Part shown: in pieces, positions 1-64,000 of the stretch
How the letters are laid out: the number at the start of each line of letters is the position of its first letter
Numbering within the stretch: the first letter of the stretch is position 1
From: Opitutaceae bacterium
GTDB taxonomy: Bacteria; Verrucomicrobiota; Verrucomicrobiia; Opitutales; Opitutaceae
DNA length: 64,000 nt
NCBI GenBank assembly: GCA_005792355.1
Contig: SXSC01000059.1
Location: forward strand, 1 to 64,000
Direction: 5' to 3'
The notes under the pieces: model-generated
Databases searched by the model: none
Told to the model about the DNA's origin: nothing
What the model saw: only the letters and a program-made list of their open reading frames with translations
Translations under genes and position numbers: made by a program

Positions 1-1
1 C

Positions 2-268
2 CGAGACGCCCAATTTCGGCACATCAACAAGGAAGTGCGGCTGGCGCTGAAGCAGGGCTGGCCGGTGATTTCGGTGGACACCAAGAAGAAGGAACTGGTC
101 GGCAATTACGAGAATGACGGGCAGCAGTGGCGCAAGAAACTACAGCATCTCGCCAACCAGACTGGGCTCGCGATTGCCGTCTGCCATTTCCCGCCCGGCT
201 CCAGCAAATGAAACAAAGTCGAACACCGTCTCTTTTCCTTCATATCCTCGAACTGGCGCGGTGAACCC
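2..268 (+). pseudogene. ISAzo13-family transposase remnant
   Basis: Reading from base 2 gives RDAQFRHINKEV, then VISVDTKKKELVGN, the hallmark of ISAzo13-type DDE transposases. Directly after QQWRKK the reading jumps to LQHLANQTGLAIAVCHFPPG, which in intact members lies several tens of residues further on, so an internal segment is missing. The expected Trp of the SKWNK motif is a TGA stop, after which the frame continues as NKVEHRLFSFISSNWRGEPL. The gene therefore has an internal deletion, a nonsense codon and no C-terminus, and its 5' end lies outside the window. It is a decayed insertion sequence. Confidence 0.8.
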
Positions 269-485
269 TTGCGTGACTGCCGCGAGCCATTCGTATTGTT
301 CTTTCGAGAGTGCGACGCTGACGGTCCTGCCCTTGACCTTGCGCGTTCGCTGGTAACACGGACCGCCGGCGCCAGGCCCGCGGTCTTGCACGTGGCCTTC
401 GCTGATCCAGCCGGGGGCGGCGAGACACGCGTGCAGCCACGCACAGTGTTCCCGCCAGGCGGCCCGCGCCGTCGCCTCGGATCCC
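262..485 (-). pseudogene. DUF6788-type protein fragment
   Basis: On the minus strand this stretch reads PGWISEGHVQDRGPGAGG, then CYQRTRKVKGRTVSVALS and KEQYEWLAAV without a stop. This matches my memory of a short protein family (DUF6788-like) that often sits beside transposases. It has no convincing start, and it is cut off where the ISAzo13 remnant begins on the other strand (around 265). The family name is from memory and unverified. It is one piece of the mosaic at the left edge of the window. Confidence 0.45.
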
Positions 486-656
486 GCCTTGCAGGGTCAA
501 GTCGTCAAGGTGTTCGACGGCACCACGCTGAGCCTGCCCGACACCCCGGAAAACCAAAAAGACTATCCCCAGACTTCCTCGCAAAAACCGGGTTGCGGTT
601 TTCCGGTCCTGCACCTGCTGGTGGTGTGGAGCGCGCGCGGCGGCGGCGTGCTCGAC
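480..656 (+). pseudogene. IS4-family transposase fragment
   Basis: The forward frame reads QVVKVFDGTTLSLPDTPENQ, then YPQ, PGCGFPVLHLLVVW and GGGVLD. This is the block around the first catalytic aspartate (VDGTxxxxPDTxxN) and the YPQ/PGxGFP block of IS4-family transposases. Only about 60 residues remain, with no start, and the homology breaks near 656 where an unrelated ATPase/TPR reading begins. It is a clear transposase relic and cannot be active. Confidence 0.7.
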
Positions 657-657
657 G

Positions 658-1353
658 AAGGCATTCGCGCAGCTCCGCGCTGGCCGGACGGACGAAGCCC
701 TCGCCACGCTCGCCGCCATCGACGTGGACCGCCTCCCTGACAAGCTGTGCTACGACAAGCTAAGCACATTCGGACTGCTCGCGTGCGGCCATTGGCGCAA
801 GCGTCAGACGGAAGCAGCGGAGCGGACTGCGCTGGCCGCACTTCGCCTCTCTGCGCACTCGGATCCTCGTTTTCTTTCCGTGAAGCCGTACCACTGCACG
901 GCAGAGGTCCTTCTGCGGCTCTGGGAGGATGCGCGCGCCAATCAAGCGCCGACGGCCGAAGCCTTGGCGGTGTCGGCCCGAGAAGCCTGCGCCGTGCTCG
1001 CGGACTACGCGAATGTCTTTACGATCGGCCAGCCGGGCTATCTCCTTTGGTGGGGAGTCTACCGGTGGCTGAGCGGACAGCGTCGCGCCGGACTCGCCGA
1101 CTTGCGGCGCGCCGCCAGCGTCGCGTCGCGGCTCGGTATGAAGTATGAAGAAGGCGCCGCTCATGCGGAACTTGGGAGGCGCCTCTCCGGACCGGCAGGC
1201 GGGCAGCATCTCGAGAATGCGGTTGGTCTTTTCGAGGGCATCGGTGCGGCGTACGATGCCGCCGAGGCCCGGGCCGCGCTTGCCTCGCATGCCGAATATT
1301 CTCCACCGCGGCCCCGTGGCTCCGGGTTAGGAAGCACCGAATGGCAGCATTGA
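658..1353 (+). pseudogene. C-terminal piece of a TPR/ATPase regulator
   Basis: From 658 the frame reads KAFAQLRAGRTDEALATLAA and continues 230 codons to a stop. The ORF track begins at a GTG at 724, but the similarity starts earlier, so that start is an artefact. Helical repeats such as AERTALAALRLSAH and the ending ENAVGLFEGIGAAYDAAEA resemble the C-terminal TPR region of large adenylate-cyclase- or MalT-type ATPase regulators. The ATPase and cyclase parts are absent because the IS4 relic abuts it. I regard it as a 5'-truncated remnant. Confidence 0.55.
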
Positions 1354-1415
1354 CGCCGACGAAGAATTCTGGCGTCGAGCAACGAAACCGAAACGGGTGA
1401 GGCGCGCGGCGAGAT

Positions 1416-3881
1416 TCACGGTTGCAGCGTCAGGCGGTGTGCCGCCGGGCCGGGCAGGAACGGCGTGGGGTCGCCTCGCACCCAGGCCCCGTGGCCGGCG
1501 CGGAAATAGGGCGACAGTGGATGGGCGCTCTGGCCGCCCGGGAGGTGGAGGATGCCCTCCGCCTCGCGGCCGGGCGACACGACGAAACGTTCGCTCGCGC
1601 CGTGCGTCGGGGTCTGCACGCGCGGCATGTCGTGGTCGCCGGGCAGGGGATCAGCGGGCAGGTCGAGCCAGCGGCCGATCAGCGGAAACGCTCCGCTGAA
1701 CGGATGCCGGATGCGCGCGCGGTTGCGCTCACCCCACGTCCCCTGCGGCAGGGGCACGCCGGATTTGTCGATGACCGCAATCGTGTCGTCGACCGCCGTG
1801 GCGAGCAGTTCATCCCAGCCGGCAAATTGGGGGTCGAGCAGATGAACCGGTTGCTCGCGCAAGATCGCCCAGAGCGCCGGTTCGAGGTCGAGCCGGCGCC
1901 AGTTGAAGTCGGACCAGGCTTCCACGCACGGTGCGAAGATCGGGCGGAAAATCCGCGCGCGAACCGCCGTGCGAAACTCGCGCACGATCCGATAGCTCAC
2001 CGCGGCGGTGCTCGCGTGGCCCTCCCATCTTTCGGCGAACTTGCGCAGGGCGGCCCGCGCCGGTTTCGCGCCGGCGATCGCCGGGGTGAGCGTGGCCAGC
2101 AGCAGCGTGTGCCAGGGCTCGAGGAAAAGCGCCCGGTCGTCGAGTTGCACGGCCAGCAGGTCGCGCGGGGTCGCACGGGTGAGAGGCGCAAGAGCGTCGC
2201 GGATCTGGGCGGCCCGCGCCGGCCGGCCGTAGCCGCTGTCGCCGAGCCTCCCGAGCCCCTCGCCGCCGAGCTGGCGATGGTTGGCGGACCAGATCCGCCC
2301 GGGCAGGGCCGACGCCGGGCCGCGCACCACCGGGACGTCCGCCGGAGCCAGCAAACCCTCCCATTTGCGATCGCCAAAACTCCAGGTGACAGGCAGGCGG
2401 CCGTCGTAGCCAATGCGCTTGGGCAAACGACCCGCGATGGTCCACGCGACGTCGCCCGCGCGATCGGCCACGATGAGATTGACCGTCGAGATGCCGGCCC
2501 GATGTCCGATCGCGATGGCGTCATCGACTGTCCGGGCGTTTTCCATCTCGAGCAGACTCAAGTTCATCGACTCCGGATCGTGGGCGATCCAGCGGTACGC
2601 GAGCGGGCGCTGGCGTTCGTTGGTGCCGACGATGGGACCCCAGATGGTCCAGGGGAATTCGACCGTGACCGGGTCGCCGCCTTTAACGCGGATGGTCTCG
2701 TGGCGTTGTTCGATGGTAAGGAAATCGGCGTGGCCCGGCGCCTTGTAAAAAGTGTGGGCGATTGAGTTGGTTTCGACCGCGACGAGGTCGCCGGTGTCGG
2801 TCACGGAGGCGGTCAGACCCCACGCGACGTCGCCGTTGCTGCCGACCACCATGGCTGGGGCGCCGGGCAGCGTGAGGCCGGTGACGCGGCGACCGCCGAA
2901 CTCGAACGACGCGCGATACCAGATATTGGGCACGGCGTGGCCGAGGTGAATGTCGTTCGCGAGAAGCGCGGCGCCGCTTGCAGTGTGGGCACCCGCGAGC
3001 GCGAAGGCGTTGGAGCCGGGGATCTCCTCCGGATCGCGCGGCGGAAATGGAAACGAATCAGCAGGGTGGGGCCCGCTCTCCTCGGCGCGCCTGGGTGGAG
3101 GCGTGGCCGACACCGCCGGGCGGCTGCGGAGAACCACTCCCACCTTCGGTGGCCGCAGGTTGATGGCACGTGGACCGGGGATGGATGCGAGCGGCGCGGT
3201 GGAGCCGTCGAGGGCGGCATCGCCCGGGGTGACGAGCGGGGCGAAAAAGTTGAGGGCGGCTTCGCCGTAGACGTCGCGCAGGGTCATCAAGGTGCGCTCG
3301 TAGCCGCCGTGGCTGTCCTGCAGGTCCAGCACCATGGCATAGCTGACGAGCAGGCTGTCCTCCGCGCGCCACGGCCGGGGTGTTGCTCGCAGGAACAGGT
3401 ACTCGAACGGCCGTTCGCCCAGGGCGGCGAGGCCGGCGTTCACGCCGGCGGTATAGGCATCGAGGAGGGAGCGGTCGTTCGCGGCGAGCCGGGTCAGGAC
3501 CGTCTGGGCGAGCGCGCGGAAACCGTGCATCCGCGCGGCGCGATCGGGCGGCAGGGCGCGCGGGCCGAAGAGCTCCGCGAGTTCGCCGGCGGCGGAGCGG
3601 CGCAGCAGATCCATCTGAAAAAATCGGTCCTGCGCGTGCAGCCAGCCGAGGCCGCGGGCCACATCGGCGCGGCTGGCGCCGCGGAGGGTGGGCACGCCGA
3701 GGGCATCGCGTTCGATGGTGAGCGGGGCGTCGAGCCCGGCGAGTTGGGCCGTGCCGGCGACTTGCGGCAGGCTGGCGCGAAGGCGTCCGTACAACCATCC
3801 GCCGGCCACGACCGGGAGGACGAGCAGCACGCCGATCACGCCGAGGATCAGGCGCGGACGCCGGGCGGCCTTGGGGATCAT
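1416..3881 (-). CDS. Penicillin acylase family (Ntn) hydrolase
   Basis: This 821-residue protein belongs to the penicillin amidase/AHL-acylase family, which cleaves amide bonds of beta-lactams, acyl-homoserine lactones or acylated amino compounds in the periplasm. Residues about 10-30 form a hydrophobic signal or anchor segment. The alpha-chain region (50-250) includes IERDALGVPTLRG and LGWLHAQDRFFQMDL. The processing site is EEIPGSNAF at about 286-294, where Ser290 would become the N-terminal nucleophile of the beta chain; HTASGAALLANDIHLGH follows as usual for the family. Length is normal. The start is the ATG at 3881, just before the hydrophobic segment. The substrate cannot be told from sequence. 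Confidence 0.9.
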   Translation of the reverse strand: MIPKAARRPRLILGVIGVLLVLPVVAGGWLYGRLRASLPQVAGTAQLAGLDAPLTIERDALGVPTLRGASRADVARGLGWLHAQDRFFQMDLLRRSAAGELAELFGPRALPPDRAARMHGFRALAQTVLTRLAANDRSLLDAYTAGVNAGLAALGERPFEYLFLRATPRPWRAEDSLLVSYAMVLDLQDSHGGYERTLMTLRDVYGEAALNFFAPLVTPGDAALDGSTAPLASIPGPRAINLRPPKVGVVLRSRPAVSATPPPRRAEESGPHPADSFPFPPRDPEEIPGSNAFALAGAHTASGAALLANDIHLGHAVPNIWYRASFEFGGRRVTGLTLPGAPAMVVGSNGDVAWGLTASVTDTGDLVAVETNSIAHTFYKAPGHADFLTIEQRHETIRVKGGDPVTVEFPWTIWGPIVGTNERQRPLAYRWIAHDPESMNLSLLEMENARTVDDAIAIGHRAGISTVNLIVADRAGDVAWTIAGRLPKRIGYDGRLPVTWSFGDRKWEGLLAPADVPVVRGPASALPGRIWSANHRQLGGEGLGRLGDSGYGRPARAAQIRDALAPLTRATPRDLLAVQLDDRALFLEPWHTLLLATLTPAIAGAKPARAALRKFAERWEGHASTAAVSYRIVREFRTAVRARIFRPIFAPCVEAWSDFNWRRLDLEPALWAILREQPVHLLDPQFAGWDELLATAVDDTIAVIDKSGVPLPQGTWGERNRARIRHPFSGAFPLIGRWLDLPADPLPGDHDMPRVQTPTHGASERFVVSPGREAEGILHLPGGQSAHPLSPYFRAGHGAWVRGDPTPFLPGPAAHRLTLQP

Positions 3882-3915
3882 CGCTGGTTCAGGATGACAA
3901 GAGGCGACGAGGCGA

Positions 3916-4365
3916 TCAGGGTCCCCACGCGCGGGCGGTGACGGGATCGCGGCCCTCGTCGAAATCGAGGTAGTCGAACATCGTCATGATGGGCTTGGCC
4001 TCGAGCGCGCTCTCGGCGATGCGTTTGGCCAGAATCTCGGCGCCGACATCGCGCCAGCCGCGCTTCATCATGAAGCCGTTCCAAATTTCGCATTCCTCAT
4101 CGGAGCGCGGCCCACCGCGCTGCTCGGCCCAGGCGAGCAATTGTTCATCGCTCAAATCGCCGACGAGGGTGCGGGCCTTGAGCTCGTCGTAATTCACGCG
4201 CAGAAAACTGACGCAGCGGGCGTCGAAGGCCTTGCCGAGATTGGCGAGGTAGTCGGCGGACAGCTGGCTGGCGGCGTGCAGCCGAATCTTGTCGAGCATC
4301 CGGCCGAAATAGACCAGACGACCAACTTTGATGTAGGGGGAGCGCAGACCGGGGACCGAGGGCAT
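3916..4365 (-). CDS. DUF5069 domain protein
   Basis: The protein has 149 residues from the ATG at 4365. The longer ORF-track start (4407) adds residues that do not look like the family, which begins near LRSPYIKVGRLVYFGRMLDK. The sequence is soluble, with acidic and basic patches and a conserved-looking C-terminal MTMFDYLDFDEGRD. DUF5069 proteins are recurrent in Verrucomicrobia and Planctomycetes and have no established function. It lies 34 bp upstream of the penicillin acylase gene on the same strand, so co-transcription is plausible. Confidence 0.75.
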   Translation of the reverse strand: MPSVPGLRSPYIKVGRLVYFGRMLDKIRLHAASQLSADYLANLGKAFDARCVSFLRVNYDELKARTLVGDLSDEQLLAWAEQRGGPRSDEECEIWNGFMMKRGWRDVGAEILAKRIAESALEAKPIMTMFDYLDFDEGRDPVTARAWGP

Positions 4366-4709
4366 GACGGAGAGATGGTTTACGATGGACGATTTGCAAT
4401 CCGGCAATCCGAGACCGGGAGCGGGGGGTCCGGCTGGCCCGGATCAATTACACTTTTCGCGAAGACTTTTTTTCACAGAGCGCACCGAGTTCGGGCACAG
4501 AGTCCACAGAGCGAAAACAAGCTGTCTTGCTCTGTGACCTCCGTGGCTGGGCTCCGTGTCCTCTGTGGCTCATGCCTTGGCATGATTCAGGTGTGAATTT
4601 TCCGGGCCAGTTCGGGCGACATCCCCGGACCGAAGTGCCCACGGGGCGACGCTTCGGTCGCAGTCGCGGACGAGTTGCACGGCGGGCCCGGTCACCAATG
4701 GCTGACGCT
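4366..4709. other. Intergenic region with palindromic repeat
   Basis: No coding sequence is supported in these 344 bases between two minus-strand genes. The middle is occupied by the CACAGAG-type inverted repeat listed separately. The flanking bases show nothing I can name. Confidence 0.6.
4473..4572. repeat. Imperfect inverted repeat, CACAGAG type
   Basis: The left arm contains CACAGAG, CACCGAG, CACAGAG and CACAGAGC; the right arm contains GCTCTGTG, CTCCGTG, CTCCGTG and CTCTGTGG. The two halves could fold into one long imperfect hairpin. The same words recur near 50.4 kb, so this looks like a dispersed intergenic repeat and not a simple terminator. There is no associated ORF. Confidence 0.6.
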
Positions 4710-5963
4710 TCACACCCGCAGGAAAATCTGCCGCTGATGGAGAAAACGCGCCAACACGAACATCAGCGCGAGCCCGACGATGGCGAGCATTCCCTGGCCG
4801 GCCCCGGAGCCGATGCCCGCATCGAGCCAGGCCTTGATGTCGCCGCCGACAAAACGGGCCGCCTGCCGACGATAGCCGATCACGTTGCTCGAAATATAGA
4901 GCGTGATCGGGTTCATCCCGATCCAGAGAAACGGCACGCACCAGCCGCGCCATTGCCGCAGGTCGACGATGTAATAGAAGGCGCCGAGCAGGAGCAGGCT
5001 GTAGCCACCGGCGACCAGGACGTACGACGACGTCCAGATCTTCTTCACCACCGGGAACTGCAGGTGCCAGCACCAGCCCAGCGCGACCGCGACCGCGCCG
5101 GCGATGAGCAGCGCTCGCAGCTTGCGCGCGCCTTCGAGATCGGGGCGGCGCAGCAGCAGCCCGGCAAACACGCCGAACAGGCACGTCGCGATCGCCGGCA
5201 GCGTGCTGAGGTAGCCTTCGGGATCGTAGTAGGTGTCGTACCGGCGGCCGCCGAGGTATTGGAAATCGAGATGATTGGTGAGGTTGTAGCCGGGCTCGAA
5301 GTGGCCGGTGACACGCGCGGTGGTCGCGGCGAACGCGGTTTGCACTTCCGCGAGCGTGGGCTTCGCGTGGCCGAGCCGGGCGGCGAGAGCGGCCTGGTCG
5401 AGTTGGATGTCGCGAATCGGCACGAACGTGAGCAACGCCCAATAACCGAGCAGCAGCGCGACGCCCACCGCGGCGAGTGCCCGCGGTTGCAGAAAACAAA
5501 ACAGCAAGCCGGCGCCGGTGTAGGCGAGAGCGATGCGCTGGAGCACGCCGAGCAGGCGCAGGTCGGGCCACGGATTGGTGAAGCCGCCGCTGTAGAAAAT
5601 GCCGATCACGAAGATCAACGAGCCGCGGATGAGCACGCGGCGCGCGGCGGCGGCGCGCCCGTGTTGTTCAATTTGCCGCGTGAGAGAATACACCAGCGAG
5701 GCGCCGGAGATGAAGATGAAGAGCGGAAAAATGAGATCGTAGAACGTGAACCCGACCCACGCCCGGTGATCGAGCTGCCCGGCGAAAAAACGCGCGACCG
5801 GCGAGCCGTTGACCTCGCCGAGCGCCTGCACGAGGGCATCGGCGCCGAGAATCCAGAACATGTCGAAGCCCCGCAGCGCATCGAGTGAAACCAGGCGGTC
5901 GGAGGCGGGGGAGACGCGGGCCGCCTCTGCCGGGCTGGCGATCGGGGAAGTTGGGGAGTTCAT
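4710..5963 (-). CDS. DUF5009/HGSNAT-like membrane acyltransferase
   Basis: The protein has 417 residues from the ATG at 5963, chosen because the 50 extra residues of the longer ORF are low-complexity and unlike the family. The N-terminal block SLDALRGFDMFWILG, then LIFPLFIFISGASLVYSL, RRVLIRGSLIFVIGI and LLGVLQRIALAYTG, are typical of the DUF5009 / heparan-alpha-glucosaminide N-acetyltransferase (NagX-like) family. About ten hydrophobic spans are visible. Relatives are thought to transfer acetyl groups from cytoplasmic acetyl-CoA to sugars across the inner membrane. The actual substrate is not indicated by neighbouring genes. Confidence 0.85.
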   Translation of the reverse strand: MNSPTSPIASPAEAARVSPASDRLVSLDALRGFDMFWILGADALVQALGEVNGSPVARFFAGQLDHRAWVGFTFYDLIFPLFIFISGASLVYSLTRQIEQHGRAAAARRVLIRGSLIFVIGIFYSGGFTNPWPDLRLLGVLQRIALAYTGAGLLFCFLQPRALAAVGVALLLGYWALLTFVPIRDIQLDQAALAARLGHAKPTLAEVQTAFAATTARVTGHFEPGYNLTNHLDFQYLGGRRYDTYYDPEGYLSTLPAIATCLFGVFAGLLLRRPDLEGARKLRALLIAGAVAVALGWCWHLQFPVVKKIWTSSYVLVAGGYSLLLLGAFYYIVDLRQWRGWCVPFLWIGMNPITLYISSNVIGYRRQAARFVGGDIKAWLDAGIGSGAGQGMLAIVGLALMFVLARFLHQRQIFLRV

Positions 5964-6245
5964 CGCGACGCGGTGGGGAGCAGAGGCGGGATCGGGCGGT
6001 TGGTCAACGCTCGCGGTGCGGGGGAACCTTGAAGAGGCCAACCTTGGTTTCCGGCGCGGCGATCCCGGAAATCGTGAAATCGGGCGGCTGAAATCTCGGA
6101 ATTTCAGACCCATGAATCCCGGAACGCCTGACGGGTTCGGCCCGGATCACCGGGCATGGTCAGATGCCCGCCGCCAGATTTCAGATTCCTCGATTCCCGC
6201 ACTCCGCCCTTGCGCGATCGCGCGCAACCGCTCCTTGCTTGGCCC

Positions 6246-6698
6246 ATGAAAGTTTCGTTCACGCAAAAGGAATACACCCGGCTGCTCGAGCTCGTGCACA
6301 TGGGTCTGTGGATGGCCGGGTCGCGGCCCGATGATCCGGCCACGATGCCGGAGCGCTATGCCGATCTGGCGCAAAAGACCCTCGTGCTCGCCGAGCCGCT
6401 CGGCTGCGCGGACCTCGTGGAGGTCGACGTCAACGGCCAGTACTTCCTGAACGAAAAACTCACCGACGGACCCGTCGCCGAGAAGATCGACAAGTTCGTC
6501 GAGGACGCGTTCTGGAGCGAGCTCGTGTCACGGTTGGCGGAGCGCGATCTGCGCTCCGAATTGGGTCCGACCAAACTCACGGAGGAGCTGACCGACGACG
6601 AGGAGGAGCGGCTCGAGACGATGGAGGAGAACTACTGGCGTGAGTTCGAGACGAAAGGCACGGACAACCTCGTGGTGCTGCGCGGCGGGAAGGGGTGA
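6246..6698 (+). CDS. Conserved-looking acidic protein, unknown
   Basis: The 150-residue product starts at the ATG at 6246 (MKVSFTQKEYTRLLELVHMG); the GTG at 6156 proposed by the ORF track adds a proline-rich leader I do not believe. The protein is soluble, strongly acidic and probably helical, with EELTDDEEERLETMEENYWREFE near the C-terminus. I recognise no domain. Codon use and a clean ORF support a real gene. It stands alone between the divergently oriented membrane protein gene and the sugar isomerase operon. Confidence 0.65.
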   Translation: MKVSFTQKEYTRLLELVHMGLWMAGSRPDDPATMPERYADLAQKTLVLAEPLGCADLVEVDVNGQYFLNEKLTDGPVAEKIDKFVEDAFWSELVSRLAERDLRSELGPTKLTEELTDDEEERLETMEENYWREFETKGTDNLVVLRGGKG

Positions 6699-6911
6699 TT
6701 TCCTCCTGCTCGCAAACGTTCTCCTCCGGGAAACTCGCGAACACCTGACGAAAGAGGAAACAGCAAGCAGCTGAAATCGTCGCGGAAGTTTACGATCAGG
6801 ACGGGTGGCAGAGCACCGCGATTCAAGTTCGGGGATTTGGCGATCGAGATCGATCGTCGTCCCCTAATCGTTGCATTTGCCACGGCGGTCCGGCTAGATT
6901 CGGGCGTCACC

Positions 6912-7892
6912 ATGAAATCGCACCCTGCCGCTTCCCTGGAAGTCTCCCGTCGTCGTTTCCTCTCCCAACTCGCCGTCGCGGGCGCCGTCGTGCCGCTCGC
7001 CCGGATCTCATCCGCCGCCAGCGCCCCGGCCGCCGGAGCCGGTGGTCCGACGGTGATCCATGTTTTTTCGAAGCCGCTGCATTGGCTGTCCCATGCGGAA
7101 ACCGCCCGCTTGGTTGCCAGCACCGGTTACGGCGGCATCGACTACACGGTCCGCGTGGCGCAGGGCCATGTGCTGCCGGAGCGCGTGCAGGAGGATCTCC
7201 CGCGGGCGGTCGACGCCGCCCATGCCGCCGGCCTCAAGGTCGAGATGATCACCACGGACATCACCAGCCTGAGAGACAAACACGCCGAGACCCTGTTGCG
7301 GACCGCGGCCAAGCACGGGGTGAAGTACTACCGGCTCGGCAACTTCAACTACGACGCAAAGCTGGGAGTGGTTGGCACCCACGAAAAATTGAAACCCGGG
7401 CTCAGGGAACTCGCCGCCCTCAACGCGAGCCTTGGTCTGCACGGAGCAATCCAGAATCACGCTGGCGTCCGGGTGGGCAGCCCGGTGTGGGATCTCTACG
7501 AGCTCCTGCGCGACCTCGACCCGCGCGGTCTCGGCATCCAATACGACATCCGCCATGCCGTCGTCGAAGGCGGGCAGTCGTGGCCGCTGGCGCTCAAGCT
7601 GCTCGCGCCGTGGATCAAATGCACCGACATCAAGGATTTCAAATGGGAGCAGGCGCCGGGCAAGGCGACGATTGAGAACGTCCCGATGGGCGAAGGCATT
7701 GTGCCCTTCGACGCCTACTTCAAGCTCGTGCGCGAGCTGAAGATCTCCGGCCCGATGTCAGTGCACCTCGAGTACGCGCCGTTTGAGCGGTCGAAGATCA
7801 CCGAGGCGGAAAAACGCGTTCAGTTCCCCGCGCTGATGAAGCGGGATCTGGCGGCGTTGCAGGGATACATGGCGAAGGCCGGTGTCAGCTGA
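6912..7892 (+). CDS. Sugar phosphate isomerase/epimerase-like, Tat-exported
   Basis: This 326-residue product begins at the ATG at 6912, giving a twin-arginine leader (SRRRFLSQLAVAGAVVPLA). The rest fits the xylose-isomerase-like TIM barrel (AP endonuclease 2 superfamily): YGGIDYTVR early, IQNHAGVRVGSP, IQYDIRHAVVEGG and a late GPMSVHLEY strand supply the Glu/His/Asp metal ligands usual in the family. Verrucomicrobia encode many exported members next to sugar oxidation genes, and their substrates are mostly unknown. It is first in a rightward group with two enolase-superfamily genes. Confidence 0.8.
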   Translation: MKSHPAASLEVSRRRFLSQLAVAGAVVPLARISSAASAPAAGAGGPTVIHVFSKPLHWLSHAETARLVASTGYGGIDYTVRVAQGHVLPERVQEDLPRAVDAAHAAGLKVEMITTDITSLRDKHAETLLRTAAKHGVKYYRLGNFNYDAKLGVVGTHEKLKPGLRELAALNASLGLHGAIQNHAGVRVGSPVWDLYELLRDLDPRGLGIQYDIRHAVVEGGQSWPLALKLLAPWIKCTDIKDFKWEQAPGKATIENVPMGEGIVPFDAYFKLVRELKISGPMSVHLEYAPFERSKITEAEKRVQFPALMKRDLAALQGYMAKAGVS

Positions 7893-8016
7893 GGCTGCTT
7901 CGAGGTGGAGCGCGTCGTCCCCAACGCGCCTCCGCGGGTCCGCAGAGTTCCAATCCAGCGTCTTGGGGACAAGCCGCTCCACCCCGAAAAACCCATTTCT
8001 CCACACGGTGACCTCC

Positions 8017-9318
8017 ATGACCGCTCCTCCTCCCATCACGATCGCCCGCGTGGGCGCCAACTTCGAACGTGAGCCGCTCGTCCGACCCTTCGGCTTCAAA
8101 GGCGGCTACCAGTCGGAAATCTGGCAAAGCGCGGCGCTGCTCGAAAGCGCCTCTGGTGAGCGCGGCATCGGACTTTGCACGCAGGGCGTGCTCTGGAGCG
8201 ACGCGCACGTGTTCGCCGGGCACTCGGAAAGCGGCGGCAACGCGCTGATGTACGCGGTGACGGAGTGGGCGGTCCAGCAGCTCAAGGGGCGGACTTTTTC
8301 CGATCCGATCGAACTGCTCGACGAGATCCGCCACGACGTTTTCGCGTACGCGAAGAAAATCACCGGGCACGCCGCGCTGCGCGAGACGTTTGCGCTCAAC
8401 GCGCTCGTCGGGGTCGATTTCGCCGCGTGGCTGCTGTATGCGCGGGCCAACGGCATCACGACGTTCGACGAGCTGATTCCGGCGGCGTATCGTCCCGCGC
8501 TCGCGACCAGACATGCCCGGGTCGCGAGCATCCCGCTCATGGCGTACGCCGTGCCGATCGAGGAGATCACGGCGGCCGTCGACCAGGGTTACTTCTTCAT
8601 GAAGATCAAAATCGGCCAGCCCGGGACGCAGGCCGAGATGCTCGCGAAGGACCAGGCGCGGATCAGCGCGATTCACGCCGCCATCGGCCACGCGCGCACG
8701 CCGTACTCGGCCAGCGGGAAGCTGCCGTATTACTTCGACGCCAATGGCCGCTACGAGAGCAAGGACACGCTGCTGCGGCTGCTCGACCATGCGCGCGCGA
8801 TTGGCGCCTTCGAGCAGATCGCGCTCATCGAGGAGCCGTTTCCCGAGGAGCTGGAGATCGACCTCAGCGACATCCCGGCGCGCGTCGCGGCGGATGAGAG
8901 CGCGCACACCGATGTCGATGCGCTCAAGCGAATCCAGATGGGCTACAAGGCCATCGCGCTGAAACCGATCGCGAAGACGTTTTCGATGTCGCTCAAGATT
9001 GCGCAGCTCGCGCACGAGCGCGGCGTGCCGTGTTTCTGCGCCGATCTCACGGTGAGCCCGCTCCTGGTCGAATGGAACAAGAACGTCGCCGCGCGGCTCG
9101 CGCCGTTCCCCGGCCTCGGCCTCGGGTTGCTCGAGACGAACGGGCACCAGAATTACCGGCAGTGGGAGACGATGCGCAGCCATCACCCGGCGCCCGCGGC
9201 GCCGTGGGCGCGGACCCAGCGCGGGGTGTTCGAGCTCGACGCGGATTATTATGCGCGGAGCGGCGGTATTTTTCAGACGGCACCGCATTACGAGGCGATG
9301 TTCGGTCCGTCCAGGTAG
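8017..9318 (+). CDS. Enolase superfamily (MR/MLE) enzyme 1
   Basis: The product has 433 residues from the ATG at 8017; the upstream extension in the ORF track overlaps the preceding gene and is dismissed. Mandelate racemase/muconate lactonizing features are FMKIKIGQPG (KxK base), YYFDANGRY (first metal Asp), IEEPFPEE (metal Glu), ADESAH (third metal acid) and KAIALKP. It should abstract a proton alpha to a carboxylate, acting as a racemase, epimerase or dehydratase on an acid substrate. No signal peptide is visible, so it is probably cytoplasmic. It is 124 bp after the sugar isomerase-like gene. Confidence 0.8.
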   Translation: MTAPPPITIARVGANFEREPLVRPFGFKGGYQSEIWQSAALLESASGERGIGLCTQGVLWSDAHVFAGHSESGGNALMYAVTEWAVQQLKGRTFSDPIELLDEIRHDVFAYAKKITGHAALRETFALNALVGVDFAAWLLYARANGITTFDELIPAAYRPALATRHARVASIPLMAYAVPIEEITAAVDQGYFFMKIKIGQPGTQAEMLAKDQARISAIHAAIGHARTPYSASGKLPYYFDANGRYESKDTLLRLLDHARAIGAFEQIALIEEPFPEELEIDLSDIPARVAADESAHTDVDALKRIQMGYKAIALKPIAKTFSMSLKIAQLAHERGVPCFCADLTVSPLLVEWNKNVAARLAPFPGLGLGLLETNGHQNYRQWETMRSHHPAPAAPWARTQRGVFELDADYYARSGGIFQTAPHYEAMFGPSR

Positions 9319-9391
9319 CGGCCGGCGCGAGCGAGGGGACAAAGAACCACTCGCCGGCGCCCGCCGCCCCGCCGGAAGAAAATCCCGCCCC

Positions 9392-10810
9392 ATGATCCGA
9401 CTTCTCTCCGCCGAGCTGTTCCGCCTGGAACTGCATGCGCGCATGCCGTTTCGCTATGGCATCGCGACGATGACCGACGTGCCGCAGATCATCGCGCGGC
9501 TCACGTTCGAACTCGATGGCGCGATGGAAACCGGCCTCGCGGCCGACCTGTTGCCGCCGAAGTGGTTCACGAAAAATCCGACCCGGGCGCTCGGCGAAGA
9601 AATTGACGAGATGCTCCGGGTGATCCGGGCGGCGATCGGCCATGCCCGGATTTTGCGTGCCGCGACGCCGTTTGCTTTTTGGCATGAGCTTTGCGGGGCG
9701 CAGGCGGAATGGGCTGCGGCGGAAAAACTGCCGCCGCTGCTCTCAAATTTTGGCACGTCGTTCGTGGAGCGCGCCCTGCTGCATGCGGTCTGCCGCGCGC
9801 GCCGCGCCACCCTGGCGCAGGCGCTGCGGGAAAACATTTTCGGCGTCGACCTCGGTTGGGCGCAGCCCGCGCTCCGCGGCGTCGCGCCCGGTGATTTCTT
9901 GCCGGCCGATCCGCCGGTCGAAATTTTTGCACGCCATACGGTCGGGCTGTCCGATCCGATCACCGCCGGCGATCTGGCGGCGGGAGAACGCGTCGACGAC
10001 GGCCTGCCGCAGACGCTGGACGAGGTCATCCGTTTCTACGGGCAGCGGCATTTCAAAATCAAAATCAACGGCGAGGCGGCGCGCGATTGCGACCGGCTCG
10101 CCCGGATGGCGGCGGTGCTGGCGGCGGAGGGCGGCGGTGGTTTTGCCTTCTCGCTCGACGGCAACGAGAGCTTTCACGACGTGCCGTCGTTCGCGGATTA
10201 TTTTCGTCGCCTGCAGTCGGAGCCGGCGCTGCGCGCCCTCTGGCCGCGGCTGATGTACGTCGAGCAGCCCTGGCATCGCGCGGTGGCGCTCTCTCCGGCG
10301 ATCGGCGAACTCGCGCGGGCGTGGCCGGACCGCCCACCGATCATTATCGACGAGAGCGACGCGGAACTGGCGAGCCTGCCGGCGGCCTTGGCCCTCGGCT
10401 ACGCGGGCACCAGCCACAAGAATTGCAAGGGAGTCTTTAAAAGCGTCGTCAACGCCGGGCTCCTGGCACAACGGCGCGCGGCGGGCCGGCCGGCCGTCCT
10501 GAGCGGTGAGGACCTGGGCAACGTGGGGCCGATCTCGACGTTGCAGGATCTCGCCGCGCAGGCGGCGTTGGGCGTCACGAGCGTCGAGCGTAACGGCCAC
10601 CACTACTTCGCGGGTCTCGCGCAGTTCCCGCGCGCGCTGCAGGAGCACGCGGTTCGGCGCCATCCGGATCTCTATGTGGCGGCGGCCCAGGCCTGGCCGC
10701 GGCTCGACCTCCGTGACGGCAAACTCGCGATTGGCTCGGTCAACGCCGCGCCGTTCGGCGTGCCGGGCGAGGTGGAGTTGTCGGAGATTGCGGGTGAGAC
10801 GCTGGGGTGA
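9392..10810 (+). CDS. Enolase superfamily (MR/MLE) enzyme 2
   Basis: The product has 472 residues from the ATG at 9392 (MIRLLSAELFRLELHARMPF). The barrel motifs are FKIKINGE (KxK), FSLDGNESF (Asp), YVEQPWHRA (Glu), IIDESDAEL (third acid) and YAGTSHKNCKG, a strand often seen in o-succinylbenzoate-synthase- or dipeptide-epimerase-like members. It differs strongly from the preceding gene, so the two are not a recent duplication. The 73-bp gap and shared strand suggest one transcript, implying two consecutive acid-sugar or amino-acid-derivative steps. The substrate is unknown. Confidence 0.75.
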   Translation: MIRLLSAELFRLELHARMPFRYGIATMTDVPQIIARLTFELDGAMETGLAADLLPPKWFTKNPTRALGEEIDEMLRVIRAAIGHARILRAATPFAFWHELCGAQAEWAAAEKLPPLLSNFGTSFVERALLHAVCRARRATLAQALRENIFGVDLGWAQPALRGVAPGDFLPADPPVEIFARHTVGLSDPITAGDLAAGERVDDGLPQTLDEVIRFYGQRHFKIKINGEAARDCDRLARMAAVLAAEGGGGFAFSLDGNESFHDVPSFADYFRRLQSEPALRALWPRLMYVEQPWHRAVALSPAIGELARAWPDRPPIIIDESDAELASLPAALALGYAGTSHKNCKGVFKSVVNAGLLAQRRAAGRPAVLSGEDLGNVGPISTLQDLAAQAALGVTSVERNGHHYFAGLAQFPRALQEHAVRRHPDLYVAAAQAWPRLDLRDGKLAIGSVNAAPFGVPGEVELSEIAGETLG

Positions 10811-10847
10811 GACGCCAACGTGCCGCCGCGTTCGGCCTTTACTTCTC

Positions 10848-13800
10848 TCAAAACAACGGCGCGTTGTTCTTGGGGTCGCTGAGCAGGGCCTCGAAGCGGG
10901 GATCGCCCTTGAACGCGCGCCAATTGGGGTTGTGGCGGAACGCGTGGACATGTCCGGCGTAGGGCGTCCGGAGGCATCTTTCCAGCTCGTCGAGCGCCAG
11001 TTGCCGGTCGCCGAGGAGGGCAAGGCTGTTGGCGAATTGTCCCCGTCTTTGTCCATCGATCCAGTGATCCGGGCGGCCGGAGGAAAGGAGTACCTGGCCT
11101 TCGCGCAGCAGCCCTTCCCGGTCGCCGAGCAGCGCATATAGCGTCATGACGGATCGCCGGGCGCCGAAATTCTGACCGTCGCGCGCGATCGCGGATTGGA
11201 GGTCGGGAAGCGATTTCTGCGCGAGCGCGCGGGCGGCGGGGAGGTCATCAAGGGCGATCAGCTCCTCGATCGAAGGGGGCGGCGGCACCGCCGGCGGTGT
11301 TTTTTCGGTGCTCTTGCGGGGATGCCGCTTGGCGACCTCGTCGGCCTCCTTAAACCGGCCGCTTTGCCTGAGCCACACCTGCCGCACTTGGAGCAACTTG
11401 GGATCGCCCTGCGCGAAATAGGTCTGCGTTGCGAACCACTCATCCACTTTCTGGATCGATCCGTGACCGAAGAATTCGATCAACACACACAGATAGCGGG
11501 AAAATGGATCTTCCGGTTTCAGGTCGGCGCAACGCCGCCGATACACCCCGGCCTCGTCGTAGCGTCTGATCGCATCCAGCACGCTGCCCAGGTTGCTCGA
11601 GAGATTGAAGGATCCGGGATCGAGTTTGGCCGCCTGCCGCAGGGCGGCGAGGGATTCGCTCCAGCGTCCGAGGCGGCGATAGATGTAGCCCAAACTTTCG
11701 AGAATGTCGGCCACGTTGGGACCCACGAGCAGCGCCTGCCGGTAGTGCTCGGCCGCCTTTTCCCATTCCTTCATCGCATAGTATTGGAAGTCTCCCTGGG
11801 CCTTGATCGTCGTGTGACTGTCCGGGGCGAGCCGCAGCGCGGTCTCCAGGGCGTGCCTGGCCTGGGCCAACCGCTCCGGTGTGTGCTGTCCGCGCGAGTT
11901 AAAGTAGATGAAGGAATGGGTGCGGACGAGCGCCGCCCACGCCTCGGAAAAATTGGGATCCAGCCGGACGGCTTCGAGCAGCAGTGGCTCGGCTTGTTCC
12001 TCGCGGTCGGCGAACCGGGCGGCGACAAGCCGTTCGTAGGCGACGGAGTTCTGGGTGGGGCGCGCCTCGAGAATCGACCGCTCTTGCGGCGAAATGACGG
12101 CCGACAGCGCCCGGGCGATTTCCTGGGCCAGCTCGGATTGGACCGCAAAAATATCGGTGAGCTCCCGGTCGTAGGATTTTGCCCAGACGTGCCGATCGGT
12201 CTGGGCGTCGATCAACTGCCCGGTCACACGCACGGCCTTCCCGGCACGCCGCACGGTTCCTTCCAGAATGAAGGCCACGCCCAGTTCGGTGCCGATCTGC
12301 CGGGCGGTTTTCGTGGTGGCGCGGTATTGGAGCACCGACGTGCGCGAGATCACATGGAGCTCTCTGACGACCGCCAGGTTGGTCAGAATGTCATCGTGCA
12401 CGCCGTCGGCGAAAATCGTGGTGTCCTTTTCCTCGCTGAGATTGTTGAACGGGATCACCGCGATGGATTTCTCCGGCACGGCGGCGGGGGCCGCCGGGTC
12501 GGCCGGCTTCGTCGCCTTCGCGACTGGCGGCGAAACGGCGACGGCCGGCGGCAAGGGTGCGTTCGGCGGTCGCTTGGGCCAGACCAACCATCCAATCGTG
12601 ACGAGGGCCGCCGCGGCGCCGCCGGCCATGATCCAGCGCCGGCCCGAATTGGATTTCCGGGCCGCGACCGGCGTACCGGCGCTCAACGCCCGCAGATCCG
12701 CGAGGAGGGCGCCGGCGTCGGGATAGCGTTTCGCGGTGGCCGGATCGCACGCGCGCCGGACGACTTCGTTGAAGGCGGAAAAGACCGTGCGATCCGCGGG
12801 CGCGATCTTGTCGGAGATCCGCGGGTATTCCTTGCGATCGAAGCCCGTCGAGAGCTCGTAGAGGACTTTCCCGGCGGCGAAAACATCCGCCGCCGGCGTG
12901 CCCGATCCTTCGGGGGGGACGAATCCTTCGGTGCCGACATACGTGCGCGCGTCCGCACTTACCGCCACGAGTCCGATATCGGCGAGTTTCGCGACCCCGC
13001 TGACGAGGATGACGTTGGACGGCTTGATGTCGCGGTGCACGAGCCCGTGGGTGTGAAGTATGGAAAGTTCGCGGACCATTGACACACCGAGGGCGAGACA
13101 CTCCTTCACGGGCAGAGGTGCCCGGCGCTCACGAACCTCCTTCAGGGTCAACGGGCGGTAACGGCCGGGATCGATGCTGCGACCGGTTTCGATGTCGTCG
13201 GCCAGCTCCATCACGTAGTAGAAAAATCCCGCGGGTTCGTTCCGGCCGACATGCAGCAGGGCGATGCCTCCGGCCGCGGCCAGCGGCCCGGACATCGATT
13301 CCTTCAGGCCGCGAAATTCCCGCTCGAAGGGTTCGGCGTCGGAGAACCGATCGCGGCGGACAATTTTGACCGCGCGATAGGCGCCGGTGACTCCGCGCGC
13401 CAACCACACTTCGCCGTAGCCGCCTTCGCCGATGGGACGCAGCAGTTCATAGTCCGGGATTTTCGGCGGGAGACTGGTGCGGCTGCCGGTCGTGGATTTG
13501 AGCGAAGGTTGGTCAGAGGCGGAGAGGATGGCACTGCCTTTCGGCGCGATGTGCCAGACTGGGATCGGCTCGGCGATATTCTTGAATTCCTCCGGGCCGC
13601 GAAAGACCGATTCCATCGGTACCTTGCCCTTGATGGTGTCGTACACCATCTGGCTCACGCAGAGTCCGCCCACCGGGGCTTTGCCCTCCAGGCGGGCGGC
13701 GATGTTGACCCCATCTCCGGCGATGCCGCCGGTTTCCTGGCGAAAGACGTCGCCGATATGCACGCCCATCCGATGTTCCAGGGCGAGGTCGGCCGGGGTC

Positions 13801-14579
13801 GTTTCCCGGCGCCGAATAAACTCGGCTTGAGTTTCCAGTGCCCAGTTCACGGCCGTCACCGCGCTGCCAAACGAGATCAGCAGTCCATCCCCCATGGAAT
13901 TGAGGACTTCCCCGCCGTGGCCCTTGCAACGCTCGATCATGGTGGCGAAGTCCGCTTGCACGAGCCGCAGCGTGGTCGCCTCGTCGCTCTGCATCCGGCG
14001 CGAATAGCCGACGATATCCGTGAACACGATCGCCGCGAGCCGCCGTTCAGTCCCCGTCAGGGACGGGCCGGACTGGCTGAACCGGGCCGTTGTGCCGGAC
14101 GAAGTCTGCGGTGCCGCGCCGCCGATGCGTTGCTCCCACAGCAGGCGCAACCGCCCGACTCCGTCCGCCGGTAGGTTGCCGTTGGATACGCGGGTCCATT
14201 GCACTTTCCGAAACCGGTCCGGCACCAGGGCCTCGGGTTCGGTTGTGCCATCGATGACCATCGGCAGGATGAAGGGTATGCCCGCCGCGATGCCCATCGC
14301 CCGCTCGGCGGCCAGCTCCCACTCGATGCGGAAATAACCCTCGTGGCGCGCCTGGGTGTTGGCCGAAATCAGGGGGATGAACAGCACGCAGTCCCGGATT
14401 TGTTTGCGAATCTTCCCGTCCCAGGCGTCACCGTGCTGGAGGCCGCCGTCGGCATCGAACCAAATCTCGACGCCGGCCGCGCGCAGCGCCGCGCAAATGC
14501 GTTGCGCGGCATCGGCGTCCTGCGACGCGTAGCTGAGAAAAACAGCGCGGGGGTGGAGCGTGAGCGGGGTTTCTGACAT
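10848..14579 (-). CDS. TIR-cyclase-kinase-TolB-TPR signalling protein
   Basis: This is a 1243-residue multidomain protein. Residues 10-100 form a TIR-type domain (AVFLSYASQDADAAQ, then a GLQHGDAWDGKI BB-loop-like block and a candidate catalytic Glu in FRIEWELA). Residues 180-300 form a class III nucleotide cyclase: Asp188 in FTDIVGYS and Asp231 in NSMGDG for metals, Asn292 and Arg296 in GDGVNIAARLE. Residues 377-630 form a Ser/Thr kinase: IGEGGYGEVW loop, Lys405 in AVKIV, HRDIKPSN and DIG in place of DFG. A single membrane span lies at about 649-667. A TolB-like domain (703-800, SIAVIPFNNLS) and TPR-rich C-terminus follow. Cyclase-TolB-TPR chains are known; adding both TIR and kinase is unusual. 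Confidence 0.88.
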   Translation of the reverse strand: MSETPLTLHPRAVFLSYASQDADAAQRICAALRAAGVEIWFDADGGLQHGDAWDGKIRKQIRDCVLFIPLISANTQARHEGYFRIEWELAAERAMGIAAGIPFILPMVIDGTTEPEALVPDRFRKVQWTRVSNGNLPADGVGRLRLLWEQRIGGAAPQTSSGTTARFSQSGPSLTGTERRLAAIVFTDIVGYSRRMQSDEATTLRLVQADFATMIERCKGHGGEVLNSMGDGLLISFGSAVTAVNWALETQAEFIRRRETTPADLALEHRMGVHIGDVFRQETGGIAGDGVNIAARLEGKAPVGGLCVSQMVYDTIKGKVPMESVFRGPEEFKNIAEPIPVWHIAPKGSAILSASDQPSLKSTTGSRTSLPPKIPDYELLRPIGEGGYGEVWLARGVTGAYRAVKIVRRDRFSDAEPFEREFRGLKESMSGPLAAAGGIALLHVGRNEPAGFFYYVMELADDIETGRSIDPGRYRPLTLKEVRERRAPLPVKECLALGVSMVRELSILHTHGLVHRDIKPSNVILVSGVAKLADIGLVAVSADARTYVGTEGFVPPEGSGTPAADVFAAGKVLYELSTGFDRKEYPRISDKIAPADRTVFSAFNEVVRRACDPATAKRYPDAGALLADLRALSAGTPVAARKSNSGRRWIMAGGAAAALVTIGWLVWPKRPPNAPLPPAVAVSPPVAKATKPADPAAPAAVPEKSIAVIPFNNLSEEKDTTIFADGVHDDILTNLAVVRELHVISRTSVLQYRATTKTARQIGTELGVAFILEGTVRRAGKAVRVTGQLIDAQTDRHVWAKSYDRELTDIFAVQSELAQEIARALSAVISPQERSILEARPTQNSVAYERLVAARFADREEQAEPLLLEAVRLDPNFSEAWAALVRTHSFIYFNSRGQHTPERLAQARHALETALRLAPDSHTTIKAQGDFQYYAMKEWEKAAEHYRQALLVGPNVADILESLGYIYRRLGRWSESLAALRQAAKLDPGSFNLSSNLGSVLDAIRRYDEAGVYRRRCADLKPEDPFSRYLCVLIEFFGHGSIQKVDEWFATQTYFAQGDPKLLQVRQVWLRQSGRFKEADEVAKRHPRKSTEKTPPAVPPPPSIEELIALDDLPAARALAQKSLPDLQSAIARDGQNFGARRSVMTLYALLGDREGLLREGQVLLSSGRPDHWIDGQRRGQFANSLALLGDRQLALDELERCLRTPYAGHVHAFRHNPNWRAFKGDPRFEALLSDPKNNAPLF

Positions 14580-15010
14580 TGGGCGGCAGTGGGGTGAACG
14601 ATGGTGGTCGGAAGGTCGGGCTTACGAGCACTAATCCAGCCGCGGCGGTGCGGGCGGCGCGGAAAAATCCTTGGACGGGTTGACCGCGGGAGGGGCCTTA
14701 CCTGGGCATTTCAGAGGGACGCGACGCCCTCGTCATCGGCAACGATCTCAGCCACCGGTGGGTGGCAATAACTTAGGATCGGTTAATTAAGCGTGGGGCA
14801 AAGATGGGCTCATTCGTTCTCCGACCTCGGCGGGGCGTCCCGGCTCTGCGGTGCAGCCTGCAGTGCAGTCGCCCCAAGCCTTTGCCACCTTGGCCGAACA
14901 ATTCAGTTCAACCACGAATGGACGAAATGACATGCTATTCTGCATATCACATGTAGCAAAATCGCATTACATGCATCTGCGGGGGCCGAAACGATGAAAG
15001 AGCCGAGACT
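14580..15010. other. Non-coding stretch with small palindromes
   Basis: No gene is supported in these 431 bases. Visible structures are a bulged hairpin GAGGGACG/CGCCCTC near 14714-14731, a TTAATTAA site near 14784, and a TGCAT...ATGCA inverted pair around 14940-14975. It is the upstream region of the minus-strand signalling gene and also lies downstream of the dehydratase operon, so it probably holds a promoter and a transcript end. No specific site can be assigned. Confidence 0.4.
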
Positions 15011-16246
15011 TTATTTGAAGAAGCCGCGGTCGTCGGCGAGGTGCTGGCGGCAGACGTCCTCGTTCAGCTCCACGCCGATGCCGGGCTTTTTCGACAGCAC
15101 GAGATGCCCATCGGTATATAACGGCCCGTCGCGCTGAATCAGATCCTGCCAGTGCGGATGGCGGTGGTTTTCAACCGTGTCGGTCTCCAGCGCCACGAAT
15201 GACTTGATCGCCGCGCACGCGTGCGCGGAACCGAAGACACCCACCGGCGTCGCCCCCTGGTGGCAGAGCATCGGAATCGAGTAGAGATCGGCCCAGTCGG
15301 CGATCTTCTTCGTCTCAAGCAGGCCGCCGCATTTCTGCGCGTCCGGGTGCACCAGGTCGCAGGCCTGCTTCTCGATGAAGGGGCGGAAACCCTCACGCGC
15401 ATAGAGGTTCTCCCCGGTCAGAATGGGCACGCGGCTTTCCGCCCGCAGGCGCACGAAGGCATCCGCGTTCTCCGGCTGCAGGGGATCCTCAAGGAACCAG
15501 ATGTTCAGATCCTTGATCATCTCGGTGAAGCGGAGTACGTCGCCGAGGGCGTAGCGCCAGTGCAGGTCGATGGCGATGGGATAATCCGGCCCGACGGCGT
15601 CGCGCGTCGCCGCCATGATGCGCGTCCAGTGCCGCAGGGTCGCCGGCGAAATCGTGCTGTTCTTCGGTCCGTCAAATCGCTGGAGGCTGTGCTTGACCGC
15701 CTTGTAGCCGAATTCCTTCGAGCGGACGGCGAGGTCGGCCCAGGCTTTCGGCTCGTCGACCTTGGGCTTGTCGGTGTCGTTATAGAGCATCACCTTGTTG
15801 CGATAAGCGCCGCCGAGCAGCACATACACCGGCACGTTGAGAATCTTGCCGGCCAGATCCCACAGGGCGGACTCGATGCCACCGATTGCCCCGCATAACG
15901 CCCCGGCCCGCGCCCCGCGCGACATGTACTGGTCGACCATCCGGAAATGGAGATACTCCACCTGCAGCGGGTCCTGGCCGATCACCATGTTCTTGACGGA
16001 GTGGATATCATCGCCGACCTCAGCTTTTGGATACGCTTCGCCGAGACCGAACAGCCCGGAGTCGGTCGTGACCTTGATCAGGTGGGTCTTGTAGCCGATG
16101 TCGATCGCCGCGGTCTTCACGTCGGTAATCTTGACGGCGCCGAGGGCGGACCTGGCGGCGGGCACGGCCCCCAGCAGCTGCGACGGCGCGGCCAGCGCGC
16201 CGGTCGAGCCCAGGGCGGCGGATTTGAGGAAGGAGCGGCGGTTCAT
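15011..16246 (-). CDS. Tat-exported sugar-acid dehydratase-like enolase
   Basis: This 411-residue enolase-superfamily protein starts with a twin-arginine leader (MNRRSFLKSAALGSTGALA). The barrel carries IAIDLHWRY (metal Asp), WFLEDPLQPEN (metal Glu), ILTGENLYAREG (third acid) and MLCHQGATPVG with a candidate catalytic His. This order resembles D-galactonate/mannonate dehydratase-type members, which convert aldonic acids to 2-keto-3-deoxy acids. It is the last gene of a leftward operon whose second gene is a DapA/KDG-aldolase-like enzyme, which would be a logical next step. The Tat leader on such an enzyme is unusual but recurs in this phylum. Confidence 0.82.
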   Translation of the reverse strand: MNRRSFLKSAALGSTGALAAPSQLLGAVPAARSALGAVKITDVKTAAIDIGYKTHLIKVTTDSGLFGLGEAYPKAEVGDDIHSVKNMVIGQDPLQVEYLHFRMVDQYMSRGARAGALCGAIGGIESALWDLAGKILNVPVYVLLGGAYRNKVMLYNDTDKPKVDEPKAWADLAVRSKEFGYKAVKHSLQRFDGPKNSTISPATLRHWTRIMAATRDAVGPDYPIAIDLHWRYALGDVLRFTEMIKDLNIWFLEDPLQPENADAFVRLRAESRVPILTGENLYAREGFRPFIEKQACDLVHPDAQKCGGLLETKKIADWADLYSIPMLCHQGATPVGVFGSAHACAAIKSFVALETDTVENHRHPHWQDLIQRDGPLYTDGHLVLSKKPGIGVELNEDVCRQHLADDRGFFK

Positions 16247-16276
16247 GGGGAAGGAAGCGGGTGGATTTTTCGCGAG

Positions 16277-17809
16277 TCAGGGGCGCCGGAGTGCGACGTC
16301 CCGATATTCATACACTACTTTGCCGTCCACATCGTGCAGGCGGATCGTGATGATGGGAGCGCCGTCTTCGACGACGATGCGCTGGGGATTCGCCAGCACT
16401 TTCCTGGTGCCCTGGCGGACACCGATGCTCGCGAAGCCGCCGCCGGGGCGATAAAAGGAGGTGTAGTTGGGATCGTAGCCGGGGCCCTTGAGCACACTGG
16501 CATCGGAGGCCGGTCCACACCCGAACTCGCGCAGGCCGGAGCGCGGATCCATCGAGGCGTACTGCCAGTGGCGATCGCCTGTCACGACGTAGAAGCCGGC
16601 GAGTCCCTGGTCGTGCGTCCACTGGCGGAATTCATTCCCTTCGCGGCGATAGGCTTCATTCGCGTGGTTGTCCGCCTGGTCGGCGTTGTCGGGACCGACG
16701 ATCGCGGTCGGGCTGACCAGCACCTTGAACGTCGCGTCGCTCTCCAGCAGGGAACGCTTGAGCCAGGCTTTCTGTTCGGCGCCCCAGATCGACTTGGTCG
16801 GGCCGTCGGGCATGGTGTCGGGCGAGCGAAAGTCGCGACTCTCCGTCAGCCAGACCTGGAGGCCCTTGCCCCAGCGAAAGGTGCGGAAAAGCGAATCGCC
16901 CACGGGGGTCTGTTCGCGAAATACACGCGCGCCGTCCTCGTAGGTGAGAGGCTTGATCCACGGCGCGTCGAGCCCCGGATAACAGTCGTCGAAATACGCA
17001 TCGTGATCGTCCTTCTGCCAATAGCTCGGCACCTGCCGGGAAAAATCCCGCAGGAGCGGCAGCGAGAACATCCGCTGCCAGTGCAGCCGGCAGAGATCGA
17101 CGGTGCTCCCGCGCGGATTGTCGCGATCGTAGTAGACGCTGTCACCGGTGCGCACGATGAAGTCCGGATAACTCAGATAAAGCGGGCTCAGGTTGCTCAT
17201 CGCCCGGTAGATTCTGAAGCCCTCGCGGTCGTCCCGCTGGTAGTAGAGCTGGCAGGTCATCACGGTGAACCAGACTTCGTCCCATTCGGCCGGTTTCGGC
17301 GCGGTGCGAAACGAACCGATCGCGCTGCGCGTCACGTTGCCCTCGCGTCCGGGGCGGCCCTCAACCGCGAGATAGTAGCGCGTGCCGGGTTGCAGTTCCG
17401 CCAGGCGAAACTTGTGCGAAAAATCCGTGGCGGCGCCGACCGCCGTCCACGCGGTGCGCCGGGCGGACGCGAGTTCCGGGGTCGCGCCCCACGCCACGCG
17501 CACTTCGCCCGCGGCTCCCGGCACGGCACCCTCCCACTCGCTCGCGGGAATGGCCGGAAACTCGGTGAAGACGCGCGTCGGGCTCATCAGCGGCCGGGGC
17601 ACGACGCCCTGCCCGCGGCGTTCGGATTCCGCCGTCAGCCGCGTCCAGACGATGGCGGCGGTCGACGACACCTCCCCCACCTGGAAGCCAGACGCAAAAT
17701 GCACCGCGGCGGACAACGGCGCGATCCCGCCGAGCAAAAGGACGGCGCACCAGGAGCGGGGCCGCCATCCCGGCGAAACGGAAGATTGGATACGGGAGAT
17801 CGGGTTCAT
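16277..17809 (-). CDS. PhoD-like metallophosphatase/phosphodiesterase
   Basis: The product has 510 residues from the ATG at 17809; the longer start in the track reads through the upstream gap. A hydrophobic N-terminal export segment is followed by a Fn3-like N-domain (VGEVSSTAAIVWTRL), as in PhoD. The metal-site motifs are VRTGDSVYYDRDN, WQKDDHDAYFDD and VTGDRHWQY, matching the GDxxYxD, DDHD and GDxHW signatures. It probably cleaves phosphate mono- or diesters outside the cytoplasmic membrane. It sits between the aldolase-like and dehydratase-like genes with 30-bp gaps, so it probably serves the same substrate. Confidence 0.87.
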   Translation of the reverse strand: MNPISRIQSSVSPGWRPRSWCAVLLLGGIAPLSAAVHFASGFQVGEVSSTAAIVWTRLTAESERRGQGVVPRPLMSPTRVFTEFPAIPASEWEGAVPGAAGEVRVAWGATPELASARRTAWTAVGAATDFSHKFRLAELQPGTRYYLAVEGRPGREGNVTRSAIGSFRTAPKPAEWDEVWFTVMTCQLYYQRDDREGFRIYRAMSNLSPLYLSYPDFIVRTGDSVYYDRDNPRGSTVDLCRLHWQRMFSLPLLRDFSRQVPSYWQKDDHDAYFDDCYPGLDAPWIKPLTYEDGARVFREQTPVGDSLFRTFRWGKGLQVWLTESRDFRSPDTMPDGPTKSIWGAEQKAWLKRSLLESDATFKVLVSPTAIVGPDNADQADNHANEAYRREGNEFRQWTHDQGLAGFYVVTGDRHWQYASMDPRSGLREFGCGPASDASVLKGPGYDPNYTSFYRPGGGFASIGVRQGTRKVLANPQRIVVEDGAPIITIRLHDVDGKVVYEYRDVALRRP

Positions 17810-17840
17810 GGGAAGGGAGCGCGAGTCGGGCCGGGATCTA

Positions 17841-18788
17841 TCAGCGCCGGGCTGCGGGATCAATCGTGGCGAGAAAGGCCGTGTACGTCTCCTGCAACTC
17901 CGCGAGATATCTGGCCCACGCCGGCGCCTGCGCCGCCGTCATGCAGGGCCACGGCGCCACCGTGTGCCTCGCGCAGACGTGTTCAATTTCCAGCAGGCCC
18001 TTGATGGCGGCCGCCCCGGTCGGCGCCAGGTTGAGCAAGCCGGTCAGCTTTGGGAACACCTCGGCGTCGAGGCGCGCGACCAGGTCGCGCCGGCCCGCGC
18101 GATGCCAGCGCCACAAATCGACCAACGGGGCGGCGAGCACATTCGACGGCGTGCTCACGACGCCGTCCGCGCCCTGCGCCAGCAAGCGCGGCGCGAGGGC
18201 CGAATTACCCGGCAGGTAGGAGAAATGCGCCGGGCGCCGCGGCGACGCGGCGACGGCGGCCATCTGGGCGAAATCGGCATGGGTGTCCTTGATACATACC
18301 AGGTTTGGAATCGCGAAGAGCTCCTCCAGCGCCGTCACCGGCATCTGCCAGCCGACCGCCTTCGGCAGGTTATAGGCGACGATCGGCAAGGGCGACCGCG
18401 CCGCCACCGCCGCGAAGAACGCCACGCTGAGCGCCGGGTCCCCGGGCCAGCCATAATACGGGAGGGTCAGCACCCCGTACTCGACGCCCGCTGCCGCGAG
18501 CGACTCGAGGCGACGCACGCAGCGCGCAATCGAGTTGTCGCTCGCCCCGCCCAGCAGCACGCAACGGCGCACACCCGCCCGGGCCTGCCGCGCCACCTGC
18601 AGATAGACCTCGTCGTCCAACAGCGGACCCTCGCCGACCGACCCCAGGACAAAGATCGCGTCAACGCCCGCCTGCTCCTGCCGAGCGATCAACCGCGCCA
18701 AGCCCGGTTCATCGAGCCGTCCGGCGGAGTCGATCGGGGTGACGAGTGCGGTTACGATGCCGCTGATTTTCCTGGGGGGCGCCGTCAT
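17841..18788 (-). CDS. DapA/NanA-family aldolase (KDG aldolase-like)
   Basis: The 315-residue product starts at the ATG at 18788; a TTG at 18818 would overlap the upstream gene and adds nothing recognisable. The (beta/alpha)8 class I aldolase motifs are VLGSVGEGPLL (GxxGE), the Tyr in VAYNLPK and the Schiff-base Lys in VCIKDTHAD. Family members include dihydrodipicolinate synthase, N-acetylneuraminate lyase and 2-keto-3-deoxy-sugar-acid aldolases. The neighbouring sugar-acid dehydratase-like gene makes a 2-keto-3-deoxy acid aldolase more likely than lysine synthesis. It is probably cytoplasmic. Confidence 0.83.
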   Translation of the reverse strand: MTAPPRKISGIVTALVTPIDSAGRLDEPGLARLIARQEQAGVDAIFVLGSVGEGPLLDDEVYLQVARQARAGVRRCVLLGGASDNSIARCVRRLESLAAAGVEYGVLTLPYYGWPGDPALSVAFFAAVAARSPLPIVAYNLPKAVGWQMPVTALEELFAIPNLVCIKDTHADFAQMAAVAASPRRPAHFSYLPGNSALAPRLLAQGADGVVSTPSNVLAAPLVDLWRWHRAGRRDLVARLDAEVFPKLTGLLNLAPTGAAAIKGLLEIEHVCARHTVAPWPCMTAAQAPAWARYLAELQETYTAFLATIDPAARR

Positions 18789-18810
18789 GCGAAAAGGTGC
18801 CGCGCGTCCG

Positions 18811-20526
18811 TCACTCAAACTCCAGCCCGAATAGGCGGGCCCGCTCCATCCGCACGCGAATCACCAGGCCTTCCCCGGCCCGGGTCTTGAGATCCGCCTC
18901 TCCCTTCCATTTCACGACCGCCCGGTGAGCGTCGCCCTGGATGACATCGCAATCGGCGAAGGACCGGCCCGGGATCGCCCGGTCGTCGAGGCGGGCGAGT
19001 TCAAAACGAAGCCCGCCGGCGCGTTTGGTCAGGGCGTTGACTTTGAGCGTCCGGCCCGGCGGCAGGATTCCCACGGTGGAAAACTCGCCCGCCTCGTCGG
19101 CCACGACCGCGATCAGGCGGCCCTTGGGCCACACGGCGTATCCGGAATACAACTCCATGTCGCCGCGGGGATACTTGTGCGGCAAATTGTATCCCTTGTA
19201 GGGCAGCGCAAAGTCCCCGTTGGGCAGCTCGAACAGGTGGGGAAACGAGAAAATGCAGCCGCCATCCCACTGGCCGTGGGCGGCGGTCGCCAGCACCGGC
19301 GGACCGGGCAGGCGGTTCCATCCGATGCCGTCGTGACTGGACCAGAGCCCGAGCGTGGTCGTGTCATCCCGCGTGTCCCAAATCGTCGGAAACATGAGGT
19401 GGTGATCCGGCGCGCCGGGAATCGTCGTGCGGATGCTGGTATAGAAAACCTCGGATGGTGAAGTTTCCCCGGGAACGGGCACGATCACCGGTTCTGAGAG
19501 CGAAAAGCCGCCAAAGGTGTCGCTCTCCATCCGACCGATCGCCCGCCGGCCGGAGCCATGCAGTTCCCCCAGCCAGGTGCGCGTGCGCAGATCGCCGGTC
19601 CACTCCGGCGAGCGGGGGCGGACCAGCCAGTTGCGGGTGTAGATGACGTATTTCCGGCGGACGACGTCGAAGTATCCCGTCTCCATCCCGTCGGTATGCT
19701 CAATCGTGAACGGCTCCGGCAAGACGCTCCACCGCACCCCGTCCGGCGACACCGCCCCTTGCAGGGCGTGGAAACGGGCGGGATCACCCCAGTCACCCTT
19801 GATGACCTTCGTCTCCCAACGGTCCGGATATTTCGCGATGAAAGCCCGAAACGCCTCAAACGAAAGACGCGGTCCAAAGATCCCCTTAAAGCGTCCGTCC
19901 GCGCCGGCCGCCGGGTCGATGAAAACCGTGCCACCCGGACCCGGGCTCAGCAGATTGTTGTTTCGGCTGCCCTCAAATTCCTTCTGTCCGAGATTGGGTC
20001 GTTCCCACGTCACCCCGTCGCGCGACTCGAAATAGCAGTCGCCGCCCGGCAGAGATTTGCCCCACGCACGGTACAGGTCGCCGTCCTTCAGCACCGTCTT
20101 GAAGATGACATACTCCCGTTCCCAAGGTCGCTCGCGTTTCAGAACCGGACCGCGCCGTTCGGCTGCCTGCACCTCCAGGCGAATGCCAAACGGCGACGAC
20201 GGACGGTTGATCTGGGCCGACCACTCACCGTAGACCGGCCGCTTGCTGCCTTCTTCGACCTCGTTGATGACCTCGTTCCGCTCATTCAGCCAAAACAGGC
20301 TGCCCGGCCGAATGAAGGACCAGTCCGTAAACGCGAGCCGATGTCCTTGTAACGCGTAGGGCTCGCCAAAGAGCTTCCGACCGGCCACCGCCTCGCGCAG
20401 CAGGACCTCCTTGTCATTCGCAGCATGCTTGTTTTCAGCCGATTGGGATATGACCACCGCGCAAAATAGAAAACTGGTTCCGGCAAACCAAGCGCGGGCA
20501 ATCGCACGGAATGGGGCGGTTTCCAT
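18811..20526 (-). CDS. Secreted propeller protein, glycosidase-like
   Basis: The 571-residue product has a short hydrophobic leader. Sequence blocks such as SRDGVTWERP, SPDGVRWSV, SSHDGIGWNRLPGPPV and QWDGGCIFSFPHLFELPNGDFALPYKGYN suggest a five-bladed beta-propeller of the GH32/GH43/sialidase-like type. The C-terminus (RVRMERARLFGLEFE) closely resembles that of the protein at 25169-26584 (LEFELQDAQLFGFELF), so the two are paralogues. The catalytic acids are not clear to me, so hydrolase activity is inferred. It is first in the leftward operon and starts 13 bases from the candidate operator at 20540-20562. Confidence 0.7.
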   Translation of the reverse strand: METAPFRAIARAWFAGTSFLFCAVVISQSAENKHAANDKEVLLREAVAGRKLFGEPYALQGHRLAFTDWSFIRPGSLFWLNERNEVINEVEEGSKRPVYGEWSAQINRPSSPFGIRLEVQAAERRGPVLKRERPWEREYVIFKTVLKDGDLYRAWGKSLPGGDCYFESRDGVTWERPNLGQKEFEGSRNNNLLSPGPGGTVFIDPAAGADGRFKGIFGPRLSFEAFRAFIAKYPDRWETKVIKGDWGDPARFHALQGAVSPDGVRWSVLPEPFTIEHTDGMETGYFDVVRRKYVIYTRNWLVRPRSPEWTGDLRTRTWLGELHGSGRRAIGRMESDTFGGFSLSEPVIVPVPGETSPSEVFYTSIRTTIPGAPDHHLMFPTIWDTRDDTTTLGLWSSHDGIGWNRLPGPPVLATAAHGQWDGGCIFSFPHLFELPNGDFALPYKGYNLPHKYPRGDMELYSGYAVWPKGRLIAVVADEAGEFSTVGILPPGRTLKVNALTKRAGGLRFELARLDDRAIPGRSFADCDVIQGDAHRAVVKWKGEADLKTRAGEGLVIRVRMERARLFGLEFE

Positions 20527-20539
20527 GACTTGACTGCAA

Positions 20540-20562
20540 GTGCACTTATATTATGAGTCAAC
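20540..20562. promoter_or_regulatory. Second candidate GntR operator (degenerate)
   Basis: In the 58-bp gap between divergent genes, TATGAGTCAAC lies right of a central T and GTGCACTTATA left of it. Eight of eleven arm positions are complementary. The site shares TTATATTATGAGT-type sequence with the perfect palindrome at 39121-39143, where the right arm is TATGAGTTGAC. Its position, 14-36 bases from one start codon and 23-45 from the other, suits repression of both directions. Confidence 0.6.
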
Positions 20563-20584
20563 GACAGACTTCCAGCCCCACCCC

Positions 20585-23488
20585 ATGACTGTCCTTTGCC
20601 TCCCGGTCAGAACCGCGACGCTCCGTCTCGCCGTCCTTTTTCTGCCTGTCCCTATTGCCGCGATCTGGCCTGTCCCTCTCGCCGCAGCCGTGCCAACGAC
20701 GGTCTGGCGGCAGAGCTCGTTCGCGGAATTCGCCCAAGGCACGTTCTCCGACGCCGGAGCCAACACCTACGTCTCGGCCGCCGGGAAGATCCAGACCGTC
20801 AATCGCTGGGATTTCAACGGCGACGGCCACATCGACATCCTCTGCGCCAATTCCCATCCACTGCTCGAGCAGCTGGACATGTCCATCTATTGGGGAAACG
20901 GAAAGGACTTCAGCATCCAGCGTCATTCTTACGTCCCGGCCGACGGCCCGATGCGCGTCGCCGCGGGGGACCTCAACCGGGACGGGCGAATCGATCTCGC
21001 GGTCGCGAACTTCTCCAACGGCACGTGGACGAGCATGGATTCCGCGATCTATTGGGGCGGAACCGCGGGCGGCAAGGTGAGCCCCGCCGGCACTGCGCCG
21101 TGGTCCGCCGGACCGTTTTTTGGGAAAACCATGCTGCCATCGCAAAGCGCGCAGGGCGTGGCCATCGCGGATCTCAACGGTGACGGCTACCCGGAGGTAA
21201 TCTTCGCCTACTCCGCCGGTTTTTGGGAGTATCGCGGCAACACGAAGCCCCTGCCGTCGCGCATTTATTGGAACAAGCAGGGCGCCTTCGCCCGCGACGC
21301 CTTTACCGAGCTGCCCATCGTCGGCGCGACCGGGGTCGACGTGGCTGATGTCAACGGCGACGGCCGGCCGGATCTCGCCTTCTCCAACGGCGACGGCGCG
21401 ATGTCGCAGGTGTTCTTTGGAAGTGCGAACGGCTACGCGGCGGAACGCAGCGTGCTGCTCCCCACGCGCAAGGCCCATGCCGTTCGCTTCGGCGACGTCG
21501 ACGGCGACAAGAAAGTCGACGTCGTCTTTGCCAACGAGGAGGGCGACATCTCGTGGGCGTACCTGAACCGCGGCGGCACTTTTTCGCCGGAGGCGCGAAT
21601 CGCGTTTGCCACGCATTTTGCCAAGGACGTCGTGATTGCCGACTTCAACCGCGACGGATTCCCGGACGTTTTTTTCACCAACCACCTGCACTCGCCCACG
21701 GGGGAGGAGCGATTCGGCAACCGGCTCATGCCGTCGTATCTCTATCACGGCAGCGCAACCGGCTTCGCCAACGATCGCCGCGTGTCGATCCAGACGATCG
21801 GAGCGTGGGGCGCCAACGCGGCCGATCTGAACGGCGACGGCTGGGTCGACCTGGTCGTCTGCAATTTTCAAGAGCACTACTCCTTCGAGGTGCCCTCGTT
21901 CGTGTATTGGAACGGGCCGGACGGCTTCGATGTCACGCGGCGCACTCCGCTCTACGAACACGGCGCCCAGGGCAATGTGATCGCGGACTTCAATGGCGAC
22001 GGACACCCCGACATCCTGATCACCTCGATGATGGGCCGATCCCGCGGCGACATCGATCCCTCCTACCTCTACCTCGGCAACGCCCAGGGAAAGTACAGCA
22101 CGGCGGAGCGCATCATCCTGCCCAGCCGCGAACCCTACGAGCAGGCCATGGCCGATCTCGACGACGACGGCCAGGTCGACGTGCTGCTGTTGAACCAGGG
22201 CGAGGTCACCCGCTACGAAAACGAAGTCTGGGTCTTCTGGAACAAAAACAACCAACTGGATCCCTGGCGCATGACGGGCCTGCCAGCCTACGCCGGAGTC
22301 GGCGTCGAGGTCGCGGACCTCGATCGCGACGGCTACCTCGACGTGATCGTGGCGAACAACAAACAGTACCCGCCGGCCAAGGGCGCAACGGGATCACCCG
22401 CGCCAAACGCTCCCACCAAACCGGGATCCTTCATCTACTGGGGCGGCCCCAAGGGCTACGTGATTAGTGAACGCACGGCGCTGAATATCTTTCTCGCCCG
22501 CTCACCCTCCATCGCCGATCTCAACGGCGACGGCCACCTCGATCTCGTTTTTGCCGGCAACGGCGCCGCGATCTTCTGGGGCGACGGCACGCGCCACTAC
22601 AGCGACAGCCGGCGACAGCCGATCAAGGGAACGCTCGGTCAGCCCAACCACCAGACCGAGGTGGCCGACCTGAATCGCGACGGCCACCTCGACATCGTTT
22701 TCGCCGGCACCAAAGTGATGATCTATTGGGGCGACGCGGCGTGCCGCTACGACGACGCCAGAAAGACCGTGCTTAACTTCGACGCGAAAACGATGACGAT
22801 TGCCGACGTCAATGGCGACGGGTGGCTGGACCTGGTGTGTCCGCTGTACAAGGAAAAGGGCAGTCGTTCGCTGGAATCGTGTATTCTGCTGGGTGGCGCG
22901 GGAGGATTTGACGAAAAACGGCGCATCAGCCTTCCGACCGACGGCGGCACCGGAAGCATCGTCAGCGATTTCAACTACGACGGTTTTGCCGACGTGTTCT
23001 TTTTCTGCCACCGCCGTGATGGCAGCCCAGACGTCGTGGGCAGTTTCGGCGATCACGAAACCGTCTCCCGACTCTACTGGGGCAGCGCGACGGGTTTTGA
23101 TCGCGAGCGCTATCTCGCGATTCCCTCGATTGGGGTGCACTATGATGTCGGCATCGATCTCGGTACGATTTCCCACCGGACATTTACGTGGGACTATATT
23201 TCCTCCGCCTGGGAAGCTGGCGGCGCCAAATGGAAGCAGCTGAGCTGGGAAGCGGAAACGCCAGGCCGGACCGCCGTGCGATTCCAAGTGCGCTCCGCCC
23301 CGACCCGCGAGGGGCTGGCCAAGGCGGCGTGGCAGGGACCCGGCGGGCCGGGTTCGTTCTTCACCATCTCCGGCAGCAGCCTGACCGGAGTGCCCCAGCA
23401 GGCCTGGGTGCAATACAAACTCGTGCTCGACACCCACAACGGCGCGGCGTCGCCCGCAGTGCGCGCGGTACAGATCAATTTCCAATAA
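20585..23488 (+). CDS. Secreted FG-GAP/VCBS repeat protein 1
   Basis: The product has 967 residues from the ATG at 20585, giving a signal peptide (TATLRLAVLFLPVPIAA). It contains about fourteen calcium-binding FG-GAP/VCBS-type motifs, for example DFNGDGHIDIL, DLNRDGRIDLA, DVNGDGRPDLA and DFNYDGFADVF, each followed by a YWG- or YWN-type strand, indicating one or two seven-bladed propellers. A C-terminal beta domain ends in AWVQYKLVLDTHNG. It is paralogous along its length to the protein at 26585-29419. It may bind or present a polymer at the surface; no catalytic motif is visible. It heads the rightward operon. Confidence 0.85.
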   Translation: MTVLCLPVRTATLRLAVLFLPVPIAAIWPVPLAAAVPTTVWRQSSFAEFAQGTFSDAGANTYVSAAGKIQTVNRWDFNGDGHIDILCANSHPLLEQLDMSIYWGNGKDFSIQRHSYVPADGPMRVAAGDLNRDGRIDLAVANFSNGTWTSMDSAIYWGGTAGGKVSPAGTAPWSAGPFFGKTMLPSQSAQGVAIADLNGDGYPEVIFAYSAGFWEYRGNTKPLPSRIYWNKQGAFARDAFTELPIVGATGVDVADVNGDGRPDLAFSNGDGAMSQVFFGSANGYAAERSVLLPTRKAHAVRFGDVDGDKKVDVVFANEEGDISWAYLNRGGTFSPEARIAFATHFAKDVVIADFNRDGFPDVFFTNHLHSPTGEERFGNRLMPSYLYHGSATGFANDRRVSIQTIGAWGANAADLNGDGWVDLVVCNFQEHYSFEVPSFVYWNGPDGFDVTRRTPLYEHGAQGNVIADFNGDGHPDILITSMMGRSRGDIDPSYLYLGNAQGKYSTAERIILPSREPYEQAMADLDDDGQVDVLLLNQGEVTRYENEVWVFWNKNNQLDPWRMTGLPAYAGVGVEVADLDRDGYLDVIVANNKQYPPAKGATGSPAPNAPTKPGSFIYWGGPKGYVISERTALNIFLARSPSIADLNGDGHLDLVFAGNGAAIFWGDGTRHYSDSRRQPIKGTLGQPNHQTEVADLNRDGHLDIVFAGTKVMIYWGDAACRYDDARKTVLNFDAKTMTIADVNGDGWLDLVCPLYKEKGSRSLESCILLGGAGGFDEKRRISLPTDGGTGSIVSDFNYDGFADVFFFCHRRDGSPDVVGSFGDHETVSRLYWGSATGFDRERYLAIPSIGVHYDVGIDLGTISHRTFTWDYISSAWEAGGAKWKQLSWEAETPGRTAVRFQVRSAPTREGLAKAAWQGPGGPGSFFTISGSSLTGVPQQAWVQYKLVLDTHNGAASPAVRAVQINFQ

Positions 23489-23526
23489 ACCACCGCCCCG
23501 CCCGGCGGCGCCCCACCCTCTTCCCG

Positions 23527-25128
23527 ATGTCATCACGGTCCTGCCGGCTCATTCCGCTGCTCAGTCTTACCCACCTGATCCTGACGGGCGGCGCACTGCT
23601 CGCGCGCGTGCCGGGTGACATCGCGGCGGTCGGCCCGCGAACCATCGCGGTGGATCTCTCGGCGTATTCCACCGTGCAATACGTCGCGGCGTCCGCCCCC
23701 GAGGCCGCCGCCGACGGCACGAAAGTCCGCCCGTGGCGCTCCGTGGCGGAGGCCGCGAAGAATTTGGGCGGCACCAAAGATCGTCGCAGCGCCATCCTGG
23801 TGGCGGCGGGCGCCTACGACGATGCCACCGTGGCCATGCGCGAGCACGTCGACCTGTTCGGCGGCTTTTCGGCGGCGGACTGGACGCGCGACATCTTCAT
23901 CCACGAGACGGTGCTGGATGGTCTGCACACCCGCCGGGTCGTGCTCGGGGCGAGCCAGGCGCGAATCGATGGCTTTGTCATCCGGCGCGGTCGGGCGCTG
24001 GGGCACGGCGGGGCCGTCCTGTGCGACGGAGTTTCTCCCACGATTTCGAACAACCGCATCGAGGAGAGTTACACCGTACCGCCGGTCGGATTCCGGCTCG
24101 ATCGGATTCATCAACCCGGCAGCATGGGCGGCGGGCTGGCGTGCCTCTTTGAGGCGGTGCCGGTGATCACGAACAATCACTTTCGCGCCAACCACACCGA
24201 GATCGGCGAAGGCGGGGCGCTGGCCGTCTACGGCTGGCATCGGCTCCCCGGGAATCCGCGCGCGCTGATCGAGCACAACGTCTTCACCGGCAATATCTCG
24301 GGCCTCCACGATCACACCCGCACCCGCAGCAGCAGCGGCGGAGCCGCGGCGTTCTCCCACGAGGCGTCGCCCATCTTCCGCCACAACGTCGTCGCCATGA
24401 ATCGCGCGATGGGCCGGAGCGACGCCGGCGGGGTCTACTGCGAGTTTTTCGCCAGTCCCACCATCGAGCACAACTGGATCATCGGCAACGAGGGTGACGA
24501 CGACGGCGGGGGACTCTACACCATGCGCCAGGGCGAGCCCGTGATCCGGCGGAATCTTTTCGCCGGCAATTGGACGACGATGGGTGGCATTGGCGGCATC
24601 CGCATCAGCAAGGAAGGGCGCGCGCGGGTCATCGAGAACCAGATCGTCCACAACCAGAGCGGCGGCGGCATCTACATGGCGGACGGCTACGTGGTGGTGG
24701 AGGGCAACGTGATTGCGGACAACCGCAAGGGACCGGGGATCCGCCTGCAGCAGAATTTTTCCTACTTCCAACCGTCGCGGGTGGAGCAGAACCGTTTCCT
24801 GCGCAACGAGGAGGGGGCCATCAAAATCACCAAGACCGTCGGCGCGGCGCCGATGGTGACCAACAACGAGATTGCGGACGGGGCTCCCCGGCCGCCCTCC
24901 ACCAGCTGGAAAATCGCGCAGGCCGTGTTCGACCGGCGCCGCGGGCAAACCACGATACGCGTCACCGGCGCCGCCGCGCTCGATGAAAAACTCCCCGGCG
25001 CCACCGTCTGGACCGGCACGCGCTGGTCCGTGGTCACGCGGCAGGAAGGCAACGTGCTCACCGTCTGGGGCGACCTCTCCGCGCCGGAGTCCAACCGCGT
25101 GCTGTATTTGCTTCCTGAGTACCCGTGA
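23527..25128 (+). CDS. Secreted right-handed beta-helix protein
   Basis: The product has 533 residues from the ATG at 23527; the 646-residue ORF runs back into the preceding gene. A signal peptide is followed by a DUF1565-like opening (KVRPWRSVAEAAKNLG, then ILVAAGAYDD) and many coils of the parallel beta-helix type: ISNNRIEESY, ITNNHFRANHT, IEHNVFTGNIS, IRRNLFAGNW, VIENQIVHNQSGG. Such folds occur in pectate lyases, polysaccharide epimerases and binding proteins. No pectate-lyase calcium triad is evident, so the activity is open. It follows the FG-GAP gene by 38 bp. Confidence 0.82.
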   Translation: MSSRSCRLIPLLSLTHLILTGGALLARVPGDIAAVGPRTIAVDLSAYSTVQYVAASAPEAAADGTKVRPWRSVAEAAKNLGGTKDRRSAILVAAGAYDDATVAMREHVDLFGGFSAADWTRDIFIHETVLDGLHTRRVVLGASQARIDGFVIRRGRALGHGGAVLCDGVSPTISNNRIEESYTVPPVGFRLDRIHQPGSMGGGLACLFEAVPVITNNHFRANHTEIGEGGALAVYGWHRLPGNPRALIEHNVFTGNISGLHDHTRTRSSSGGAAAFSHEASPIFRHNVVAMNRAMGRSDAGGVYCEFFASPTIEHNWIIGNEGDDDGGGLYTMRQGEPVIRRNLFAGNWTTMGGIGGIRISKEGRARVIENQIVHNQSGGGIYMADGYVVVEGNVIADNRKGPGIRLQQNFSYFQPSRVEQNRFLRNEEGAIKITKTVGAAPMVTNNEIADGAPRPPSTSWKIAQAVFDRRRGQTTIRVTGAAALDEKLPGATVWTGTRWSVVTRQEGNVLTVWGDLSAPESNRVLYLLPEYP

Positions 25129-25168
25129 CCTCCACCCGCGGGGTTTGATCGCTCCATCCCGACATAAC

Positions 25169-26584
25169 ATGCCGCTCCGCCTGCTTCGCCCATCCTTGGT
25201 GGCCGCCGTGCTGCTGATGCCCGGCGCGCTGCCGGCCGCTGAGCGGCCCGCCGCCGAGGCCCTCCGGCTCGGCGCCGGGCCGCACCTGTTCATCGATGAT
25301 TATCTGATCGCGGAACAGTCCTTCCTGACGCGAACAATCAACCAGCCGGTCAAATGGCCGGACCCGATCATCACCGGCAGGAAAAGCGGCGATGAAAATT
25401 TTCAACCGTACCTGACCGTGTTGCGCGACCCCGACTCCGGCCGGTTTCGCATCTGGTACAACACGCCGGAGACCGCCAGTCAGTCCCACGTGGCCACGAT
25501 GGAGTCGGCGGATGGCATTCACTGGCAGCGGCCGCATCGCGTGCTGAAGGATCCGCAGAAGATCCAATTCGGCGTTTCGGTGGTGGATCGCGGCCGCACC
25601 TTCGCGCCCGCCGGTGAACGCTACGTGCTGGCCTTCTGGGAAGGTGGCGGCATGCGGCTGGCGGTTTCGCCGGATGGCCTGGACTGGCGCATGCTCGTGC
25701 CGGGCGTCGTCTGGGAGCACAACCACGACATCAACTCGCTGCGCTGGGATCCGATCCGGCGGCACTTTCTCGCCATCGGGTCGGTTTATCTCCCGAGTTC
25801 GCGTTGGGAGGGAAAACGCCGGATGCCATATCAGAGCGTGAGCCAGGATCTGCTCCGCTGGGAGGAGAAGTGGCCCATCATCACCCCAAAGATCGGCGTA
25901 CCGCTCGAGCAGGGTGAGCTGCAATTTTATTCGATGTCCGGCATGATGGCCCGCGGTGATTTGCTGATCGGTTTGGTGAAAGTGCTGCGTGACGACCTCA
26001 ACGCCACCCCCGGCAAGTCCGCGACTGAGATGGGTGACCTCGATCGCAAGGCCGCCGGGCTGGGCTACACGGTGCTGGCGTGGAGTCGCGACGGCCGGAC
26101 GTGGCAGCGTGACGATCAACCCTTCTTGCCCAACGACCCCGATCCCGCCCGGTGGGATCACGCGATGGCGTGGGGCGACGAACAAATCGTCGTGGGTGAC
26201 GAGACCTATATCTACTACGGTGGATACCTGCGCGGCCACAAGGTCGCCCGCTTCGACGAGCGCCACCTCGGTCTCGCGCGCATGCCGCGCGATCGTTACG
26301 TCGCGCGCGAAGCGGATCTCAACCGCGGCCGGCTGGTGACCAAGCCGTTCTATCTGCGTGGCGAGGCCTTGACCGTGAATGCCCGGGTCGCGGGCGAAAT
26401 GCGCGTGCGCTTGCGCGATGCCCGCAACCTTCTGCTCGATGGATTCGGCTGGACCGAAATCACGGGAGACTCGGTAAGGACCTCCGTTCCGTGGCCGCGT
26501 TCGCTTTCCTCCCTCCAGGGCCAGGCGGTGCGACTCGAGTTCGAACTGCAGGACGCCCAGTTGTTCGGCTTCGAGCTGTTTTGA
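25169..26584 (+). CDS. Secreted propeller protein, glycosidase-like paralogue
   Basis: The product has 471 residues from the ATG at 25169 with a signal peptide (LLRPSLVAAVLLMPGALPAAE). LGAGPHLFIDDYLIAE opens the mature part; FRIWYNTPETASQSHV, ESADGIHWQRP and SRDGRTWQRDD are propeller-blade motifs as in GH32/43-like or sialidase-like folds. The ending LEFELQDAQLFGFELF matches the paralogue at 18811-20526. It is third in the rightward operon after a 40-bp gap. Its TGA at 26582-26584 directly abuts the stop codon of the convergent FG-GAP gene. A glycosidase role is likely but not proved by visible catalytic residues. Confidence 0.72.
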   Translation: MPLRLLRPSLVAAVLLMPGALPAAERPAAEALRLGAGPHLFIDDYLIAEQSFLTRTINQPVKWPDPIITGRKSGDENFQPYLTVLRDPDSGRFRIWYNTPETASQSHVATMESADGIHWQRPHRVLKDPQKIQFGVSVVDRGRTFAPAGERYVLAFWEGGGMRLAVSPDGLDWRMLVPGVVWEHNHDINSLRWDPIRRHFLAIGSVYLPSSRWEGKRRMPYQSVSQDLLRWEEKWPIITPKIGVPLEQGELQFYSMSGMMARGDLLIGLVKVLRDDLNATPGKSATEMGDLDRKAAGLGYTVLAWSRDGRTWQRDDQPFLPNDPDPARWDHAMAWGDEQIVVGDETYIYYGGYLRGHKVARFDERHLGLARMPRDRYVAREADLNRGRLVTKPFYLRGEALTVNARVAGEMRVRLRDARNLLLDGFGWTEITGDSVRTSVPWPRSLSSLQGQAVRLEFELQDAQLFGFELF

Positions 26585-29419
26585 TTACTTGAAGGAGAGG
26601 GAGACGCGTTCCAGCAACGGCGAGCTGCCGGCATTCGGAGAGATCAACCGGGCGCGATACTGGATCCACCCTCCGCGCGATCCGTGGTCGATTGGTCCGG
26701 GACGCTCCCACCAGGTGTCGCGCCCGCGCGGCCCGGTCCAGGCGGCGTCCGCGAGGGCCGCTTCCGTGGCGGCGGTGCGCACCTGAAAGTGCACGGCCGT
26801 CCCGTGCGGCGTGGCGGCGGACCAATCGATCGCGGCGAGGCGCTCGTGGGCCGGACTCTGAAAACTCATCGAGACATAGTCCTCATGCAACGCGCGGTCG
26901 TAGGCGTTGCCCGGATCGCGCAGGTTGAGGCCGGAGGGACCCCGGCCGAGCACATCCCAACGGCGTTGGGGTGAGAATCCGTCCTTGCCTCCCCAATACA
27001 ACATCGACTCGGTCACGTGGCGGTGGGGGAGGGGATCGACGGTCGAACCGGATCGGCGGTGATTGGCAAAGAAGAGATCGAGCCAGCCATCGCCATCGAA
27101 ATCCAGGGCCACCGACCCGGATGACCCATGGGTGGGGAGTTCCGTGCGCGGCCGCCCGAGAAATCCATTCTTCCCTCCCCAGTAGATGAGGGAAGGGCGG
27201 TTTCCGCTCACCTCTCCGCCGTAACTGCAGAAAACGATGTCGAGCCAGCCGTCGCGGTCGAGGTCGGCGATCGTGTTTTGATAGGGCACATACGATGGCA
27301 ACGCGACCTGATTGGCCCGGCTGAATCCGGCGGGCGATCCATAAAGGATTAACGAGGTGGTTTCGGTGCCGTCGGGCGGTCCGCGCTGGGGCAGGAGCAG
27401 ATCCAGCCACCCGTCGCGGTTGAAATCGGCCGCCGAGACATACATGAGCGCGTCGGGGCGCCCGAGGTCGATGACCGTACGTTCCAGCTTTTCGTAGCCC
27501 GCACCCGAACCCCACCAGAGGGTGACAGTTCCCTCCTTCTCCTGGGCCGCGATGTCCAGCCAGCCATCCCGGTTTAAATCGGCGAGCAGCGGCCCCCGGA
27601 TCTTCGGATTCTCACTCGGGACAATCGTCCGGCGATCGCGCCGGAAGCCCTCGGACGAGCCCCAGTAGATCGGAATTCCTCCGCGCGCCGGATTCTTCGG
27701 GTCGGTGTTGTTGCCTCCGGACACAATGTCGAGCCAGCCATCCCGGTTGAGATCGGCCAAGCGCACACCGCCGTAGGCGGATGGCGCGGTGATTTCCGTG
27801 GTGGCACTGAAGCCGGTTGGGCTTCCCCAGTAGAGCGAGATTCCCGCCGGTTCGTGGGGCACGCCGCCGATGAAGTTCTCCCGGGTCAGCGCCAAGTCGA
27901 CAAATCCGTCGTCATCGAGATCCGCATGACCGTGGCCAAAGACTTGATGCGTCGGGATCGTGAGCCGGCGGGCGGCGGAGAAGTTGCGCGTGCCGTCACC
28001 CCAATACACGTAAGTTTCCGATGGGCCGTCCCGAAAGCCGCCCTCGTTATTGAAAAAAACAACGTCCGGCTCCCCATTGTTGTCCACATCGCCAATCGCA
28101 TTGCCGACACTGCCGGCCGTGCGCAGCTGCGTGTGGTCGCCATAACGGAAGCGCCCGCGATCACTCCAGTAGACATAGGAGAACAGCTCGTTCTGATTCG
28201 TCACGTTCTGGTGGCTGAAGACCAGTTCCGGAAAGCCATCGCCGTTCAGGTCGCCCGCGCTAACTCCGCTCGCGCCCAGCGTCGGGAGGAGCGTCGCCTT
28301 GGAAGGATCAAACACCCCTTTGTCCGAGTGGAAGATGATCGAGTCCGTCCAAGTCGCCCCGCCGGTCGCAGCGTAATTTGCCACGACCAGATCGGCGTAG
28401 CCATCGCGATTGAGATCAACCGCACTCAGTCCGTACGGTTCGGAAACCGGCAGGACCGTCGCATGGTCGAAGTCGAACCGGCCGCCGCCGGCCATGATCA
28501 CGGTGACCGCGCCCGGTCGCCCAAGGGCGAGGTCGAGGGTTCCGTCGCGATTGAAGTCGCCCAAGGCGACGACGTTGCCCGGGGTGGAGTGCTGCTCGGT
28601 GGCATTCCCGGTGGCGAAGTCACCTTTGGCGGACCGGAAGACATGCAGCAGTTGTGGCGTCTGGACAACGAGATCATCGCGACCATCGCCATCGATGTCC
28701 CCCGTGGCCAGGGATCGCGCTGATTCGCCCCCGAGCGGAAGCTTCAGCCGACGGGCCTGATCGAATCCCGTCGGGGAATTCCAGTAGATGAGACTGACCT
28801 TTCGTTTCCTTTTGTCGGGACCCGAGGCATCGATCCACTCGCAGGCAATTGCGAGATCGGGCCACGCATCGCCATTGAAGTCCCCGGTCACGACCGCGCG
28901 TCCGCGGAACGCCGGCAGGGCCGTGCGGGCGGTGGCCGAGTAGCCGCCGGACCGCCCCCAGTAGATCCAGGTGTCCACCTCCTTCACATGGCTGTCGGCC
29001 GCGTTGGTGACGACCAGGTCGTTCAAGCCGTCGCGATTGAGATCAGCCACGAGACCGGCAGCCGAACCGCCTCCGGGCAGTTGAATCCGCTCGCGGCCAT
29101 TGATGTGTCCGCCGCGATTCAGGTAGATGTAGGTGTTCTCCTTTTCGGTGTGCGCGTGGCCGGAGGGTACGATCACATCCAGAAACCCATCGCCGTTCAG
29201 GTCCCAGCGATTGATGAGCTGGATCCGGCCTTGCGCCGAAACGTAGAGATTGCTGCCGGCATCGAGCATCGAACCCTGCCGAAACTGCTCGAACGTCGAC
29301 TGGGTCCAGGTGGTGGCGGCGGAGGCATGACTGGGCGCAGCCAGGCTGGCCGCGAGAGCGAACAGGGTGGCGATCGTACGAGCGGCCGGGAACCGGTGGG
29401 CGGGAGCGGGGCAATTCAT
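26585..29419 (-). CDS. Secreted FG-GAP/VCBS repeat protein 2
   Basis: The product has 944 residues from the ATG at 29419, with a signal peptide (FALAASLAAPSHASA). It shares its whole architecture with the protein at 20585-23488: both begin with a WxQSxF...GxxxDAGxNxYVSA block, carry about fourteen DxNxDGxxD motifs (DLNGDGFLDVI, DLNRDGWLDIA, DFDGDGWLDLF), and end in a WIQYRARL/WVQYKLVL-type beta domain. It follows the TonB receptor gene by five bases, so the two are surely co-transcribed. It could be a surface-exposed partner of the receptor; that is an inference from context. Confidence 0.85.
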   Translation of the reverse strand: MNCPAPAHRFPAARTIATLFALAASLAAPSHASAATTWTQSTFEQFRQGSMLDAGSNLYVSAQGRIQLINRWDLNGDGFLDVIVPSGHAHTEKENTYIYLNRGGHINGRERIQLPGGGSAAGLVADLNRDGLNDLVVTNAADSHVKEVDTWIYWGRSGGYSATARTALPAFRGRAVVTGDFNGDAWPDLAIACEWIDASGPDKRKRKVSLIYWNSPTGFDQARRLKLPLGGESARSLATGDIDGDGRDDLVVQTPQLLHVFRSAKGDFATGNATEQHSTPGNVVALGDFNRDGTLDLALGRPGAVTVIMAGGGRFDFDHATVLPVSEPYGLSAVDLNRDGYADLVVANYAATGGATWTDSIIFHSDKGVFDPSKATLLPTLGASGVSAGDLNGDGFPELVFSHQNVTNQNELFSYVYWSDRGRFRYGDHTQLRTAGSVGNAIGDVDNNGEPDVVFFNNEGGFRDGPSETYVYWGDGTRNFSAARRLTIPTHQVFGHGHADLDDDGFVDLALTRENFIGGVPHEPAGISLYWGSPTGFSATTEITAPSAYGGVRLADLNRDGWLDIVSGGNNTDPKNPARGGIPIYWGSSEGFRRDRRTIVPSENPKIRGPLLADLNRDGWLDIAAQEKEGTVTLWWGSGAGYEKLERTVIDLGRPDALMYVSAADFNRDGWLDLLLPQRGPPDGTETTSLILYGSPAGFSRANQVALPSYVPYQNTIADLDRDGWLDIVFCSYGGEVSGNRPSLIYWGGKNGFLGRPRTELPTHGSSGSVALDFDGDGWLDLFFANHRRSGSTVDPLPHRHVTESMLYWGGKDGFSPQRRWDVLGRGPSGLNLRDPGNAYDRALHEDYVSMSFQSPAHERLAAIDWSAATPHGTAVHFQVRTAATEAALADAAWTGPRGRDTWWERPGPIDHGSRGGWIQYRARLISPNAGSSPLLERVSLSFK

Positions 29420-29424
29420 CTTGC

Positions 29425-32388
29425 TCAGAATTTCGCGCGGACGCCGACCGTCCAAGCCTTGCCATCGAGATCATAGGTTTCGACGTAGTTCCGATTCACC
29501 GTATACCGCGTGTCTTCCGGCTCCCCGGTGATATTGTTGCCCTCGACGTAGATCTTCCAGCCGCTCTTGAACTCGTAGCCGAGCGAAACATCGACCGCTT
29601 CGAGCGTGTCGCGGATGTAGTCGACCCCGGGTCCGCGGCGATCGAACACGGTCACCTGCGAGCCCGTGTAGTTGTAGCCGGCCCGCGCGCTGAAACCCCG
29701 CTGCTCCCAATACACCTGGGCGTGGAAGATGTGCTTCGGTTGGTTCTCCACGCGGGAGAAATTTTGGAAACCGGTCACCGTGTAGGGGCTCGCGGCATTG
29801 GCAAAAAGGGGTGCCTTTCTCGTGCCATCAATGTAGGCGTAATTCGTGTTGAAGCCCAAGCCGCTCAGCCATCCCGGCAACCGCTTGAAACGATGCTGCC
29901 AGATGGCTTCCACGCCCCTGATCTCCTGAATGACGCCGTTTTCCGGCCGGCTCACGCGGAAAAATACGGGAGCTCCGGCGTTGGTGCGCAGGGGAAGTCC
30001 CGTGATCGGGTTGATCGCCGGCTGATTGGTCAGGCGGGCGATGGGCGCACCGATGTAGTTGTCCATCTTTTTGTAGAAATATCCGATGGAAACCAGGTTG
30101 CCACTGCCATAATAGTGCTCGAACGACAGGTCGAGGTTGTCCGACCGCTGCGCGCTCAACTGCGGATTGCGCACCGTGATGTCGATGGTGTTCCCGGTGA
30201 TCAGGGAGTTCGGATCCACGACTGCGAGCGTCAGACTGGTATCAACCGGGATCAGGCTGTCCCAATCGGGGCGCGACAGCGTCCGCGACCACCCGGCGCG
30301 CAACACGTCGTTCTGGGTGAAGCGGTAGATGCCGATGACACTGGGGACCATCGTGCCGTAGTTGGGTTGGTTCGTCACGTCACGAAAGACCATCGCGCCA
30401 CGGTTGGCTCGTGACGCCGGCCAGCGGTAGGTCGCATCCGTCAGTTCGTAACGCAGGCCGCCGACCAACCGCAATTTCCTGATGTCCAGGGTGCCCATCG
30501 CATACCCCGCCCACACGTTCTCCTCGATTTTCGCTTGAATCTCGGCCTCCTCCTGCGCCCCGGTCACCTGATTCTCACGGAAAAGCGCCGGGTTGTCGGC
30601 GTTGGTGTCCAGATAGCGGGTGAAGGCCAGATCGTTGGCCACGAAACCGAGATCCTGGAACCGATCATACGTGGAAAATCCGACGGTGCCGACGGTGGCC
30701 AACGACGCGCCCGCGGTGGCCGTGAATCGCCGGCTCTGGCCGGCGTTGGCGCGGTCTTCCATCCGGCCCTTGAAACCGGTCTTGAGACTGAACGGTTGGT
30801 CCGCCTTGAAATCAACCTTCCAGTCCGCGTTGAAGGTGAGGTTGTCATCCGTGTTGTCGCGCGCGCGCCGCAGCACGTCGGTGACCGGGTACGCCGCGAC
30901 GTTGTTGAACAGATCGGTGGTGCCGGCGCTGAGCGTGTAGGCGGGGAAGACGCGATCGCGGGTTCGGTCCCAGCTCCAGGCGACGTTGTTGAAGTTGGCC
31001 TCGTACGTGAAATCGTATTCCGTCGCCGTGAAGCGGGACTGGCCGTAGGTAATTCCATAGGTGAAGAGGCTGTTGCCGGCGGTCGTCTCCCCTTTGACGG
31101 CCAGCCGGATCTGTTCGAAATCCCGGTCCGGACGAATGCGGTCGCGTTTCCGAACCCGAATGCGGCCGACCCCGGCGGCCTTCAAGCCCGAGGCCTCCGT
31201 GAGATTGTTGGCCGCGACATCGCGAAACTGCAGCTGCACCCGCGGGCGATCATCGAATTTTTCCGAACGGTTGTACCAGCCCTTGAAACTGAGGCGGGTC
31301 GTGTGGGACAGCTTCCAATCAAACGAGGCATTGAACGCCAGTTCCTGCGACTCCTCGTACTGCCGGTTCGGATTGATCTCATTCACCAGCGCCGGGGCCC
31401 CGGTGAGGGCCTGGTTGGGGTTCACGTAGGTCACGTTGTACTGTCCGAACTCCCGGGAATAGTCCTTCCAGCTCAAATTCAGAAACACGCCGGCGGTCCG
31501 GGCCTGGTTGAAAACGTCGCCGTAGGTCACACTGCCGGCGTAGCCGGAGCCACCGTATTGGTGAGTCCGATACTCCCCGGACACCCGGGCGATTCGCTCC
31601 CGAAAATCGAAGGCATTCGCGGTTTTGAGATCAACGCGGCCGCCGATGGCATCGCCGTCAAGGTCGGGGGTCGGAGTCTTGATCACTTCGATGCCCTGAA
31701 TCACCTCGGTCGGAATGTTCCGCAGGTTGATCCCCCGCGTCTGCCCCTGGTTGCCGTATCCGGTGAGGCCGACGGCCGCCGACGGCAGGGCATCACCGTC
31801 CAAAACCACCGAATTCAGCTTTCCCTCCATGCCCCGGATTGACACCAGCCCGTCGTCGCCGCCCGCGACATTTATCCCCGCCAGGCGATTGAGGGCCATG
31901 CGCAGATTATCGTCCGGCATTTCGCCAATCGAATCCGCTGAAATCACGTTGGCAATCCGGTCGGATTGCCGCTGGCGGCTGAGCGCCACCGCCTGCTGGC
32001 TGGCATAAGTGGACACGACAAACTTTCCCATGGTGACAATCTCGCTCTTGAGTTGCACGCTCACCTGGACCGGCACGCCTTCGCGCACTTCGACCGCCTG
32101 CGTCCCTTCGGCGTAACCCAGCGAACCAACCGCCAGCGTCCTCGATCCGACGGGTACGTTGTTGAGGCGGAATCGTCCGCCATCATCCGTCGCTGTGAAC
32201 AGATTCGTTCCCACGATCTCCACTCGTGCGCCCACCACATTGCCGCCTTTCATGGCGTCGATCACCACGCCTGCAACGGTGCCGACGGTTTGCCCCAAGG
32301 CGGAAAAGAGCATTCCGGCGAAGGCCGCCGCCATGATCAGGAAGCGGTAGTGACGTGACAGCCGAGAGCAACGGTGGCGGGATTTCAT
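29425..32388 (-). CDS. TonB-dependent outer membrane receptor 1
   Basis: This 987-residue receptor begins with a hydrophobic leader, then a carboxypeptidase-regulatory-like domain (VAGVVIDAMKGGNVVGARVEI to SLGYAEGTQAVEV). The plug contains FVVSTYASQQAVALSRQRQ and MALNRLAGINVAGGDDGLVSIRGM. About twenty beta-strands and a C-terminal aromatic-ended strand form the barrel. The layout matches the Opitutaceae SusC-like group that works without an obvious SusD. It should import an oligomer or chelate with TonB energy. It is fifth in the leftward operon that begins at the Nramp-like gene. Confidence 0.9.
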   Translation of the reverse strand: MKSRHRCSRLSRHYRFLIMAAAFAGMLFSALGQTVGTVAGVVIDAMKGGNVVGARVEIVGTNLFTATDDGGRFRLNNVPVGSRTLAVGSLGYAEGTQAVEVREGVPVQVSVQLKSEIVTMGKFVVSTYASQQAVALSRQRQSDRIANVISADSIGEMPDDNLRMALNRLAGINVAGGDDGLVSIRGMEGKLNSVVLDGDALPSAAVGLTGYGNQGQTRGINLRNIPTEVIQGIEVIKTPTPDLDGDAIGGRVDLKTANAFDFRERIARVSGEYRTHQYGGSGYAGSVTYGDVFNQARTAGVFLNLSWKDYSREFGQYNVTYVNPNQALTGAPALVNEINPNRQYEESQELAFNASFDWKLSHTTRLSFKGWYNRSEKFDDRPRVQLQFRDVAANNLTEASGLKAAGVGRIRVRKRDRIRPDRDFEQIRLAVKGETTAGNSLFTYGITYGQSRFTATEYDFTYEANFNNVAWSWDRTRDRVFPAYTLSAGTTDLFNNVAAYPVTDVLRRARDNTDDNLTFNADWKVDFKADQPFSLKTGFKGRMEDRANAGQSRRFTATAGASLATVGTVGFSTYDRFQDLGFVANDLAFTRYLDTNADNPALFRENQVTGAQEEAEIQAKIEENVWAGYAMGTLDIRKLRLVGGLRYELTDATYRWPASRANRGAMVFRDVTNQPNYGTMVPSVIGIYRFTQNDVLRAGWSRTLSRPDWDSLIPVDTSLTLAVVDPNSLITGNTIDITVRNPQLSAQRSDNLDLSFEHYYGSGNLVSIGYFYKKMDNYIGAPIARLTNQPAINPITGLPLRTNAGAPVFFRVSRPENGVIQEIRGVEAIWQHRFKRLPGWLSGLGFNTNYAYIDGTRKAPLFANAASPYTVTGFQNFSRVENQPKHIFHAQVYWEQRGFSARAGYNYTGSQVTVFDRRGPGVDYIRDTLEAVDVSLGYEFKSGWKIYVEGNNITGEPEDTRYTVNRNYVETYDLDGKAWTVGVRAKF

Positions 32389-32492
32389 GGCGACGTTTTT
32401 TTGGGGTGAGGTTGGCGGATCAGGAGAGCGAGGAGTGAAGGTGGTGACGCGCCCGAATCGCCGGCGCCCCGGCGGCGGGCCGCCAGCGCGGC

Positions 32493-34010
32493 CTATTTGA
32501 GGTGGGCCCGGCGGATTAATCGCCCAACGATTTCCTTCAGCGAAGTGGGATCGTCCCGGCGGCCCTTCAGATCCGCCCAGAGCGCCGCGGTATAAGTGGC
32601 CGCGTCGGGCTCACTGGTGAATTTCCGCCCGGCGAGCGGCCCGGACTTCTGCCGGCCCGCCGCACGCAGGAAGCGCTTGCTCCATTCCAGTTCGGGCATG
32701 AGCACCGAGTAGGCGCGCACCGGATCCAGGTTCGTCGTGAGCGTGCGCCTGCCGTCCGGCGAGGCGGACTCGGTCGCGACGAAACCGGACCAGGCGGTTT
32801 GATCGGGCGAGGGCCCGGCCAGCGCGTTCAGGTAGGCGGTGATTTCCCCGCCCGTGAGCGTCGTGCGGACGGTGGCGTGGCCCCGCTGACCGCCGGTGAG
32901 AAAGAGCGCGTTGACATCGACCGGGCCCGCGGGAAGCGCGTTGCGGATGATGTGCCCCGGGTGACAGAAGGCGATGTCGGTGCCGGCCTTCACCCGCAGC
33001 GCTTCCGCGGCAAGCCAGGCCATCTCGAATCCGATCGGCGTGTCGTTGTTCAGGACAAACTCGGTCGCCTCCGGAGCGATCGCCTGCTCGCGCGCCCGGA
33101 CCCACGCGAGAAAATCGGCATCCGGCGCGATGGCGTCATGTTTCATTTCCACCAGCGCGCCCTGGTGGCTGATGATTTTCTCGGTCGCCAAATCGATTTC
33201 AATTTCCAGCCGGCCGACAAACCGGGCGTTCGACCCGGCCTGCACCAGGATTGTGCCGCGATCCGCGAGCACGATCGGCGCACGCAGCGCCTCGTGGGAG
33301 TGGCCGGTGACAAAAATATCCACCGCCGGCGCCCGGCGGGCCCACTCGGTCGCCGCCCGGCTGCCCAGGTGACACAACGCAATCACCAGATCCACTTCGC
33401 GGTCCAGCCGCTCGGCCTCGATCCCAAGCCGCTGACCGGATTCCTCCAGATTCAGCGTGCCTTCGTCCTGCGGCGTGATCATCCCGATGATGCCAATCTT
33501 CACCCCGTTGCGTTCGACGATGCGCGCCGGGGCGAAGATCGATTTTCCGGCCGGGTCCACGCGATTGAGGCAGACGAACGGCCGGCCCATCGCATTCTCG
33601 TACCGGCGCAACCAGTCGAGCCCCTGATCGTTGTCGTGATTTCCCAGCGTGACGGCATCGTAGCCGATCCGCCGCAGCGCCTCGTAGGTTGCGACGCTGT
33701 GGGTCTTGAAGGCAAACAGGTCGCCCTTCTCCGCCACATCGCCTGCATCGAGGAGGAGCACGTCGCTGCGCCCCGCTCGGACCTGGGCGACATAGCCCGC
33801 GACATACGGCAGACCGCCGACCCCTTCGTAGCCCGGCCGCACATGATCGTGCAGGTCGTTCGTGTGCAGAATGAGCAGGCGCGCCGTCGCGGCCGACGCG
33901 CCCGGCAACAGCGCGACAAAAAAAACGATGAGCGAAACGGCGGCCCCGGACTTCCGTAGGAACCGTAAGGGCGAGGGCTCCGTCGCGCTACGACTGGTTG
34001 AAACTTCCAT
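32493..34010 (-). CDS. 5'-nucleotidase/UshA-like metallophosphoesterase
   Basis: The 505-residue product starts at the ATG at 34010 (the track start is a TTG one codon earlier). A signal segment VSLIVFFVALLPGASA precedes the calcineurin-like domain, whose metal motifs are all present: HTNDLHDHV, LDAGDVAEKG, LGNHDND, LCHLGS and GHSHEAL. The C-terminal half is a 5'-nucleotidase substrate-binding domain (FCHPGHIIRNALPAG, then FLTGGQRGHATVRT). It should release phosphate from nucleotides or sugar phosphates in the periplasm. It lies between the two TonB receptor genes of the same operon, suggesting that the imported substrate carries phosphate esters or that phosphate is scavenged. Confidence 0.87.
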   Translation of the reverse strand: MEVSTSRSATEPSPLRFLRKSGAAVSLIVFFVALLPGASAATARLLILHTNDLHDHVRPGYEGVGGLPYVAGYVAQVRAGRSDVLLLDAGDVAEKGDLFAFKTHSVATYEALRRIGYDAVTLGNHDNDQGLDWLRRYENAMGRPFVCLNRVDPAGKSIFAPARIVERNGVKIGIIGMITPQDEGTLNLEESGQRLGIEAERLDREVDLVIALCHLGSRAATEWARRAPAVDIFVTGHSHEALRAPIVLADRGTILVQAGSNARFVGRLEIEIDLATEKIISHQGALVEMKHDAIAPDADFLAWVRAREQAIAPEATEFVLNNDTPIGFEMAWLAAEALRVKAGTDIAFCHPGHIIRNALPAGPVDVNALFLTGGQRGHATVRTTLTGGEITAYLNALAGPSPDQTAWSGFVATESASPDGRRTLTTNLDPVRAYSVLMPELEWSKRFLRAAGRQKSGPLAGRKFTSEPDAATYTAALWADLKGRRDDPTSLKEIVGRLIRRAHLK

Positions 34011-34067
34011 CAACCGTCCGTTTTACAGCTGGGTTTGGCACCAAGTTTTCGCGGCCGCCGCGAAAAC

Positions 34068-36914
34068 TCAGTAGGTGAAGTTGATCCCGAGCTTGTAGTC
34101 GCGATCAAGCAGGCGGCTCGAGCGCAGCAGGCTCTTCACGCCGTAGGTATACTGCTCGGGCTCCCGGGTGAGGTTGCGCACGGAGCCCGTGATGGAGTAG
34201 TGCCCGCTGATCCGGTAACGGAACAGAAAGTCGTAGCTGCCGCGGGCCAGCCGGTACTGGTCGTTGAGAAACGCTGTGCCGATCGAATAGAGCTGCTCAT
34301 CCGCATAACTCCACGCCACGCGGCCGGAAAACCGGGCCTTCTCGTAAAAGAACGTGACGTTGTAGATTTTATTCGGCTGCCGGAAGAAGGGCAGATTTTC
34401 GCCGGGCCGGGTGGGCACGATGACGTCCGACGAGATCCGAGTCAGGTTGGCGTCGATGCCAAACCCATCGAACGGGGCCGGGAGAAATTTGAAAGGCAGG
34501 TAAAGGGTCAGCTCAATGCCATTGACTCGGGCGCTCTGGGCGTTGCGCCGACCGCTGAGGCTGAGGCTCTGCAGGGAAATCCCGCTGTGGGAGACGTCAC
34601 GGAGGATTTCCGAATAGGTGTAGATCGGATTGTCGATTTCCTTGCGAAAGGCCGCCAACGCCACCGTCGCGCTGCCCTTGAGGTACCATTCGAACGACAA
34701 GTCGTAGTTTCTCGCCTGGTACGGCTTGAGGGCCGGGTTGCCGATGCTCAGCGTGCCGGTGAAAGGGAACGCCGGGTTGAGCGCCGCCGCCCCGAGGGCG
34801 TCGTAGCGGAAGTTGGCCAACGGCCGTGAGTCTTCATACGCCGGGCGGCCGATCGTCTGCGTGGCAGCCGCCCGCAGCAGGGCGCGCTCGTTGAAGCGGT
34901 AGACCGCCTGAAGGTTCGGAAAGATCTCATCGTAGCTGGTGGTGCCCGAGGTCGGAAACCGGCCGAGCAGCGTGGTGCCGGCGGAACGGGCTTCGACCGC
35001 GCGAATGGTGGCGTCCGTCTTTTCCCACCGCAATCCGGCCAGCAGCGTCAGCTTGTTGAGCTTGAGGCTGCCCATCGCGTACGCCGCGTAGATGTATTCG
35101 TCGATGTCGTAGTCGTCCTCGATCGAGTTTTGCGCCTCCTCCAGCGGGATGGGCCGGACCAGGCTGCGGTTCGCGGCGATGAACCGGTCAATGCCCTCCC
35201 AGTTGAGCAGGAAGCCGCTGTTGAAACGACCGTCATACACCGGCACCGCCGGGCGGACCATGCTTGAATCCAACCGCCAGCTCGTGACCGGCTCCACGCG
35301 CCGCGACTCCAAATCGGTGAGCCGCGCGCGCTGCAGGTACTTGACGCCGGTCTTGAGCCAGCCCGGCCGGCCCAGCAGGTTGGTGGTGTCCCAGCGCACG
35401 TCGAGCTTGGCCGTTGATGTCTTCTCATCGACGACGCCCCAGTCGTCACGCGTGCGGCGCAGGGGATAGGTGGACGGCAGGTCGATGGCGGGATCCACAT
35501 CCCAGCGCTTGAAGTCGAAGGCCCCGAAGTCGAACTGCACGGGTCCCGTGTTGCCGGTGGCGTTGCGAAACTCGCGGGACTTGTCGTACACGCGGTTCTC
35601 CTTGGCCGCGGAATGCGTCAGCAGCGGTTCGATGGTGAACGCGCCCAAGACCTTCTGCAAACCGGCCGAAATAGTGAACAGATTCTGATCGTATTGTCGG
35701 CGCAGTTCGCGTCGCTCCGTCCGCGCCCCGGCGCCGGCAAAGGTGCCCGCGGTCGGAGAGGTGAACGTCACCCGGGCCGCCGAGTTGTCGACACTGATGT
35801 TGGTTTCGAACCGGTTCTCGTACTGGGACGCTGCCGAAAAATTGGGGCGGATGAAGAGCCGCAGGCTGTTGTCCGGCCGGTACTCGAGGTTGAGGTTGGC
35901 CCCGTGGCGCTCGTTGCTGCCGTGCTCCGGCTTCACCTGAAAATCGTTCGGCAGATAGCGGTTCTCGTTGTTGATCGCGCGCAGATTCCAACTCGCCTGC
36001 ACCCAGTTGTTTTCGAAAAACCGCTTGTCATAACTCGCGCCGGCCAGAAGGCCCCAGCGATTCCCCGGCCCGAACAGCGTGGAATAGCTCACCTGCGCAT
36101 CGAGGTTGGTCTTTTCGCCGGTCTCATTGTACAGCCCGTTGATCGATCCGGAAATGAAGCGTCCCTTGCGATCGAACGGGCTGGCGGATCTGATCTTGAG
36201 CGTGCCACCGAGCGAGTTCGCATCGAGGTCGGGCGTGGCGCTCTTGACGACCTCGATCTGCGCGATCTGCGAGGCGTTGAGCGTATCCAAGGGAGTGGCA
36301 CGGCCGAGGCGCGTGCCGCCCGGAGACGCCATCGTGGCATCGTCGAGCAGCACCTGGTTGAGATTCGGCTCGACCCCGCGGATGCTCACGTAGCGCCCCT
36401 CCCCCTGGTCGAGGGACAGATTCACGCCCGGCAGGCGCGAGACGGCCTCGGCCACGTTGCGGTCGGGCAGGTTGCCGATCGCGTCCGAGGAGATGATGTC
36501 CGAGATGTTGGTCTGGGTGCGTTTTTGTTGCAGCGCCCGGGCGCGACCTTCGCGAAATCCTTCGACGACAAACTGCTCCAGTTTCACCACGTCGGCACCC
36601 AGCTTGATGTCAACCGCCGCCGCCCCGGTGGCCGGTACGCTCACCGCCTGCGTCTTGGTCTCATAGCCGACGAAGTCCACCTGCACGGTGTAATTGCCGG
36701 CGGGCACGTCGGAAAAACGGAAGCGGCCACCGCCATCGGTCGACCCACTTCGGCCCAGTTCCACGAGCGTGACGGTGGCGCCCGGGAGGAATCCCTGGGT
36801 GGCCGACTGCGAGACGACGCCGGCGATCTCACCGGCCCACGCGGGCAACGAAGCCAGGGCGAGACCGAATGCGACCAAGAGGGCGCGGGTAATGGAGTTG
36901 GACTGAGTCTTCAT
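34068..36914 (-). CDS. TonB-dependent outer membrane receptor 2
   Basis: This 948-residue receptor has a clear signal peptide (LLVAFGLALASLPAWA), a carboxypeptidase-like domain (GFLPGATVTLVELGRSGSTD through YTVQVDFVGYETKT), a plug with NLPDRNVAEAVSRLPGVNLS and GRYVSIRGVEPNLNQVLLD, and a full barrel ending in KLGINFTY. It is only distantly like the receptor at 29425-32388, so the two may take different forms of a substrate. It follows the racemase-family gene by 90 bp in the leftward operon. Confidence 0.9.
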   Translation of the reverse strand: MKTQSNSITRALLVAFGLALASLPAWAGEIAGVVSQSATQGFLPGATVTLVELGRSGSTDGGGRFRFSDVPAGNYTVQVDFVGYETKTQAVSVPATGAAAVDIKLGADVVKLEQFVVEGFREGRARALQQKRTQTNISDIISSDAIGNLPDRNVAEAVSRLPGVNLSLDQGEGRYVSIRGVEPNLNQVLLDDATMASPGGTRLGRATPLDTLNASQIAQIEVVKSATPDLDANSLGGTLKIRSASPFDRKGRFISGSINGLYNETGEKTNLDAQVSYSTLFGPGNRWGLLAGASYDKRFFENNWVQASWNLRAINNENRYLPNDFQVKPEHGSNERHGANLNLEYRPDNSLRLFIRPNFSAASQYENRFETNISVDNSAARVTFTSPTAGTFAGAGARTERRELRRQYDQNLFTISAGLQKVLGAFTIEPLLTHSAAKENRVYDKSREFRNATGNTGPVQFDFGAFDFKRWDVDPAIDLPSTYPLRRTRDDWGVVDEKTSTAKLDVRWDTTNLLGRPGWLKTGVKYLQRARLTDLESRRVEPVTSWRLDSSMVRPAVPVYDGRFNSGFLLNWEGIDRFIAANRSLVRPIPLEEAQNSIEDDYDIDEYIYAAYAMGSLKLNKLTLLAGLRWEKTDATIRAVEARSAGTTLLGRFPTSGTTSYDEIFPNLQAVYRFNERALLRAAATQTIGRPAYEDSRPLANFRYDALGAAALNPAFPFTGTLSIGNPALKPYQARNYDLSFEWYLKGSATVALAAFRKEIDNPIYTYSEILRDVSHSGISLQSLSLSGRRNAQSARVNGIELTLYLPFKFLPAPFDGFGIDANLTRISSDVIVPTRPGENLPFFRQPNKIYNVTFFYEKARFSGRVAWSYADEQLYSIGTAFLNDQYRLARGSYDFLFRYRISGHYSITGSVRNLTREPEQYTYGVKSLLRSSRLLDRDYKLGINFTY

Positions 36915-37004
36915 GGGATGATGGACCGGAGATCTTTCAGGTTGGGGATGGTGTGCTTGAAATCGGCGGAGGGCCGCGGGATCGAGTTGGACCGCGATGC
37001 CCGG

Positions 37005-37718
37005 TCAAACCGCTTTGCGGCGGGAGCGGCCCGGTTGGGCCGTCCGGCCCTTGAGGCGCGCCACCACGCTGGCAACGCCAAGTCGGGGACTGGTCAGCAC
37101 CGGCACCGGCGTCGGACCGAGCTCGGGCAGAATGGCCACCATGCTGCCCTGCGCACAAACCACGACATCAACCTTCTGCGCCAGCGCACGAATCGCCTCC
37201 AGCACCATGGCGTTGTGCCGCGCCCGATCGCCGCCCACGAGCTTTTCGAAGGCGCCCTTGACCAGACCGCGCGTGACGACGACGCGCTTTCGCATCCGCT
37301 TCGCCGTGGCCTCGATCAGCCGGCAGGTCGGACCGAGCGTGGTCTCGAGCGTCGCCACCACGCCGATCCGGGAGCCAATCCGGCACGCCTCCTCGGCCAT
37401 CGCGGTGTCCACCTTCACCACCGGCACCCGCACGGCACGCGCCGCGGCGTCCGCGGCCTCGCCGACCGACGAGCATTGGTTGAAAATCAACGACGCCCCG
37501 GCCAACTCCGCCGCCTGGTAGTAACCGCGCATGCGCCGGCGGACCGCCGGGGTCACACCCCCGTTGGCGAGGACCTCTTTGAGCAGGCTGTCATCCACGA
37601 TGTGGCGCAGTTCGAGGTCCGGACCGAGTTCCTGAAACAACTCGGTCAGGTGCTGGACCGAGACAAAGCTGGTGTGGACCAGAAATACCACGGGGACGGA
37701 TTTTTTTGAAGAAGGCAT
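37005..37718 (-). CDS. Asp/Glu racemase superfamily enzyme
   Basis: The 237-residue product carries the two cysteines that act as acid/base in this family: Cys82 in FNQCSSVGEA and Cys188 in VVVCAQGSM. VVATLETTLGPT and a late PVPVLTSPRLGV are also typical. The family includes aspartate, glutamate and hydantoin racemases, arylmalonate decarboxylase and maleate isomerase, so the reaction is not fixed by sequence. It starts 16 bases after the Nramp-like transporter gene, suggesting that it acts on the transported compound. The C-terminus is basic (GRSRRKAV), a minor oddity. Confidence 0.75.
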   Translation of the reverse strand: MPSSKKSVPVVFLVHTSFVSVQHLTELFQELGPDLELRHIVDDSLLKEVLANGGVTPAVRRRMRGYYQAAELAGASLIFNQCSSVGEAADAAARAVRVPVVKVDTAMAEEACRIGSRIGVVATLETTLGPTCRLIEATAKRMRKRVVVTRGLVKGAFEKLVGGDRARHNAMVLEAIRALAQKVDVVVCAQGSMVAILPELGPTPVPVLTSPRLGVASVVARLKGRTAQPGRSRRKAV

Positions 37719-37734
37719 GGTGGCAAGGTCCGAC

Positions 37735-39030
37735 TCAGATGATCTTCAGCTGCGAAAGGATGGATTTCACCGCCTCAAATCCGCCGTAGAGGGCCAGAAC
37801 GAAGAGGAAGGCCATGACCGCGTTGTCCCACCAACGGTTGCAATACTCCGCCCCGATAAATGAGGCGCGGGCGGTGATGCACCAGAGCCCTCCGGCCAGA
37901 GCCGGGATCAAGACGACCGAGAAGGAATTTGCCAAAATGGTCAGGGAAACGAACTCCGCCTGGCCCATCCACACCAGCGGAGAAATCAGGATCCACAGCA
38001 CCACGATCCGGTAGATGCGGTGGTCGCGAAAATCGCCCGGCAGCGGCACGTCGTTTCCCGCCCGCCAGCGCAACCAGGCGTGGGTCGCCAGGCAGCCCAG
38101 CCCCATGCCGGCGCCCACGATCGAGGTGAAGATGGCGGCGAACACGCCGAGGAGAAACAGGAGCCGTCCCGCCTGGCCGAGGACACCGCCCAGGAGTGAC
38201 GCCAGGTCGTCCACCGAGCTGATGGTCCCCCCTTTGCCGTGCACGAGCTCGGCCCCGAGGGTCCAGACCGCGAGGTTGAAGACGATCATCACGACCACCG
38301 CGACCAGGAAGTCGTAATTTTGGACACGCCGATACTGGGGCCCGCGCCAGCCCTTTTGATCCAGGAAGTAGGGATAGACGAGGTTTACCAGCGAACCGCC
38401 CACCGCTCCCACCATCCCGATCGCCACGAGCAACGCGCTGAACGGACCGTGTTGCCGCGGGATTTCAAAGGTAAAAACCCCCTTGACGACCCCCATCGGA
38501 TCGACGCCGACCCAGAGCGCGCACCCCAGCAGCGAGACCGCCAGCACTCCCACGAAGACCTTGAACAAATTCTCGAAGCGCGCGTAGGACGGCCGGAAAA
38601 CCAAAGAAAGACTGATCGCCACCCAGATGATCTCCCAGAGCCATTTGGAGCCTCCCACTCCGGCGAGATCACGCGTGATTTCCGCAATTCCCGCCAGCAT
38701 GTAGCAATTGCTCAGGTGTCCCCACAGCAACACCGCGACAAAGAGAAACGGCGCGTACAGCCAGTGCAGCCGCGCGAGACCGTCTAGCACCCCCTCGCCC
38801 CTCGGGTTGCACAGCTGATAACGGGCGATGAGTGAAACAAACAAATACCGCACCAGCAACGCGACCACCATCGCCCACATGAGCGCGTAACCATAGTTTC
38901 CTCCCGCGACCCCGGCGGCGACGATATCGCCCGCACCCAGCCAGGTGAGCACCGCGACAAAGCCGGGGCCAAAGGAGCGAAGATACTCCCAAAATCCCTT
39001 GGGGACGGGGGCGAGTGCAGGGCGATCCAT
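37735..39030 (-). CDS. Nramp-fold transporter lacking metal motifs
   Basis: The product has 431 residues from the ATG at 39030, chosen because the 25 preceding residues are basic and unlike a membrane protein. About eleven hydrophobic spans and the start SFGPGFVAVLTWLGAGDIV place it in the Nramp/SLC11 superfamily. Where Nramp metal transporters have DPGN in TM1, this protein has GAGD; where TM6 has MPHN, it has GGSL in VGAVGGSLVNLVYPY. The metal-coordinating Asp, Asn and Met are thus missing. It may transport an organic solute or work differently. It is first in the leftward operon, 90 bp from the perfect palindrome. Confidence 0.78.
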   Translation of the reverse strand: MDRPALAPVPKGFWEYLRSFGPGFVAVLTWLGAGDIVAAGVAGGNYGYALMWAMVVALLVRYLFVSLIARYQLCNPRGEGVLDGLARLHWLYAPFLFVAVLLWGHLSNCYMLAGIAEITRDLAGVGGSKWLWEIIWVAISLSLVFRPSYARFENLFKVFVGVLAVSLLGCALWVGVDPMGVVKGVFTFEIPRQHGPFSALLVAIGMVGAVGGSLVNLVYPYFLDQKGWRGPQYRRVQNYDFLVAVVVMIVFNLAVWTLGAELVHGKGGTISSVDDLASLLGGVLGQAGRLLFLLGVFAAIFTSIVGAGMGLGCLATHAWLRWRAGNDVPLPGDFRDHRIYRIVVLWILISPLVWMGQAEFVSLTILANSFSVVLIPALAGGLWCITARASFIGAEYCNRWWDNAVMAFLFVLALYGGFEAVKSILSQLKII

Positions 39031-39120
39031 CGAAGTGTTTTTCAGGGGAGATCTTGCGCGGCGAGCGGGGGCGCGGTCCCAGATAAGGGGTGACCGACGA
39101 CGCAAAACCCTGACAGTTGT

Positions 39121-39143
39121 GTCAACTCATATTATGAGTTGAC
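39121..39143. promoter_or_regulatory. Perfect 23-bp palindrome, likely GntR operator
   Basis: GTCAACTCATA, a central T, and TATGAGTTGAC form a perfect 11+1+11 inverted repeat between the divergent transporter (start 39030) and the FadR-like regulator (start 39315). Palindromes of this size next to a GntR gene are usually its binding site. A degenerate copy lies at 20540-20562. Confidence 0.75.
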
Positions 39144-39314
39144 GCTTTGGGTCCGCGCTTTAGGAACTCCGTCGCCCCCCAAGTCGGAATCGCTGGCGTG
39201 GGTGGCCTTTGCTCCATTGCCGGGAAAGTTCGATACCCTTTTGAAACTCTTGGAAATAACCTCTTGCAGCCGGAAATCCGCGGTGTTCGTCACGCGAATT
39301 GGCGCAGACCGAAA

Positions 39315-40055
39315 ATGAGCACGTTGATCAAATCCGTCTCCGTCGTCGATGCGATCGAGATCAGAATCAAGCAGATGGTCTCGAATGGCATGCTCAAGCC
39401 AGGAGAGCAGCTTCCCAGCGAACGCGAACTTCAGGCCGAGCTGGGGGTGAGCCGGCTCCCGCTGCGCGAGGCGCTGGCGAGACTGCAGGCGCTCGGGCTC
39501 ATTCGGATTCGGCACGGCAAAGGTGCGTTTGTGGAGCGGAATGTGAGCCGCACCGCCATGTCGGATGTATTGATTACTTTTTTCCCGCATCAGAGCGCGG
39601 ACCGCCTGCGCGATCTCGTGGAGGCTCGGGGGCTCCTGGAGAGCGAGTTCTCAGCGTTGGCGAGCCAGCGGGCCACGGTGCAGGAACTGGCCGGCCTGGA
39701 GGAGTTGCTGCGGTCGGAACCGGAGGCGGTGAAGAGCGCCGAAGCCTTCGCCGACCTCGACTACACTTTCCATCATCAGATCGCCACCCTCGCCGGGAAC
39801 AGTTTCTTGCTCTTGATGCACGAGGCGCTGGGCCCGCACATCCGTTCCTTCCTCCTCGCCTATGCGAGCACTGAGGATGACCGTTGCCGCGCCCAGGAAC
39901 GCAATCTGGCGCTGCTCGAGGCGATCAAGTCGAAGAAACCCAAGGTTGCCGCGGAAATGGCCCGCGATCATCTCAAGCCCTGCCTCAAGTCGATGATGAA
40001 AATGACGGCGGCGAAGGCCGAGCTGCCGGAGCTTCCTGTCGCGGCCAGCGCGTAG
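39315..40055 (+). CDS. FadR-subfamily GntR transcription regulator
   Basis: The product has 246 residues from the ATG at 39315; the upstream ORF extension (from 39147) has no family similarity. The N-terminal winged helix is clear: MLKPGEQLPSERELQAELGV, SRLPLREALARLQALGLI and RIRHGKGAFVER. The C-terminal FCD ligand domain has DLDYTFHHQIATLAGNSF and a late ARDHLKP, but the middle metal-ligand His is Asn in ERNLALLEAI. FCD regulators usually sense organic acids, which fits the sugar-acid enzymes of the cluster. It is divergent from the transporter operon and close to a perfect palindrome. Confidence 0.88.
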   Translation: MSTLIKSVSVVDAIEIRIKQMVSNGMLKPGEQLPSERELQAELGVSRLPLREALARLQALGLIRIRHGKGAFVERNVSRTAMSDVLITFFPHQSADRLRDLVEARGLLESEFSALASQRATVQELAGLEELLRSEPEAVKSAEAFADLDYTFHHQIATLAGNSFLLLMHEALGPHIRSFLLAYASTEDDRCRAQERNLALLEAIKSKKPKVAAEMARDHLKPCLKSMMKMTAAKAELPELPVAASA

Positions 40056-40383
40056 CCGGTGTAGCGGTTGTCGGCGGGGGTATTTTGGCCCAGCGTCAGG
40101 ATGATCAGGATGGCGACGACGAGGTGAGGCCTCGGCTTGAGGTGAAGCGGTGGAATCGGGCGGAAGCGAACTGCGTGGTCAGGGTTTGAGAGCCGTGGGC
40201 GCGGGCGCCTGCAACGGCGCGTGCCGGATCGAGGCAAATCCCGGCGGCGCCACCGTCCTCGCCAATCGGAGGGCGCCGAAGACCTCAGGCCTTACCTTTC
40301 ACCTTTGCGAAGAGGTTGCAGCCACCGGATGAGGACTGAGATTGGCCTTTTCAAACGTCCAGATTACGGCAGATTAGGCCCGC
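40056..40383. other. Intergenic region, left edge of ATPase cassette
   Basis: No gene is supported in these 328 bases. The right part contains the left 27-bp inverted repeat (40282-40308) that pairs with 41733-41759. Short ORFs here lack any recognisable similarity. Confidence 0.5.
40282..40308 (+). repeat. Left imperfect terminal inverted repeat
   Basis: This 27-base sequence begins ACCTCAGGCCTTACC and matches the reverse complement of 41733-41759 at 24 of 27 positions. Together they bracket only the DUF4143-type ATPase gene. Confidence 0.55.
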
Positions 40384-41709
40384 ATGAACGACCAACTTCA
40401 ACAGGTTATTCGGGACAAGCTTCTCGAAGCGGTGCAGACCGCGGCCCCTGACTTCACTCGCCGGTTGGTGGCCCTCCCGAAGGTGAAGAACAAGGCGGTC
40501 TGTGTCATCGGCATGAGGCGGGCGGGCAAGACCACGTTCCTGCACCAGTGCCGCGCGGATCTGATGGCCGCGGGGGTTTCGGCCGCTCAGCTCGTTTATT
40601 TCAACTTTGAAGATGAACGCCTCGCCGGGCTGGATGCCGCCCATCTGTCGCTGATTCCCGACACCCATTTGCGGCTGTTCCCGGCCACGGTGGAGCACCG
40701 GACGACATTTTTCTTCGACGAAATCCAGCGGGTGCCGGGCTGGGAAGTCTTCACGCGGCGACTGATGGACAGTGGCCATCATACGCTGTTTCTTTCCGGC
40801 TCGTCGGCCAAACTGCTGAGCCGCGAAATTGCCACCTCGATGCGCGGGAGGGGCTGGGAGATCGTGATCCATCCCTTTAGCTTCGCCGAGTTTCTCACGC
40901 ATCAGGGCCAGGCGGTGCCGGAGAATCCCGGCGAACTCACCAGCCGACAGTCCGCCGTGCTGGATCATCATTTCCTGCGCTACCTGGAAGCAGGTGGTTT
41001 CCCCGAGGCGCAGGGACTCTCCAAGCCGGAGCGCTGCGAACTGCTGCAAGGCTACGTGGACGTCGCCCTGCTGCGCGATGTCATCGAGCGCCACGGCATC
41101 ACGAATGTCGCCGCGCTGCGCCAGCTCGTGCGGCGGCTCCTCGGCAGTCCGGCGGGCTTGTTTAGCGGGCAGAAGTTTTTTTCCGACCTGAAGTCGCAAG
41201 GCATCGCGGTGTCGCGCGAGACGGTGCACGACCTGCTCGCTCACCTGGAGGATGCCTGCCTGCTGCAAAGCGTCCCGGTGGCCACGGACTCGGAAAAGCG
41301 ACGCAACGTGAATCCGCGCAAGTGTTATCCCGTGGACACCGCTTTGATCCACGCCTTCGACCGCAGCGGACGTCCGAACTCGGGTCATGCGCTGGAGTCG
41401 GCGGTGTTTGTGGAACTGATGCGGCGCAAATACGAGGTCGGCTATGTGAAGACGGCCTCGGGCTACGAGGTGGACTTCCTCGCCCGCAGTCTGACGAATG
41501 AAGCGCTGCTCGTGCAGGTGTGCGCCGCGGTGGATGATCGCGCCACGCTGGAGCGGGAAGTCCGCGCGCTGCGCGAGGCGATGGTGGAGTATCCGCGCGC
41601 CCAGCCTCTCATCCTGACGCTGGAATCGCGACTGCCGCAACCCTCCGTGCCCAAACCGATCCGCCTCCTGCCTGCCTGGCAGTGGATGCTGGGCGGGGCC
41701 GGCGGGTGA
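40384..41709 (+). CDS. DUF4143-type AAA ATPase
   Basis: The 441-residue product has Walker A GMRRAGKT at 43-50, Walker B TTFFFDE near 107-113 and a sensor segment LFLSGSSAKLLSREIA. These mark the ATPase family fused to DUF4143. The C-terminal part has ESAVFVELMRRKYEVG and SGYEVDFLA, which looks like the nuclease-related fold common at the end of this family. Members are widespread, strain-variable and of uncertain function. The gene is alone, bracketed by imperfect inverted repeats, and follows the regulon's regulator gene. It may be a mobile cassette. Confidence 0.82.
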   Translation: MNDQLQQVIRDKLLEAVQTAAPDFTRRLVALPKVKNKAVCVIGMRRAGKTTFLHQCRADLMAAGVSAAQLVYFNFEDERLAGLDAAHLSLIPDTHLRLFPATVEHRTTFFFDEIQRVPGWEVFTRRLMDSGHHTLFLSGSSAKLLSREIATSMRGRGWEIVIHPFSFAEFLTHQGQAVPENPGELTSRQSAVLDHHFLRYLEAGGFPEAQGLSKPERCELLQGYVDVALLRDVIERHGITNVAALRQLVRRLLGSPAGLFSGQKFFSDLKSQGIAVSRETVHDLLAHLEDACLLQSVPVATDSEKRRNVNPRKCYPVDTALIHAFDRSGRPNSGHALESAVFVELMRRKYEVGYVKTASGYEVDFLARSLTNEALLVQVCAAVDDRATLEREVRALREAMVEYPRAQPLILTLESRLPQPSVPKPIRLLPAWQWMLGGAGG

Positions 41710-41732
41710 CCGTGGCAGAATCGGCACCGGCT

Positions 41733-41759
41733 GAAAAGGTGAAGGGTGAGGCCTGAGGT
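41733..41759 (-). repeat. Right imperfect terminal inverted repeat
   Basis: This is the partner of 40282-40308; on the minus strand it begins ACCTCAGGCCTCACC. The three mismatches are two T/C transitions and one G/T. It begins 23 bases after the ATPase stop codon. Confidence 0.55.
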
Positions 41760-41899
41760 GTTCTGATTTCCCATTTGCGTTCTCATTTTACGGTTTTGCG
41801 CCACTTGACCAAACCGCGAATCTCGCCGATGAACGACGACACGCTCGCCCAGCAGCGGCACCCGGCGTCTCCAGTCACCCCATAGAACAGCAAAATCCG

Positions 41900-42148
41900 A
41901 TGGCAAAACTCCCCGGAAAATTGCGCGTCGCGCTGTTGGTCGCCAGCTGGAACCAATACGGGCGCGGCGTCATTGAAGGCGTCTGGCAACATGCGGAGAA
42001 CAACCATTGGATGCTCGAAATGCAGCCTTCGGCGGCGGACGGCTCGACCCCGTGCGACGTTGCGATCGGCGGGTCCGGCGCCTGCTTGACGTTGACGGAG
42101 CCGACCCCTCCAGCTCTCACCGCAGCCACTGCGGCAGCACGAGGCTGA
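41900..42148 (+). pseudogene. Truncated XylR-like regulator (N-terminus only)
   Basis: The ORF starts with KLRVALLVASWNQYGRGVIE and AENNHWMLEMQPSAADG, matching the first 45-50 residues of XylR/AraC-type regulators that have a LacI-like sensor domain. After ADG the similarity ends and the reading becomes low-complexity until a stop. The rest of the sensor and the AraC DNA-binding domain are missing. Its 3' end overlaps the TRAP permease gene end by 32 bases, so a deletion probably joined the two. The regulator may once have controlled the TRAP system. Confidence 0.65.
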
Positions 42149-43970
42149 TCCACGGCACATAGGTGATGAGCAGCACGCCGATGAACCGCACCCCCAGCAG
42201 CGGCAGCACCGCGCGCGTCACCTCGGACATCGGCTTCTTCAGCCGGTAGGACGCCAGCAGCAGGTTCAACCCGACCGGCGGGGCCAGGAAGCTGAGTTCC
42301 ATGTTCGCCAGAAAGATGATGCCGAGATGCAGCGGATCGATGCCCAGCCGCGCGCCGATCGGCAGGAGCAGCGGAACCACCACCACGATGGCCGCGTAGA
42401 TCTCCACCAAGCTGCCCACAAACAGGAGCGCCACGTTCAGCCCGAGCAGGAACACCCAACGGGATTGCACGTGGACGGCCGACCATTCGGCGAGGCGATC
42501 CGGGATCTGCGCGTCGACCAGGAAATTCGTCAGCCCCAACGCCACGCCGAGGATCAGCAAGATTCCGCCGACGAGCGCGCCGGCCTCCGTCAACACACGC
42601 GGGCAATCGCGCAACACCCCAAGGTCGCGATGAATCACCACCGCGACCAGGAAAGCATAAAACGCCGTCACCGCCGCCGCCTCCACCGGGGTGGCCCAGC
42701 CGCCGAACAGCGCGATGATCGACACGACCGGCAGCAGCAGTTCCCATTTCGCCGCCCACAGGGCGCGGCCGGCCTCGCCGAGGTTGAACGATTGCTGGCC
42801 ATCCTTCGCCTTGCGGCAGGCCCACACGCCCCACACACCCGTCAGCGCAATCAGGAGCAGCGCCGGCACGAAGCCGGCGATAAACATCTCCTTGATGTCC
42901 ACCTTGGCGAGAATGGCATAAAGGATCACCGGCAGACACGGTGGCAGCAAGATGCCGAGCGAACCGGCTCCGGTTACCAGGCCGAGCGCGTCGCGTTCCG
43001 AGAAACGTGCCGCGATGAGCACGGGCATCAGCAGGGCGCCCAGCGCGAGAATCGTGACGCCCGATCCGCCGGTGAACGAGGTGAAGAACGCGCAGATCAA
43101 AGCGGTGGCGATCGCCGGGCCGCCGCGAAACCAGCCGACGAGGGCCTGAAACACCCGGACCAGACGGCGCGACGCCCCACCTTCCGCCATGAAGTAACCC
43201 GCGAGGGTGAACAGCGGGATGGAAGGCAGCGCGGGATTGGTCACGAGCCCGTAATGCTCGACCGACACCGCCGTGATCGGCACATCGCGGCCCCAGAAAA
43301 GGATCATCGCGGCCCCGCCGAGTGCGACGAAGATGGGCGCCCCGAGAACGGTGGCCGCAAACACCGCGGCCAGCGCGGGCAGGGTCAGGCTGGAAACCGC
43401 GACGGGCGGAAAAACGGCGGCGAGCACGAACGCCGCGGCGAGACCGACGGTGACGGCCCGGCGCATCCAGGTTTCCGCCACCCGCCAGATGATGCGGAGG
43501 CAGACCAGTCCGAAGCCGACGGGCATCGCGAGTTGGATGGTCCAGAGCGGAATGCCATAGGCGAGCGTCCCGCCGCCCTCCCGCTCCTGGAGCACAAACT
43601 GCAGGCTCGCGAGACACAGAAACGCGGTGACCGCCGCCCCCACGCCCGTGCTGAAGACGAGGGCCACACCCTTCCAGCGCCCGCGTAGCAGTGCCGGCGC
43701 CGTGGCGAGCGCGAGCAGCCGCCCATCCCGCGCGGCCACCACGCCGCCGATCATGCCGACCAGCAGTGTGAGGTGGCGCAGAAAATCCGGCGCGCTGGGA
43801 ATTCCGGTGGAAACTTTCCGCAGCCCGATCTCCGCCAGCGGCAGCACGACCATGATGGCGAGCAGCAGCGCGAGCGCGTGGTCCTCGACGAAATGCCACC
43901 ACCGGCGCGGGGCCGCCTCGCCGACGGGAGACGCGGCGATCACGGCGGAGTTCGTGTCCGCGGGGGTCAT
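42117..43970 (-). CDS. TRAP transporter fused DctQM permease
   Basis: The product has 617 residues from the ATG at 43970; the long upstream extension crosses the REPIN and is not coding. The N-terminal third has four membrane spans like the small DctQ subunit (WWHFVEDHALALLLAIMVVL onwards). The rest is a DctM large permease with LPSIPLFTLAGYFMAEGG, TGGSGVTILALGALLMP, GAGSLGILLPPCLP and FLANMELSFLAPPVGLNLLL. With the binding protein at 44315-45340 it would import an organic acid using a sodium gradient. It is last in the TatT-DctP-DctQM gene set. Confidence 0.88.
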   Translation of the reverse strand: MTPADTNSAVIAASPVGEAAPRRWWHFVEDHALALLLAIMVVLPLAEIGLRKVSTGIPSAPDFLRHLTLLVGMIGGVVAARDGRLLALATAPALLRGRWKGVALVFSTGVGAAVTAFLCLASLQFVLQEREGGGTLAYGIPLWTIQLAMPVGFGLVCLRIIWRVAETWMRRAVTVGLAAAFVLAAVFPPVAVSSLTLPALAAVFAATVLGAPIFVALGGAAMILFWGRDVPITAVSVEHYGLVTNPALPSIPLFTLAGYFMAEGGASRRLVRVFQALVGWFRGGPAIATALICAFFTSFTGGSGVTILALGALLMPVLIAARFSERDALGLVTGAGSLGILLPPCLPVILYAILAKVDIKEMFIAGFVPALLLIALTGVWGVWACRKAKDGQQSFNLGEAGRALWAAKWELLLPVVSIIALFGGWATPVEAAAVTAFYAFLVAVVIHRDLGVLRDCPRVLTEAGALVGGILLILGVALGLTNFLVDAQIPDRLAEWSAVHVQSRWVFLLGLNVALLFVGSLVEIYAAIVVVVPLLLPIGARLGIDPLHLGIIFLANMELSFLAPPVGLNLLLASYRLKKPMSEVTRAVLPLLGVRFIGVLLITYVPWISLVLPQWLR

Positions 43971-44314
43971 GCGCGTTGGAACGGAGGCGCCCGGCGCGGA
44001 GTGCAAGACGTGTTTCGCCAGGTCGATGCGATTGCCGGTGGAGCCCGATGTCCCCATCGGGCTTTTCTTCGGGCGTCTGTCTTGCGCACGCCGCGGCACG
44101 TGCTCCTCGACCCACACGGAGCCCGGAGTTGGTCGAACGGGCAGGACCCGCGCCGGAGGTCGCACCAGCCCAATGGGGACATCGGGCTCCACCGTTCAGG
44201 GTTCTTGTTTCGAGAATGAAATCGGGGCTCGAACGAGGGGATTGGCCCTACCCGGGCCCCGTGGTGGAGGATTGATTTCATTCGTCGCGTCGGTCCAACA
44301 CCGGTAACTACGCT
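43971..44314. other. Intergenic REPIN region inside TRAP operon
   Basis: These 344 bases separate the binding-protein gene from the fused permease gene. Two inverted REP-like hairpins, listed separately, occupy 44036-44194. The rest has no supported gene. Confidence 0.6.
44036..44194. repeat. REPIN-like pair of inverted REP hairpins
   Basis: The left unit (44036-44063) reads GGTGGAG followed by a hairpin AGCCCGATG / CATCGGGCT with a four-base loop. The right unit (44167-44194) is its inverted copy with 27 of 28 bases identical. A GGAG tetranucleotide at the hairpin foot and head-to-head pairing are hallmarks of REP/REPIN elements moved by RAYT transposases. The left hairpin is followed by TTTTCTT, so it could also stop plus-strand transcription. 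Confidence 0.7.
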
Positions 44315-45340
44315 TCACGGCTTGCCGCCGGGCGGCGCGGCGCGGAATTCGGCCAGCACCGCCTGGACCTGATCGAAAATCTCCGCGGGCACGATCGGTC
44401 CGCGGATCATGGGATAGGATTGCGCCGCGAGGGCCTGCCAGGCGGCCACGATCGGCGGCGAGACCGCCTGGACCACGAGGCCGTTCTTCTTCATCGCCAC
44501 GATGGCTTCATCGTCCTCGGCGCGCGTCTGGGTGCGGATTTTTTCCGAGGCGGAGCTGGCGATCCCCTGCAGCTGCGCCCGCAGCGGCGGCGAAATTTTC
44601 TCCCAGACGTCCTTGCGCACGATCGCCGCACCGACGATGGGCACCCAGTTCAGATCGAGCATGAATTTCGCCTGCCGGTTGAATTGCAGGGCGTTGGCGA
44701 GAAACGGGGGCACCGGCACCACGTTGATCATTCCCGTGGTCAGGGCGGGAAGAATTTGCTCGGTCTCCAGACTGACCGGCTGGTAGCCAAGATCGCGCAT
44801 GATCTCCATCTGGCGCGGCACGCCCGCGAGGACGAACAGCTTCATTTTCTTGTAGTCGTCCGGCATGGCGCCCGGCTCCTTTGAGAAGTAGCGCACCCAC
44901 CCGGCGTCGCCCCAGAACAACACCTCGAAACCCTTCGCGCGCAGGCGCGACTCGAGTTCGCCGCGGATTTTTTCCCGCACGTGGTCCACCTCCCGCCAGT
45001 CGCGAAACATCATCGGCATCAATTGCAGGCTTGAGACGGACCGGTCGATCTCCGAGAGGCCGACCGCCGTCAGCAGGGCGGCGTTGATTTGCCGGGCACG
45101 CATCTTCTTCACGAGCAGCGGCTCACCGTCGGCCATGCCGGCGTAGATCGTCAGCTTCACCGCGGGACCGGACGCCTTTTGCCAGGCCGCGCGCATCTCC
45201 ATCAGGCTTTGGTGGCCGGAGGTGCCGACGGGCATGATCGTGGCAAGCTTGATTTCGACGGTCTCCGCCGGATAGGCGGCCGGCGCGACCCCCAGGGTCA
45301 GCGCCAGCATCAGCACGGCGGGCAGAAAGCTACGTTTCAT
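44315..45340 (-). CDS. dctP: TRAP transporter DctP binding protein
   Basis: The product has 341 residues from the ATG at 45340, giving a signal peptide (SFLPAVLMLALTLGVAPAAYPA). The DctP/TAXI-like fold shows in VEIKLATIMPVGTSGH, FWGDAGWVRYFS and DLNWVPIVGAAIVRKDVWEKI. The periplasmic protein would capture a small carboxylate for the fused permease. Its ATG overlaps the stop of the upstream lipoprotein gene by four bases (ATGA), showing translational coupling. The conserved Arg that usually binds carboxylate cannot be placed with certainty. The substrate is unknown. Confidence 0.85.
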   Translation of the reverse strand: MKRSFLPAVLMLALTLGVAPAAYPAETVEIKLATIMPVGTSGHQSLMEMRAAWQKASGPAVKLTIYAGMADGEPLLVKKMRARQINAALLTAVGLSEIDRSVSSLQLMPMMFRDWREVDHVREKIRGELESRLRAKGFEVLFWGDAGWVRYFSKEPGAMPDDYKKMKLFVLAGVPRQMEIMRDLGYQPVSLETEQILPALTTGMINVVPVPPFLANALQFNRQAKFMLDLNWVPIVGAAIVRKDVWEKISPPLRAQLQGIASSASEKIRTQTRAEDDEAIVAMKKNGLVVQAVSPPIVAAWQALAAQSYPMIRGPIVPAEIFDQVQAVLAEFRAAPPGGKP

Positions 45341-46284
45341 GGCGATTCTTTTGGAGCAGGGAGATTGGCATCGGGCAGAATCAGCTCGTCGGTGCGCGAA
45401 AGCAACCAGCGCGCGCGGCGTTGCATCACGAGATTGGCCAGCCGCCACTCCGGTCGCGCCTCGGCATCGATGGCGATCGCCCGTTTGAGCAGAGCCTGAA
45501 ATTCCACGCGATCCTGCTTCGGCACGGCCACCGCCTCGGCGAGACTGACCAACGGCCCGGCCTGCGCGCCGGCGCACAACTCCATCGCGCGTTCGAAGTG
45601 CCGCCGCGCCCGGGCCGCCGGATCGCCGGGGGCGCCCTGCCGCGCCATCTCATACTGGATCAGCAGCACGTGGATCGCACCGGCATCGAAGCTCTCGTTC
45701 AGCTCCAGCGCGCGGTCGATCAGGGCTTCGACCCGCACCTGATCGGCGATTAGATCCGCGTTGTCCTTGGAGAGCGTGATCGCCGCGCCCCAGGCGGCGG
45801 CGGTCCAGAAAAGCAGCGGCACATCGTCGGCGACCGCGGCGCGCACGGCCGCTTTCGGGTCGGCGCGGAGCTGCTGGGTGATCCCGGCGTGGGTCGACTC
45901 CAGCCCGCGCAGCCCGTGGTCGCGCGCACGCAGGTAAAGCCGCCGCGCGCGGATGCGCAGCACGCTGGCGCCGGCGAAATCCTGGTCGGCCAGGAGGTCG
46001 GCATCCTGTTCCAAAAACGCCAAAGCGTACTGGGTAAAACCGCTCGCGGCGGCCAGCCGCAGCCCGCGATGCGCCGGAGTTTCGGCCAGGAGGCTCTCCA
46101 TCAGTTTCAAGCTGAACGGGGCCGCGGCGCGGACCAGTTCGGGATCATCGTCGGACGCGAACCCCGCGCCCCCGCCCGCCAGCGCGTCGCCAAGCGTGCT
46201 CACCGCGGTCTGCTTCAGCGTGCCGCAACCGGTCCCCGCGAGGAGCAGGAGCGCAACCACTGCGGCGGAAAAGCCGGGTTTCAC
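45337..46284 (-). CDS. TatT-like TRAP-associated TPR lipoprotein
   Basis: The product has 315 residues from a GTG at 46284, chosen because it gives a lipoprotein leader with lipobox LAGTGC; the longer ORF start would bury it. The mature part is helical: FSLKLMESLLAETPAHRGL, LRIRARRLYLRARDHGLRG, AWGAAITLSKDNADLIADQ and HFERAMELCAG fit the TRAP transporter T-component (TatT) family. These periplasmic TPR lipoproteins bind ligand with the TRAP binding protein. The 4-bp overlap with dctP supports that partnership. Confidence 0.78.
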   Translation of the reverse strand: MKPGFSAAVVALLLLAGTGCGTLKQTAVSTLGDALAGGGAGFASDDDPELVRAAAPFSLKLMESLLAETPAHRGLRLAAASGFTQYALAFLEQDADLLADQDFAGASVLRIRARRLYLRARDHGLRGLESTHAGITQQLRADPKAAVRAAVADDVPLLFWTAAAWGAAITLSKDNADLIADQVRVEALIDRALELNESFDAGAIHVLLIQYEMARQGAPGDPAARARRHFERAMELCAGAQAGPLVSLAEAVAVPKQDRVEFQALLKRAIAIDAEARPEWRLANLVMQRRARWLLSRTDELILPDANLPAPKESP

Positions 46285-46519
46285 GAGGGCGCAGCCGCGA
46301 CTCGAGTGGTTCGACCGGAGGACTGGAGGGTGACCGGGCAAGCGGAGGATGAGATAAAGTTTGTCGCGCCGTGCCCGACCCCGGAGCGGGCGCAACTTCT
46401 TAACTTAATTCGGTTTTACTGCATGGGGAGAAAATAAGCGCATCCGCGAAAAGAATTTTCAGTCAGTCCACCAAAGGAGCGGCCCGTAAAAACCAGCCGC
46501 GCGGCCAGTCCGTTTTTGC

Positions 46520-46927
46520 GTGATCAATCTCGATCTCAATGCGACGAACCCGGTGCGGCGGGAGGTCCGGGTTCGGGCGCTGCGCGATCATCTCGAACCT
46601 GGCATGCTCGAAGTCGTTTCGGAAGCCGAAGTGAACGGCCACGCCGCGCAACGCCTGGCCAACACGAGCAACCTCACTTTTCGCGGGGTCGACTCGGACG
46701 CGTTGCTGATGCTCCTCGATCAGGAGGGCGTCTGCGCGTCGTTGGGCTCCGCCTGTCTCGCCGACTCCGACGAGCCTTCGCACGTCGTCCGGGCGATGAA
46801 ACCAGAGAGCTCCGCCTCGCGGCAAATGGTGCGGTTCTCGATTGGCGCAGGCAACACTGCCGCCGAGGTCGAGATCGCGGTGAAAACCGTTTTCCGCGAA
46901 GTGCGCACCCTGAGCGGGCGAGACTGA
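46520..46927 (+). pseudogene. Cysteine desulfurase (NifS/IscS) internal-deletion relic
   Basis: The reading begins like a NifS N-terminus (INLDLNATNPV) and then jumps directly into a C-terminal part: LRDHLEPGMLEVVSEAEVNG, LANTSNLTFRGVDSDALLML and GVCASLGSACLADSDEPSHV, which still holds the catalytic-loop Cys. The whole middle, including the PLP-binding Lys, is gone, leaving 135 codons against about 390 normally. The start codon is GTG instead of the family's ATG. It is in frame across the deletion but cannot be an active desulfurase. Confidence 0.82.
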
Positions 46928-46934
46928 TGCCCCG

Positions 46935-47271
46935 TCAAGCCGAGGTTCGTTCTTGTGGCGTAAACGGCAGCTCCACGTAGGTTCCTGGAGCCAAACCGCC
47001 CACCGCGACCACGACAGACTCGGTGTGCTGGCGGATCAGCCGCCAGTCGGTCGTGAGCAGCACGAGAATCGCGAGTCGCCGGTCCTGGAGCTTTTGTTGA
47101 TACCGTAGATTCTGATCTGTCGTGATGATCGCCTCGAAGCCGGCCGCTTCGACGGCGCGCAGCAGTTCGCCATTCTGTAACGTGCCCCAACCGCGTTCGA
47201 AGGCGGTGGCGATCTCATGGCCGATCAAGGCCCGGCGCAGCGGGGGTGCCTTGATCGAAGAAGACCCGCAC
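46935..47271 (-). pseudogene. DUF5615 PIN-like toxin, frameshifted
   Basis: A GTG at 47271 starts VRVFFDQGTP, the usual N-terminus of DUF5615 proteins, but the frame is then lost at a run of five C. One base fewer would lead straight into PLRRALIGHEIATAFERGWG, then LQNGELLRAVEAAGF, IITTDQNLRYQQKLQDRRLA and the rest of the family. The total length of 337 bases is one base more than a whole number of codons. It is a recent frameshift or a sequence error. It lies nine bases after the DUF433 antitoxin gene. Confidence 0.75.
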
Positions 47272-47280
47272 GGCCGGAAC

Positions 47281-47505
47281 CTACGCCTCCACCAGACTGC
47301 GCTGCGCATGTTCCAGCACCGCTTCGACCTGCGCGCGGGTGACGCCGGGAAACCACTCCAGGAACCCGTCCACGGTGGCGCCCCCTTCGAGGTTTTCGAA
47401 CAGCGCCCTCACCGTCACGCGTGTGCCCTGGAAGAGCCAGGTTCCGCTGACCTTGCCGGCAATCCGCTCCACGGCGGCACACGGGACCAATCGAGCATGC
47501 GTCAT
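47281..47505 (-). CDS. DUF433 antitoxin-like protein
   Basis: The 74-residue product from the ATG at 47505 contains the DUF433 core: AGKVSGTWLFQGTRVTVRAL, FENLEGGATVDGFLEWFPGV and TRAQVEAVLEHA. DUF433 proteins are small winged-helix-like antitoxins usually encoded just before DUF5615 PIN-like toxins. That partner follows here but is frameshifted. The N-terminal segment before GKVSG is short but plausible, and a longer start cannot be excluded. Confidence 0.75.
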   Translation of the reverse strand: MTHARLVPCAAVERIAGKVSGTWLFQGTRVTVRALFENLEGGATVDGFLEWFPGVTRAQVEAVLEHAQRSLVEA

Positions 47506-47803
47506 CGATACCGCGGACCGAGCACAGTGCAAGCGGACGATTGAACCAGAAAACCCGGATCGGCAGCGAAGCGAGATGCGCCTCGGCGGAATTGACGATG
47601 GCAGGTGGAGTTTCGGATAGCGCCGCTCTCTCAGCGCCTTTGCATCCGATCGAGGACACGGCTGCGACCATGCGCAGCTCTCCGAAATCGAACCAGGGGG
47701 CACGCGACGCCCAACGTCAACCAGCAGGTAATCCCGCCACCATCGCGCCAAACTCCGGGCGTGCGCATCCTGGCGAAGTCTGCATGCTGCGAACCAGCCC
47801 GCC

Positions 47804-48337
47804 ATGAAACCCCACGCCAAGCGCATCGCCCGCCTCGCGTTCTGGATCGTTTTTTTGACGGCTGCCGGGGTGACCGGGTGGCAGATTTGGGTGAGGCTCG
47901 ATCCGTTGCGCAACCACCCGGCGATCGCTCCCTGGTGGTTACAACGCCAGGTGGATGGTCTCAGCTCGAGTCACCGGGAAACCGCCGTACGCGCGTGGAA
48001 TGAACTGGAACGTTGTTATCTCACCAAGTGGTCCGCGTACGATTGGGTCGTGTGGCGGATCAAGGAGAACATCTGGCGGAAGGACGACCCGCCGATCCAT
48101 TTTCACCTCGGGCGCAGCGGCAACCGCTACCACGCGACCCCGGGAATGCCCGGCCCGGACTGCCGCACCGTCACCGACGCGCTGATGGCGATGGTCCATC
48201 AGGATCCGCTGTGGAAGACGCCGTACGCCGGCGACTGGCGCCGATGGTGGGAGGCCAACTGGACGTACTACCCGAACCGGCACATGCCGGGAAAACCCTC
48301 CGGTCCAGAAGATCCAGGCAGCCGACGGCGGCGGTGA
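47804..48337 (+). CDS. Membrane-anchored protein, unknown
   Basis: The 177-residue product has one N-terminal membrane span (IARLAFWIVFLTAAGVTGW) and an exposed domain rich in Trp (APWWLQRQVDG, WRRWWEANWTYY). I recognise no family. Codon use and the clean start support a gene. It converges on the DctM gene, ending five bases before that gene's stop. Confidence 0.55.
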   Translation: MKPHAKRIARLAFWIVFLTAAGVTGWQIWVRLDPLRNHPAIAPWWLQRQVDGLSSSHRETAVRAWNELERCYLTKWSAYDWVVWRIKENIWRKDDPPIHFHLGRSGNRYHATPGMPGPDCRTVTDALMAMVHQDPLWKTPYAGDWRRWWEANWTYYPNRHMPGKPSGPEDPGSRRRR

Positions 48338-48341
48338 ACGG

Positions 48342-49631
48342 TTACTTCAGAAACGTATTCGGCAGCCAGGTGGCCAGCGGTGGAAAGAGAAAGACCGCGA
48401 GCAGGGCGAGGACGAGCGCGGCGATAAAAGGCCAGCAGCGGCGGATCGTTTCGTCGTAGCTGCAGCCGGCGATGCTCGTCCCCACGAAGAGACACACGGC
48501 CACCGGCGGGGTCGTGGCCCCGATTTGCGTCACGATCACCATCAACATCCCGAGGTAAATCGGATCGAACCCAAACGTCGCGCCGATCTTCACAATCAGC
48601 GGGACCAAGATGATCAACACCGCCAGCGACTCGATAAACATCGTCAGGACCAGCATGATTCCGAGCAACACCAGCAGCACGATCCAGCCCTTGGAGGAAA
48701 CCCCGAGCAGCCAGCTGCCGACGATTTCGGTGAAATTCAGATACGTCAGCAGCCAGCCCAGCGCCCCCGCCACCGCGATGATCCCGAGCACCACCGTCGT
48801 CGTGATCGCGGCATTCAGCAGAATCTTCGGCAGGTCGCGCACGGTCACGGAGCGATAGACGAACATCGCCACGAACAGCGCGTAGAAGCAGGCCACGACG
48901 CCCGCCTCCGTCGCCGTGAAAATTCCCGTCATGATTCCGCCGAGGACGATCACCGGGGCGAGCACCGCGACCCACACGCGCGGCAGCGTCTGGAACACGG
49001 CCCGCACGCTGAAACGGCCGCCGGTGGCGCGAATCTCGGGAAAGTCCGGATGATAGCCGTGGAGGTGCACGACCAGCATCAACAGCCCGGTGATGAGCAG
49101 CCCCGGCAGGAAACCACCGAGAAAAAGGCCGCCAATCGACACGCCCGCCATCGCGCCGTAGACGACCATCACCATGCTCGGCGGAATAATCGCGCCGATC
49201 ACGCCCGAGGTGGCCGCGAGCGAGGCGATGAAGCCGCCCTTGTAGCCGCGCGCCTTCATCTCCGGCGCCATGAGCGAGCCGATCGCCGAGGTGGCCGCGA
49301 CCGACGAACCGGTGACGTTGGCAAAAATCATGTTGGCCAGCACGGTCGCATGTCCGAGCCCGCCGCGCAGGTGGCCGACGAGCGTCTCGGCGAATTCGAC
49401 GAGGCGCCGGCTCATGCCCCCGCGCACCATCAGCTCGCCCGCGAGGATGAAGTACGGCAGCGCCAGCAGGCTGAACGAGTCGATCGCCGAGAACATTTTT
49501 CGCGGAAACTCCACCGGGGCGAGCTCCCCCAGCGCCAGGATGCCGCCCAGCGCGACCGAACCGATCGCCACGACGACGGGCACGCCCAAAAAAATCAGCG
49601 CGAGCAGCGCCACGACCAGCGCAATCAACAT
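48342..49631 (-). CDS. dctM: TRAP transporter large permease DctM
   Basis: The 429-residue product is a full-length DctM with about twelve spans. Typical blocks are SFSLLALPYFILAGELMVRG, NMIFANVTGSSVAATSAIGS, GVIGAIIPPSMVMVVYG, and IYLGMLMVIVTQIGATTPPV. It forms the sodium-driven channel with DctQ. Its start overlaps the end of dctQ by seven bases. The order on the minus strand is dctP, dctQ, dctM. Confidence 0.93.
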   Translation of the reverse strand: MLIALVVALLALIFLGVPVVVAIGSVALGGILALGELAPVEFPRKMFSAIDSFSLLALPYFILAGELMVRGGMSRRLVEFAETLVGHLRGGLGHATVLANMIFANVTGSSVAATSAIGSLMAPEMKARGYKGGFIASLAATSGVIGAIIPPSMVMVVYGAMAGVSIGGLFLGGFLPGLLITGLLMLVVHLHGYHPDFPEIRATGGRFSVRAVFQTLPRVWVAVLAPVIVLGGIMTGIFTATEAGVVACFYALFVAMFVYRSVTVRDLPKILLNAAITTTVVLGIIAVAGALGWLLTYLNFTEIVGSWLLGVSSKGWIVLLVLLGIMLVLTMFIESLAVLIILVPLIVKIGATFGFDPIYLGMLMVIVTQIGATTPPVAVCLFVGTSIAGCSYDETIRRCWPFIAALVLALLAVFLFPPLATWLPNTFLK

Positions 49632-50167
49632 GGTGGCTCCTCCGCCATGATCTTGGGCGACTCACCGGCGGCGCGGCGCAGCAGGTTGTAGAGCGCGGCG
49701 AGCACGAGGTACGCACCACCGATGACGATGCACGCATACACGATATCCATGCGCAGCCCCATGCCGGCGCTGCTCTGGCGGCTGACACTCTTGAGGAATG
49801 TCATTCCCGCCGCCGATTGATAGGCTGCGGTGTAGACGACCATCGCCAGCCCAAGGCCCAGCCACAGCAGATCGATGAACCAGCCCATGAACCGCTGCAC
49901 CGCTTGCGGCAGTTTTTCCAGGAGCAGGCCCATGCCGATGTGGGAACTGCGCCGGTAGCCCGCCACCAACGCGAGAAACACCATCCAGATCAGCCCGTAG
50001 CGCTGCAGTTCTTCGCTCCAGCTCAGCGACGCATTGAAGCCATAGCGGCTGAGCACCTGCATCCCGCCCACGAGCACGATCACCGCGAACAGCAAAATGA
50101 TGAGTGCCTCGGCCGCGCGGTCGACGGCCCGCAGGATCGTGCCAACGACGCGAGTGATGCGGCTCAT
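49625..50167 (-). CDS. dctQ: TRAP transporter small permease DctQ
   Basis: The product has 180 residues from the ATG at 50167; the longer start in the track runs into a repeat. Four spans are visible: AEALIILLFAVIVLVGGMQV, RYGLIWMVFLALVAGY, LLWLGLGLAMVVYTAAYQ and IVYACIVIGGAYLVLAAL, with the conserved SWSEELQRYGLIW loop. It is the small membrane partner of DctM. Confidence 0.9.
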   Translation of the reverse strand: MSRITRVVGTILRAVDRAAEALIILLFAVIVLVGGMQVLSRYGFNASLSWSEELQRYGLIWMVFLALVAGYRRSSHIGMGLLLEKLPQAVQRFMGWFIDLLWLGLGLAMVVYTAAYQSAAGMTFLKSVSRQSSAGMGLRMDIVYACIVIGGAYLVLAALYNLLRRAAGESPKIMAEEPPC

Positions 50168-50471
50168 GGTTGATTCAGGCCCGAGGTCACACCGAAGCCA
50201 CAGCGACCCCAGGGCGGCCCCGCGGCCAGCAAACTCGACCTCCAACCGCTTGAACAGAAGGCAACGAAGCAAACAAAGGGCGCAAAGACGAACGGCGCTT
50301 CGTTCTCTTTGCTGCCTGCTGTTAAAATTCTGTGGGTTGAAAATGCCCGCAGGAAACCAACAGGTTCACCCCTGGTCTTGCTGGATCCGGACAGGTCCAC
50401 TGCCTTGCTCCGTGACCTCGGTTTGAAATCTCGGTGATCTCTGTGTTTCACGGCTTGGAATTTCTCCGCCA
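50168..50471. repeat. Intergenic repeats between dctP and dctQ
   Basis: Two repeat-like pieces fill these 304 bases. At about 50252-50325, AACAGAAGGCAACGAAGC is followed by CTTTGCTGCCTGCTGTT, an imperfect inverted repeat of the same type as at 55649-55764. At about 50404-50453, CTCCGTGACCTCGG and CTCGGTGATCTCTGTG resemble one arm of the CACAGAG repeat near 4.5 kb. No gene is supported. Confidence 0.55.
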
Positions 50472-51503
50472 TCACTTCTTCGCCGCTGCGCGGATCTTCA
50501 TCAGCAAGTCGGTCGCCCCGCGCTCGGCGGCGAGCTGATCCTGCAGCTTCACCGCCGCCTGCGCCCAACTGCTCGTGTCGATCGCATGAATCGTCATGCC
50601 ACGATCCCCCAGGGTTTTCAGCGCCTCCGCTTCGCGCGTCGGCGCCAGCGCGCGGCCCTTGTCGCGGGCGGCCTCCGCGGCGCTCCGGATCTTGGCCTGA
50701 TCGTCGGGCGCAAGCCGGTCCCAATGCGCCTTCGAATAGCACACGACCATCGCGGGAAAGAGATGGCGCGAGGTGGTGAGATTTTTCGCCACTTCATAAT
50801 AGCGTTCCGCGATCAAAATCGCCGGTGCCTGTTCGAAGCCGTCGATCACCCCGGTTTGGAGGCCCGTGTAAATCTCGCCATAGGCCATCGGCGTCGGGTT
50901 CGCGCCCATCATGCGCAACGCGGCGAGGTACACGGGCGTCGGAATCGTGCGAATCTTCAGACCTTTCAGATCCTCCGGACGTTTCACCGCCTTGCTGGTC
51001 GTGATCAGATTGCGGAAACCCCAGCCATCGATCCACGCGAGGAGCACGATGCCCTGCTTTTCCAGCCCGGCCGCCAAATCGCGGCCCACTTCGCCATCGA
51101 GCACGCGGTGCACGTGATCGAAGTCCTGGAAAAGATACGGCAGGTCGACGACGCCGATGCGCTGATCAAAATTATTCAGGATCGCCGTGCCCGAAACCGT
51201 GATCGAGGCGCCTGAGCCGAGTTGCAGGCCCTCATATACCTCGCGCTCATTGCCGAGCGTGCCCTGCGCAAAGATCTTCACCGGCAACCGATCCGACTGT
51301 GCCGCCAACGCCTCGGCAAACGCCACCGCGGTGAAGTGCAACTCACCCGCGACATCGGGCGAGTGCACGTGGGCGAAACGGATCTCGACGGTCCCAGGCT
51401 TCCCGGTGGCACCCGCGGCGCGGTCGGACGACTTGCCGCAGCCGGCCAGCACGGAGAGCAAGAGCAGCGACAACGGACCAAACCATGCGGAAGATTTCAC
51501 CAT
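50472..51503 (-). CDS. dctP: TRAP transporter DctP binding lipoprotein
   Basis: The product has 343 residues from the ATG at 51503, with a lipobox LSVLAGC. DctP features are VEIRFAHVHSPDVAGELHF, VKIFAQGTLGNEREVYEGLQ, VVDLPYLFQDFDHVHRVLDG, and LKGLKIRTIPTPVYLAALRMMGANPTPMAY, the last containing the conserved Arg (KIRT) that normally pairs with the substrate carboxylate. It is the first gene of the second TRAP set. An uronate- or aldonate-type acid is a likely ligand class; this is an inference. Confidence 0.88.
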   Translation of the reverse strand: MVKSSAWFGPLSLLLLSVLAGCGKSSDRAAGATGKPGTVEIRFAHVHSPDVAGELHFTAVAFAEALAAQSDRLPVKIFAQGTLGNEREVYEGLQLGSGASITVSGTAILNNFDQRIGVVDLPYLFQDFDHVHRVLDGEVGRDLAAGLEKQGIVLLAWIDGWGFRNLITTSKAVKRPEDLKGLKIRTIPTPVYLAALRMMGANPTPMAYGEIYTGLQTGVIDGFEQAPAILIAERYYEVAKNLTTSRHLFPAMVVCYSKAHWDRLAPDDQAKIRSAAEAARDKGRALAPTREAEALKTLGDRGMTIHAIDTSSWAQAAVKLQDQLAAERGATDLLMKIRAAAKK

Positions 51504-51669
51504 GAGGAAAGCGGGGACGGAAGTCGCGGAACCCTCGCGACCGTCCGCGAGGCGGTCAACCGCGATTCGCGCGCCGGCGCGAAGCCGCGATGGTTGTTGC
51601 TTCGCGTTCACTCGTCGCTCGCCTCCGCCAGTTGCCTTCCGCAGCCTCGTTCCGAGTTCCTTCGGTCCC

Positions 51670-53733
51670 ATGACGGAAAACGTACCCTATTCCTCAATCC
51701 CATCCTTTCGGCCTTGGGCCACGCCAGTCTTGCTGGCTCTCGTGCTCTGCGCGCCCGAGGCCGGTGGTCAGGTGCCACCCCGTCCACCCGGACCACCCTC
51801 GGCCGCCGAGCGCTCCCGCCAACCCGGCCCATGGGATCAGGACATCCTCGTATACCGCGTGCCGGCCCGCGGAACGCCGGAATTGCTGGCGACCTTTCCG
51901 CGCGGCGGTGTCGCCACCGCCGCACGCCTCGGCGACGGCCGGATCGCCGTCGGGTATCAGTGCTTCCCCGAGAAGAACGAGGCCGCCTTCGACAAGGTCG
52001 CGGTGCATTTTTCTTCCGACGAGGGCCGCACGTGGACGGATGCCCAGGTGATTCGGCTGCGCGGCCTGCCGCCGGGCATGCGCTTCCCCTTCGATCCCAC
52101 AATGGTACCGCTGCCCGACGGACGCGTGCGGATGTACTTCACCTCGCGCCGCCTGGGTCCAGGCGACGGCGTGCCTGCGATCTATTCGGCGATTTCGGAC
52201 AACGCGGTCGACTACACGTTTGAGCCCGGCGTGCGTTTTGCGGTCGAGCGCCGCGGCGTGATCGATTGCGCCGTCGTCCTGCACCGCGGAGAGTTTCATC
52301 TCTTCGCCCCGGACAACGGCGTCGGCCATCCGTCCGACCCCGGGCGCGACCCGCGGCCCGCCGCCGACCGGGCGGCGGAAAACACCGGCTATCACGCGGT
52401 GAGCACGGACGGCCTGACGTTCGCGCACGTCGCCGATGTACGCGCGGAAGGCCGGCGCCGCTGGCTCGGTGATGCGAAGTCGGACGGCGCGAAGATTACT
52501 TTCTACGGCACCGGCGAGGGCGGCGTGTGGACGGCGACGAGCGCCGACGGCATAACCTGGACGCCCGGCCCGCCGATCCGTGGCGCGCGGGCGGCCGATC
52601 CGGGAACGGTCACGTTGAAGGATGGCGCGCTGCTCGTCGCCGGCACCGGACCACCGCGGCCCGGCACCGCAAGTGCGCAGCGACGCGGGCCGAATGCAAA
52701 TCCCCCGCCGCTCCCGCCGCCGAAGGAGCGGGGCGCGCGGTTTCCCGGCAGGACATGGGAGCAGCGCAGGCCCGGCGAGGTCGGGCTCGACGCGGCGAAA
52801 GTCGACGCGTTTGCCACCAAGATCGGAGGCGACGGCGTGGTGATCAAGGATGGCTACCTCGTGAAAACGTGGGGCGAAGTGGCGACCCACAAGTGGTGGG
52901 CCTCGGCGTCAAAACCGGTGTTCAGCACGATGCTGCTGCTCGCGGTGCAGGAAGGGCGTCTCCCCGCCGTCGACGCTCCGGTGCGATCAGCCGGCTGGAC
53001 CCTGGCGCCGAAGGACGCAGCGATGACTTTTCGCCAGCTGGCCAACATGACGAGCGGCTACGCGTGCGCCGAGGCGCCCGGCGCGGCGTGGGGCTACAAT
53101 GATTTCGCGATTCAACTCTACGCGCGCTCGCTGGAAAAAGTCTTTCGGCAGCCGCTGGCGGAGGCGTTTGCGCAGCGGTTCGCCGAGCTGCAATTCGAGG
53201 ACGGCGCGTTCTTCGGCCATCGCAACGACCTCGGCGTCGTGGCGAGCCCCCGTGACTTCGCGCGCCTGGGCTGGCTCTGGCTGCAGCGCGGACATTGGGC
53301 GGGACGTGAAGTGATCGCGGAGCATCTTTTCAACGCCAACGTCCGGCCGCAGGTGCCGGCCGACCTCCCGCGCGCGATGACCAAGGAGATGAAACCAGAC
53401 GACTATCTGGCGATCGGGAGCTACGGCGGAGGCACCAACCAGACGCCCCACGGCCCGGGCGTGTATGGCTTTAGTTTCTGGTTCAACGCCGCCACGCCCG
53501 CGGGCGAACGCGTGTGGCCATCGGCGCCGCCCGACGTGTATCAGGCCAACGGGATGTGGAACCGCGATACGCTCACGATATTTCCCGGACTGCGCATGGT
53601 GGTGGCCGTGCGCGGCGCGGCCCCGGGAAAATTCGAGCCGGGCCAGCCCGACAGCACCTACGACCAGAACCTGCGGCTGATCGTCGACGCCGCGCGACCG
53701 CGATCACTCACGGTGGTGCCCGGGAAGGAATGA
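51670..53733 (+). CDS. Sialidase-like / beta-lactamase-like fusion
   Basis: The product has 687 residues from the ATG at 51670; the ORF track begins 483 bases earlier, inside the divergent dctP gene. Residues 10-33 are a signal peptide. Residues 55-330 show sialidase-like propeller blades (SSDEGRTWTDAQV, DPTMVPLPDGRVRMYFTS, TSADGITWTPG). After a proline-rich linker (345-352), residues 360-685 form a serine hydrolase of the beta-lactamase/PBP-like fold: WWASASKPV with SxxK at 412-415 and WGYNDF at 474-479 in place of YxN. The two-domain order suggests an enzyme acting on a surface polymer or ester. It diverges from the TRAP set. Confidence 0.78.
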   Translation: MTENVPYSSIPSFRPWATPVLLALVLCAPEAGGQVPPRPPGPPSAAERSRQPGPWDQDILVYRVPARGTPELLATFPRGGVATAARLGDGRIAVGYQCFPEKNEAAFDKVAVHFSSDEGRTWTDAQVIRLRGLPPGMRFPFDPTMVPLPDGRVRMYFTSRRLGPGDGVPAIYSAISDNAVDYTFEPGVRFAVERRGVIDCAVVLHRGEFHLFAPDNGVGHPSDPGRDPRPAADRAAENTGYHAVSTDGLTFAHVADVRAEGRRRWLGDAKSDGAKITFYGTGEGGVWTATSADGITWTPGPPIRGARAADPGTVTLKDGALLVAGTGPPRPGTASAQRRGPNANPPPLPPPKERGARFPGRTWEQRRPGEVGLDAAKVDAFATKIGGDGVVIKDGYLVKTWGEVATHKWWASASKPVFSTMLLLAVQEGRLPAVDAPVRSAGWTLAPKDAAMTFRQLANMTSGYACAEAPGAAWGYNDFAIQLYARSLEKVFRQPLAEAFAQRFAELQFEDGAFFGHRNDLGVVASPRDFARLGWLWLQRGHWAGREVIAEHLFNANVRPQVPADLPRAMTKEMKPDDYLAIGSYGGGTNQTPHGPGVYGFSFWFNAATPAGERVWPSAPPDVYQANGMWNRDTLTIFPGLRMVVAVRGAAPGKFEPGQPDSTYDQNLRLIVDAARPRSLTVVPGKE

Positions 53734-53876
53734 GACGTCGCCTCGCCGGCGTCGCAGGGGGTCGATGGCGCGAAACTCCAGGCGGCTGTCGCGCGGTTGG
53801 AAAAAACCGTGGGCAAGAACGATGGACCCCCCATGAAGACTGCGGTTTTGTTCACCGCCAAATCCTCGGCGCTTGC

Positions 53877-54077
53877 TCAGCGCACTTCATTGAGGAGCCG
53901 GAAGTACTCTTCACGCGAAAGCCCCGCAGTCTTGAGATTGTTCCGGATGATGAACACCGGCACCTCCGTGTAAGTAGGAATGACGACCGGCCGCGCGATT
54001 CCCGGTTTAACGTACGCGCGATGACTGCCATGCTGGCGCCTAAACTCAAATCCCGCGCGCACAAAGACCGATTCCAA
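53877..54077 (-). CDS. hicA: HicA-like toxin, possibly N-truncated
   Basis: The reading VFVRAGFEFRRQHGSHRAY, then VVIPTYTEVPVFIIRNNLK and AGLSREEYFRLL matches HicA mRNA interferases, including the catalytic His in GSHRAY. An in-frame TGA lies ten codons before the proposed TTG start; the residues between (PTGESW) fit the family, so the normal ATG seems lost. No HicB-like antitoxin is visible on either side. The gene is probably an inactive remnant or an orphan. Confidence 0.6.
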   Translation of the reverse strand: MESVFVRAGFEFRRQHGSHRAYVKPGIARPVVIPTYTEVPVFIIRNNLKTAGLSREEYFRLLNEVR

Positions 54078-54218
54078 CCAGCTTTCGCCAGTTGGTCAAC
54101 CTTCGCCCTTGTGCCCTTGCTCGTTCATCCAACGCATCGCGTGCGCTGCGACGAGGCGGTCCAACCGTCGCTGAGCGAACGAGCGGATTGGGTCGACGCG
54201 AACAAGTCCCCCCCCCAG

Positions 54219-54610
54219 CGCGCCCGTCGCGCCTGGCCGGTCGCCAACGTTGAATTTGGCTGCGAGCAGGGCCCGCTCGGCCCCGAGGACCAGACCTATC
54301 GAAACGCGCACGCGCCGGAGGAGTTCGTCACCCGCGCCTGGGAACGGGCGCCGGCGGAAAATGTCACCACGGCTGGTTGGGCCCTCGCGAATCCAGGCCG
54401 CGAATACGTCGTGGGCTTGAAACAGGCGCCACCGTTCACACTCACGATCGCGGCGCGCGGTCCGCTCACCGGCGAGTGGTTCAACCCGCTCACGAACCAG
54501 CCCAGCAACGCCGGTCCAATCAAGACTGGCGGCCAGAGACTGACTCCGCCGGCGGATTGGGGCGGCGGCCTCGTGGTGTTGCACGTGCGCGACGCGACGC
54601 TCGGGCGCGA
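54219..54610 (+). pseudogene. DUF4038-type glycoside hydrolase remnant
   Basis: In one frame, PVANVEFGCEQGPLGPEDQT and PEEFVTRAWE match the end of DUF4038-type catalytic domains. After a gap, GWALANPGREYVVGL, ARGPLTGEWFNPLTNQ and GGGLVVLHVRD match the collagen-binding-like C-terminal domain found with it. There is no start, most of the barrel is missing, and the reading runs into unrelated sequence. It is a fragment of a secreted glycosidase. Confidence 0.55.
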
Positions 54611-54703
54611 AGCGCCGGTTGGGCCCGATTTCCGAGCGGGCCGCGGACCGCCCGGAGGTCGGTCCCTACCACGCAATCGTCAAATTCATTCGGGAGCCTG
54701 GCA

Positions 54704-55495
54704 TCACTGGTCATTCGTCGGACCCGACGGACCTTTCTTCCGCAGAAAATTCCGCAAACGCTCCGCCGCGTCGCCGCTCGTCAGGCAACGCCGCGAGGCC
54801 TCGGCTTCGATCGGCGCGTTTTCCGCCAGGCTGGTGCGCGGGCACGATTCGAGGATCTGCTTCATCTCGCGAATCGCCACGCGGCTGTTGCCGGCGACTG
54901 CGCGGAGGAACTCCTCCAGGTGCCGATCCAGCTCGGCGGCGCCGCCCTGCCATTCGGCGAGCCCGAACCGGACCGCCTCTTCGGCATCGAACAGGCGCCC
55001 GCTGAAAACGAGCTCCTTCGCCCTTCCCAAACCCACGCGTCGCGCCAGCCGGAAGCTGCCGCCCCACCCCGTGACGAAACCCAGCTTGGTTTCGGTCTGG
55101 CCAAAGCTGGCGTTGCTCGAGGCAAAAATGAGATCGCAGGCCATCGCGAGTTCCAGGCCGCCACCCAGCGCATAACCCTCCACGCGCGCGATGACCGGAA
55201 CCGGCAGCGCCTCAATCCGATTCATCAACCGGTGCCCGCGTTCGACCCACGGCCCGATGGTCTCGGGTGTAATCGTTTCCAGCATCCGCACATTCGCGCC
55301 CGCGCAAAAAAATTTCGGCGAGGCGCTGCGCAGCACGACGGCACCGAGCTCCGGCGACCGGGTCTCGATTTCCAGGAGGATGTGCTCGAACGCGTGCATC
55401 ACCGCGTGGTCGAGCGTCGGTGGTTTTCCCTCAGGCGGATGCAGCGTGATCGTGCAGACGCCGGCGGCGTAGGTGGTCGTGAGGCGGGTGGTCAT
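54704..55495 (-). CDS. Enoyl-CoA hydratase/isomerase (crotonase) family
   Basis: The product has 263 residues from the ATG at 55495; the 56-residue upstream extension crosses non-coding sequence. Oxyanion-hole segments are FCAGANVRML and EGYALGGGLELAMACD. Both catalytic Glu positions of true hydratases are kept, in GGGLELAM and in FGQTETKLG. LGFVTGWGGSFRLARRVG is the usual following loop. It hydrates or isomerises an acyl-CoA in the cytoplasm. It is divergent from a family III CoA-transferase, implying one CoA-dependent acid pathway. Confidence 0.88.
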   Translation of the reverse strand: MTTRLTTTYAAGVCTITLHPPEGKPPTLDHAVMHAFEHILLEIETRSPELGAVVLRSASPKFFCAGANVRMLETITPETIGPWVERGHRLMNRIEALPVPVIARVEGYALGGGLELAMACDLIFASSNASFGQTETKLGFVTGWGGSFRLARRVGLGRAKELVFSGRLFDAEEAVRFGLAEWQGGAAELDRHLEEFLRAVAGNSRVAIREMKQILESCPRTSLAENAPIEAEASRRCLTSGDAAERLRNFLRKKGPSGPTNDQ

Positions 55496-55985
55496 GGCGA
55501 TGAGGGCGGGCGGCGTCGGTCTGGGAATATCGCAACGCGGCTCAGGGCCGCAACCGAAACCCAGCCAGCTGAGTTTAGCCGCAAAAAACAGCGGTAAATG
55601 GATTGAAAAGGATCGTCGCAGCCAGCGTGCATCTTCCAGCCACGGAACTTGCACAGAAGGCAACCAAGAGAACGAAGCGTCGTTCGTCTCCCTCCGGGCT
55701 GGAGACCGATCCCCCTCCGGGCCGGAAGCCGCTCCCTTCGTTTGCTTCGTTGCCTTCTGTGCAAAGGATTGGCGTGCAGGTTCAGTTGCGGCTGCGCCGC
55801 CCTGCGTTCTCCCGTGCGGCTCCGCTCAGGGCCTCAGCCCGCATGAACTCGAGACGGGCGCCGGAACCAGCCGTGTTGGCAATCGGAGAGGTGAAAAAAC
55901 CAAGCCAGGCGCGAGCCAGGCGGGCTCGGGACTTTTGGTTGACAATCAACGCGCCCATCGCGGCCTTGGAAGCACCCAAAAGATT
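55496..55985. other. Divergent intergenic region with inverted repeat
   Basis: These 490 bases separate crotonase and CoA-transferase genes and must hold both promoters. The centre is the inverted repeat at 55649-55764. Near the CoA-transferase, GTTGA-CAA-TCAAC (55938-55950) is a small palindrome that could be an operator, but nothing supports a particular regulator. Confidence 0.5.
55649..55764. repeat. Inverted repeat, TTGCACAGAAGGCAAC arms
   Basis: TTGCACAGAAGGCAAC (55649-55664) and its exact reverse complement (55749-55764) bracket about 84 bases, and the similarity continues inward with GAACGAAG / CTTCGTTTGC. A related pair lies near 50.25-50.33 kb. It is probably a dispersed non-coding element. 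Confidence 0.65.
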
Positions 55986-57182
55986 ATGGCCATCGCATCC
56001 GCGCTCACCGGCATTCGCGTCGTCGATTTCAGTCACGTCTACCAAGGCCCGGTCGGCACCCAGCTTCTGGCGGACTACGGTGCCGACGTGATCAAGGTCG
56101 AGCGCCCCGACGCGGGCGACTGGAGCCGCCGCTGGGGACCCTTCGTGCACGGCGTGAGCCTGCCGTACGCCGGGCTGAATCGCAACAAGCGCAGTTTCGC
56201 GGTCAACGTGAAGAGCCCGCGCGGCCAGGAGGCGATTCGCGCGCTGCTCGCCACGGCCGACGTCGTGGTGCACAACTTTCGTTCCGGCGTAATGGAAAAG
56301 CTGGGACTGGGCTACGCCGCGCTGGCCGCCCGGCACCCGCGGCTGATTTACGCGTCGTCCGGCGGCTGGGGCGACCACGGGCCGTCGGCGGACCGGGCGC
56401 GCGGCGGACACGATCTGATGGCGCGCGCCGAGGCCGGTTGGTTCACCCAGCCCGACCCGGCGAAACCGCCGTTCCCCGCGGGCATTTCGGCGGACTACCC
56501 GGCCGGGCTGATGCTGATGCAGGGCATTCTGATGGCGTTGCTCGCCCGCCATCGCACCGGGCAGGGCCAGTGCGTGACGACCGACCTCCTGAGTGTCGCG
56601 TTTCACGCCCACTCGTGGGAAGGGCCCGCCGCGATGAACGCGGGGCGCGTGACGGAAGTTTCCGGAGTCAGCGCGAACGAGTCGATCGTCGACAAGTCTT
56701 TCGCGACGCAGGACGGCTACCTCGAGATTTCGCCCGTGTTTTCCGACAATGCCGTGCGCGACATCTCGGTGGCGATCGGCCTCGGCGATCTGTCGCTGCA
56801 ACCGCGCTTCGCCACGCACGCCCGGCAGAAGGAAAACGGCCGCGAACTGAACGCGCTCCTGGCGGTGCGGTTTCGCGAAAAGACGACCGCGGCGTGGATG
56901 GCCGATTTGGAGCCCAAGGGCGTTTTCTGCGCGAAGGTGAACACCCTCGAGGAAGCGATCGACGACGCGCAGCTCAACGCCAACGGGATGGTGATCGAGC
57001 TGGAACACGGCCGGGCGGGGAAGATCCGGCTGCCCGGCACACCGGTGCGCCTGCACGGCACGCCGCCGGTGCCGCGCGCCTGCGCGCCCGAACTCGGGGA
57101 GCACACCATCGAGATCCTCCGCGAACTGGGCTACGACGACGCGGCGCTCGCCGAATTGAAACAGGAAGGCGCCATCGGTTAG
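55986..57182 (+). CDS. CaiB/BaiF family III CoA-transferase
   Basis: The product has 398 residues from the ATG at 55986; the longer ORF start lies in the divergent intergenic region. Family blocks include GIRVVDFSHVYQGPVGTQLL, GADVIKVERPDAGDWSRRW, NRNKRSFAVNVKSPRGQEA and RSGVMEKLGLGYAALAARHP. The catalytic Asp in family III enzymes fits GGHDLMARAEAGW. It moves CoA between carboxylic acids. The partner acid is unknown; the neighbouring crotonase suggests catabolism of an unsaturated or branched acid. Confidence 0.9.
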   Translation: MAIASALTGIRVVDFSHVYQGPVGTQLLADYGADVIKVERPDAGDWSRRWGPFVHGVSLPYAGLNRNKRSFAVNVKSPRGQEAIRALLATADVVVHNFRSGVMEKLGLGYAALAARHPRLIYASSGGWGDHGPSADRARGGHDLMARAEAGWFTQPDPAKPPFPAGISADYPAGLMLMQGILMALLARHRTGQGQCVTTDLLSVAFHAHSWEGPAAMNAGRVTEVSGVSANESIVDKSFATQDGYLEISPVFSDNAVRDISVAIGLGDLSLQPRFATHARQKENGRELNALLAVRFREKTTAAWMADLEPKGVFCAKVNTLEEAIDDAQLNANGMVIELEHGRAGKIRLPGTPVRLHGTPPVPRACAPELGEHTIEILRELGYDDAALAELKQEGAIG

Positions 57183-57262
57183 CGCCGTGGCCGGCAATGA
57201 CGCGGCCGCACGCGGTCGTACTCTGTAACCGGTAACGCCTCGACCCCTTTGGACTCCCTCCT

Positions 57263-58753
57263 CTACCGCGGAATCCGGTTCAGCGTGTAGTAGGCATCCG
57301 GCTGCTCCAGCGCCGCGCCGGCCGCGGAACGCACGCCCCCGGCCCGCAGCTCGTGGACGTAGTGCGCGCGCAGGCCGCCGACCTGCAGCCGCACGCTTCG
57401 CCGATCGGGGCTGACGGTCGCGCCCGTGATCGGCAGCGGCCGCGTCTCGATTTCCGCGCTGCCATACGCGCTGGAATAGAGATAAGTGTAACTCTTCATC
57501 GAATACGACGAGGCGACCCCGGCGGTCGCGGGCTCCACCTCCGTGGTGAAGACCAGCTCGAAACCCTCGGGCTGCGCGCGCATTTCGCGGAGGGCAAAGG
57601 GCGTCACGCCGTTCCAGCGCACGCGCTGCAACCCGTAGGCTTGCGTGCCGAGCGACGACCAGCCGCGACTGGTCATCCCGACGAACAGACTGCCGTCGGG
57701 CTCGAACAGCAGCCGCACCACGCCGGAGGCAAAGCCGGAAAGAAACGGAAACGCCGCGCCCTGGTACTCGCCGTCGACCTTCTCCAGAAAAACGCGGCTG
57801 ACCTTGGCATCGGTGAATTCGCCGACGAAAAACTGTCCGTCGAAGGGCCCGAACTTTCCGTCCGCGGCGCACACGACGAGATCCGTCCCGCTGCGGCCCA
57901 TCTTGTTGTAAGGCAACCAGACCGCCGGCGGGACCATCTCCGGCAGCGCCCGGAGCGCCTCGGGATACGGCACCTTGTTTGGCACCGGGGCCGAAAGTTT
58001 CACCGGCGACTCCGGCCGCTCCTGCGAGGCGATGCCCTCGGGGTTGAGGTAAAACGCGCCGCGCCGCAGGTGATAGATCGGCGTGGCCGGAATCCACGTG
58101 CCTTGTTGGTCGACGCAAAACATGTCGCCGGCGCGGTTCGCGCCCAGGCCACAGGGCGACCGCATCCCGGCCGCCATCGGCACGAACGCACCATCGAGAC
58201 CGATGATGCCGCTCCAGCCCCGCCACGCCGCCTGGTTGTCCGAGCGTTCCCCCATGTCGAGATTGAGCGCCACCCAGAGGCGGCCCTGGCCGTCGCGTTT
58301 CGGGCCGTACGCATAACCGTGATACGCACCGGAGACGTTCCAGCCGCGGGCGGCTGTCAGATATTCGTCGGCGACGCCGTCGCCATTCGTGTCGCGCAGC
58401 CGCGTCACCTCGGTGCGTTGGGTCACGAGCAGGCTGTCGCCGTCGCGCAACACGCCGAGCGGCTCGTGCAGGCCGGAAGCGAAGAGGGTGTAGCGGACCT
58501 GGTCGGGCGGGCCGAGCACACCGTCGAGCAGCCAGACCTCGCCCTTGCGGATCGCGACGGCGAGTTTTCCATCGGGCATGAAGTCCATGCCGCCGACTTC
58601 GAGCGTGAGGCCGTCGCCGGGTTTCCAGTTCGCGTTGCGCGACGACGTGGGCGAACTCCCCGTGAGGATCGTCTGGATCGCATAGCCTTCGGTGGCCGCG
58701 AGGCGGAGGTCGGTGGCGAGCAACGCGACCGCGAGCGAAAGGATGCGTTTCAT
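57263..58753 (-). CDS. Sorbosone-dehydrogenase-like propeller (DUF7133 type)
   Basis: The 496-residue product starts at the ATG at 58753 with a signal peptide (ILSLAVALLATDLRLAA). A six-bladed glucose/sorbosone dehydrogenase-like propeller is suggested by LEVGGMDFMPDGKLAVAIRK, VTRLRDTNGDGVADEYL, GLGANRAGDMFCVDQQGTW and FASGVVRLLFEPDGSLFVGM. The PQQ-binding residues cannot be confirmed by eye. It is last in an operon after a five-haem cytochrome and overlaps that gene by four bases, implying electron transfer from a sugar oxidation. Confidence 0.8.
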   Translation of the reverse strand: MKRILSLAVALLATDLRLAATEGYAIQTILTGSSPTSSRNANWKPGDGLTLEVGGMDFMPDGKLAVAIRKGEVWLLDGVLGPPDQVRYTLFASGLHEPLGVLRDGDSLLVTQRTEVTRLRDTNGDGVADEYLTAARGWNVSGAYHGYAYGPKRDGQGRLWVALNLDMGERSDNQAAWRGWSGIIGLDGAFVPMAAGMRSPCGLGANRAGDMFCVDQQGTWIPATPIYHLRRGAFYLNPEGIASQERPESPVKLSAPVPNKVPYPEALRALPEMVPPAVWLPYNKMGRSGTDLVVCAADGKFGPFDGQFFVGEFTDAKVSRVFLEKVDGEYQGAAFPFLSGFASGVVRLLFEPDGSLFVGMTSRGWSSLGTQAYGLQRVRWNGVTPFALREMRAQPEGFELVFTTEVEPATAGVASSYSMKSYTYLYSSAYGSAEIETRPLPITGATVSPDRRSVRLQVGGLRAHYVHELRAGGVRSAAGAALEQPDAYYTLNRIPR

Positions 58754-60840
58754 GGCCACGTGTAGATGAACTCGAGTTTTCCGGGAGCGCTCGCGGCGGC
58801 CTCCCGCACGATGAGCCCGGCGGGGTGGGAGAGCGGGAGTGAACGCAGCGCCTCGAGATTCCAGGTGACGCTCCGCCGAAGGCTGCCGCTTTCGCCCGGC
58901 TCGAACCGCTCAGCCACCGGCACGCCGCCCACGGAAAAGAGAAACGTGGGCACGCCGGCGGCATCGAGGCGGTAGCCGTCGAACCGGCGCGAATCGGCCG
59001 GGCCGGTCGGCACCGGCCACTGCACGACAGATTCGCCCAACGGTTTCTCGAAGGGCGCGAACCGGCTGAACCACGTGCCGTAGGCGTCGAAGAAACGCCC
59101 CTTCCAGACGAGCGCCGGCCGGCAGTCGCGTCCGTCGTAGGCGAGGTGGATGCCCGCCGGGAAGCCGACGAGAATGGCGTGGGTGCCGACGTCCGCCATG
59201 AACGTGCGCTGCACGATCGGGCGCGAGCCGGGGATCAACTCGAACTCCCGCGCGGACGTCGCCGGAAATCCCTCGGGCAGCCCTTTGCCGTCCCGCGCGA
59301 AGGCGAGGATCGAGGCAATCTGCCGGTCGGTGTCGCCGCCGAGGATCTCGCGGTTGGCGGCTTTTCCCTCGGGCCAGAACGACGGCATCACCGTTCCGGG
59401 GCGATGCGCGGCCGGGTTGATCAGGTAGTCGCGCAGCCAAGCGGGTTGCAACCGCCGCGCGAGATTCGAGAGATCGAGCGCGTGAATGCCGAGCGAGGCG
59501 CGGTCCCCCCAGCGGTGACAGGTGATGCAGCTCACGCCCCCGAGCGTGCCGAGCAGTTTTCTTCCCGCCTCGATGTCGCCCGGTGGCAACGCGGTGGCCG
59601 CGCGCGCGTCGGTGGTCGCGAGCAGCGCCGGCAGATTCGCGACCGCGGCGCCATACAGCGGCATTTGCGTTTTCAGATACGCGCGTTCGCGGTGCTTGCC
59701 GAACAAAGCCTCCGCGAGCCACTCCGGCTGGAGTTTGCGGCCGATGCCGGTGAGCGGGGGCGGGAAGCGGCCGGTGTCGCCCAGATTGTGGTCGCCGAGG
59801 AAGTAGGGTCTGTGCGCGGCGTCCGGCCCGCCTTGGCCGTCGCGTTCGTGACACGCCACGCAGTTGAGCGCCGCGAGGGTGCCGTGGGCGGCTTGCGCGG
59901 GCGTCACGGGCGCGGCGCGGTCGGCAAGGTAGGCGCGCAGCGCGGTGCGTTGGGCCGGACTGAGCGTGTAGCGAGGCAGGCCGGGCGCGGGTGCTTCATC
60001 GACGCAGCCGCCCGTGGCGCGCCGGAGAGCGATAGGTTGCGCGGCAGGAACCGAAGGCAACGTGTGGCACGCCACGCAGCGCGCCGCCGTGACGATCTCG
60101 CGGCCGCGCACGGCGAGCGCGGCATCGGGCGCAAACGACGGCAACCGCGCCACCGCTTCACCATCGCTGCCGGCGATTCCGAGCAAGTAGGCGGCGATGT
60201 CGCGCGCATCCTGCTCCTCCATTTCGATCCGCGGCATGCGGCCGTCGGGGCGCGTGGCCACAGGATCGCGCACGAAGGAGGCGAGGGTGCTGACGTCGTA
60301 TTTTTCGGCGAGTGCGGGAAACGACGCGGCGCCGTAGCCGAACTCTCCAGCGGCGGGGCGGCCGTCCGGTGGCGTGTAGTCGGCCTGCGGCGCATGGCAG
60401 GCGACGCAGCCACGGGTGTGGTAGAGGGTCTTGCCGAGCTCCGCGTTGAGATGGGCGATTCGCGTCGGCCGTGACGGGTTCTTGGGCGCGAGGGTGCCGA
60501 GGAAGTGGACCACCGCCTCCGCGTCGGTTGCGGCGGTTGCCGCTGGGAGCTTCGGCATCGCGGTGCCGCTGCGGTGGCCCGCAGGATCCGCGACAAACGC
60601 TCGCAGCCATGCCGCGCTGCCGCGCGTCGTCACTCCGGTGAGATCCGGGCCGCGTCGCGCAGGGAGGCCGGTGTCGCCGCCGTGGCAATTGACGCAGCCG
60701 AGTTCGTTGTAGAGCAGGCGGCCGCCGGCGGCGTCGGGCGCGGCCGCGTGAAATCGCTCGAACCCCGCGACCCACGGCTCCGCGCGCCCGCCCAGAATAC
60801 TCAGGAGCGCCGCGAAGCCGAAGCGCAGGCCGCCTCTCAC
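58750..60840 (-). CDS. Five-haem c-type cytochrome
   Basis: The product has 696 residues from the GTG at 60840, which overlaps the preceding gene by four bases and opens a signal peptide (LRFGFAALLSILGG); the longer ORF start lies inside the isomerase gene. Five CxxCH haem sites are visible: GCVNCH, GCVACH, RCVACH, NCVACH and SCITCH. The C-terminal 150 residues are a haem-free beta domain (ILVGFPAGIHLAYDGRDC). It probably carries electrons from the propeller-type oxidase to the respiratory chain. Fused haem modules like this occur in Verrucomicrobia and Planctomycetes. Confidence 0.85.
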   Translation of the reverse strand: MRGGLRFGFAALLSILGGRAEPWVAGFERFHAAAPDAAGGRLLYNELGCVNCHGGDTGLPARRGPDLTGVTTRGSAAWLRAFVADPAGHRSGTAMPKLPAATAATDAEAVVHFLGTLAPKNPSRPTRIAHLNAELGKTLYHTRGCVACHAPQADYTPPDGRPAAGEFGYGAASFPALAEKYDVSTLASFVRDPVATRPDGRMPRIEMEEQDARDIAAYLLGIAGSDGEAVARLPSFAPDAALAVRGREIVTAARCVACHTLPSVPAAQPIALRRATGGCVDEAPAPGLPRYTLSPAQRTALRAYLADRAAPVTPAQAAHGTLAALNCVACHERDGQGGPDAAHRPYFLGDHNLGDTGRFPPPLTGIGRKLQPEWLAEALFGKHRERAYLKTQMPLYGAAVANLPALLATTDARAATALPPGDIEAGRKLLGTLGGVSCITCHRWGDRASLGIHALDLSNLARRLQPAWLRDYLINPAAHRPGTVMPSFWPEGKAANREILGGDTDRQIASILAFARDGKGLPEGFPATSAREFELIPGSRPIVQRTFMADVGTHAILVGFPAGIHLAYDGRDCRPALVWKGRFFDAYGTWFSRFAPFEKPLGESVVQWPVPTGPADSRRFDGYRLDAAGVPTFLFSVGGVPVAERFEPGESGSLRRSVTWNLEALRSLPLSHPAGLIVREAAASAPGKLEFIYTWP

Positions 60841-61760
60841 CCGACGACCTCCCGCCGGCAGCGCTCGATATAGTCCCGCGACCGGTTGATCGCGGCCGTG
60901 ATCTCCGCCACCGTGGGCAGAATTGGAATTCCGCGCGGCGTCGGATGCATGAAGATCTCCACGAGCCCCGTGTAGCGGATATCGGCCAGCGCCTTGATGA
61001 CCGGACGATAATCGAGCCCGCCGCCGAAGCCCGGCAGTTGCTGCAGCTCGATTTCCTTCGCCACTTTGGCGAAGATGCCGGCCGAGTGCTCTTGAAAATA
61101 CATGAACGGAATCTGCCGCGCCCCGAGGTCGCGGATCAACGCCGGAAGCTGGTCCACCCACGCGTGCAGGTGATGCGGCGCCAGGGCGATGCCGAGGTGG
61201 GCCGAGCGGTTGAATTCCGCAAAGTAACGCAGCGAGTCCGGATGATGGAGCAATTGCTTGCCGTGATTTTCGACGGCGATCGTGACGCCATTTTCCTCCG
61301 CCGTGGCGACGTGCGGTTTCATCCGTTCGAGGAACTCCCTCACCGCTGTCCTCGCCGCCGCACCCGACGGTTCGCTCGGCCCCTTGCTCCCCGTGACGAT
61401 GATGCCGCCGCCAAATTTCTTCAGCCACTTCATCTCATCCCCGAGACCGGCCGGGCCAAGGGGATAACGCGTGCTCACGCCGAGCTTCACCCGATGTTTC
61501 CCCAGCAACGCGGCGAAGGCGGCGTCGCCCATTTCTGTGATTTGCTCGCGCTGGTTGCCATGCGGGCGGCACCACAGGTCGATCGCCTCGCTGCCTGTCT
61601 TCGCCACCTCCGGCAGGATGACCTCCAGCGGCATCTCGCCGTACAACGCCGAAGACAAAACATACCGGAGCCGAAACTCCGCCCGCTGCGCCGCGCGGAC
61701 GATCATCGGCGCCGCCGCCGCTACGACGAACGATTGGAGAAACTGGCGGCGGGGTATCAT
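60837..61760 (-). CDS. Sugar isomerase/epimerase-like, Tat-exported
   Basis: The product has 307 residues from the ATG at 61760, giving a Tat leader (PRRQFLQSFVVAAAAPMIV). The xylose-isomerase-like barrel shows in SEAIDLWCRPHGN, VTIAVENHGKQLLHHPDSL, HLGIALAPHHLHAW and YTGLVEIFMHPTP, with Glu, His and Asp-type metal ligands. It is first in an operon with a multihaem cytochrome and a propeller protein. The three would act on one sugar derivative in the periplasm. The substrate is unknown. Confidence 0.83.
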   Translation of the reverse strand: MIPRRQFLQSFVVAAAAPMIVRAAQRAEFRLRYVLSSALYGEMPLEVILPEVAKTGSEAIDLWCRPHGNQREQITEMGDAAFAALLGKHRVKLGVSTRYPLGPAGLGDEMKWLKKFGGGIIVTGSKGPSEPSGAAARTAVREFLERMKPHVATAEENGVTIAVENHGKQLLHHPDSLRYFAEFNRSAHLGIALAPHHLHAWVDQLPALIRDLGARQIPFMYFQEHSAGIFAKVAKEIELQQLPGFGGGLDYRPVIKALADIRYTGLVEIFMHPTPRGIPILPTVAEITAAINRSRDYIERCRREVVG

Positions 61761-61898
61761 CGGGTGGGGCGGAGAGTCGGCTTCTTGGCCGGACGCCCAT
61801 TCAGACCCGATCAATCGGGTGGCTTCGAGCATTTTGATCCACCAACCGGGCAATCGATCGTCACTTCGGCTGGTGCGTCCTGCTCCGGGAACCCCAAT

Positions 61899-61921
61899 GG
61901 GGTCATGACGCGAATCGCGAA
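61899..61921 (+). repeat. Left 23-bp inverted repeat of RAYT locus
   Basis: It begins GGGGTCATGACGCG and is the exact reverse complement of 62989-63011. It contains a GCGAATCGC mini-hairpin and the palindrome TCATGA. It lies 93 bases before the RAYT start codon. Confidence 0.75.
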
Positions 61922-62014
61922 CAACCGGGCACCTCGTTAGGGCGATAACCCCAATTTCGGGTATAGCGCGAGATTGCACAGCGCGCGACAGGCGACGTGG
62001 CTTCCGCGCAGAAT

Positions 62015-63007
62015 ATGGCGCGAAAACTGCGATTGGAATTCGCCGGAGCGTGTTACCACGTGATCAACCGCGGCAACTACCGGCGGGGCGTCTTCGCCGA
62101 CGCCGGGGCCGCGGATTGTTTTGAGCGCTGCCTCGGTGAGGCCTGTCTGCGATTTCGATGGCTGGTTCAGGCATATGTGGTCATGGTTAATCACTTTCAC
62201 CTCGCGCTGACCACGCCCGAGCCAAACCTGAGCGAGGGCATGAAATGGCTTCAAGGGACGTGGGCCACACGTGTGAACCGATTTCGGGACGAAATCGGCC
62301 GTCCTTTTCAGGGCCGATACAAGGCCTTGCATGTCGAGCCTGGGCACGTCCTGGCGCAAGTCGCGCACTACATCCACTTGAATCCCGTCGACGCCGGAAT
62401 CGTGCCGGCGGAACAATTGCCGGAATATCGCTGGAGTAGTTTGCGCCGGTTTGTCCGCGGTCCACGTCCTGGTTGGCTCGGGGGAGACACGGTTCTGGCT
62501 GACACTGGCGGGTTGCCAGATAGCCCGGCGGGTTGGCGTTCGTATCTCCAGTTCCTTGCCCTCATGGCTGATGCGGACAAGCAGTCGCGCGCCAAGAGAC
62601 TTGAGCAACTGTGCAGCGGTTGGGCCATTGGCTCCGACGATTTCATGCAGGGGCTGCGCGAGAAGCTGAAGTGTGAGTTGGACGGCGTCCACCGTTTCGA
62701 GCTACTCGGCTCCGACTCGGCCGCACTCAAGCAGGCCCGCGGCGTGCTCTGGGAGGAAACACTCCAGAAGATCGCCAGCGCGCTCGAAATCGACCTGGCT
62801 CGACTCCCCGCAGCAAAATCTGCCGAGACCAAGGTGCTAATCGCTGCCCTCATGAAGAAAGTCACCTCGGTTTCGAACCGATGGCTGGGCGAACGACTCG
62901 GCATGGGCGGACCCGCCAGCGTCAGCTCTCTGGTCACTCGATTTCAGCGGGAGGGTCACACCAACAGTCCGGAATTCCAATCTCTCCATTCGCGATTCGC
63001 GTCATGA
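62015..63007 (+). CDS. REP-associated tyrosine transposase (RAYT)
   Basis: The product has 330 residues from the ATG at 62015 (MARKLRLEFAGACYHVINRG); the GTG at 61997 is less like the family. The Y1/HUH signature is present: His60-Phe-His62 in MVNHFHLAL and Tyr119 in HYIHLNPVDAG. A helical C-terminal part (from about 190) is the larger DNA-binding-like extension of some RAYTs. RAYTs move or maintain REP elements as single-copy domesticated transposases. The last codons (RFAS and stop) lie inside the right inverted repeat. The gene appears intact. Confidence 0.9.
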   Translation: MARKLRLEFAGACYHVINRGNYRRGVFADAGAADCFERCLGEACLRFRWLVQAYVVMVNHFHLALTTPEPNLSEGMKWLQGTWATRVNRFRDEIGRPFQGRYKALHVEPGHVLAQVAHYIHLNPVDAGIVPAEQLPEYRWSSLRRFVRGPRPGWLGGDTVLADTGGLPDSPAGWRSYLQFLALMADADKQSRAKRLEQLCSGWAIGSDDFMQGLREKLKCELDGVHRFELLGSDSAALKQARGVLWEETLQKIASALEIDLARLPAAKSAETKVLIAALMKKVTSVSNRWLGERLGMGGPASVSSLVTRFQREGHTNSPEFQSLHSRFAS

Positions 63008-63011
63008 CCCC
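62989..63011 (-). repeat. Right 23-bp inverted repeat of RAYT locus
   Basis: It is the perfect partner of 61899-61921, and it contains the stop codon of the RAYT gene. Perfect identity over 23 bases argues for recent activity or selection. Confidence 0.75.
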
Positions 63012-63529
63012 GTGGTTTGACTCAACCCGCAGGTATTTGTCCGGATCGGTTTGCGGAACAATAAGTGGTTGATCAAGAGCTACTGGTCCCTCGAAGACCG
63101 CCGCACGGCGCTCCACACGCGATTGATCGCTCCCTGAGGAACGATCAAAATTGTCGCAGCGATGCACGATGCGGTCGGATAGCAGCACACCTATAGGGGT
63201 GAAATCTTCGCCCTTTCGGGCCGCCTTCGTCGGGGCTAACCTCGAGGTGGCCGCCCCCCGACAAGTCGGGGACGGAAATTTCTCTGGAAACAATATTTTC
63301 CGAGGAACCCCCTGCTGGCTTTCGATGACAGATCGATGGGCTCCATCTGGCCACAGTGTGCCAAGGCCACGAAGCTACACGGTTCTTTCCGCGAGGCACG
63401 CTCTCAAGAAACTGGATTTTCAGGGGGATCGGATGAGGGAGGGGTTTAGCTGGGTGGGTGGTCGCGAGCGCCCGCCCGCGGAACCGCTTTCTTCTTTGCG
63501 CACCCGCCGGATTCCACGATCCTCCGCCC
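63008..63529. other. Intergenic region upstream of kynureninase
   Basis: No full gene is supported in these 522 bases. A short frame (about 63025-63137) reads VFVRIGLRNNKWLIKSYW and ends SLEDRRTALHTRLIAP, which could be the tail of a lost gene but is not recognised. At 63256-63271, CCCCGACAAGTCGGGG is a strong hairpin of the REP or terminator type. The promoter of kynureninase should lie in the last 100 bases. Confidence 0.45.
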
Positions 63530-64000
63530 ATGTCCGCCGACCCACGGGTCCTCGATGCCGCCGATCCCCTCGCGCCCTTCCGCGCGGAGTTTCACCTTCC
63601 GCCCGGACAGATCTATCTCGACGGCAATTCCCTCGGCCTGCTGTCGCGCCGCGCTGAAGCCTCGCTCATCCGCGCCCTCGATCAATGGCGCACCCATGGC
63701 ATCGGCGGCTGGACCGAAACCACCCCGACTTGGCTGACGCTCCCCGAGACGTGCGCCGAGAGACTCGCCCCGCTCCTCGGCGCCGCACCCGACCAGCTCT
63801 GCCTCACCGGCCAGACAACCGCGAATCTCCACCAACTCCTCGCGACGTTGTTCGAGCCCGCGCACGCTTCGCGTCGCGTCATCCTGGGCGACGCGCTGAA
63901 TTTCGCCTCCGACGCCTACGCCCTCACCTCGCACCTGCGCCTTCGCGGCCTCGATCCCGCGGCGCATCTGCGCCTCATCCCCTCGCGCGACGGCCGCGTC
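63530..64000 (+). CDS. kynU: Kynureninase, 5' part
   Basis: The gene starts at the ATG at 63530 and runs off the window after 157 codons. IYLDGNSLGLLSRRAEASL near residue 28, WLTLPETCAERLAPLLGA and CLTGQTTANLHQLLATLF are signatures of kynureninase, the PLP enzyme that cleaves kynurenine to anthranilate and alanine. The catalytic Lys lies beyond the window. Whether further tryptophan-degradation genes follow cannot be seen. It is the only clear amino-acid catabolic gene here. Confidence 0.9.
   Translation, partial: MSADPRVLDAADPLAPFRAEFHLPPGQIYLDGNSLGLLSRRAEASLIRALDQWRTHGIGGWTETTPTWLTLPETCAERLAPLLGAAPDQLCLTGQTTANLHQLLATLFEPAHASRRVILGDALNFASDAYALTSHLRLRGLDPAAHLRLIPSRDGRV

Follow-up and report, generated by a model that had tools for sequence, protein, structure and literature searches.

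A palindrome beside a GntR/FadR-subfamily regulator gene in an Opitutaceae bacterium: a candidate operator with a second, weaker site in the same gene cluster

A stretch of 64,000 nucleotides from an Opitutaceae bacterium, referred to here as the window, contains a perfect palindrome (site 1) in the spacer that separates a GntR/FadR-subfamily regulator gene from a divergently oriented gene for an Nramp-related transporter (Table 1). This palindrome is very probably the operator of the adjacent regulator, which would also use a second, weaker site (site 2), repress two divergons and be released by a carboxylate. An initial annotation of this DNA had already proposed site 1 as a candidate operator, and it is read as such because it travels with the regulator, is conserved within a diverged spacer, lies at the position expected in a divergon and has a second copy in both genomes. 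Computationally, this reading has good support, and we infer the binding itself, the direction of the regulatory effect, the ligand and how far the operons extend.

Table 1. Features of the cluster, with positions counted in the window.
Feature	Position	Strand	Remarks
Site 1, proposed operator O1	39121..39143	.	Exact; no other copy in the genome; shares an identical block of 22 nt with G002 within a diverged spacer
Site 2, proposed operator O2	20544..20558	.	58-bp spacer between divergent genes; 1 mismatch to O1 core
GntR/FadR-subfamily regulator, winged helix-turn-helix and FCD domain, 246 aa	39315..40055	+	
Nramp-related membrane transporter, divergent from regulator	37735..39030	-	74% identical in G002
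Asp/Glu/hydantoin racemase-family enzyme	37005..37718	-	In G087 and G148, relatives directly adjoin the regulator homologue
TonB-dependent receptor	34068..36914	-	
UshA/5'-nucleotidase-like metallophosphoesterase	32493..34013	-	
Second TonB-dependent receptor	29425..32388	-	
FG-GAP/VCBS repeat secreted protein	26585..29455	-	
Gene without assigned family, adjoins site 2	18811..20526	-	63% identical in G002
DHDPS-family aldolase/lyase, next in site-2 leftward unit	17841..18818	-	Overlaps the preceding gene by 8 bp
FG-GAP/VCBS repeat secreted protein, divergent from site 2	20585..23488	+	66% identical in G002

Site 1 (GTCAACTCATATTATGAGTTGAC) is an exact 11+1+11 inverted repeat of 23 bp, GTCAACTCATA-T-TATGAGTTGAC, with arms that are 100% complementary, as the initial annotation had described; it had also been correctly placed at the divergent promoter of a GntR/FadR gene, in a spacer of 284 bp between the ATG of the Nramp-like gene (39030, minus strand) and that of the GntR/FCD gene (39315, plus strand). 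No sigma-70-like promoter was recognisable beside site 1; therefore, promoter occlusion cannot be read from the sequence and activation is possible. A perfect palindrome with 11-bp arms and a centre of 0–3 nt appeared in 1 of 4000 shuffles of the spacer, and approx. 0.18 are expected in a shuffled 64-kb window, so that the chance occurrence, which had been called very low, is so for the spacer and only moderately low for the window as a whole. Judged by the palindrome alone, a chance origin is unlikely, yet possible, and the real strength of the case for site 1 lies in the comparative evidence. Although the figure of 0.18 leaves some room for it, a chance palindrome or a mobile repeat is scarcely credible and already contradicted, since the sequence is found at the same place in a related genome (G002, see below) in spite of diverged flanks, and it is single copy genome-wide, with no second place within three mismatches of the 23-mer in the 8.4-Mb genome. 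The papers listed by a literature search for the motif were all unrelated.

It could also be considered that the palindrome acts as RNA, as a leader or an upstream antisense hairpin (attenuator, terminator or stability element), given that it would form a hairpin of 10–12 bp on either strand with a z of about -4.9. Nevertheless, any perfect palindrome folds, and this one is located upstream of both genes, shows neither a T tract nor a terminator call, and has no match in Rfam; moreover, its second copy, also in a divergent spacer, is imperfect. A role as RNA is thus very improbable.

The comparative evidence for an operator comes from G002, a Verrucomicrobiia metagenome-assembled genome (WYBX01000045.1) that was the sole record returned by a motif scan of named genomes. 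Among 189 relatives scanned, only the genome of the window (G000) and G002 combine a near-identical palindrome with a close regulator orthologue; in G002, the palindrome, two mismatches off and the only match among these relatives, is upstream of an orthologous regulator of 72% identity, and the next homologues have an identity of approx. 40%. The Nramp-like gene and the adjoining racemase-family gene (70% identical) are also kept in G002. A block of 22 nt, TGTCAACTCATATTATGAGTTG, is identical in the window and in G002, while the remainder of the aligned spacers is poorly alignable. The 23-mer is found at -194 from the start of the regulator in the window, and the core at -192 from the aligned start in both genomes. 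Because the outermost bases of the palindrome lack symmetrical conservation between the window and G002, its conserved part was defined as the inner 9+1+9, CAACTCATATTATGAGTTG (39123-39141), within which the comparison of homologues singles out ACTCAT-N3-ATGAGT (ACTCAT-ATT-ATGAGT, 39125-39139). Another reading of the arms, in which GTCAAC/GTTGAC would be two GT-N2-AC sites, was rejected, since G002 has GTTGCA as its right arm. Near-exact scans for the motif in 27 genomes of the genus, 189 relatives and 388 genomes of the phylum revealed no site beyond the two genomes, and with a close orthologue in only one genome besides that of the window, the conservation of the palindrome rests on these two, which counts against the operator reading.

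A scan of the window for weaker copies detected site 2 (ACTTATATTATGAGT), an imperfect copy, missed by the initial annotation, in the promoter region of a further divergent gene pair of the cluster. The genome-wide motif scan that had been suggested as a check was carried out over the 8.4-Mb genome and revealed only sites 1 and 2 within one mismatch of ACTCATATTATGAGT; they are 18.6 kb apart, and both are in divergent spacers of one cluster. The presence of two such sites, with none elsewhere at that stringency, is consistent with a regulator that acts locally on two divergons. G002, which also has the exact core, carries its second site, ACTCGTCTTATGAGT, between the orthologues of the two genes that flank site 2. 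This counterpart differs from site 2 by three bases, and this difference, together with the imperfection of site 2, counts against the operator reading. Several of the weaker matches inspected in the window's own genome overlap long ORFs. One upstream of HU/IHF-like and UbiE-like methyltransferase genes (C301) and another near a KDPG-aldolase-like/TonB-receptor pair (C327) are not located near the regulator, and were set aside as chance or as sites of other FCD proteins. A canonical FadR-type site, ACTGGTGGTACCAGT (L069, G000:C327:2851-2865), precedes a TonB receptor gene that adjoins a KDPG-aldolase-like gene; it is perhaps the target of another FCD regulator.

The sites of the FadR subfamily are palindromes with a TKGT-N3-ACMA core, and in the divergons of this subfamily the regression slopes for the spacer are 0.62 and 0.38, with a single site slightly nearer the structural operon (PMC4494728). 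Site 1 splits its spacer 0.64:0.36, in agreement with this position; on the other hand, its core, TCAT-ATT-ATGA, keeps the spacing and the outer T/A, but not the GT/AC pair. The absence of the canonical GT-N3-AC pair from a site whose putative regulator keeps the contact arginines counts against the operator reading. It also gives some weight to the possibility that a different transcription factor, global or distant, uses the palindrome together with the FCD protein or instead of it, all the more as many families bind palindromes (for the pair, PMC4494728). This possibility is improbable: the genome has just two strong sites, and their location within the cluster speaks for a regulator that acts locally; site 1 is adjoined by the gene of the FCD regulator, and the DNA between both sites contains no further gene recognised as that of a transcription factor; the motif and the FCD regulator co-occur; and hybrid sites such as ACTGGTATTATGAGT are present in the loci of homologous regulators.

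The adjacent regulator, the favoured candidate, has an N-terminal GntR winged helix-turn-helix (PF00392, E 2e-21, residues 13-73) and an all-helical C-terminal domain of approx. 150 aa that is a better match to FCD (PF07729, E 1.5e-21) than to FadR_C (PF07840, E 1.5e-7). Its predicted model, with helices in the C-terminal domain, matches 1hw1 (the best), 6on4 and 2di3, which are FadR, NanR and LldR-like structures; with overall TM-scores of only about 0.5 and high rmsd, these matches support the fold family and no more. The best NCBIfam matches, NanR, GlcC, PdhR and LldR, are all far under the cut-off, and the protein is not orthologous to any named FCD regulator. In FadR, R35, R45 and R49 are the arginines that contact DNA (PMC4494728), and they are kept here as R37, R47 and R51, according to their position in the motif SER-x9-SR-x3-R. 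Where FadR has His65, the window and G002 likewise have His, and the three homologues that have TKGT-type sites directly upstream have Gln; this relation between residue and site type is a correlation, seen in five proteins, rather than a test. Residue 197, at a position that we take to be that of a metal-binding histidine in FCD proteins such as LldR, is Asn in the window and in G002 and His in the closest homologues (L035, L036 and L037).

Comparison with known systems places this regulator close to E. coli FadR in architecture, with the same winged helix-turn-helix and C-terminal helical domain, and sets it apart by its cluster, which is of sugar-acid type rather than one of fatty acid genes. 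The sites of E. coli FadR have the geometry CTGGT-N3-ACCAG, as in the fadBA probe CATCTGGTACGACCAGATC of a primer table, and the probe for fadD site 2, AAGCTGGTATGATGAGTTAA, is bound by E. coli FadR and contains CTGGTATGATGAGTT (PMC4259882). The latter shares an ATGAGTT half with the window site; therefore, an ATGAGT half is compatible with the FadR fold. CA/TG replaces GG/CC in both halves of the window site. BioR, also of the FadR subfamily, has the non-canonical operator TTATMKATAA (PMC4494728), likewise a palindrome without the GT/AC pair; its sequence and length differ, and the window site is linked to the canonical form by hybrid sites in relatives. NanR, GlcC, PdhR and LldR, FCD-type carboxylate regulators, control uptake and breakdown genes near their own gene, and their target genes differ from those found here. 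NanR uses GGTATA direct repeats (PMC8012715).

Most of the homologues with 35-41% identity have sites of FadR geometry nearby, e.g., ACTGGT-N3-ACCAGT, and the window site maintains this geometry with CA/TG instead of GG/CC. Just upstream of the regulator homologue are ACTTGTATGACAAGT (G102) and ACTGGTCATACAAGT (G087 and G148), whereas ACTGGTCAGACCAGT (G150 and G180) is upstream of an oxidoreductase-regulator unit; in G081 and G037, the hybrid site ACTGGTATTATGAGT is several kb away from the regulator homologue, and ACTGGTATGATCAGT or ACTGGTAAGATCAGT is found just downstream of a second one. Across 14 stretches that surround the regulator or one of its homologues, the pattern ACTNRTNNNAYNAGT has 14 matches, versus 0.43 in shuffles (maximum 3), counting sites as spacer-located after discounting over-extended mechanical ORF starts. 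Since most of these sites were already familiar when the pattern was drawn up, and only those of L041 and L042 (G150 and G180) were new, the enrichment is mostly descriptive and largely no independent test. The homologue loci L040 and L045 were scanned and have no such site, and over the whole genome of the window the pattern does not exceed background (8 sites, versus 16 in the control). The G148 genome has ten such sites in all, three of them (L037, G148:C15; 189440, 195321 and 200340) within 11 kb of one regulator homologue. Of most interest is that the type of site has apparently changed within the family; we tentatively suggest, with rather less than even confidence, that the regulator and its G002 orthologue shifted from the CTGGT-N3-ACCAG of the homologues to ACTCAT-N3-ATGAGT while the contact arginines were kept, so that clades and hybrid sites could be a natural record of a change in FadR-type specificity.

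Six co-directional ORFs run leftward from 39030 to 26585, in line with the six-gene operon of the initial annotation; the operon, however, is something we only infer, and in G002, the one genome with an orthologous locus, only the Nramp-like, racemase and TonB receptor genes keep their order and strand. Directly after the stop codon of this TonB receptor, between genes 3 and 4, there is a strong hairpin (34040-34074, -22 kcal/mol) with no T tract, which may end or stabilise a first transcript of three genes. This GC-rich hairpin holds the one other perfect palindrome with 11-bp arms in the window (34045-34067). The operator as originally described is better seen as a non-canonical 9+1+9 core that probably serves two divergons rather than one six-gene operon. 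In the Nramp-related protein, GAGD replaces the DPGN of Nramp proteins that transport metals, and the matching helix lacks an MPH motif; its cargo may thus not be a divalent metal. Farther leftward of site 2 there is a galactonate-dehydratase-like enzyme (15011-16246), and the neighbourhoods of relatives add a DUF1537-type (threonate-kinase-like) protein, a GntP permease, FAA-hydrolase-like domains and a UxuA-like protein; window and relatives together point to the uptake and breakdown of a sugar acid. Genes for a TRAP transporter (fused DctQM and DctP, 42117-45577) are located beyond the regulator, with no operator-like site found around them.

From its genes and sites, this system would most likely be a local repressor of two divergons for sugar-acid uptake and breakdown, released by a metabolite. 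A dimer of the regulator would sit on the ACTCAT-ATT-ATGAGT core and, more weakly, on site 2; at the first it would repress its own gene and the Nramp-racemase-TonB unit, and at the second the aldolase unit together with the divergent FG-GAP gene. Release of the DNA would follow when the FCD domain binds a small carboxylate, which is probably a sugar acid or an intermediate formed as the pathway degrades it. This is a new example of a known, ordinary kind of gene switch. For an uncultured lineage of Verrucomicrobiota, it provides a concrete candidate regulon of two sites in what is apparently a cluster for sugar-acid uptake, and the related sites, canonical, hybrid and shifted, form a series in which FadR-type DNA specificity may be followed.
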